Part shown: positions 1 through 31,478 of the stretch, piece after piece
Layout: the number at the start of each line of letters is the position of its first letter
How positions within the stretch are numbered: position 1 is the stretch's first letter
IMG/VR virus record: IMGVR_UViG_3300034374_000672
Span: 1 to 31,478 of that record
Reading direction: 5' to 3' (one strand)
Source: a virus
DNA: 31,478 nt
The notes under the pieces: generated by a model
What the model was told of the DNA's origin: nothing
What the model saw: the letters and a program-made list of their open reading frames with translations, nothing else
Databases searched by the model: none
Made by a program: the position numbers and the translations under genes

Positions 1-2
1 AC

Positions 3-98
3 TTTGACACCGGTAACATGCGCTTCAAGGCCCGTGAGCGTTACTCCTTCGGCGTGTCCGACTGGCGTTGCGTTTTCGGTACCCCCGGCGCAGCTTAA
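3..98 (+). CDS. C-terminal end of a virion protein, probably the major capsid protein (5' truncated)
   Basis: An open frame enters from the left edge and stops with TAA at 96-98. The visible 31 residues include RFKARERYSFGVSDWR and end in GTPGAA. This ending, with an aromatic/Arg-rich 'ERYSFG..DWR' followed by 'FGTPGA', is what I recall from the C-termini of major capsid proteins of marine tailed phages. The gene is followed directly by a strong terminator, as is common after a capsid gene that needs high expression. The next genes are small virion-type and connector genes, which fits the usual portal-scaffold-capsid-connector order. Only the tail is visible, so capsid identity is inference; another abundant head protein is possible. 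Confidence 0.55.
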   Translation, partial: FDTGNMRFKARERYSFGVSDWRCVFGTPGAA

Positions 99-100
99 AG

Positions 101-111
101 TATGGTATAAG
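101..111 (+). promoter_or_regulatory. Possible extended -10 promoter element
   Basis: TATGGTATAAG contains TGG-TATAAG, an extended -10 (TGn plus five of six TATAAT positions), with no recognisable -35 box. The same 11-mer occurs at 28484-28494 inside the divergent promoter region. Here it lies just after the capsid stop and about 45 bases before a terminator, so any transcript would be short. It may be chance. Confidence 0.2.
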
Positions 112-155
112 GGATTTGGGTCACGACGATCCATCCTCCCTGAAACTGCACTTGA

Positions 156-186
156 GGGGGCTCGAAAGAGCCCCCTTTCTTTTTTC
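156..186 (+). terminator. Rho-independent terminator after the capsid gene
   Basis: GGGGGCTC at 156-163 pairs perfectly with GAGCCCCC at 168-175 around a GAAA tetraloop, and is followed by a T-rich tract at 176-185. This is a textbook intrinsic terminator on the + strand. It would separate capsid transcription from the downstream late genes, or attenuate it. The rest of the 200-base gap (187-298) shows no convincing promoter. Confidence 0.92.
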
Positions 187-298
187 AAATCTTATGTTAT
201 CATTTATGCAGGGCGTAACATATTAGCTTTGCAGACAGGTCGTTGCCCTCCTGACGTTGCACAGACTGCGAAGCCAATCCTTGTGCAAGAGGTGACAC

Positions 299-523
299 GT
301 GGCAAATACCACTTTCTCCGGTCCCGTGACTTCCGATAACGGTTTCATTGGCGACATTAAAGTTCCCACTTATACAGTAGCAGGCGCTCCTTCCGCTTCT
401 TCAGCGGGTGCAGGCACCGTGATCTATGTATCAAACGGCGCGGCTGGCGCAGCTATTTTGGCCTTCTCTGACGGCACCAACTGGAAGCGTTCCGACACTG
501 GCGGCACCATCGCAGCGTCATAA
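299..523 (+). CDS. Small conserved phage protein, possible virion/fibre-type module
   Basis: A 74-aa protein with a GTG start, preceded by a purine-rich AAGAGG ribosome-binding site at about 288. It reads as a short beta-rich module: 'VPTYTVAGAPSASSAGAG', then 'VIYVSNG', then 'LAFSDGTNWKRSDTG'. The 'YVSNG...FSDGTNWKR' ending resembles the C-terminal module of many phage tail-fibre and head-fibre proteins (family memory, not a search). No signal peptide, membrane segment or cysteine is present. Being the first gene after the capsid terminator, it may be a head decoration or fibre protein, but this is inference. The alternative is a tail-fibre accessory fragment. Confidence 0.55.
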   Translation: MANTTFSGPVTSDNGFIGDIKVPTYTVAGAPSASSAGAGTVIYVSNGAAGAAILAFSDGTNWKRSDTGGTIAAS

Positions 524-535
524 GGGGGTTGATCT

Positions 536-664
536 ATGAGCAATAGATTCCAAGCGCCCTCTGAAAAGGAACTGGCAGCCCGCGGTCTTGATAAAGACGG
601 CAAACCTATGAAAAAAGAGGAAAAGAAGGCTGCTCCTAAGAAAGCTGCGAAGGAGAAAAGCTAA
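536..664 (+). CDS. 42-aa lysine-rich small protein
   Basis: A 42-residue frame begins at ATG 536 after a clear AGGGGG ribosome-binding site (522-527) and ends in TAA overlapping the next ATG (TAATG at 662-666). The first half is ordinary and includes 'APSEKELAARGLDKDGKP'. The second half is almost purely Lys, Ala and Glu, with 11 lysines in 42 residues. The ribosome-binding site, the translational coupling and membership of a run of tiny basic genes support a real gene. Function is unknown; a disordered nucleic-acid or capsid-interior contact protein is conceivable. Confidence 0.6.
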   Translation: MSNRFQAPSEKELAARGLDKDGKPMKKEEKKAAPKKAAKEKS

Positions 665-939
665 TGGCAAATTCAGACGTAAAAGCCAAACGTCTGACCG
701 GTACGGGAGCGGCCACTGTTGGCCGCGCTCGACTACGTCAGATTCAGGCGCTTACTGGCGCTGGCGCGGGTCGTCTAACACTGACCGATGGAAATGGCGG
801 GGCAACAATTGTTGACCTAGATTTCTTGGCGTCAGATTCACACTCTGTGAACATCCCAGATGAAGGTGTTTTGTTTACTAGCGACATTTACGTCGCAACA
901 GCCACCAACATTACGGCGATGACGTTCTTTTACAGTTAG
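664..939 (+). CDS. Conserved 91-aa phage protein, beta-rich
   Basis: Its ATG overlaps the stop of the previous gene by one base, implying coupled translation. The protein starts 'MANSDVKAKRLTGTGAATVG', has a central 'GRLTLTDGNGGATIVDLDF' and ends 'NITAMTFFYS'. This pattern, with a short beta-sandwich-like core and a terminal 'VTxFYx', is familiar from small proteins next to marine phage capsid genes. No catalytic motif, cysteine or membrane segment is visible. A minor virion or capsid-decoration role is plausible from position only. Confidence 0.6.
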   Translation: MANSDVKAKRLTGTGAATVGRARLRQIQALTGAGAGRLTLTDGNGGATIVDLDFLASDSHSVNIPDEGVLFTSDIYVATATNITAMTFFYS

Positions 940-950
940 GTGCGGTCAAA

Positions 951-1235
951 ATGGCAACGACAAAAGATGTAAAACGTTTGCCATCGGGCCGGTTGAGTTA
1001 TCGGGGGGAGACCTTTGCAGGATATAACAAACCAAAACGTACTCCCGGTAAAGCAAAGAAAAGCGCTGTTCTCGCTAAGAAAGGCTCTGACGTTAAGCTC
1101 GTTCGCTTCGGCGATCCGAACATGGCAATTAAAAAAGATCAGCCGGGACGTCGAGAAAACTTTAGAGCGCGTCACTCGTGCGACACAGCAAAAGACAAGT
1201 TCAGTGCCCGTTACTGGTCTTGCAAAGCTTGGTGA
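951..1235 (+). CDS. Conserved 94-aa basic phage protein, C-terminal 'ARYWSCKAW'
   Basis: A 94-aa basic protein whose ATG lies 12 bases after the previous stop. The N-terminal part is Lys/Arg-rich. The second half reads 'VKLVRFGDPNMAIKKDQPGR', then 'FRARHSCDTAKDKFSARYWS' and ends in CKAW. The 'FGDPNM', 'RRxxFRARHxC' and 'ARYWSC(K)AW' blocks are strongly patterned and I recognise them from several marine phages as a conserved protein of unknown function. Two cysteines (in HSCD and SCKA), with histidine and several arginines, could bind metal or nucleic acid. A second frame overlaps it, but the strongly patterned protein here favours this one. Function not assigned. Confidence 0.65.
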   Translation: MATTKDVKRLPSGRLSYRGETFAGYNKPKRTPGKAKKSAVLAKKGSDVKLVRFGDPNMAIKKDQPGRRENFRARHSCDTAKDKFSARYWSCKAW

Positions 1236-1242
1236 GGAAGAA

Positions 1243-1425
1243 ATGCGCGTAGAAGACGTTTTAGCTAAATTAGAGAAACATGAGGCGGAGTGCAATCTTC
1301 GCTATCAGCGTGTCGAAGAAAAGCTAACTGAGCAGAAGAAGACTTTGGACGGATTAGACCTCAAGATTTGGGGTTTAGGTATTCTGATAATCGTAACGCC
1401 GATTATTCACAAATTCTTGGGGTGA
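1243..1425 (+). CDS. 60-aa coiled-coil plus C-terminal membrane segment protein (XhlA/holin-like candidate)
   Basis: The frame is open from 1015, but the start at ATG 1243 is preferred: it lies just after the upstream gene's stop (1233-1235) and has a GAGGAAG ribosome-binding site at 1234-1240. The 60 residues split into a charged helix with heptad spacing ('VLAKLEKHEAECNLRYQRVE', then 'EKLTEQKKTLDGLDLK') and one membrane segment, 'IWGLGILIIVTPIIHKFLG', at the extreme C-terminus. This is the layout of XhlA-type hemolysin/holin accessory proteins and of some phage membrane anchors. A lysis role is therefore possible but unproven; its position beside head genes is unusual for lysis. Confidence 0.6.
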   Translation: MRVEDVLAKLEKHEAECNLRYQRVEEKLTEQKKTLDGLDLKIWGLGILIIVTPIIHKFLG

Positions 1426-1428
1426 CAC

Positions 1429-1575
1429 ATGAAAAAAACTAAGAAACCTTACAAAAAGATTGCTGTGAAGAAGATGAATTGTGGCGGGGCCGTTAAGCAT
1501 ATGAGCTACGGCGGACCGGTCAAAAAGATGAAGTATGGCGGAAAAGCCGGTGGCTGCCGAGTGAGGAACGCATAA
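1429..1575 (+). CDS. 48-aa very basic protein with three GG motifs
   Basis: ATG 1429 follows the previous TGA by three bases, and its TAA overlaps the next ATG (TAATG). The 48 residues contain 13 lysines and two arginines. The N-terminal third is nearly all lysine; the rest is three short repeats ending in glycine pairs: CGGAV (18-22), YGGPV (27-31) and YGGKA (36-40). Two cysteines flank this block. Similar Gly-Gly-hydrophobic motifs recur in the large virion proteins downstream. The gene is too short for homology to be decisive, and I infer coding from tight coupling on both sides. Function is unknown; a DNA- or capsid-binding small virion protein is one possibility. Confidence 0.6.
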   Translation: MKKTKKPYKKIAVKKMNCGGAVKHMSYGGPVKKMKYGGKAGGCRVRNA

Positions 1576-1736
1576 TGGCTAAACAAGGGCTATACGCAAA
1601 CATTCACGCTAAACGGAAACGCATTGCTGCGGGTTCTGGTGAAAAAATGCGTAAAGCCGGGTCCAAAGGCGCTCCTACCGACAAAGCATTCAAGCAGTCT
1701 GCAAAGACTGCCAAGAAGAGTAGGAAAAAGGCATGA
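1575..1736 (+). CDS. 53-aa conserved basic phage protein
   Basis: The start overlaps the upstream stop (TAATG) and its own TGA overlaps the next start (ATGA at 1733). The protein begins 'MAKQGLYANIHAKRKRIAAG' and continues 'SGEKMRKAGSKGAPTDKAF', ending in Lys-rich 'KKSRKKA'. It contains 13 lysines and four arginines in 53 residues. I recognise the 'GLYANIHAKRKRIAAGSGE' block as highly conserved in marine phage genomes, where it is usually called hypothetical and sits between capsid and connector genes. The conservation suggests a structural or DNA-contact role in the head. No enzymatic motif is visible. Confidence 0.7.
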   Translation: MAKQGLYANIHAKRKRIAAGSGEKMRKAGSKGAPTDKAFKQSAKTAKKSRKKA

Positions 1737-2401
1737 CAACATCTGGCAGCAAAGACTTTGAGCTAGACGTCGCCGAGTACGTTGAGGAGGCGTTTGAGCG
1801 TTGTGGGCTTGAGGTCCGCACGGGCTACGACCTAAAGACGGCAAAGCGGTCTCTCAACCTATTGTTGGCAGATTGGGCTAACCGCGGGTTAAACCAATGG
1901 ACGATTAAACAGCGCAGCATCACGATGGTGCAGGGCGATGGCGAATACGACCTTGGGTCCGATGTTATTGACGTTTTGTCGGTTGTTTGCCGCCGAGACG
2001 GAACAGATTACTCGTTGGAACGTCTTAGCCGAGACGGTTTTTTGACTATTCCAAACAAAACAACGCAGGGACGGGCAAATCAGTTCTTCTTGGACCGACA
2101 ATTGACGCCAAATTTAAAACTTTGGCCTGTTCCGGACAATTCTACGGACGTTATTATCTATGATGCGCTAACGCGGATGGATGATGCGGATATTTATACG
2201 AACACAATGGACCTTCCCTTTCGGTTTTACCCCTGTTTAGCCGCGGGACTGGCCTATTACATTGCTTTGAAGAGGGCTCCGAACCGTGTTCAGCCTCTAA
2301 AAGCAGTGTATGAAGAAGAATTTGAACGCGCAGCGACAGAAGATCGTGATAGGTCGTCCTTCAATGTCGTTCCGAAGTATGAATACTACAGGGTTGGCTA
2401 A
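1733..2401 (+). CDS. Head-tail adaptor/connector protein (P22 gp4-like), first of two adaptor-like proteins
   Basis: A 222-aa protein. An N-terminal helical region (about 10-60, with 'AKRSLNLLLADWANRGLN') precedes a short beta block ('GDGEYDLGSDVIDVLS'), a 'LERLSRDGF' helix, a beta strand and turn 'LKLWPVPDNSTDVIIYDALT', and a C-terminal helical bundle rich in Arg and Glu. The 'LNLLLADWANRGLNxW' block is typical of the gp4/gp6-type adaptor family that docks under the portal ring. Position directly after the head genes agrees. It shares its block order with the protein at 2700-3350. Adaptor identity is family knowledge from memory; another ring protein of the neck is the alternative. Confidence 0.65.
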   Translation: MTTSGSKDFELDVAEYVEEAFERCGLEVRTGYDLKTAKRSLNLLLADWANRGLNQWTIKQRSITMVQGDGEYDLGSDVIDVLSVVCRRDGTDYSLERLSRDGFLTIPNKTTQGRANQFFLDRQLTPNLKLWPVPDNSTDVIIYDALTRMDDADIYTNTMDLPFRFYPCLAAGLAYYIALKRAPNRVQPLKAVYEEEFERAATEDRDRSSFNVVPKYEYYRVG

Positions 2402-2703
2402 TGGCGAAATTTGCGACTGGTAGAAATTCATGGGCAATATCAGACCGCTCCGGGCAGCGTTACCCATATAAGGTAATGAAGCGCGAGTGGAATGGCTTGC
2501 TTGTGGGACCAGACGAATATGAGCCGAAACACCCCCAATTAGGGCCCTTTCGCAAGGTTGTAGACCCAGAAGCTCTGCAAAATGCGCGTCCTGACCGAGT
2601 GGAGCCCCTTGATGTGTTTGTCGGGGTGCCTCTTGTTGAAAATCCTAACCTGAAACCGTGCCAAGGCTTCGGTCAGGTTGGCCAAGTGACGGTGACGACA
2701 TGA
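2401..2703 (+). CDS. Conserved 100-aa phage protein with a 'REWNGL...YEPKHPQL' core
   Basis: The start overlaps the stop of the adaptor (TAATG) and the end overlaps the next start (ATGA). The core is 'DRSGQRYPYKVMKREWNGLL', then 'VGPDEYEPKHPQLGPFR', then 'DPEALQNARPDR'. I recall relatives in marine phages in which the 'DRSG' and 'VGPDEYEP' positions carry paired cysteines forming a zinc knuckle. Here those positions are Ser/Gly and Asp/Glu and the only cysteine is near the C-terminus, so metal binding appears lost. The role is probably a neck or tail-assembly component by position. Function unknown. Confidence 0.6.
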   Translation: MAKFATGRNSWAISDRSGQRYPYKVMKREWNGLLVGPDEYEPKHPQLGPFRKVVDPEALQNARPDRVEPLDVFVGVPLVENPNLKPCQGFGQVGQVTVTT

Positions 2704-3350
2704 GCTTTACATATGGGCAACTAAAACAGGCCATTCAGGACTACACCGAGAACGATGAAACGTCCTTTGTGAACAATTTGCCGGTATTTATCCGTCAGGC
2801 AGAGGAGCGCATCCTCAAAAACGTCCAATTAAGCTTGTTTCGCAAGAACGTTAGCGGTGCAATGTCGTCGTCTAACCAGTATTTGGCTTGTCCAAGCGAC
2901 TTTTTGGCCCCTTTTTCGTTAAGTTTTACGGACGGGTCGTCAAATAAGGTGTTTTTGGACTTTAAAGACGCTGATTTTGTGCAATCCTTCAATCCAAACA
3001 ACGCTACAACCGGAAATCCGCGTTATTACGCGGTTTTTGACGTCGATAACTTCATTCTGGGCCCCACCCCCGACAGTTCCTACGCGGTTGAGCTGCATTA
3101 CTTCTACCGTCCGGCCAGTTTGACGGCTGGATCAGACAGCGGGACGACGTGGTTAAGCGAAAATGCCGAGATTGCCATGCTTTATGGCAGCTTGATGGAA
3201 GCCTACATCTATATGAAGGGTGAGGCCGATATGATGCAACAATACGAAAAACGGTTTGCAGAAGCGATTATGGGCATGAAGATGTTTGGAGAATCGAAAG
3301 AAGTGACCGACGAATACCGAACTGGAATGTTAATTAGGCCGAAACAATGA
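2700..3350 (+). CDS. Second head-tail adaptor-like protein (tail tubular A / SU10-adaptor type)
   Basis: ATG 2700 is chosen because it overlaps the upstream TGA in an ATGA junction; a longer in-frame start at 2658 would lie inside the previous gene. The 216-aa protein shows 'YGQLKQAIQDYTENDETSF', an 'IRQAEERIL' helix, 'NQYLACPSDFLAPFSLSF', 'NPRYYAVFDVDNFILGPTPD' and a C-terminal helical part. The order of an N-terminal helix, 'YL..PxDF', 'G-N-P-R-Y-Y', then a 'GPTP' strand and C-terminal helices is characteristic of tail tubular protein A and SU10-type adaptors. It probably forms the ring linking portal/adaptor to the tail hub encoded at 9759. Confidence 0.65.
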   Translation: MSFTYGQLKQAIQDYTENDETSFVNNLPVFIRQAEERILKNVQLSLFRKNVSGAMSSSNQYLACPSDFLAPFSLSFTDGSSNKVFLDFKDADFVQSFNPNNATTGNPRYYAVFDVDNFILGPTPDSSYAVELHYFYRPASLTAGSDSGTTWLSENAEIAMLYGSLMEAYIYMKGEADMMQQYEKRFAEAIMGMKMFGESKEVTDEYRTGMLIRPKQ

Positions 3351-3646
3351 GTTTTCCAGCATTAGACTTGAGCATAAACCCCGATTTCAAGGTGGAAGTA
3401 CACACCACTGACGGTCGTGGGTTTACCCCAGAGGAGGTCGCAGAGCGCTGCGCCCAAAAAGTGATTTCGATCAGCGACACGGCACCCTCTGCAATACAGG
3501 CGCAAGCAAAGGCCTTTCGTAAGCAGCTAGTTAAAGTTTTAGAATTTTACATGCGCGAAGCGATAAAAAGTGATAGAACAACTGTGTACAACGCGTTAGC
3601 CGACGCAGGCCACAAGGAGCTTGCTGAGTTGATAAGGAGACTGTGA
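3347..3646 (+). CDS. 99-aa conserved small phage protein
   Basis: The start overlaps the preceding stop (ATGA at 3347-3350). The protein begins 'MSFPALDLSINPDFKVEVHT', contains 'RGFTPEEVAERCAQKVISIS', and then forms two predicted amphipathic helices ending 'LAELIRRL'. The pattern is familiar from marine phage late clusters, where the protein is uncharacterised. Helical content and the position between adaptor and tail genes suggest an assembly chaperone or a small virion protein. No catalytic residues, cysteine pairs or membrane segment are visible. Function not assigned. Confidence 0.6.
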   Translation: MSFPALDLSINPDFKVEVHTTDGRGFTPEEVAERCAQKVISISDTAPSAIQAQAKAFRKQLVKVLEFYMREAIKSDRTTVYNALADAGHKELAELIRRL

Positions 3647-3647
3647 C

Positions 3648-4100
3648 ATGGCTTTCTCAGGAAACTACATGTGTACATCCTTCAAGCAAGAACTGCTTTA
3701 TGGTGTGCATGATTTTGATGCCTCTACGGGGGATACCTTTAACATCGCGCTGTATACCAGCTCGGCGACGCTAAATGCGGCGACGACTGCGTATTCGGCA
3801 ACGAACGAGACCAGCGGCACTGGCTATTCGGCGGGCGGTCAGGCTTTGACGAACGTCAATCCGACGACGTCTGGCACGACGGCTCTGACCGATTTTGCTG
3901 ACGAAACCTTCTCGACTGCAACCATTACTGCTCGCGGCGCGTTGATTTATAACACCACTCCAAATACCGCCTCAATCTCGGTGAGCAACCCGGCTGTTGT
4001 GGTATTGGATTTCGGTGGGGATAAAACCTCCACCGCCGGTGACTTCACCATTGTGTTTCCGACCGCAGACGCAAGTAATGCGATTATTCGGATAGCGTAA
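3648..4100 (+). CDS. 150-aa conserved structural-type protein
   Basis: ATG 3648 follows the previous stop by one base. The protein begins 'MAFSGNYMCTSFKQELLYGV', then 'DTFNIALYTSSATLNAATTA' and 'YSATNETSGTGYSAGGQAL', and becomes beta-rich with many Thr, Ser and Ala to the C-terminus ('FTIVFPTADASNAIIRIA'). I recognise the 'FKxELLxGxHxF....TFxIALYTSSATL' pattern as a frequent marine phage protein beside tail genes. The composition and beta-strand alternation are those of a virion surface or tail protein. It is coupled to the repeat protein downstream (TAATG). The specific role is unknown. Confidence 0.65.
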   Translation: MAFSGNYMCTSFKQELLYGVHDFDASTGDTFNIALYTSSATLNAATTAYSATNETSGTGYSAGGQALTNVNPTTSGTTALTDFADETFSTATITARGALIYNTTPNTASISVSNPAVVVLDFGGDKTSTAGDFTIVFPTADASNAIIRIA

Positions 4101-5059
4101 TGGCTGATGTTATCGTTCCAATCGGCGGCTGGGGCCGCTCTGGTTGGGGCGAAGGCCCGTGGTCCCAGAGCGGTTTTCCGTATCTCACGGGTTCTGTAGG
4201 CTCGGTCACGGTCGTTGCTGAAGCAAACGCACCGGTTACGGGTTTACAGGCAAACGGGAATGTTGGTAGCGTAACGGTAGTTGCGGAAGCCAATGTAGCC
4301 GTAACGGGAGTTTCTGCGACAGGCCAGATTGGGTCTGTTAGCATCATCGGCGAGGCCAACGTAGACGTTACTGGAGTATCCGGTACAGGCCAAGTCGGAA
4401 CCGTCAGCGTAACGGCTGACGCCAACGTCTACCCAACCGGACTGTCCGCTACCGGCAGCGTAGGCTCCGTAACGGTCACCGCAGATGCAAACGTCAATGT
4501 TACGGGAGTAGCCGGTACAGGCGCAGTTGGCTCCGCAAGCGTAGAAGCCGATGCTGATGTTCCGGTTACAGGCTTGGAAGCGACGGGTTCTGTTGGATCA
4601 GTCACGGTCGTAGCAAAAGCAAATGTCTATCCGATAGGCATCGCGGTTACCGCTCAAGTCGGCCAAGCTTCGGTAGATGGGGAAGCGAACGTTCCTGTTA
4701 CGGGCCTTGCGGCCACAGGTAACGTTGGCTCTGTTTCCGTATCTGCTTCCCAGAATATTAACGTTGGCGGCGTTGCCGCAAATGGAAGAGTTGGTAGTGT
4801 TAGCATTAATGCTCATGCTACTGTGAATGTAACAGGCGTAAGTGCGACAACCGTTGTAGGTGATGTACTTGTATATGGCCGGATTGTTCCAAACCAAAAT
4901 CCGGGGTATAGTAGCATGGCACCAAATCAAAATCCGGGGTATAGTAGTATGGCACCAAATCAAAATCCGGGGTATAGCAGTACGACACCAAGTCAAAGCC
5001 CAACGTGGTCAGAGAAGTCGCCAGCACAGAATGCCAATTGGACGCGAATAGCGGCGTAA
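4100..5059 (+). CDS. Tandem-repeat tail protein: Trp motif, ten 22-aa repeats, 11-aa C-terminal repeats
   Basis: A 319-aa protein in three parts. Residues 9-23 form a Gly/Trp motif with Trp at 11, 16 and 21. Residues 32-251 are exactly ten 22-residue repeats with consensus 'xVGSVTVxAxANVxVTGVxA' plus two residues, followed by a partial eleventh. Residues 264-318 are 11-residue repeats, three nearly identical 'PNQNPGYSSMA' units and two diverged ones with Trp. The alternating Val/Thr repeats predict a regular beta-solenoid or stacked beta fibre. The 'PxQxPxW' ending is familiar from marine phage tail proteins. It precedes the large fibre gene, so a fibre stalk or fibre-adaptor role is inferred. 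Confidence 0.65.
   Translation: MADVIVPIGGWGRSGWGEGPWSQSGFPYLTGSVGSVTVVAEANAPVTGLQANGNVGSVTVVAEANVAVTGVSATGQIGSVSIIGEANVDVTGVSGTGQVGTVSVTADANVYPTGLSATGSVGSVTVTADANVNVTGVAGTGAVGSASVEADADVPVTGLEATGSVGSVTVVAKANVYPIGIAVTAQVGQASVDGEANVPVTGLAATGNVGSVSVSASQNINVGGVAANGRVGSVSINAHATVNVTGVSATTVVGDVLVYGRIVPNQNPGYSSMAPNQNPGYSSMAPNQNPGYSSTTPSQSPTWSEKSPAQNANWTRIAA
4193..4852 (+). repeat. Ten in-frame 66-bp tandem repeats (22 aa each)
   Basis: Codons 32-251 divide into ten 22-codon units with no insertion or deletion. The protein consensus is well kept (GSV, AN, TG positions) while the DNA is much diverged, so the array is old and held by selection on the protein rather than recently amplified. Confidence 0.85.
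4889..5020 (+). repeat. 33-bp tandem repeats (11 aa), three near-identical copies plus one diverged
   Basis: Units begin at 4889, 4922, 4955 and 4988. The first three differ by only a few bases; the fourth is diverged, and a fifth degenerate unit follows to the stop. In contrast to the 66-bp array, the near-identity of the first three DNA copies suggests recent amplification or replication slippage, in frame. Confidence 0.85.
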
Positions 5060-5071
5060 AGGATCAAAAAG

Positions 5072-8000
5072 ATGCCAAGCACCTATACAGTTAACCTCGG
5101 TATCGAGAAACCAGCCACCGGTGAACAGTCGGGTACTTGGGGTGATACCACAAACGTCAACTTTGACATCATTGACCAAGCTATCAACGGTGTCTTGTCT
5201 TTAACCCTTGCATCGGCAGGCACTTCTGGGTCGCCTAATACGCTGACTATCGACAACGGTGCTACCTCTGATGGTCGCAACAAGTGGATCGAATTTGTCG
5301 ACGGTGGCGATCTCGGCGCTAACGCATATGTCCAGCTCGGTCCAAATGACGCTGAAAAGATTGTTTTCTTCCGAAACAGCCTGTCCGGCAGCCGCTCTGT
5401 TTTTGTTTTCCAAGGCACATATAACGCGGCAAACGACTTTGAAATCCCTGCCGGTTACGACGTTGTTCTGAAATTTGATGGTGGTGGCGCGAGTGCCACG
5501 GTCACTGACGTCTTCCAAAAACTCCGCGTTACTGAACTGTACACTCCCACGCTTGGCGCAGGCACAGCGGACATTAACGATGGTACGGTCGAAGCGGTCA
5601 TTGGCGGTACTACGCCGAAGGCAGGCACATTCACTACGCTTACGGCTAACACGAACCTGACGGTCAATGCCTCGACCACTGTCGACGGCATCATTGATGA
5701 CGACACGATGGCCACGGCTTCTGCAACGAAGCTTTCGACATCCGAGTCGATCAAAGCGTATGTGGACAGTCAAGTTGGTACGGTTGATACGCTTTCTGAG
5801 ATTTTGGCCAACGGAAATACTTCTGGCGCGAACAACCTGATTATCAACAACGGTCAGGCGATCACGACTAACACAGTCAACGAAACCACTGCGGGCAGCG
5901 GTGTGACGGTTGACGGCGTGTTGCTCAAGGACGATGGGATTAACGCAACGAACCTTGAGATTACCAACATCAAAGCTAACGACGGCACTGCGGCGGGTTC
6001 GATTGCGAACAGCACGGGTGCTGTGACGATCACGTCGTTTATCTCGAACTCTGTCGACATCGGCGGCGGTGCGATTGACGGCACCACGATTGGCGGGACG
6101 ACCCCTAACAGTGGGGCGTTTACGACGCTTTCTGCCACGGGCGATCTCACAGTAGACACCAACACGCTCTACGTGGACAGCACGAATAATCGGGTTGGAG
6201 TCGGGACGAGTTCTCCAGCAGGGAAGGCCCACGTCGCCCTATCAACATCTTTTTCTTGGGGTGGTAATTGGACCTCAGGGACGGCGGTATTTGGTGGCGC
6301 AACTGATAGTTCCGGTGCGCTCGGTATTTCATATAACGATACCTCCGGAGTGGTTATTGGCGCAGTTGCGCCGGGTGTTGCGTGGAAAAATATTTCTATA
6401 TATGCCAATGACTTTATCGTCAGTTCTGGCGCTTCCAACGAAAGTGTGCGCATCACCAGCGCAGGCAATGTCGGCATTGGGACGACTTCGACTACAGGTG
6501 CTTCGCTAAGAATTTCCAAAAACGTCACTGGGTCTGCATTTTCGTATAGCTCTTACATTGACGGTCAAATTCAATCAGATGTAACAAGCGCATACGCTTC
6601 GGTTCAATCGTCTCCATCAACTCAAGCGGCAGCGTTCACTCTTGGGCAACTAAGACACTTCTACGCAAACATGGGAACAATGGGTGCTGGCTCAACAGTC
6701 ACCAGTCAGTTTGGTTTTGCTGCGGAAAACACCTTAACAGGCGCTACCACCAACTACGGTTTCTACAGCAACATTGCCGCTGGCACAGGTCGCTTCAACT
6801 TTTATGCTGCTGGTACTGCTGATAACGCCTTTGCTGGTAGCGTTGGAATTGGTACTTCGTCACCTCTTGCAAAATTTAATGTTGATGGCGGCGGTGTCGT
6901 AGTAAGCAGCGATGGCGATTATTTTGCTGGGGGTGCTTACTACAATGCGGGTTGGAAAAACTCTGTAGCTTCTCAGGGTGGCTGGGTACTCAGGAATGAT
7001 GGCGGTGTACTAGTTATACAAACTGCACCGCCTAATGGTGCTGCTGGTTCGGCTCTTTCTATGGATGAACGTATCCGTATCGACAGCAGCGGTAACGTTG
7101 GAATTGGGACGACTTCGCCTAGTACATATGGAAAACTTGCGGTATGGGGTGGAAAAGCCGGAACAAGTACATCATCGGCGGCATTTTCAACGCCCGGTTT
7201 GGCGCAAGGTGAAGACGCTGACCTTGCACTTTACAGCACCTTTGAGAATACTGGGGACGATGGGCCTAGACGAACCGCAGATATTATCGCCGGATTTAAC
7301 GGCAGTGCTTGGGGTACTGAGTATCTCTCGTTTAATGTCGGCACCAATGGGACAGGTAACGACTCAAGAGTTGTTACATCTGAAAAAGTGCGCATCACCA
7401 GCAACGGCGATGTCGGTATTGGTACGGATTCGCCGACGTACCGTCTCCAAACGGCAGGACCAAGTCCCGGAATCGCTATTCAGAACACTAGCTCCGGTGG
7501 CGGCTGGATTGATTTCTTAGACAGCGGCGGAACTGTTCGCGGGAACATCTACTACGATAACACAAGCGGCTACATGGTGTTCGGAACGTCCCCGTCCGGT
7601 ACTAAGATAGAACGTATGCGCATCGACAGCAGCGGTAACGTCAACATTGGGACGACTCCGACTACAGGTGTTTCGCTAAGAATTTCCAAAAACGTCACTG
7701 GGTCTGCATTTTCGTATGGCTCTTACATTGACGGTCAAATTCAATCAGATGTAACAAGCGCATACGCTTCGGTTCAATCGTCTCCATCAACTCAAGCGAC
7801 AGCGTTCACTCTTGGGAACCTAAGACACTTCTACGCAAACATGGGAACAATTGGTGCTGGCTCAACAGTCACCAATCAGTTTGGTTTTGTTGCGGAAAGC
7901 AGCTTAACAGGCGCTACCACCAACTACGGTTTCTACAGCGCCATTGCCGCTGGCACAGGTCGCTACAACTTTTTTGCTGCTGGTAATGCTGATAACGCCT

Positions 8001-9016
8001 TTGCTGGGAATGTGGGGATTGGTACAAGCAGTCCTGCTGTAAAACTACACATATATAGTTCTGGTAGTTCATACACTAATCCGGATAATAACGATCTACC
8101 TACGATCTATCTAAACAATATTAATAATGCTTCTACTACTGCACACTCTATTCTTCTACTAAGAACTGCTGGGTCTGCGGGGGGTGATCCTTTCATTTCT
8201 TATGATATTGCTGGTGAATATGGTTGGTCTGCGGGAGTAGATAATAGTGATGGCAACAAGTACAAAATTGCATCTTCATGGAGTTCTTTAGCTAGTGATA
8301 CAAGATTAACAATAGACAGCAGCGGTAACGTCGGTATTGGTGTTACATCTCCAACCTTCAAACTTGATGTACGTGGTACAACGGCACCCGTAGCAAACTT
8401 CTATCAGCTAACGGCTGCAACTAACACTGACATCTATGTTAATAACGTAGGGTCTGCCAATAACTTCCTGATTAGCCGACGCAGTAACGGCGAAAGCTGG
8501 CTGTATAACAGTGGTGCTGATGCGCTCGTATTTACAACAGATGCAATTCAACGTCTGATTATCGAAGGCGGCGGTGTCTTGCGTCCCGGCGGTGACAACA
8601 CGCAAACGCTTGGATCAGCCTCGTACCGCTGGTCGGTCGTTTACGCCGCAACCGGCACTATCAACACGTCCGACGAACGAGAAAAGCAGCAGGTTGCCAA
8701 TCTTGATGATGCCGAGCGGCGCGTCGCTGTCGCGCTCAAAGGGCTCGTTAAAAAGTTCAAATACAATGATGCGGTTGCGCTCAAAGGCGACGATGCACGC
8801 ATCCATGTCGGCGTGATTGCACAGGAAGTTATCGCGGCATTTGCGGCAGAAGGTCTTGACGCCACACGCTATGCGCTGCTGTGCCACGATACGTGGGAAG
8901 CGGAGCCAGAAGAAACAGACGATGAAGGCAACGTAATTAAACTGGGCCTCGAAGCTGGTGAGCGTTACGGAATCCGGTACGATGAACTCCTCGCATTTAT
9001 GATTGCGGCGCTGTGA
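5072..9016 (+). CDS. Large tail fibre/spike with C-terminal intramolecular chaperone (peptidase S74)
   Basis: A 1314-aa protein. The N-terminus ('YTVNLGIEKPATGEQSGTWG') is the attachment-type domain common in marine phage fibres. The middle is Gly/Ser/Thr/Asn-rich with eight 'N/S-VGIGTxSP' modules between residues about 370 and 1095. Residues 468-588 are duplicated at 858-978. The C-terminal 115 residues are an S74 chaperone: 'TSDEREK' gives the S-D-x-R-x-K autocleavage signature with Ser1200 and Lys1205. In this family the chaperone trimerises the fibre and then cuts itself off just before the Ser, leaving about 1199 residues. It probably carries host recognition. The next gene overlaps by one base (TGATG). 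Confidence 0.88.
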   Translation: MPSTYTVNLGIEKPATGEQSGTWGDTTNVNFDIIDQAINGVLSLTLASAGTSGSPNTLTIDNGATSDGRNKWIEFVDGGDLGANAYVQLGPNDAEKIVFFRNSLSGSRSVFVFQGTYNAANDFEIPAGYDVVLKFDGGGASATVTDVFQKLRVTELYTPTLGAGTADINDGTVEAVIGGTTPKAGTFTTLTANTNLTVNASTTVDGIIDDDTMATASATKLSTSESIKAYVDSQVGTVDTLSEILANGNTSGANNLIINNGQAITTNTVNETTAGSGVTVDGVLLKDDGINATNLEITNIKANDGTAAGSIANSTGAVTITSFISNSVDIGGGAIDGTTIGGTTPNSGAFTTLSATGDLTVDTNTLYVDSTNNRVGVGTSSPAGKAHVALSTSFSWGGNWTSGTAVFGGATDSSGALGISYNDTSGVVIGAVAPGVAWKNISIYANDFIVSSGASNESVRITSAGNVGIGTTSTTGASLRISKNVTGSAFSYSSYIDGQIQSDVTSAYASVQSSPSTQAAAFTLGQLRHFYANMGTMGAGSTVTSQFGFAAENTLTGATTNYGFYSNIAAGTGRFNFYAAGTADNAFAGSVGIGTSSPLAKFNVDGGGVVVSSDGDYFAGGAYYNAGWKNSVASQGGWVLRNDGGVLVIQTAPPNGAAGSALSMDERIRIDSSGNVGIGTTSPSTYGKLAVWGGKAGTSTSSAAFSTPGLAQGEDADLALYSTFENTGDDGPRRTADIIAGFNGSAWGTEYLSFNVGTNGTGNDSRVVTSEKVRITSNGDVGIGTDSPTYRLQTAGPSPGIAIQNTSSGGGWIDFLDSGGTVRGNIYYDNTSGYMVFGTSPSGTKIERMRIDSSGNVNIGTTPTTGVSLRISKNVTGSAFSYGSYIDGQIQSDVTSAYASVQSSPSTQATAFTLGNLRHFYANMGTIGAGSTVTNQFGFVAESSLTGATTNYGFYSAIAAGTGRYNFFAAGNADNAFAGNVGIGTSSPAVKLHIYSSGSSYTNPDNNDLPTIYLNNINNASTTAHSILLLRTAGSAGGDPFISYDIAGEYGWSAGVDNSDGNKYKIASSWSSLASDTRLTIDSSGNVGIGVTSPTFKLDVRGTTAPVANFYQLTAATNTDIYVNNVGSANNFLISRRSNGESWLYNSGADALVFTTDAIQRLIIEGGGVLRPGGDNTQTLGSASYRWSVVYAATGTINTSDEREKQQVANLDDAERRVAVALKGLVKKFKYNDAVALKGDDARIHVGVIAQEVIAAFAAEGLDATRYALLCHDTWEAEPEETDDEGNVIKLGLEAGERYGIRYDELLAFMIAAL
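6474..6836 (+). repeat. Tail-fibre domain duplication, copy A
   Basis: A 363-bp segment (residues 468-588) is repeated at 7644-8006 with an exact offset of 1170 bp (390 codons). There are 16 base differences and no gaps. Similarity falls abruptly at both ends into the generic 'VGIGT' modules. All differences change the protein. Confidence 0.95.
7644..8006 (+). repeat. Tail-fibre domain duplication, copy B
   Basis: Second copy of the 363-bp segment (residues 858-978), about 95.6% identical to copy A (16 of 363 bases differ). The 14 altered codons give S/P, A/V, S/G, A/T, Q/N, M/I, S/N, A/V, N/S, T/S, N/A, F/Y, Y/F and T/N exchanges. Confidence 0.95.
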
Positions 9017-9168
9017 TGACCGAGCAAGAACTTCTCATCGCCTGTTACCGCAGCGGCCAGATCAATGAGCGGCAATGGCAGGAACATATGCAGGAAGACC
9101 CAAAGCTGCGTGATGCGTGGCTCGACGAAATCGACCCGGACAATTCGGGTTGGAACCCTATAGGATAA
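9016..9168 (+). CDS. 50-aa protein coupled to the tail fibre, possible fibre-assembly partner
   Basis: The ATG overlaps the fibre's stop (TGATG at 9014-9018). The 50-residue protein begins 'MTEQELLIACYRSGQINERQ' and continues 'WQEHMQEDPKLRDAWLDEID', ending 'GWNPIG'. It is acidic and helical, with no membrane segment. I have seen comparable short 'LIxxYRSGQ...W..HL..D..LR..W' proteins beside marine phage fibres, but without known function. Tight coupling to the fibre suggests a small chaperone or dosage-matched partner; this is inference from position. Confidence 0.55.
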   Translation: MTEQELLIACYRSGQINERQWQEHMQEDPKLRDAWLDEIDPDNSGWNPIG

Positions 9169-9180
9169 GGAGCAAAACAA

Positions 9181-9504
9181 ATGGCAATCACTTGGTCTAT
9201 CGTACAACTTGATTACGCTGTGTCTCTCGACGGCAAATCTGACGTGGTCAACAACTCTCATTGGCAGTGCATCGACAAAGATGCCTCCGGTAATCAGGCA
9301 CGGGTCTACGGCTCTGTGGGTATCCCCACGGATGACCTGTCGAACTTTACGCCCTATGCCGATATCACCGAGGCGCAGGCACTTCAGTGGACGAAGGACG
9401 CCCTTGGTGCTGACGAGGTTGCCTCTATTGAGGCGAATGTAGCCGCACAGCTACAGCTAATTCAAAATCCTACGGAGGGTAGTGGCACCCCGTGGGCAGC
9501 TTAA
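9181..9504 (+). CDS. Conserved 107-aa phage protein ('MAITWSIVQLDY' family)
   Basis: A good ribosome-binding site (AAGGAG at 9167-9172) precedes the ATG. The protein starts 'MAITWSIVQLDYAVSLDGKS', has 'VVNNSHWQCIDKDASGNQ' and 'GSVGIPTDDLSNFTPYADIT', and ends with a helix 'VASIEANVAAQLQLIQNP'. This family, with a beta-rich N-terminal part, 'YGSVG(I/V)P', 'FTPYADxTE' and a C-terminal helix that often starts with 'LG', is widespread in marine phages and uncharacterised. It lies between fibre and tail hub genes, so a tail accessory role is likely. No enzymatic residues are evident. Confidence 0.7.
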   Translation: MAITWSIVQLDYAVSLDGKSDVVNNSHWQCIDKDASGNQARVYGSVGIPTDDLSNFTPYADITEAQALQWTKDALGADEVASIEANVAAQLQLIQNPTEGSGTPWAA

Positions 9505-9529
9505 CCGCCACATAACATAGGAGCGAAAA

Positions 9530-9754
9530 ATGGGAAAAAATGAAAAGACCCCCATTATGATCGACGACGTTGAGCACCAGTACGAGGACATGAGCGCGGA
9601 GCAGCAGATGATGGTCAATCACATCGCTGACTTGGAGAGGAAACTCGCTTCGGCGCAGTTCAACCTTGACCAGCTCCGCGTCGGCAAGGATGCCTTTGTT
9701 GGGATGCTCAAACAGTCGCTAGCCGTTGAAGAACCCCCAGAATCAGTGAATTGA
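9530..9754 (+). CDS. 74-aa coiled-coil small protein (DUF6447-like)
   Basis: An ATAGGAGCG ribosome-binding site (9519-9527) sits just upstream. The N-terminus 'IMIDDVEHQYEDMSAEQQMM' is followed by a heptad-patterned helix 'VNHIADLERKLASAQFNLDQ' and 'LRVGKDAFVGMLKQSL'. The arrangement of 'I.IDG(V)EY.....S.E.+.....I...+.+I..L...L...+....A+...L...L' matches what I remember of the DUF6447 family, small proteins frequent in marine viruses. Function is unknown; dimerisation by the coiled coil is likely. Confidence 0.65.
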   Translation: MGKNEKTPIMIDDVEHQYEDMSAEQQMMVNHIADLERKLASAQFNLDQLRVGKDAFVGMLKQSLAVEEPPESVN

Positions 9755-9758
9755 TGAA

Positions 9759-11684
9759 ATGCCATTCACCAAGTTACAGTTCCGACCCGGAGTAAACCGA
9801 GAGACGACTTCGTATACCAACGAAGGAGGCTGGTTTGACTGTGACAAAGTAAGGTTTCGGTTTGGCACCCCTGAAAAGATTGGGGGCTGGGAAAAAACGT
9901 CCGGCAGGAGCTTCTTGGGCACCTGTCGGGCGCTTCATCCTTTTGTGGCGTTGGACGGCACTAGCTATCTTGGTGTCGGCACCCATCTTAAATACTACAT
10001 TTATGAAGGCGGCGCTTACGCCGACATCACGCCCATCCGCGAAACGACGGCTGCGGGCGATGTCACGTTTGCCGCGACTAACGGCTCCTCGACGCTGACG
10101 GTAACCGACACGAACCACGGCGCACAAGAGAACGATTTTGTGACGTTTTCTGGCGCGGTCAGTCTTGGCGGTAACATCACGGCGGACGTGCTGAACCAAG
10201 AGTATCAGATCACCAACATCTTAAATAGCAACTCCTATGAGATTGTCGCCCGCGAAGTAAATTCGGTTGTAAACATAACAATAAATGGCCAATATACGCC
10301 GGTCCCCGTTCTAGCCGACGCGTCTGACACCGGCAACGGCGGCGCGGCAGTAGTTGGCACTTATCAGGTGCTAACTGGTCTAGATACGACGGTTGCCGGT
10401 ACAGGCTGGGGCGCAGGTACTTGGTCCCGCGGTGCGTGGGGTTCGGGCGCTTCTTTGACCGCTATCGGCGATACGTTGCGTATTTGGAGCCACGATAACT
10501 TTGGCGAAGACCTGATCATCAACATACGCAACGGCGGTATTTACTACTGGGATAAATCGACTAGCTCGGCACCTTTTGCACGGGCCGTGGCGCTTTCAGA
10601 CTTGGGTGGTGCAGACGCGGCGACTCCGACGATTGCCAAGCAAGTCCTGATTTCGGACCGCGACCGGCACGTTATTGTGTTTGGCTGCGATCCGCAAAAC
10701 GATATTGGCACTCAAGACCCGTTGTTGATTCGGTTTTCCGACCAAGAAAACCCGCTGGTTTGGTCGTCTACGGCTACAAATACGGCTGGTGACCTACGGA
10801 TTGGTAATGGGTCTGAAATTATCACGGCCCTCGAAACACGCCAGCAAATTCTGGTGTTTACGGACGTTTCGCTTCACGCGATGCAGTATTTAGGCCCGCC
10901 GTTTACCTTTGGTATCCAGTCCATCTCGGAAAACATCACGATTGCCAGCCCTCTGGCGGCCATTGCTGTCGACGATTTTGTGTTCTGGATGGGCGACGAA
11001 GAGTTCTACCTGTACACAGGTCAAGTTCAGAAGCTGCCTTGCTCTGTGCGGGCCTATGTGTTCAACGACTTCAACGTGTCGCAGAAAGAAAAAGTTACTT
11101 GCGGCGTAAACTCTTCCTTTTCCGAAATTTGGTGGTTCTACCCGTCTGCCGATTCAGACAATATTGACCGCTACGTCGTTTATAACTACAAAGAACAGGC
11201 GTGGTACTACGGATCAATGGCCCGTTCAGTCTGGCTGGATCGTGGTATTAACCAGTATCCGATAGCGGCAAGTTTGGACGGCTATCTGTACTTCCACGAG
11301 TTTGGTCAAGACGACGGCAGCGTAAACCCGCCGGTTGCGGTCAGTTCCTACATTGAAAGCAGCCAGATGTCGCTTGGTAATGGCGACCAATTTGTCTTCT
11401 TGAGTAGGCTTATCCCTGACGTCACGTTTGATGGTTCAAATGCGCCGTCACCGCTTGTTTCTATGACTTTGGAAACCAGGAACTTCCCCGGCGCGGCCTA
11501 TACGTCTTCGACGGCAAGCACGGTTACTCGAACGGCTACTGTTCCGGTAGAGCAGTTTACCGACGAGGTGCGGATACGTCTGCGCGGCAGGTCGTTTGCG
11601 TTTAAGATTTCCTCTGCCGAGACTGGCGTAGGCTGGCGTTTGGGCACTCCGCGTGTCGAACTAAGACCGGATGGTCGCAGATGA
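9759..11684 (+). CDS. Tail hub / packaged-DNA stabilisation protein (P22 gp10-like nozzle)
   Basis: A 641-aa protein. The N-terminus 'MPFTKLQFRPGVNRETTSYT' and 'FDCDKVRFRFGTPEKIGGW' is characteristic of the tail-hub/nozzle proteins of P22-like and marine podoviruses. There follow an inserted beta domain at about 95-180 ('GDVTFAATNGSSTLTVTDTN'), a Trp motif (Trp 217, 222, 227), and a beta-propeller-like body with 'HVIVFGCDP', 'YVVYNYKEQAWYYGSMAR' and a basic end 'GVGWRLGTPRVELRPDGR'. In relatives this protein plugs the portal channel and carries the spikes. A TGATGAAATG stretch gives two possible starts; 9759 gives the conserved 'MPFTKL' end. The next gene overlaps in ATGA. Confidence 0.72.
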   Translation: MPFTKLQFRPGVNRETTSYTNEGGWFDCDKVRFRFGTPEKIGGWEKTSGRSFLGTCRALHPFVALDGTSYLGVGTHLKYYIYEGGAYADITPIRETTAAGDVTFAATNGSSTLTVTDTNHGAQENDFVTFSGAVSLGGNITADVLNQEYQITNILNSNSYEIVAREVNSVVNITINGQYTPVPVLADASDTGNGGAAVVGTYQVLTGLDTTVAGTGWGAGTWSRGAWGSGASLTAIGDTLRIWSHDNFGEDLIINIRNGGIYYWDKSTSSAPFARAVALSDLGGADAATPTIAKQVLISDRDRHVIVFGCDPQNDIGTQDPLLIRFSDQENPLVWSSTATNTAGDLRIGNGSEIITALETRQQILVFTDVSLHAMQYLGPPFTFGIQSISENITIASPLAAIAVDDFVFWMGDEEFYLYTGQVQKLPCSVRAYVFNDFNVSQKEKVTCGVNSSFSEIWWFYPSADSDNIDRYVVYNYKEQAWYYGSMARSVWLDRGINQYPIAASLDGYLYFHEFGQDDGSVNPPVAVSSYIESSQMSLGNGDQFVFLSRLIPDVTFDGSNAPSPLVSMTLETRNFPGAAYTSSTASTVTRTATVPVEQFTDEVRIRLRGRSFAFKISSAETGVGWRLGTPRVELRPDGRR

Positions 11685-12775
11685 GCCGGGGCCTTGTACT
11701 TCCATACTTCCCGGGGGCTCCCGCGGAATACGATCAGCGGTATCAAGCCGAGATCATGCGGGCCTTTTCTGTGTTTTTGCAGCAGGTCAACAACCCGGGC
11801 CCTTGGCGGGCTACAGAGCTGACATTGACGCAATCCACGGGAAACGTGGACCGCGGCCAGATGGCTTGGAACCTCAACGAAGAGACGGTCGACATTACGA
11901 TGGGCGACGGAGTTGTCCAGCAGGTGGGTTTTGAGACCTACATGCGGGTCAAAAACGACACCGGCAGCCAAATCAACAATGGCGAAGTCGTAGGTTTTGT
12001 TGGGGTAAACGGCGAAATCAAAGTTGCGCCCTTTATTGCCAACAACACGGCAAACGAGCTGTATTTTGTGGGTGTAGCCACGCACGACATGCCGGATCAA
12101 GATATTGGCCCGATCACTGTGTATGGAAAAGTCCGCGGCATAGACACCACGGGCCCCGGGGCAGAGACGTGGAGTGTGGGCGATATTTTGTACGCATCCC
12201 CGACAACAGCGGGTTTGCTTACTAATGTGCGCCCAACGGCACCCAATGGTGTGATTGTTATCGCTGCGGTGCTTACCGTAGACGCCACAAACGGCGAAAT
12301 CATGGTGCGGCCTACCGTTCCAATTGGTTTGGACTACGGAAGTTTTGTCGCTACAGTCGATCAAACGCTAGGGGCTATCAACACGGCAGCCGCAATTGCC
12401 CTGACAAGTACGCTTGTCACCAACGGTGTGACCTTGAGCAGCGGCTCGCGGTTAAACGTCGTGGAAGCGGGTTATTACCAGATCGACGCGACGATCCAGT
12501 TAACCTCGACAAGCGCCAGTGCTAAAAACATATTTTTCTGGCTTCGAAAGAACGGCACCGATGTTGGGGATTCCACCCGAGCCGTGACAATAGACGCTAA
12601 CAACGGATATTTGCCCATATCGTTGAACTACACGATTTCTCTCGCCGCCACCGATTACGTTGAGCTGTATTGGGCGGCTAACGATACAAACGTCTTGTTG
12701 GACGCATTAGCGGCATCAGCCTTTGCGCCGTCGGCACCCTCGGTGCTGTTAAATGTATCCCAGCTCCAGTTGTGA
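11681..12775 (+). CDS. Tail-associated protein with C-terminal jelly-roll-like domain
   Basis: A 364-aa protein. Residues about 1-60 begin 'MSRGLVLPYFPGAPAEYDQR' with a helix 'IMRAFSVFLQQV'. Residues about 65-215 form a conserved beta domain ('GFETYMRVKNDTGSQINNGE', 'ELYFVGVATHDMPD', 'VGDILYASPTTAGLLTNV') that I recognise from many marine phage tail proteins. Residues about 220-364 resemble a C1q/TNF-type jelly roll ('GVTLSSGSRLNVVEAGYYQI', 'IFFWLRKNGTDVG', 'YVELYWAAND'), a fold often used for receptor binding. The ATGA overlap ties it to the tail hub. It is likely a secondary fibre or tail tip; the jelly-roll call is inference. Confidence 0.6.
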   Translation: MSRGLVLPYFPGAPAEYDQRYQAEIMRAFSVFLQQVNNPGPWRATELTLTQSTGNVDRGQMAWNLNEETVDITMGDGVVQQVGFETYMRVKNDTGSQINNGEVVGFVGVNGEIKVAPFIANNTANELYFVGVATHDMPDQDIGPITVYGKVRGIDTTGPGAETWSVGDILYASPTTAGLLTNVRPTAPNGVIVIAAVLTVDATNGEIMVRPTVPIGLDYGSFVATVDQTLGAINTAAAIALTSTLVTNGVTLSSGSRLNVVEAGYYQIDATIQLTSTSASAKNIFFWLRKNGTDVGDSTRAVTIDANNGYLPISLNYTISLAATDYVELYWAANDTNVLLDALAASAFAPSAPSVLLNVSQLQL

Positions 12776-12784
12776 GGAAAAGCT

Positions 12785-13018
12785 ATGACTGATGAAACCA
12801 TCATCACAATGCCGAATGGAAGCAAATGGCTGACGTCGACTAGCACGGACATTGTTCATTGCGTTAATTGTAGTAACGAGGTCGATACACCAGAAGAAGT
12901 AGCTTCTTATCCTGACGGGAATTGCCCTCAGTGCGGTTCTTCGTGGACTGGGGGAGAGAAGAGAAGTACAATAATTCAGGTGACAATGCCTGAAAGTATC
13001 ACTGGTGGAGCGGTATAA
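12785..13018 (+). CDS. 77-aa zinc-ribbon protein
   Basis: A GAGGAAAA ribosome-binding site (12773-12780) precedes ATG 12785. Cysteines at 26, 29, 47 and 50 form two knuckles (CVNC and CPQC), spaced like a compact zinc ribbon, after a short strand region 'WLTSTSTDIVHC'. The C-terminus 'STIIQVTMPESITGGAV' follows. Its TAA overlaps the next ATG (TAATG). Zinc ribbons of this size occur as small phage virion or regulatory proteins; nothing here shows DNA binding directly. Role unknown; the location inside the late block suggests late expression. Confidence 0.6.
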   Translation: MTDETIITMPNGSKWLTSTSTDIVHCVNCSNEVDTPEEVASYPDGNCPQCGSSWTGGEKRSTIIQVTMPESITGGAV

Positions 13019-14991
13019 TGGCAAACGCAAATCAAAAACTCGACGAGATGACCGTTCCCGACGGTGGTATTGGTGACTTTATCATGGATGATGCCGAAAT
13101 TGAAGCGGCGTATGGTCCAGATGATGACGGAATAGAAGAGTATGGTGACGAGGGCATTGCCCAGTTTTCTGCGCTGACCAAGAAAATGGCGGCTATGGGT
13201 CGCGAAGGCGACGACGTCGTCGCTCACCTCCAAACCGGCGAAATCGTAATTCCTCTGGCCTTGATTGAGCAAGACGAAGCTCTGAAAGAAGGCATCTTTC
13301 AGCGTCTGCGTGATATGGGTGTCGAAGACCCCGAGCGTTACGTTGTTGGTTCTGAAGCAAATAGTATCAACCCAAATACGGGCGCGGCAGAATTTTTCTT
13401 CAAGAAGCTGGTTAAAAAGGTCGCAAAAGCTGTTAAGTCCGTGGTTAAAGTGATTAAGAAGGTGGCTCCGATCATCCTTCCTATCGCTTTGTCGTTCACG
13501 CCTCTCGGACCTATCTTCGGTTCAGCGCTTGGCTCCGGTATCGGGACGCTTATCCAAGGCGGAAGTATCAAAGATGCGCTTAAATCAGCGCTTATTGCTG
13601 GTGCTACCGGTGCGGTATTCAGCGGACTTACCGGTACTTCAGGCGGCTTCTTTGAAAACATTAAGACCAGCTTGTCCGACCCTATCGGTCGTTTTAGTCA
13701 GACTATTTCTGGCGCTCAAACCTCTCTTTCAAACGTCTTTGGTGGCGAGGCAGCACGGGCCGCGAACGCTGGTCAGCAGACCTTCTTTAGCAATTACATT
13801 GCTCCAACCGCTGCTCCGACAGCGGCCCCCACTTCGGTTGAATTGAGCAACGCTGGGGCTCCGACAGATGCGACTACCGCTTCGGTTGAATTGAGCAACG
13901 CTGGGGCTCCGACCGCTGCCGTATCCAACGCTACCCCAACCCCAACATCCTCTAACGCAGTGATGAGTCAACTGAAGGAGTCGTATAACGCTAATCTGAT
14001 GATTGCTCGGCCTAATAACGCGGGCGTTCCGGTTGATGTCCAGTTGGTGAACGGCGCAACTACCACAATTCAGGCGGGTGGCAACATTCCGGCAGGGGCA
14101 ACTGTAACCGGTTTCGGCAGCCCAGTGGTTGCTCCGACTTTGGCAGAACCTCCCGGCTTTGTTGAAAGTATTAAGGCTGCGTTTAACCCGAACGATAACA
14201 TCAGCTTTTTGCAAGGTATGGAAAACGCTTTCCTGCCAAGCTCCACTCTTTCCGGCGGCACAATTCCTGCCGGGGAAGTCATTACAAACCCGTCAGCTAA
14301 TCAGTATCTGCAAGCTTCTGGCGTCACACCACTTGCGGCAAACGCAGCTCAACGAACTGCTGCCCAAAAAGCAGTAGAGGCTGTAGCTCCCGGCTTAATT
14401 CGCACCTACGGCCCGTTGGCCGCGGTCGGAACAGGCGTGGCCGCGGCGTCTGGCTTCTTTTCTTCACCGGAGCAGGAGCAGCTTAATATTGCGGCGCGTG
14501 ACGAAAATGGAAACATTATTACTGGCGAAGATTTAATTAATGCCGACCCGAGCAAGTATCTAGTCGGAGAGTTGGGCAGTCTGGTGCTTGATCCAAACAC
14601 CGGCACTTACGTCCCGCGGTCCGTGAATCCAGTGGCACCTATAAGCGATTTGACCATACAAGCGCCAACATATTCAACGTACCAAGTACCAACGCAGTAT
14701 GGTTTGAGCGGTACATCACCGTATCTGCGAGGAAGCACCCCCGGTGGTCCGTTTGCCCGTCCTTATGTGACGCAAGCGGCACAAGGTGGAGCAATTTTCC
14801 CGCGCCGCAATGGCGGCATCATGCCTGAAGAAGGTATTCCGGGGCAGGACAGCGTCCGCGCTATGTTAATGCCGGGTGAGTTTGTAATGACCACCGACGC
14901 AGTAAGAGGCGCAGGCAACGGGAACCTTAATAATGGCATCAAGAACATGTACTCGGTCATGCGTAATCTTGAAGCCCGCGGGAGGGCATAA
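13018..14991 (+). CDS. Large internal virion/ejection-type protein with membrane-active segment and PGEFVM motif
   Basis: A 657-aa protein. Residues 1-60 are acidic. Residues 61-79 are 'GREGDDVVAHLQTGEIVIP', followed by 'DPERYVVGSEANSINPNTG'. At about 125-155 lies a Lys/Val amphipathic helix ('KKLVKKVAKAVKSVVKVIKK'), then a Gly-rich hydrophobic stretch ('IILPIALSFTPLGPIFGSAL'), typical of membrane-inserting ejection proteins. A low-complexity Ala/Thr/Asn linker follows. Near the end are GG motifs (590-593, 599-602) and 'GIPGQDSVRAMLMPGEFVM' (606-624). I recall the 'PGEFVM' signature from tape-measure-type phage proteins. Role inferred: core protein released with DNA, or tape-measure-like. No enzyme domain is visible. 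Confidence 0.55.
   Translation: MANANQKLDEMTVPDGGIGDFIMDDAEIEAAYGPDDDGIEEYGDEGIAQFSALTKKMAAMGREGDDVVAHLQTGEIVIPLALIEQDEALKEGIFQRLRDMGVEDPERYVVGSEANSINPNTGAAEFFFKKLVKKVAKAVKSVVKVIKKVAPIILPIALSFTPLGPIFGSALGSGIGTLIQGGSIKDALKSALIAGATGAVFSGLTGTSGGFFENIKTSLSDPIGRFSQTISGAQTSLSNVFGGEAARAANAGQQTFFSNYIAPTAAPTAAPTSVELSNAGAPTDATTASVELSNAGAPTAAVSNATPTPTSSNAVMSQLKESYNANLMIARPNNAGVPVDVQLVNGATTTIQAGGNIPAGATVTGFGSPVVAPTLAEPPGFVESIKAAFNPNDNISFLQGMENAFLPSSTLSGGTIPAGEVITNPSANQYLQASGVTPLAANAAQRTAAQKAVEAVAPGLIRTYGPLAAVGTGVAAASGFFSSPEQEQLNIAARDENGNIITGEDLINADPSKYLVGELGSLVLDPNTGTYVPRSVNPVAPISDLTIQAPTYSTYQVPTQYGLSGTSPYLRGSTPGGPFARPYVTQAAQGGAIFPRRNGGIMPEEGIPGQDSVRAMLMPGEFVMTTDAVRGAGNGNLNNGIKNMYSVMRNLEARGRA
13832..13913 (+). 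repeat. Direct repeat, 34 bp identical, offset 48 bp
   Basis: The 34-base string starting CTTCGGTTGAATTGAGCAAC occurs at 13832-13865 and again, identically, at 13880-13913, in frame. It encodes two copies of SVELSNAGAPT in the low-complexity linker of the 657-aa protein. Identity at silent sites implies a recent slippage-type duplication. Confidence 0.9.
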
Positions 14992-14996
14992 GCGCT

Positions 14997-17906
14997 ATGG
15001 CTGAAGTTACCGAACAGATAGTCCGCGAAGCCCCGGATATTGAGGCCTATAAACTAGGCCTCCTCCAATCCGCTAAAGCTCTCGCCGATCAAGGTATCCA
15101 AATTCCTCCGCAAATGGTTGCGGAGATGTCTGGCCTTCAGGTTAAAGCAACCGAACTAGCCGAAGCCGGTATTGGCGGCTATCAACCATATCTAACAGAA
15201 GCTGGCTACACCCTTGGCGACGCGCAGACGGCGCTGGGTGGCGTTATGGCTGGCGCAGCGCCTTACCAAACTCAAGCGTCTAACCTGTACACGACTGCGG
15301 CAGCAAACGTTCCCGGTCAAATCACTGCCGCACAACAAGGCATTTCAGGCGCACTGGATTACGGCGCACAAGGCGTTCAAACGGCAACGGGTGGTCTTGG
15401 AACCGCAGCCGAAAACGCAAGGTCGATTGCAGCGCAATCCGCTGCCGACCAGCTTGCCGCCTATGATGCCATTCCCGGCGGTATTGGTGCTGCAACAGAA
15501 GGCATGGTTGGCGCTGCGGGGACCGCGGCCAACGTAGCAGAAGCAGCCCGTCTTGGTGGACAAGCACAGCTCGGCGCTCTTGGCACCAATCTTGCCGGAG
15601 CTACTGAAGGCGCTCGCACTTACGGCGCTATGGGCACACAAGCCACCCAAGCAGCCAATCTTGCACAACAGAATTTACTCCAAGCTACCGATCAAGCCCG
15701 TCTTCAGGCGTTGGCTGGTCAACAAGGCTTGGCCGCCGCTGGACAAGGCGCACTGGACGTTGCACAGCAATCCGGTTTCGGAACCGCTGATGTAACTGGC
15801 GCAGCGCGTGGCGTGGCAGGCACCGGAGCGCAAGCTCTTGGCGCAGCCGGGCTATCTGGCGCGGATATTGCAGCACAAGCCGGTCTTGGCGCACGTTTGG
15901 GTGCGGCAGGCACGGCAGCCGGTCTGGGTGGCGTATCTGACGCAGCGCGGCTCGCAGCACAACAGTCCGCAGCAGGCGGTATTGGCGCGTATCAAGACGC
16001 TTTGGCGGCAAGCCAAGCTGGCGTACAAGGCGCTCGTGGTGTAGCAGATCAAGCTGCCACCGGAGCCCAAGGTATCGCTGATCTAGCCCGTACCGGCGGG
16101 GCCGGGGCATATCAAAGTGCTTTGGCGGGTAGCCAACAGGCTGTAACCGGCGCTCGCGGTATTACGGCTGACGCGGCTCGTGCTTTACAGCAAGCGGGCG
16201 CTCTTGGAACCACTACGGCGCAGCAAGGCATTGCAGGTCTGGCGGGCACCACTGGTGCTTTTGACCCGACCGCTACCGGCGTGTTCATGAACCAATACGA
16301 GGACGCCGCAGTGCAGCAAGCACTGGCAGATGTCGCTCGGGCTGGTCAAATTCAGCGTCAGCAGCTCGGTGCCCAAGCCGTTGGCCAAGGCGCGTTTGGC
16401 GGGTCTCGCCAAGCGGTGGCCGAAGCCGAATTGGCACGAAACGTGCTGGAACAGCAAGGCCGCACTGCCGCTCAGATGCGTCAGGCCGGTTTTGAAAGCG
16501 CAGCACAACGCGCACAACAAGCATTTGAAGCCCAACAAGCGCGTGGCCAGCAAGCCGCACAGCTTACCGGAGCCCTCGGCGCACAAGGCGCTGGAACCGC
16601 TCTTCAAGCAGCTCAAGCAGCAGGCCAATTGGGCCTGTCAGCAGAGCAACTCGCGGCAGCCCAAGCTGGTCAGCTCGGCCAGCTTGGTATGTCCGCAGAA
16701 CAACTTGCTGCTCAGACGGGATTGTCCGCAGAACAGCTTGCCGCACAGTATGGCTTGTCCGCAGAACAATTGGCGGCGGCACAGGCCGGTCAAATGGGGC
16801 AACTTGGGTTGTCTGCGTTTGGTCAGGCCGGTCAGCAACAGTTGGCCGCAGCACAGCTTGCCGCACAAAACTTGTCGCAGTCTGGCCAGCTCGGTCAGAG
16901 TGCAGAGCAGTTGGCGGGTCAGTTGGGCATGTCCGCGGCACAGCTTCAAGGTCAGCTCGCAGGTCAAGCAGCACAGCTTGGCATGACTGCCGAGCAATTA
17001 GCCGGGCAGCTTCTCCAGCAGCAAGCTCAAACAGGCTTGTCGGCACAACAGCTTTTGGCCCAAACCTCGCAACAAGCAGGTCAGATGGGTCTGTCGGCAG
17101 AGCAACTGGCGCAGCAAGGTGCTGGCCAACTTGGTCAGCTCGGCATTTCGGCAGCTCAAACTGCCGGTCAGCTTGGTCTATCTGGCGAGCAGTTGGCTTC
17201 TGCTAACGCGCAGGCTCTTGCTCAGACGGGCATGAGTTTAGAGCAGTTGGCAGCCAACACAGGGCTGTCGGCAGCTCAATTGGCAGGCCAGTTGTCTGGT
17301 CAAGCTGGCGCTTTGGGACTTCAAGGCGCTCAAGCACAAGCAAATATTGCGGCGCAAGCAGGTCAAACTGGTTTGTCTGCCGAACAACTTGGCGCACAGA
17401 CCGCTATGCAGGCTGGTCAATTAGGTCAGGCACAGGCTGGATTGGGCGTACAAGGCGCTCAAGCGGCGGGCGCACTCGGTATTCAAGGCCAAGAACTACT
17501 TGGCCGTTTAGGCGAAGGCATTGGTGGTCTGGGCGCTCAATACGGTCAACTTGGCCTTGCTCAAGGCGAAGCTCTTGGCACTCTTGGTCTACGTCAGGCG
17601 TCTCTTGGCGAACTCAGCCAAACTATGGGCCAAAAAGAAGCCGGCTTCCTGTTCGACGTCGGCAAGCAACAACAGGCTCAACAGCAAGCAACGCTCGAAG
17701 CAGAACGGCAGTCCCAATTGCAGCAACTTTACGAGCCGTATCAACGGGTGGGATTCCTGTCAGATATTTATAAAGGCGCTCCGTCGTCTCAACAAAGTAT
17801 CACAGGCACTACAGCGCCTACTCCTTCACCAGCCCAGCAAATCCTTGGCTTGGGCATAGCAGGTCTGTCGGCTTACGGCGGCGCATCGAAAGCGGGGTTA
17901 TTCTAA
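14997..17906 (+). CDS. 969-aa Ala/Gln/Gly-rich repeat protein, putative internal virion protein
   Basis: A 969-aa protein starting six codon-free bases after the previous stop. Residues 1-90 form a conserved head ('APDIEAYKLGLLQSAKALAD', 'QIPPQMVAEMSGLQ'). Residues about 90-420 carry loose Ala/Gly repeats. A non-repetitive conserved block lies at about 425-515 ('FMNQYEDAAVQQALADVAR', 'QLGAQAVGQGAFGGSRQAVA'), which I recognise from marine phages. Residues 546-801 carry 14 'G[LM]SAEQLA'-type repeats, many spaced 11 residues apart. The C-terminal part has a Gln-rich helix and 'YEPYQRVGFLSDIYKG'. Few charged residues and unbroken helix propensity suggest a long rod or channel-forming helix array. 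Core/ejection or tape-measure roles are inferred; no enzyme domain is seen. Confidence 0.55.
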   Translation: MAEVTEQIVREAPDIEAYKLGLLQSAKALADQGIQIPPQMVAEMSGLQVKATELAEAGIGGYQPYLTEAGYTLGDAQTALGGVMAGAAPYQTQASNLYTTAAANVPGQITAAQQGISGALDYGAQGVQTATGGLGTAAENARSIAAQSAADQLAAYDAIPGGIGAATEGMVGAAGTAANVAEAARLGGQAQLGALGTNLAGATEGARTYGAMGTQATQAANLAQQNLLQATDQARLQALAGQQGLAAAGQGALDVAQQSGFGTADVTGAARGVAGTGAQALGAAGLSGADIAAQAGLGARLGAAGTAAGLGGVSDAARLAAQQSAAGGIGAYQDALAASQAGVQGARGVADQAATGAQGIADLARTGGAGAYQSALAGSQQAVTGARGITADAARALQQAGALGTTTAQQGIAGLAGTTGAFDPTATGVFMNQYEDAAVQQALADVARAGQIQRQQLGAQAVGQGAFGGSRQAVAEAELARNVLEQQGRTAAQMRQAGFESAAQRAQQAFEAQQARGQQAAQLTGALGAQGAGTALQAAQAAGQLGLSAEQLAAAQAGQLGQLGMSAEQLAAQTGLSAEQLAAQYGLSAEQLAAAQAGQMGQLGLSAFGQAGQQQLAAAQLAAQNLSQSGQLGQSAEQLAGQLGMSAAQLQGQLAGQAAQLGMTAEQLAGQLLQQQAQTGLSAQQLLAQTSQQAGQMGLSAEQLAQQGAGQLGQLGISAAQTAGQLGLSGEQLASANAQALAQTGMSLEQLAANTGLSAAQLAGQLSGQAGALGLQGAQAQANIAAQAGQTGLSAEQLGAQTAMQAGQLGQAQAGLGVQGAQAAGALGIQGQELLGRLGEGIGGLGAQYGQLGLAQGEALGTLGLRQASLGELSQTMGQKEAGFLFDVGKQQQAQQQATLEAERQSQLQQLYEPYQRVGFLSDIYKGAPSSQQSITGTTAPTPSPAQQILGLGIAGLSAYGGASKAGLF
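16632..17399 (+). repeat. Region of 14 in-frame 'GLSAEQLA' repeats (about 33-bp multiples)
   Basis: Codons 546-801 of the 969-aa protein. Core units read GLSAEQLA, GMSAEQLA, GQSAEQLA, GMTAEQLA, GISAAQTA, GLSGEQLA, GMSLEQLA and similar. Several lie at exact 11-residue steps; others are separated by 'QAGQLGQL' or similar linkers. DNA copies vary at silent sites, so most are not recent. Confidence 0.85.
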
Positions 17907-20593
17907 TGAATAGAAGCGTAATGGACAGACAAATGTTCCGCAATGGCGGCTACGTTCGTCAAATGCAAATGGGGGGTGATCCGATGATGGCACCTCCAAT
18001 GGCTGGACCTGCACCGCAAGGGATGCCTCCGGCACCTAGCGTTGCTGGTATGCCGGTTCCGGCTGATGCGAGCATGGATCAGGCGGCAGTGGGCGCGATG
18101 CAGCAAGGAATTGACCCGGCAATGCTGGAATCAATGCTGCAACAAGCGGCTGGCCAGTTTGGTAACTTGGATGCGGCAGCCGAAACTGAAGATTACGAGC
18201 AGATCATCAACACGATCCGCGGCGATCAGGCACCTCTTCAAGAGCGTCGGATGGAACTCGCCGGTGTAGTTGGTGACGCAGATGCGGCTCAGACGCCAGA
18301 TTCGGTTCTGACGCTGGTTCAACCGATTATGCAGATCGCAGCGGTCGATCAGGGGATTGGAGGGCTGGCTCCGGAGACCATGAACACTCCTGTTACAGGC
18401 GATATGGCTGGCGGCATTATGTCGACGGTCAACATGGGGGCTGAAGAGCAACCCATGCCGGGTCAAGGAGGCCCAGCTCCTGTAAATTTTAACTTAGGCG
18501 GCGCGGTTCAATACTTTGCTCCGGGCGGCGTCGCCATGCCCAACGAACGTGCGCAACAGCTCTTTAACGAGCGACGTGCGCTGTATGGACAGCTAACTGA
18601 TCCGACCCAGCAAGCGGCTGACCTCGAAGAGCAGAAAAGGATGACGCAAGCCCAGATGCTGTTTGACATCGCACAGGGTGGTTTGTTGTTCGCTTCCGGC
18701 GCTGGAAAGCCCGGGGGCACCCCCGCAGAACAACTTGCCGCAGCGTTTGTACAGCCTCTCGGTAACATCGGCGCACGGGTTGGTGAGCTAGAAAAGTTTA
18801 AACAAGGTCAAAAGCGTGAAGAACGCGCTTTGGACCTACAAGCCTTGGGCGCAGCAGAAACTACGCTGGCGGCAGAACAGGCCGCAGCAGCTAAGGCTGC
18901 TTTGCAAAAAGAGGCAAACGCGTTCGCAGCAAGTGAGTCGCGCTTAGATCGTGCGCATCAAATCACGCTGAAGAACATGGACTTTGACTTCCAAAACGCC
19001 GACCGATTAAGTCAGCAAGAATTTACTACACGTCTACAAGACCTGAAGTTCCAGAACGACTCAGCGATTTTGGGCTTGCAAGGCGCTCAAACGAAAGAAG
19101 CTATTAACCTCCGCAACAAGCTTGAGCGTGACAACATGCGTCTTAGTAGCGAATTGCGTATTGCTGAAAACAGATTGGCGTTCGACCAACAGCTTAAACG
19201 TGACGGTATCCTTAACACTAACGAATTGGAGCGCATGGACCGCGGCCATAACTTTAACCTTGCGTTGGCCACCCACAAAGGCGCTATCGCTCGCGAAGCC
19301 CAAACGTTCCAAAACGCCTTTACGGCGGCTGAAGCTGCACTTGATCGCGCACAGCGTGAAAACCTGCAACTCAGCGACCAGAAATTCCGACAGCTTATGC
19401 AGGAAGAAATGCAGAAATTCACGTCGGATCAGGCTGAAATCGACCGCGGTATTGCCAAGGTTAACCGTGAATTCGACAACAAACTCGCCCTACGGGGTGC
19501 GACTCGTGCCGATGCGACGCTTACTCTGCAAGAACGCGCTCAAGCGCTGGATGAAGCGTACAAGTATGGTAAGTTGGCCCTGGACCGGTCGGCTGCAAAC
19601 GCAACGCGACTGGGCAGCGAGGCGAAAACCAACACCATTTCGTACCTTACTAACCCAGATCGTCTGGATCAGTACGCAAACGGCACCCTTGGTAACGAGA
19701 CCACTACGTTTGAGCAGCTTGTCCTCGACTACATTGATCCGAAGAACAATGAAGTCTACGACGCCGCGCGTGGTCGGTACGTCAAAGGGTCTGCGACGCA
19801 ACTGGCACCACGTGTCTTGGCTGCGATCCAGAAAGGTAACCCGACGTTCTACAGCACGATTGCTGGACAGCTTAACCTTGACCCGAGCGGCGGTGGGGTC
19901 GGTACGCCTCCCGAGCCAGAGGCACCGAAGACTTTGGGGCAGGCAACTAGCCAAATCTTTAACCCGGATGGCACAGTTAACAAGCAATCTAATGTTTGGA
20001 GCCTTACTAAACCCAACCGGTTCGACGAGAACATTGATTACGGCAAAGTAATCGGTCTATCTCGTATCTATCCCGGCTTGGTAAGTATGGCTTCTGAAGG
20101 CTATGCGGAACTTGTCAAGGGCGTACCGTCGGAAGCGGCGGAAGAGCACAAAAGGGCGCAGGCTACGCTTACTGCCTTTGCTAACGACATGTTGCAATTC
20201 TCTACGAACCTGCAAGGTGACCGTGTTCTCAAGTTTGTGCAGGAGCTTATTGAGAAAGAGACGAAAAACTTACGTCCCGGCGGTTTACTTTTGAAGACAG
20301 ACGCCGATGCCGTTGCCTCTTTGGAAGCACTGCGCAACGGATTTGAGCAAGCAATGCAGATTGAAGCTGCTAAATTAACCGAATACGGCGGTGACTCTTC
20401 TGGTTACAGAGAAAACCAAGTGACGTCTGCACGTGCACGCATGGATCAGATGAAGGTTCTCTACAATGAGATTCTGGCATTTGAGCGTGGGTTTGCTTCC
20501 CCTGCGAAAGACCCCGGTGCTGTGACGAGAACGGAAAACGACCAAAGTCGGGGGAATGCTCGCTCGCAAATCTTGCAAATGAGAAAAAGGTAA
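17906..20593 (+). CDS. 895-aa Met/Pro-rich then coiled-coil virion protein
   Basis: The start overlaps the preceding TAA (TAATG). Residues 1-60 are Met/Pro/Gly-rich and open with 'MFRNGGYVRQMQMGGDPMM' (10-28), a start I recognise from marine phage virion proteins. Two more GG motifs, LGGAV (197-201) and PGGVA (206-210), precede a long helical region (about 215-570) with dense Glu, Lys, Arg and Ala and repeated 'LxxxxxL' spacing, predicting an extended coiled coil ('ERDNMRLSSELRIAENRLAF'). The C-terminal 350 residues look globular and helical. No catalytic motif. Between the repeat protein and the 1275-aa protein, it is best read as an internal core protein; this is inferred. Confidence 0.55.
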   Translation: MNRSVMDRQMFRNGGYVRQMQMGGDPMMAPPMAGPAPQGMPPAPSVAGMPVPADASMDQAAVGAMQQGIDPAMLESMLQQAAGQFGNLDAAAETEDYEQIINTIRGDQAPLQERRMELAGVVGDADAAQTPDSVLTLVQPIMQIAAVDQGIGGLAPETMNTPVTGDMAGGIMSTVNMGAEEQPMPGQGGPAPVNFNLGGAVQYFAPGGVAMPNERAQQLFNERRALYGQLTDPTQQAADLEEQKRMTQAQMLFDIAQGGLLFASGAGKPGGTPAEQLAAAFVQPLGNIGARVGELEKFKQGQKREERALDLQALGAAETTLAAEQAAAAKAALQKEANAFAASESRLDRAHQITLKNMDFDFQNADRLSQQEFTTRLQDLKFQNDSAILGLQGAQTKEAINLRNKLERDNMRLSSELRIAENRLAFDQQLKRDGILNTNELERMDRGHNFNLALATHKGAIAREAQTFQNAFTAAEAALDRAQRENLQLSDQKFRQLMQEEMQKFTSDQAEIDRGIAKVNREFDNKLALRGATRADATLTLQERAQALDEAYKYGKLALDRSAANATRLGSEAKTNTISYLTNPDRLDQYANGTLGNETTTFEQLVLDYIDPKNNEVYDAARGRYVKGSATQLAPRVLAAIQKGNPTFYSTIAGQLNLDPSGGGVGTPPEPEAPKTLGQATSQIFNPDGTVNKQSNVWSLTKPNRFDENIDYGKVIGLSRIYPGLVSMASEGYAELVKGVPSEAAEEHKRAQATLTAFANDMLQFSTNLQGDRVLKFVQELIEKETKNLRPGGLLLKTDADAVASLEALRNGFEQAMQIEAAKLTEYGGDSSGYRENQVTSARARMDQMKVLYNEILAFERGFASPAKDPGAVTRTENDQSRGNARSQILQMRKR

Positions 20594-20605
20594 AGGGGTT
20601 TTGAC

Positions 20606-23600
20606 ATGGCAGATGGCGCTTTAATTAATCTGACAAGACCTCAGTTTGAAAACCTGATGGAGACGCAGGGGCTGGCCAATGCAGTGGACGGCATCCTGTC
20701 TATTGCGAACGATGAGTTAGATGTAGGTGGTGTACCTTTAACGCGTGAAGCGCTTAAAAATGGTACACACCCAATTTTAGACCAGCTTGATCGCTACAAA
20801 GGTTTAGCGCCAGACCAACGTCAAATTTCTGATGAGGAAATTCTGACGCTATTTACCAACGTCGAAGACTTTGGAAAATTCGACCCGGCGGATGACAGTT
20901 TTTTCATCCCCGAAGCAAAAGCGATTGCTACGAGTGCAGCCCGACAAATACCGGAGGCAATTGGAGCAGCCGCTGGTTTTAAAACGGGTTTAGCAACAGT
21001 GACCCCTATTGTAGCGCTGATCCCGCCTCTTGGATTACCCGGTCTTGCAGCCAAAGGTATTGTTTACGGAATCGGCGGTATTGGCGGCGCTATTCTTGGC
21101 GCACTAGCCGCTGGTGAGGCTGAAGACGCCCTTATTGGAGAAGCGGACCCCGTTATTCCTTCCCTTGAGCCCCACTACCGCGGCGCTGAAACAGCCATGA
21201 TCGCCCTGTCAATGTTGGCGTCGCCATGGAAACTTTTCTCGTCTGTTCCTAAAGCCAAAACAGGCGCTATTGAATTTCTTGAAAACTTCAAAAACGTCTC
21301 TTCTGGTAAATTCACCGACGTAGCTGACCAAGCTTTCCAGCTCGCGGCCCGCGATGCAGGATTGTCTGAGAGAGCGGCGGCCAAGCTTTTTGAAAAAGCC
21401 CAAAACGCTCGCAAAGTGGCCAGCGAACGCGGTGAAATGTTTGGTGGGGCATTAGGTAAGGACTTGGGTTTTACCAAATTTAACCCGGCGGGTTACCTTT
21501 TTGATCCTCGCAAAGGGCCCGTCGGCACACGTGTTGTAGGTGGCATTGAAAGCGGCATTGAAAAATCTTTGGCCGCGGCCCGTGACAAGCCGGGCAGGTT
21601 CTTATTCGCCGAAGGGGCTGTTGCAGGCGCTTCCGGACTGGGGGCTGCTATTGCGCAAGAGGCGGCACCTTATGATGAGACCGCTCGATTCGGTGGCGAA
21701 TTAATTGGTTCTTTGGTTATTCCTATCCCGGCGCAACTGGCTGTAGATTCAGGCCCAGAACTTATGCGTGGTGTGTTCCGCACTATGCGTGAGTGGTGGG
21801 GCACAGCTACGGATGAAACTGCTCGACAAGGAATTATGCGCGGCAAGCTTGAAAAAGACGTCGGAAAGCGAATCATTTCAGCGCTTCAAAAATCTCAAGA
21901 ATATAAGCCTCGCATTGACCCGCAGACGGGTGAGGTAATAGAAACTGCTGAAGAGCAGCTTAATCGGTTTATCGCGGCCCTAGGTGAAGCGGCTGCGGTA
22001 GAGCGGAAAGGTCCGGATGGTAAGCCCATCCAGCTTACGGTTGCCGACCTTGCGACAATGGAAGGCTTACCCTTCTCGCCGACCATGCAGACTATTCAGC
22101 AGGAGCTGGCTAAATCCAGTGCGGACCTTAGAGCCGCAACAGGTACTGGTCGCGAAGAGTTACAAGCAGGTGCTATTAACGCTGTACGAGCGTTGGCGTC
22201 TACGGGCGATCCTGCTGCACTTGCCATGGCTGCCCGCATTCAGCAAGGCTTGTTTGAGCAGAACATCCTCGACAACCTAGATAATGCAGTCGCCAACCTG
22301 ATGACTGCTGCCGGTAGGGTCTTGGGTCGTGAACCGGGAGAACTGTCTCAACGCGGAGACTTGTCAGGGAAATTGTATAAAGTCCTGGAAAACCAGATTG
22401 ATCTTAGTAAAACGCGTGAGCGTCGCCTTTGGTCTGAAGTCAAAAATTTCCGGCTGACAGAGTTCTATGCTCCTAACGGTCGTAGGATTAACCAGCCGAA
22501 CGTGCTGCAATTGCTTGGCCGTCCGTCCAGCCGAGGTGGTTTAAACTTCTCCTCTAAAGGCTCTCAGGGTGAATTGAACACTGCTTTGGGTAAGTACAAG
22601 GACGATCTGGACGATCTAGCTCAATACTTCCAAGACGGACAAGGCCGCAACCCGGCCACCGCGCAAAAGTTCTTTGAAATGCGCTCAGGCTTGATGAATA
22701 AAGCCGCACAACTTCGCAAGGCGGGCGATATTGTCAACGCGCAGCGTCTGGACAAAATCAACGATGCCTTGCTACGCGATTTGACCGGTCAACGTGATGG
22801 TGCTTCTGAGGCATACAACACGGCCCGCGCCTATACGTTTGCTCGAAACAACGTATTTACGCGTAGCTTTTTAAGTGATTTGCAAGGTGTTGACCGTAAC
22901 CGCGGTCTTATTTTGGACCCGAAGAACCTACTGGATGAAGCTTTCCGCGGGGGTAACCTCAGCACGGCAAGACGATTTGACCAAATCCGTGCAGCCGGTC
23001 GATTCTTAATTGACGAAGCAGGGTTTACCGAAGAAGCCGTTCGGGCAATGGACGCTGACGAGCTTATGAGCGCCGCGCTCCGCGATTCTTTGAGCAAGGT
23101 AGTGGACAAAAAGTCCACTCCAAACCCGGCTAATCCGAATGAGATGATCGAGACCTTTGTGGTTAACCCCACAAAGCTTGAAACCTGGAAAAAACAGCCC
23201 GGCACTAAAGAACTGTTTGCCCTCATCCCTGACCTTGAGGCGGATTTAGCTACTGCGCAATCCGCGCAGCGAGCGTTTGATGGAACAGTGGATGACATAG
23301 CGCTTCGAATAAAGCCTTCAGAAGCTGCTCGCCGCGGCATGACCGACGAACAATTAACCGATCACTACGGCACCAAGGCTTTCCACTGGGTGCTTCAGTA
23401 CGAAGACCCAGGCAAAGCAGTTGCTCAAGCTTTAGCTGCCGAAAAACCAAGTTTGGCGCTAAATGCGCTTTATCGCATGGTCAATGAGGCTGACTACAAA
23501 GGCGCTGATTTCACTAAAGAGCAAGCGTTGCAGGGTCTAAAATCGGCCATCTTTAACAACGCGCTGCGCAAAGCAAACAACACCGTCGGTTTGCCTAATG

Positions 23601-24433
23601 GCGAGGTGTTACAGCGGGAGTTGTTTACACAGATACCCGGGGTAGACCCTCGTGCCAAGCTTTCTATGAGTGACTTCCTCATCCGAAAAGGCTTGGCCAC
23701 AGAAGACGAAATGGCCGAAGTGCAAAAGATGGTCAAAACCATCCGTGGCATTGATGAGGCGTTTGCTACAAACAATTTTGAAAACGTGCTGTTCAAAAAC
23801 CCCAGCATGGCCAAGCTGTTTTACGTACGGATTGCGGGTGCGACCGCTGGTGCCGCAGCACAAAACCAGTTGAAGAAATTCTTGGGTATGCCGCAAATGA
23901 GCGGGGGCCTAATCGCTGAACAAACCGGTTCGGACCTTGTGCAGCGTCTCTTGCTCCGCGGCCCAGAGACCCAGCGCATCAAAATCATGACGCAAATGTT
24001 CAGTAATCCGAAGCTTCTTGCTGAAGTGATGAAAGAAATCCAAGACGCAAAGATGAAAGACAGGGTGCTCGATAAAATTACGAAGATTGTTGATCCTCTG
24101 GCAAGACAGACAGGCCGTCGTTTACCAATCGGTATCCGTGCTGTCGATGAAGAGCTTACCGAAGAGTATGAGGCACCAGAACAGGCTGCGCCTCCGCCTC
24201 CACCCGTTAGACAACAAACTTTGCCCCCGCCTAACCAGCAAGGGGCACTGGTTCCGCCCGCCCAACTTCCCACTCAGGGCGGCGGGGCTGCACCTAGTCC
24301 GGTTCAACAGGCGTCCGCGGCCCCACAACGGCCACCCATCCAGTCTTCGGGCCCTGTGGATCGGACTAGGTATGCAGCTTTATTCCCAGAAGACCGCGAC
24401 CTCGTCGGTATTAGTAGCTTGATGGGGGGTTGA
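20606..24433 (+). CDS. 1275-aa large internal virion / DNA-ejection protein
   Basis: An AAAGGGGTTTTGAC ribosome-binding region precedes ATG 20606. Residues about 115-175 contain two closely spaced hydrophobic Gly/Ala segments ('TVTPIVALIPPLGLPGLAAK', 'GIVYGIGGIGGAILGALAAG') and a further one near 350-375, consistent with membrane insertion during DNA entry. The remainder is helical and charged. The C-terminal 80 residues are a Pro/Gln-rich linker ending in 'RYAALFPEDRDLVGISSL'; this 'YAALFPxD' ending is recurrent in marine phage internal proteins as I remember them. Its size and place are like T7 gp16, but the transglycosylase sits in the next gene instead. Function inferred. Confidence 0.58.
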   Translation: MADGALINLTRPQFENLMETQGLANAVDGILSIANDELDVGGVPLTREALKNGTHPILDQLDRYKGLAPDQRQISDEEILTLFTNVEDFGKFDPADDSFFIPEAKAIATSAARQIPEAIGAAAGFKTGLATVTPIVALIPPLGLPGLAAKGIVYGIGGIGGAILGALAAGEAEDALIGEADPVIPSLEPHYRGAETAMIALSMLASPWKLFSSVPKAKTGAIEFLENFKNVSSGKFTDVADQAFQLAARDAGLSERAAAKLFEKAQNARKVASERGEMFGGALGKDLGFTKFNPAGYLFDPRKGPVGTRVVGGIESGIEKSLAAARDKPGRFLFAEGAVAGASGLGAAIAQEAAPYDETARFGGELIGSLVIPIPAQLAVDSGPELMRGVFRTMREWWGTATDETARQGIMRGKLEKDVGKRIISALQKSQEYKPRIDPQTGEVIETAEEQLNRFIAALGEAAAVERKGPDGKPIQLTVADLATMEGLPFSPTMQTIQQELAKSSADLRAATGTGREELQAGAINAVRALASTGDPAALAMAARIQQGLFEQNILDNLDNAVANLMTAAGRVLGREPGELSQRGDLSGKLYKVLENQIDLSKTRERRLWSEVKNFRLTEFYAPNGRRINQPNVLQLLGRPSSRGGLNFSSKGSQGELNTALGKYKDDLDDLAQYFQDGQGRNPATAQKFFEMRSGLMNKAAQLRKAGDIVNAQRLDKINDALLRDLTGQRDGASEAYNTARAYTFARNNVFTRSFLSDLQGVDRNRGLILDPKNLLDEAFRGGNLSTARRFDQIRAAGRFLIDEAGFTEEAVRAMDADELMSAALRDSLSKVVDKKSTPNPANPNEMIETFVVNPTKLETWKKQPGTKELFALIPDLEADLATAQSAQRAFDGTVDDIALRIKPSEAARRGMTDEQLTDHYGTKAFHWVLQYEDPGKAVAQALAAEKPSLALNALYRMVNEADYKGADFTKEQALQGLKSAIFNNALRKANNTVGLPNGEVLQRELFTQIPGVDPRAKLSMSDFLIRKGLATEDEMAEVQKMVKTIRGIDEAFATNNFENVLFKNPSMAKLFYVRIAGATAGAAAQNQLKKFLGMPQMSGGLIAEQTGSDLVQRLLLRGPETQRIKIMTQMFSNPKLLAEVMKEIQDAKMKDRVLDKITKIVDPLARQTGRRLPIGIRAVDEELTEEYEAPEQAAPPPPPVRQQTLPPPNQQGALVPPAQLPTQGGGAAPSPVQQASAAPQRPPIQSSGPVDRTRYAALFPEDRDLVGISSLMGG

Positions 24434-24434
24434 T

Positions 24435-26285
24435 ATGTCGATCCTCCAGTACTTCGGCCCCGAAGCCCGGTATTACCAAGCAGATAGAGACATCCTAAAA
24501 GACTACAACAATAGGATTAATATCTACAACGCGGCGCTTGATAAATACAAAACCGAAGCGGGCGTCTACCAAGGAAAAGTGGACGCCTTCAACGAGACGG
24601 TGAACAAGTACAACGCGGACCTCGAAGCTTGGAAGAAAAAGGCAGAAGACTACAACGCGGCCATCGCAGCATGGAACGCGACTGACCGCACAACACCTTA
24701 TGCCGACTGGTCTGGCACTGTAGCGTCTCCGGGCGAATGGTTCCAAACCGCGCCTGTGTTTGAAGGCGGCGATGTACCTGTCGCACCAAACGATCCGGGT
24801 TTTGGCCAGACGGATGTCGATACGTTCCTGAAGCAGGCCGAAGGCCGCGCTATCCGCCGTGGTAATACCGCAGCGACGGCGCAGCAGGTCATGACATCGC
24901 CCGGTCAGTATTACATTGCCGGTCGTGAAAATTTTGGCACCCAGCCCGAAGTCAGCTTGGCTGGCATGTCCGGGTTCGGCTCGTCAGCCATAGGATTTAA
25001 GGAGGGCGGCATGGTTCCCGGATTAGCATTTGCAGATTCAATTAGAATGTTGCCTGCGCCAGTGCAGCAGGCACAACAAGCAAAACTAGCAAACCAACAA
25101 ATGCAGATGCAGCGACCCATGCAGATGCAGCAACCCATGCAGATGCAGCAACCCATGCAAGGCATTGGCGGTTTGTTTGAAGACCGTATGCGTAGTCAGG
25201 ATATGATGTTTGGCTCGCAGATGGCAGACATACAAGGCTCGCCACTTAAAAATTACCAAAACTATCTGATGGCTACTTATGGCAAAACCGCCATGGAAAA
25301 CGTACAGAATAACGTACAAGAAGACGTTAAAACGTTTGTCGATCTAGTTGACCAAGCAGAACGCGCACATTTTGGCGCAGAAGAAAGCTTTGGTTACGGT
25401 GGCGGACAATACCACCAAGACATGATGAGCCAGTTCCAAAATATGCCGCAGCCGCAGCAAACAAATGGCTACTCCTCTTCAAACGTGAAGCCCTCAATAC
25501 ACACGGGTAGTTTTCCAGAGCGTGGAGAAGAGGGAAGCTCTGGAGGTCTTATAAGAAATTTAGGAGAAAGAATTTATAGAGAAGGGGGAGTAGTCACCCC
25601 CATTGGCAATGAAGAACTGACTGCAATGCGCGAAAAGGTCATGAACGACTACGGCTTTGACCCGGTCGATGTCGCCATGGAAGAAGGCGTCGATCCAGAG
25701 CTGTATTTACGCGTGATGTACACCGAAAATAAAGGCCGCCAAGGCCCCAGAAGCGAAGCTGGCGCTATCGGTTTGATGCAGCTCATGCCCGCAACTGCGC
25801 AAGAGATGGGCGTCGATCCAAACAATCCGATAGACAATGCCCGCGGCGGTGCGCGTTACCTGCGTCGCATGATCGACCAGTTCGGCACGGTGCCCTTGGC
25901 CCTTGCTGCCTACAACGCGGGCCCCCGTAATGTCCGCAAATATGGCGGTATTCCGCCGTTTGAAGAAACCCGCAACTACGTCGCACAAATCCATGGCGTA
26001 AATCGTGATCCATCCCCGCTTCCAAGACGTAGACCTGATCCACCCCCGCTTCCAAGACGTAGACCTGATGACCTCGGCACGGTGTCTTACACTCCGCCAG
26101 ACATGGATTTCCGGGCAAACAGCGAATATCTGATGGCAGGCATCGGGAACATCTTTGCCCAGCCTATGGAAGAAGAGGCCGTTACACGCCCGTATATACC
26201 GAACATCATGCAGCAACAGCCCAAAGGTCCGGAAGCGCAGCGCGGGATTGACTTCTACCGGCAGTACGCGCCGTTCGCGAAATAG
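24435..26285 (+). CDS. Virion-associated lytic transglycosylase (SLT domain) with long disordered N-terminal half
   Basis: ATG 24435 follows a GGGGGG ribosome-binding site. The 616-aa protein has a helical start with Tyr/Asn heptads ('DYNNRINIYNAALDKY'), a low-complexity middle with MQMQQP repeats, and GG motifs at 191-194 and 384-387. The SLT domain spans about 420-535: 'YTENKG' with catalytic Glu431, 'GAIGLMQLMPATAQEMG', 'ARYLRRM' and 'ALAAYNAGPRNVRKYGG', all diagnostic of the C-type lysozyme-like lytic transglycosylases. It would cut peptidoglycan during DNA entry. Pro/Arg repeats (about 527-545) follow. The domain is strongly supported; virion location is inferred from neighbours. Confidence 0.85.
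   Translation: MSILQYFGPEARYYQADRDILKDYNNRINIYNAALDKYKTEAGVYQGKVDAFNETVNKYNADLEAWKKKAEDYNAAIAAWNATDRTTPYADWSGTVASPGEWFQTAPVFEGGDVPVAPNDPGFGQTDVDTFLKQAEGRAIRRGNTAATAQQVMTSPGQYYIAGRENFGTQPEVSLAGMSGFGSSAIGFKEGGMVPGLAFADSIRMLPAPVQQAQQAKLANQQMQMQRPMQMQQPMQMQQPMQGIGGLFEDRMRSQDMMFGSQMADIQGSPLKNYQNYLMATYGKTAMENVQNNVQEDVKTFVDLVDQAERAHFGAEESFGYGGGQYHQDMMSQFQNMPQPQQTNGYSSSNVKPSIHTGSFPERGEEGSSGGLIRNLGERIYREGGVVTPIGNEELTAMREKVMNDYGFDPVDVAMEEGVDPELYLRVMYTENKGRQGPRSEAGAIGLMQLMPATAQEMGVDPNNPIDNARGGARYLRRMIDQFGTVPLALAAYNAGPRNVRKYGGIPPFEETRNYVAQIHGVNRDPSPLPRRRPDPPPLPRRRPDDLGTVSYTPPDMDFRANSEYLMAGIGNIFAQPMEEEAVTRPYIPNIMQQQPKGPEAQRGIDFYRQYAPFAK
25101..25154 (+). repeat. Three 18-bp tandem repeats encoding MQMQ(Q/R)P
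   Basis: Units of 18 bases (ATGCAGATGCAGCAACCC type) start at 25101, 25119 and 25137, in frame. The copies are identical apart from CGA versus CAA in the first. This is a slippage-prone low-complexity tract in the disordered half of the transglycosylase protein. Confidence 0.9.
26011..26070 (+). repeat. Two 30-bp tandem repeats encoding a PLPRRRPD unit
   Basis: Bases 26011-26040 and 26041-26070 are a head-to-tail duplication differing at two positions, in frame (PSPLPRRRPD then PPPLPRRRPD). The short Pro/Arg tract lies directly after the SLT domain and would be basic and extended. Confidence 0.9.
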
Positions 26286-26313
26286 AAAGGCTAAAGGAGC
26301 CTACCCTCGTGCT

Positions 26314-26673
26314 ATGGCAAGAATAAGCGAAAACACAGACCTAACCATCCCGCTGAAAAACTTGCTGGCAATGATCTTTTTTACAGCGGCAGCGACAATG
26401 GCGTACTTTACAGTCGGATCGCGGCTCACGACACTTGAACACAAGTTGGAAATGCGGTCGGTTGAAGTAAACGCAAACACAGAATTTCGTATCAAATGGC
26501 CTCGGGGGGAACTTGGCTCGTTACCCGCAGATGCTCGACAAGACATGTTGCTTGAGGCAGCAGACAGAAACATACAAGAATTGCGACGGATGCAAGACCG
26601 CGTACATGAGTTAACTATCCGGCTGGGAACGCTTGAGGCGTTGTACGAACAAAGCAAGGATGAAACACCTTAA
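26314..26673 (+). CDS. 119-aa membrane-anchored coiled-coil protein (spanin/holin-like candidate)
   Basis: The frame is open from 26155, but ATG 26314 is preferred: it lies after the previous stop with AAAGGAG at 26293-26299, although the 14-base spacing is long. Residues about 14-36 form one membrane segment ('LLAMIFFTAAATMAYFTVG'), followed by a coiled coil ('LTTLEHKLEMRSVEVNANTE'), the striking block 'FRIKWPRGELGSLPADARQD', and a second coiled coil. The 'FRIKWPRGE.GSLPAD' block is one I recognise from many marine phages. One N-terminal membrane anchor with a periplasmic coiled coil resembles an inner-membrane spanin; a holin or membrane adaptor is also possible. Confidence 0.65.
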   Translation: MARISENTDLTIPLKNLLAMIFFTAAATMAYFTVGSRLTTLEHKLEMRSVEVNANTEFRIKWPRGELGSLPADARQDMLLEAADRNIQELRRMQDRVHELTIRLGTLEALYEQSKDETP

Positions 26674-27005
26674 TGGACCCTATCCTAGAACACCATTACC
26701 GCAACCTTGCAGAGGGTAAAGCCGTCCAGAATGAAGACGGCTCTGTCTCAACCGTGTATACGGCGCAGGTTGACATAGACGGGACACCAACGCTAATCCC
26801 AACGGTCTGGGATGGACAAATACTAGACGTAGAAGAAGCCGCGCAACGCGCACAGCAAAGCGGTATCAAATGGCCCACGGCCCCTTCGCACCAAGAACTG
26901 CGATCCTACGACGAAAAGCTGCATGAAGAGATGCGCCCCATGTCGCAAGACGAAGCCCAGCGGTTCCTAGAGGTCATCCGGGCTGGTAAGCGGGACGCTT
27001 ACTAA
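26673..27005 (+). CDS. 110-aa conserved phage protein, last gene of the late block
   Basis: The start overlaps the preceding stop (TAATG). The protein begins 'MDPILEHHYRNLAEGKAVQN' and includes 'VYTAQVDIDGTPTLIPTVWD', 'EEAAQRAQQSGIKWPTA' and 'ELRSYDEKLHEEMRP'. The 'DGSVSTVYTxxVxIDGxPTLIPTVWDG' core is strongly conserved in phages and some prophage-linked bacterial proteins as I recall, and has no assigned function. Its TAA overlaps the stop of the opposite-strand helicase gene (27002-27005), so the two operons collide tail to tail with no spacer. No signal peptide or catalytic triad is visible. Confidence 0.65.
   Translation: MDPILEHHYRNLAEGKAVQNEDGSVSTVYTAQVDIDGTPTLIPTVWDGQILDVEEAAQRAQQSGIKWPTAPSHQELRSYDEKLHEEMRPMSQDEAQRFLEVIRAGKRDAY
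26986..27002. other. Perfect hairpin at the convergent gene junction
   Basis: GTAAGCG (26986-26992) and CGCTTAC (26996-27002) form a 7-bp perfect stem with a 3-base loop, at the facing ends of the 110-aa gene and the helicase gene. Neither strand has a T-tract after it, so it is not a canonical intrinsic terminator. It may pause polymerase or protect 3' ends; this may also be chance. Confidence 0.3.
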
Positions 27006-28447
27006 CGCAGCCAATCCTTGGCGTCTTCGCCAAGCACTTCCCCGGCAATATCAATCTTGCTCCGCAGCGCGGTGAGGATTTTCTCGTCGATGGTGTTGGG
27101 CGAGACCAGATCAATGTAGGTGACCTTGTTTGTCTGGCCGATACGGTGCGCCCGGTCTTCAGATTGCAGGCGTATCTCCAAGTCATAGCTGTTTGAGTAG
27201 TAGATGACCGTGTTGGCCGCCGTCAGGGTGATGCCGTAACCGCCTGTTTTAGGTTGACCCACAAAGAACCGCAGCGGGTCACGCTTGTCTTGGAAACGGT
27301 TAACAATGTCCTGCCGGTCGTCTTGCTGAGTGCCGCCGTAGTAACACGCTACGCTGTCATCTCCAAACCGCTCCCTGATCGTGGCCGCTATGTTCAGGAT
27401 GTCGTGCGTATAGGTGGCCCAAATGATGGCCTTACCGTTGACTTCTTCGATCAAATCCATCAACTCGCTCATGCGGTTGTTCTTCAGGGTTTTTATGTCT
27501 TCGTCGTCGGGCTGGAAGTGGCCACAGCAGATTTGCTGCAAGCGCATGATCTGCGTCAGCACACTGGCCGTCGTCGCTAACTCTCCAGTCTCCAGCTTGG
27601 CCAGCGCCAGCTTTTTCATTTGGTTGTAGACCCGTTCTTGGTCTGGCGTCAGATCAACAAACCGCTTGATGTAGACCTTCTCTGGCAGGTCCAAGCAGTC
27701 TTCTTTCAGCGTCCGGTTACTGATCTTGTCCAGCTTCTCAGACAGCTCGTCCAGCCTGCGATAGCCGACAATCTGTTGGAAACTCCGGTGGCCCATGGTG
27801 CGCTTCTGGACGTTCGCGTACCGGCTTTGATACGCAAAGTAGCTGTTAAACCCAAGGCACTTTTCTTTTAACAGCTCGCACTGCGAGAACAGGTCCATCG
27901 GGCTCTTGGTGATCGGCGATCCGGTCAGGATGCGGCGGTACTTGGCCAAGTCGCGCAGCTTAATCAGGTTGGCCGTGCGCTGCGCTTTGCGGTTCTTTAT
28001 GGTCGTGCTTTCGTCCACGACGATCATGTTGTCCGGGTTCTGGTGCAAGAACGCCTGCGCTGCCTCAAAGCCGCGCTCCGACGAAAACGCCTCGACGTTC
28101 ATGACAAAAATCTTGAGCTTCTGGTCTTTGTCGATGATGAAGCCCTTCAGCTCGTTCTCGTACTTCTGCGTCTTCACGGGGCTCCACCGCATAACGTGGC
28201 GCACGATCCTGTCCGGAAGATGCGCCGGTATCTCCCCGCGGACCCAGTTGTCGTACACTCCCTTCGGAGCGACTATCAATGCCGCCGTGATCTTCCCGGC
28301 TTCGTATAAGATGGCTATGTTGTCGACAGCCACCTTCGACTTCCCCGTGCCCATCTCCATGAAGAGCGCGTAATACTCCGCGGACCACGAGTCTTTGAGC
28401 GCCTTGCGCTGGTGGTCGTAGGGCTGTGTTTTGAACTCGAATCCCAT
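27002..28447 (-). CDS. SNF2-type DNA helicase/ATPase
   Basis: A 481-aa protein, the only minus-strand gene here. Superfamily 2 motifs appear in order: Q-like 'YDHQRKAL' (Gln13), Walker A 'MEMGTGKS' with Lys36, Ia 'LIVAPKGVYDNW', Walker B 'VVDES' (Asp145, Glu146; DEST instead of DEAH), III 'LTGSP' (174-178), and C-terminal lobe motif VI 'QSEDRAHRIGQ' (428-438), the SNF2 hallmark. Length and domains look complete. Phage enzymes of this class act in replication or recombination, probably by DNA translocation or branch remodelling. An AGGA ribosome-binding site precedes the start. Its promoter appears interleaved with that of the divergent + strand genes. Confidence 0.88.
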   Translation of the reverse strand: MGFEFKTQPYDHQRKALKDSWSAEYYALFMEMGTGKSKVAVDNIAILYEAGKITAALIVAPKGVYDNWVRGEIPAHLPDRIVRHVMRWSPVKTQKYENELKGFIIDKDQKLKIFVMNVEAFSSERGFEAAQAFLHQNPDNMIVVDESTTIKNRKAQRTANLIKLRDLAKYRRILTGSPITKSPMDLFSQCELLKEKCLGFNSYFAYQSRYANVQKRTMGHRSFQQIVGYRRLDELSEKLDKISNRTLKEDCLDLPEKVYIKRFVDLTPDQERVYNQMKKLALAKLETGELATTASVLTQIMRLQQICCGHFQPDDEDIKTLKNNRMSELMDLIEEVNGKAIIWATYTHDILNIAATIRERFGDDSVACYYGGTQQDDRQDIVNRFQDKRDPLRFFVGQPKTGGYGITLTAANTVIYYSNSYDLEIRLQSEDRAHRIGQTNKVTYIDLVSPNTIDEKILTALRSKIDIAGEVLGEDAKDWLR

Positions 28448-28473
28448 CTTGTGTGTCCTGTGAAAAAAACCTC

Positions 28474-28501
28474 TTGACAGATTTATGGTATAAGATATTA
28501 T
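28474..28501 (+). promoter_or_regulatory. Sigma70-type promoter for the replication operon
   Basis: A perfect -35 box TTGACA (28474-28479), a 16-base spacer and -10 TATTAT (28496-28501) lie 52 bases before the ATG at 28554. Transcription would start near 28508. The region is AT-rich compared with its surroundings. An alternative extended -10 (TGG-TATAAG, 28486-28494) overlaps the spacer. Confidence 0.72.
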
Positions 28502-28514
28502 CTGTTTTTGTCAA
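28487..28514 (-). promoter_or_regulatory. Opposite-facing sigma70-type promoter for the helicase gene
   Basis: Read on the minus strand, a perfect TTGACA (28514-28509) is followed after 16 bases by TATACC (28492-28487), a weaker -10. It would start transcription near 28480 toward the helicase ATG at 28447. It occupies almost exactly the same DNA as the + strand promoter, with each -35 box at the other promoter's start point. Confidence 0.5.
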
Positions 28515-28553
28515 GGCCCAACCGGTGCCTTTAACCACGACAGGAGAAACACG

Positions 28554-29135
28554 ATGAGTGATGACTTGACGAAATTGATGGAGCAAGACTTCGAGGAGAC
28601 CCTAGCTTCGTCTGTTGAAAAAGTAGACCAACAGGGGCTCACTTCGGTAGCCGCTTTGGCCCGCCAAATCCGAGACAAAGAAGAAACTATCTCACGCCTT
28701 GAGGAAACCCTCAAGGAAGAGAAGAAAACTCTTCTGAAGCTCACGGATGAAGAAATGCCAGCCATGCTTGCTGAAATCGGCATCTCTTCGTTTAGCCTAG
28801 ATGACGGTTCAACCGTTGAGGTTAAACAAACCTACGGGGCTTCAATCCTCGTAGACAATCGTCCGGCTGCTTACGAGTGGCTGCGTGAACACGGGTACGA
28901 TGACATTATCAAAAATACTGTCCTCTGCCAGTTTGGACGCGGAGAAGACGATTTAGCAAGTTCGTTCGCTGCATTCGCGCAGCAACAAGGCTATGTTCCC
29001 GAGCAAAAGACAGAAATCCATCCGCAGACGCTACGCGCCTTTATCAAAGAACGCGTGGAAGAAGGGGAAGCATTTCCTATGGAGCTTTTCGGAGCATGGG
29101 TTGGCCAACGTGCAGTTATCAAGAGGAGTAAATAA
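28554..29135 (+). CDS. 193-aa conserved phage early protein with coiled coil
   Basis: An ACAGGAGAA ribosome-binding site precedes ATG 28554. Residues about 35-68 form a charged coiled coil ('ARQIRDKEETISRLEETLKE'). Then come 'DEEMPAMLAEIGISSFSLDD', 'GSTVEVKQTYGASILVDNR', 'AYEWLREHGYDDIIKNTVL' and 'PFQ'-less C-terminal blocks 'IHPQTLRAFIKERVEEG' and 'PMELFGAWVGQRAVIKR'. The order of coiled coil, 'GI.SF.L.DGS.V.V', 'A..WLR..G..D+IKN' and 'P.ELFG.+.G..A.IK' is one I recognise as a frequent but unnamed phage protein next to recombination/SSB-like genes. A DNA-replication accessory role is inferred from operon position. Confidence 0.65.
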   Translation: MSDDLTKLMEQDFEETLASSVEKVDQQGLTSVAALARQIRDKEETISRLEETLKEEKKTLLKLTDEEMPAMLAEIGISSFSLDDGSTVEVKQTYGASILVDNRPAAYEWLREHGYDDIIKNTVLCQFGRGEDDLASSFAAFAQQQGYVPEQKTEIHPQTLRAFIKERVEEGEAFPMELFGAWVGQRAVIKRSK

Positions 29136-29137
29136 TC

Positions 29138-29905
29138 ATGACTAAAGCAGTCGCAACTAAGAAGAACTCAGAAATTATGGAGTTCGATCCATCAATGTTT
29201 GAAGCCGATGCAGGCCGTGGCATGGAGAACATGGGGCAAGAAGACTTTGCGCTTCCTTTCCTCAAAGTTCTGTCAGGTAATGACCCTGTATTGGATGAAA
29301 ACGAGAATGCTCGTAAGGGCGACATTTATAACACCGTCACTGGTGCGATCTACAAAGGTAAGGACGGCATTCGTGTCATTCCGTGTGCTTACCAGCGTCG
29401 GTTTATCCGGTGGGCTCCGCGTGGCAGCGGAACCGGTGCGCCCGTGGCAATTTACGAGCCCGGTGATAACCGACCCGAAACTCAACGCTCTACTGAAGAC
29501 AACAAAGACTATGTTGTCGACGGCAACGGTGAGTACATCGAGGAAACTCACCAACACTTTGTCATTCTGTTGAACCCAGAAGGCGGTGCGGAGACAGCCC
29601 TCATTGCTATGAAATCTACGCAGCTCAAGAAGTCGCGTAAGTGGAACAGCATGATGGCGTCGCGCCAAATGCAGGGGAAGAACGGGCCGTTCACGCCGCC
29701 TCGGTTCTCCCACATTTACCACCTCAAAACGGCTCAAGAGGAAAACTCAAAAGGCTCGTGGCACGGTTGGGAAATGTCTGTAGATGGCCCGATTACCGAT
29801 GCAAGCTTGTACGGAAGAGCTAAAGGGTTCGCGGACAGCATCACGGCTGGCGACGTTGTTGTCAAACATACGGAAGATGGAGTGGGCGGCGATACACCGT
29901 TCTAA
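29138..29905 (+). CDS. 255-aa putative ssDNA-binding-type protein (SSB-like acidic tip)
   Basis: GAGGAG at 29123-29128, at the end of the upstream gene, serves as ribosome-binding site. The N-terminus is disordered ('MTKAVATKKNSEIMEFDPSM'). A conserved core follows: 'FALPFLKVLSGNDPVLDEN', 'GDIYNTVTGAIYKGKDGIRV', 'IPCAYQRRFIRWAPRG', 'IEETHQHFVILLNPEGG', 'STQLKKSRKWNSMM' and 'SHIYHLKT', consistent with a beta-barrel body. The protein ends EDGVGGDTPF. This acidic D-x-P-F tip matches the C-terminal tail by which bacterial SSB recruits partners (DDDIPF in E. coli). With helicase and primase adjacent, an SSB role is a reasonable inference, not proven. Confidence 0.6.
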   Translation: MTKAVATKKNSEIMEFDPSMFEADAGRGMENMGQEDFALPFLKVLSGNDPVLDENENARKGDIYNTVTGAIYKGKDGIRVIPCAYQRRFIRWAPRGSGTGAPVAIYEPGDNRPETQRSTEDNKDYVVDGNGEYIEETHQHFVILLNPEGGAETALIAMKSTQLKKSRKWNSMMASRQMQGKNGPFTPPRFSHIYHLKTAQEENSKGSWHGWEMSVDGPITDASLYGRAKGFADSITAGDVVVKHTEDGVGGDTPF

Positions 29906-29913
29906 GTCATCGT

Positions 29914-29944
29914 TGCGGCGGGGCTTCGGCTCCGCCGCATTTTT
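29914..29944 (+). terminator. Rho-independent terminator with UUCG tetraloop
   Basis: An 11-bp GC-rich stem (29914-29924 with 29929-29939, one G-T wobble) closed by C(TTCG)G is followed by five T residues. It lies nine bases after the stop of the SSB-like gene and before the primase gene, so SSB-like and primase expression are likely to be uncoupled, with partial read-through. Confidence 0.92.
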
Positions 29945-29961
29945 CTCCGTAGGGGGCAACA

Positions 29962-31478
29962 ATGTCAGTCGAGAAGTTCGCGTCCATATTCGATGGACTG
30001 AAGGAAGCTTATGGCTACTTCAAAATAGAGAAGACAGGAGCCAATGGCAAAGCCAAGGGTAAGGCAGGCGTAGTACGCGAACCTCGGACCCAAAAGCTTT
30101 GGGAGAACCACCTGTCAGGAAAGGGGAGCGGCCTTGGCATTATTCCCATCAACGAAGATAACTGTTGCAAGTGGGGTTGTATCGACATCGACCAGTATCC
30201 GCTTGACCATAAGTTAATTATTGAAAAAATTAGGCGGCTGAAGCTGCCACTTGTCGTCTGCCGTTCTAAGTCTGGCGGCGCACACTGCTTTCTGTTTTCC
30301 AAAGAGTGGGTCGAAGCAAGGGACATGCAGAAGGCTCTGCAACATATGTCCGCGGCCCTCGGTTATGGAGAGAGCGAAATATTCCCCAAGCAGGTCAAAC
30401 TGCATCTGGACCGTGGGGATGTCGGAAATTTCTTAAATCTGCCGTATTACGACCATGAAAACGGTCTGCGCTACGCATTCCTAGATGACGGTACGTCAGC
30501 GACGCTCGAAGAATTTTTTGAGCTGTACGATAAATATGCCCAAACCCCAGAAGAAGTTGTTAAGCTGCAAGTAGTAGGCAGCGGCGAGACCGAACTACTC
30601 CAGGACGGCCCGCCCTGTTTGCAGATACTTTGTAAGATTAAGATCAGCGAAGGGGGCCGAAATAACGGGCTATTCAACATCGGGGTGTATTTACGAAAAG
30701 CATATCCTGACAGTTGGGAATCCGAAATACTACGTTACAACATGGAGTACCTATCTCCGCCATTGCCATTGCCGGAGGTCAACATAGTTGCCAAGCATGT
30801 CCAGCGCAAAGACTATGCTTACAAATGCAACGACGCTCCAATCAAGGCTTACTGTAACAAAGAGCTATGCCGCACAAGGCAACACGGCGTTGGGGCCGCG
30901 GTATCTGGTGCCATCATAGCCAACCTTCGCAAATACAATTCGACACCACCTGTGTGGTTCATGGACGTCAACGGTGAGCCTCTGGAGCTAGACACAGAAG
31001 CTTTGATGAACCAGATGACGTTCCAGCGGGCTTGCATGGAGCAGCTTAACTTTATGCCGCGCTCCGTAGCCAAGCAGCAATGGGAAGGCCGCATAAGCAC
31101 CCTGCTTACTGAAATGCGGGACAACGAAAGCGCGATCATCGAAGTGGCACAAGACGCTAGTATCAGCGGTCAGTTCTATGATTACTTAGAAGAGTTCTGC
31201 CGCCATCTACAGCAAGCGCAGGATAAAGAAGAAATCCTGCTCCGCCGCCCATGGACCGATGAAGAGCAGGGCATCACTTATTTCCGCCTCAAAGACTTTG
31301 AAGCTTTCTTGCGGAAAAATAAGTTTTTTGAATACAAATCCCACAAGATTGCCCAACGCCTGCGCGACATTAACGGCGAAAGCGTTGTGTTAAAAATTAA
31401 AGGCCGTGCGGTTAGGGTCTGGCAAATACCTTCGTTCGACAGTGTCGATGTTGATATTGATCCCCCAGCATTTGGCAG
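29962..31478 (+). CDS. Archaeo-eukaryotic-type (AEP) DNA primase, 3' end outside the window
   Basis: The frame opens at ATG 29962 (AGGGGG ribosome-binding site at 29951-29956) and stays open for 505 codons to the edge. Primase motifs in order are: 'GLGIIPINED' (57-66); motif I 'CIDIDQY' with Asp75 and Asp77; motif II 'RSKSGGAHCFLF' with His108; and 'EIFPKQVKLH...GNFLNLPY' (139-161), close to the FPxQ...GN(L/W)xxLP signature of AEP enzymes of the TOTE/prim-pol type. A Cys cluster (289, 298, 303) in 'YKCNDAPIKAYC' and 'CRTRQHG' may bind zinc or Fe-S. The enzyme would make primers for replication. A fused helicase beyond the edge cannot be excluded. Confidence 0.78.
   Translation, partial: MSVEKFASIFDGLKEAYGYFKIEKTGANGKAKGKAGVVREPRTQKLWENHLSGKGSGLGIIPINEDNCCKWGCIDIDQYPLDHKLIIEKIRRLKLPLVVCRSKSGGAHCFLFSKEWVEARDMQKALQHMSAALGYGESEIFPKQVKLHLDRGDVGNFLNLPYYDHENGLRYAFLDDGTSATLEEFFELYDKYAQTPEEVVKLQVVGSGETELLQDGPPCLQILCKIKISEGGRNNGLFNIGVYLRKAYPDSWESEILRYNMEYLSPPLPLPEVNIVAKHVQRKDYAYKCNDAPIKAYCNKELCRTRQHGVGAAVSGAIIANLRKYNSTPPVWFMDVNGEPLELDTEALMNQMTFQRACMEQLNFMPRSVAKQQWEGRISTLLTEMRDNESAIIEVAQDASISGQFYDYLEEFCRHLQQAQDKEEILLRRPWTDEEQGITYFRLKDFEAFLRKNKFFEYKSHKIAQRLRDINGESVVLKIKGRAVRVWQIPSFDSVDVDIDPPAFG

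Follow-up and report, generated by a model that had tools for sequence, protein, structure and literature searches.

How do two copies of one segment, lying in a single gene, come to differ in many amino acids without a single silent difference? The question is raised by a tail-fibre gene in the window, by which we mean the whole stretch of viral DNA analysed here (31,478 nucleotides; IMG/VR record IMGVR_UViG_3300034374_000672). The fibre ORF of this bacterial virus (5072-9016) holds a 120-residue cassette twice in the same frame, the two copies, A and B, being 1170 bp apart. They show 16 base differences, which fall in 14 codons, and each of the 14 codon changes is a replacement (codons 469-588). 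An earlier note, made from the sequence alone, had listed these 16 positions and 14 replacement codons, and every one proved exact. Its starting point needs a small correction: base 6474, counted there as the first of the block, is a seventeenth difference that together with 6473 makes a further replacement (GGC/AAC), and the block proper runs from 6475 to 6837. The features to which we refer are these.

5072-9016, plus strand: tail-fibre gene, 1314 aa, made of cassettes in a chain with an S74 chaperone at its end (ORF list, Pfam Peptidase_S74, PHROG tail fibre families)
5072-6061, plus strand: N-terminal 330 residues, kept in related phages with wholly different distal cassettes (sequence comparison)
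6470-6493, plus strand: loop motif VGIGTTST at the 5′ end of copy A; holds the left edge of the duplicated segment
6476-6835, plus strand: cassette copy A, codons 469-588 (direct comparison of the copies)
6842-6865, plus strand: loop motif VGIGTSSP after copy A, just upstream of which the duplicated segment has its right edge
6848-7090, plus strand: cassette M2, 95.5% DNA identity to the fibres of another phage (L223-L225; sequence comparison)
7097-7120, plus strand: loop motif between cassettes M2 and M3
7412-7435, plus strand: loop motif between cassettes M3 and M4
7640-7663, plus strand: loop motif VNIGTTPT at the 5′ end of copy B
7646-8005, plus strand: cassette copy B, codons 859-978; 95.6% DNA and 88.3% protein identity to A, 0 silent differences
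8012-8035, plus strand: loop motif VGIGTSSP after copy B
8330-8353, plus strand: loop motif between M6 and M7, in a region that matches Bdellovibrio MAT fibre structures
8669-8854, plus strand: Peptidase_S74 intramolecular chaperone, containing SDEREK (Pfam match, translation)

The gene is built as a chain in which eight V-G-I-G-T-x-x-P loop motifs separate the cassettes. Its C-terminal end matches PF13884 over residues 1200-1261 (40.4 bits, cut-off 22), and the SDEREK of the translated S74 region fits SDxxxK, the S74 catalytic motif (PMC10769870). Residues 1-330 are 61-84% identical in five related phages (L122, L303, L304, L305, L312) and three others (L307-L309) match the fibre over residues 1-155 only; none of the eight carries the cassettes. 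Cassette exchange is evident both here, where the relatives keep the N-terminus only, and in M2, which is common to another phage with different flanking fibre. The segment held in common with that phage (L223-L225) ends near loop motifs and differs in its interior by five replacement codons and one silent codon; on sequence comparison, it reads as a recent cassette transfer. For the 120-residue cassette there is neither a Pfam family nor a sequence match in the PDB. A model of its monomer (pLDDT 82, pTM 0.59) shows few strands, and its best fold matches, the MAT fibres, extend over 31-45 columns only, with E values of 1.9 or worse that are not significant.

Repeats also occur in the gene preceding the fibre (window 4100-5059), where VGSVTV-AEANV-VTGL repeats of about 22 residues precede a tandem repeat of 33 bases (4889-4997, APNQNPGYSSM). 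At the far end of the window, an open-ended ORF with an archaeo-eukaryotic primase domain (AEP-TOTE; 29962-31476) adjoins genes that match cyanophage Pam3 gp33- and gp34-like families (28554-29905).

The absence of silent change between A and B is difficult to attribute to chance. By counting, the block offers 95.3 silent and 264.7 replacement sites, of which 0 and 16, respectively, have changed. The earlier expectation that roughly a quarter of random changes should be silent was right (26-31%), and under neutrality the probability of seeing none is 0.003-0.015, the span reflecting transition bias and whether 14 codons or 16 bases are counted. The codon-based comparison of dN and dS that had been proposed for the two copies gives an omega whose 95% lower bound is 1.75-2.2, i.e., above 1, a value unadjusted for the choice of pair. 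The exchanges themselves (S/P, A/V, S/G, A/T, Q/N, M/I, S/N, A/V, N/S, T/S, N/A, F/Y, Y/F, and T/N) arise from changes at codon positions 1, 2, and 3 in the numbers 5, 9, and 2. Twelve of the 14 are conservative by BLOSUM62, where about half would be expected (P 0.009-0.013 under neutral replacement), which indicates that structural constraint is still acting; if constraint persists, a complete lack of silent change becomes less likely still, and its probability given 12 conservative changes falls to 0.0014-0.0020. The 14 sites show no significant clustering along the cassette (the largest gap is ordinary, P = 0.32), nor are they significantly enriched at positions that vary in the family (P = 0.13). 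Since the nearest outgroup has 65-68% protein identity, the changes carry no confident assignment to one branch or the other.

We considered whether silent sites might be under a constraint of their own and rejected this possibility: no second open frame runs over either copy, and codons in the cassette family vary freely, the commonest codon having a mean share of 0.48 with no column above 0.9 except those for M and W. The silent differences that the earlier note saw immediately outside the block do exist (codons 465-466, 589, 591-592, and 595-597), but they lie in the GNVGIGT loop motifs of neighbouring cassettes. Because these flanks belong to the general loop repeat of the gene and stand outside the recent duplication, they form a weak and unmatched control.

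A better measure comes from the cassette family, for which 479 copies (325 distinct) were gathered from 524 sequences, the loci and the window together; members often stand in tandem, two to six per gene. Among 19 distinct family pairs with pN of 0.03-0.09, pS is 0.098-0.531 in the 18 others and 0 in A/B, and A/B is the extreme among approximately 30 shared or duplicated cassette pairs across fibre genes. Neither these pairs nor the in-gene repeats of 219 loci include another pair of cassette length that lacks silent change; the sole other zero-silent rows in the survey are repeats with a four-residue period. Replacement-only divergence is thus not a general property of the cassettes, since most recent exchanges show ordinary ratios. 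The second most extreme pair is M2 and its counterpart in the other phage, with six replacement base changes to one silent, which alone is not significant. The survey also makes clear that the unadjusted P of 0.003-0.015 is optimistic, because a single pair was picked for looking striking. When A/B is taken as one of about 30 pairs, the rejection of strict neutrality (omega = 1) is marginal; the rejection of the constraint usual in the family stays strong.

Other members of the family deserve mention in their own right. The fibre ORF of L281 has undergone an in-gene cassette duplication (base offsets 1083 and 1392) with 15.7 replacement and 4.3 silent changes, so that divergence per replacement site about equals divergence per silent site. 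The cassette also occurs in the tail fibre of cyanophage S-TIM5 (L381) and in genomes of Mucilaginibacter, Nitrosomonas, Sphingomonas, and Emticicia as well as a Taylorbacteria MAG (L382-L386), where its carriers are perhaps prophages or surface proteins.

Both copies are present in a second strain. Contig IMGVR_UViG_3300034418_000656 (L003), from the same phage species, covers window positions 476-12387 at 99.8% identity, and although it differs from the window at 23 other sites in 11.9 kb, it contains A and B without a single difference in either. This makes a one-off assembly artefact unlikely, and we have rejected that explanation; strictly speaking, an error common to both short-read assemblies is still conceivable. 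The coding differences between the strains, 12 silent and 9 replacement codons (the fibre gene contributes one of each), contrast with the 0:14 between the copies (Fisher P = 0.0006), the strain side of this comparison representing whole virion genes. Separately, five of the nine replacements fall within 280 bases (10003-10281) of an ORF for a virion structural protein (9759-11684, phrog_3287), possibly a second variable spot.

In the history that we consider probable, recombination within or close to the loop motifs recently duplicated the cassette, and selection then favoured mild differences in amino acids. This reading builds on a duplicated segment that has its edges at loop motifs, differs by replacements only, stands apart from its family, and persists in two strains. 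The left edge falls within a loop motif and the right edge just before one, suggesting recombination at or beside the motif. A 120-residue cassette of an S74-type fibre, predicted to be trimeric, would have been duplicated inside its gene, most likely through recombination in or beside the repeated GNVGIGT loop between cassettes, and the copies would then have diverged under selection, mild replacements, drawn from the residues that the family uses, outpacing silent changes. S74-type tail fibres usually contact host surfaces, and for this reason we infer selection for altered binding or shape. What was selected may be how the fibre binds host surface structures that vary, the copies perhaps turning into a pair of units on the same fibre that differ slightly in binding or shape. 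The earlier note's view of the module as receptor-facing is plausible in the context of an S74 fibre, and so is its suggestion that a fibre segment can be gained or lost by recombination; A and B both occur in the one further contig of this species. Its proposal of a recent duplication followed by selection for protein change is favoured by the rejection of neutrality and by the extreme position of A/B among family pairs; its alternative of a targeted mutator is not supported.

Relaxed constraint, in which one or both copies drift neutrally and the lack of silent changes among 14-16 is luck, is unlikely in our estimation but keeps some weight. The exchanges are mild, and a neutral probability of 0.003-0.015 is not negligible given how the case was selected and that about 30 pairs were examined. 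However, at all 14 sites both residues are found in the cassette family, which, with the excess of conservative exchanges, argues that constraint persists, and under constraint the chance of zero silent change drops as described above. The contrast between strains and copies also speaks against drift.

Selection might instead have acted on alleles rather than on duplicates, if unequal crossing-over between strains brought together cassette alleles that had already diverged. The sequence fits this order of events equally well, and the neighbouring M2 likewise shows mainly replacement differences between phages. Among the viral contigs searched, however, there is no single-copy relative with either allele, and we regard this version as improbable. 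We give still less credence to gene conversion that erases silent differences between the copies while selection retains the replacements. Copies in the same gene, 1170 bp apart and 95.6% identical, could exchange in this way, and the result would be exactly zero silent changes and several replacements, but with 14 sites spread over 110 codons this would require very short tracts or unceasing selection against conversion. Between the two strains no silent change is common to both copies, although few are expected and the test is weak.

That a targeted mutator, such as a diversity-generating retroelement, wrote the replacements into the cassettes from a template is hardly credible. With a mutator of the retroelement type one expects a reverse transcriptase, a template, and change that is still going on. 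The search that the earlier note proposed recovered neither a reverse transcriptase nor a third cassette copy in the 31-kb window, and five related contigs likewise contain no reverse transcriptase; related complete genomes are approximately 50-65 kb, and perhaps half of this genome is therefore unseen. Retroelements acting on phage fibres would likewise give replacement-rich change at codon positions 1 and 2, where most of the A/B changes fall (5 and 9 of 16), and adenine is present in one copy at 11 of the 16 sites. This excess is not significant (binomial approximately 0.1), and 5 of the 16 sites have no adenine in either copy. The target of such an element is a variable region at the C-terminal end of its gene, whereas the changes here extend across 330 bp in the middle of the gene (codons 469-588 and 859-978 of 1314), and the cassettes are stable between strains that differ elsewhere.

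Several known systems resemble parts of this fibre. Its C-terminal S74 domain, identified by Pfam and sequence match and possessing SDxxxK, is like those of solved S74 chaperone chains, but the 120-residue cassette lies outside their structures. The Bdellovibrio MAT fibres Bd2133, Bd1334, and Bd3182 (PMC10769870) have the same repeated R-x-x-I-x-x-x-G-N-V-G-I-G-T-x-x-P loop between beta-helix cassettes, and the phage loop matches each of these chains several times. The capping loops published for the MAT fibres (PMC10769870) appear to correspond to this motif; in Bd3182, judging from the alignment, the stretch matched by the phage loop appears to be the capping loop R656-H669. The MAT proteins differ in being cell-surface fibres of a predator; ours is a phage virion fibre with different cassette contents. 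A signal peptide followed by a conserved N-terminal domain of approximately 130 residues characterizes the MAT type, and the N-terminus of ours is instead common to related phage fibres. Domain shuffling in phage receptor-binding proteins (Smug et al. 2023, PMC10684548) is similar in its recent exchange of fibre segments between phages and in combining a conserved N-terminus with a variable distal part; what differs here is a duplication within the gene whose divergence, at the nucleotide level, is by replacement only. Literature searches for a tail-fibre duplication under positive selection gave nothing matching.

We conclude that A/B most likely records selection for protein change, a genuine signal and an unusual one in statistical terms, reached through ordinary cassette shuffling rather than a new mutational mechanism. 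One might go further and propose that newly duplicated or transferred cassettes undergo a burst of adaptive amino-acid tuning (the replacement-to-silent codon ratio is 14:0 in A/B and 5:1 in M2), the cassettes forming an evolvable array of near-identical, selected binding units; we hold this generalization to be doubtful. The replacement-only divergence of A and B is confirmed and well defined, and selection after duplication is its most likely cause, a process of a known kind for which this gene offers a useful model case. Positive selection immediately after a within-gene duplication is rarely so clear in a phage fibre, as silent changes usually accumulate. In a cassette that is widespread, and has neither a Pfam family nor a solved structure, the pair points to 14 residues as candidates for setting host binding; if the divergence is confirmed with reads, the rate at which a fibre is retuned after gaining a cassette would become measurable.
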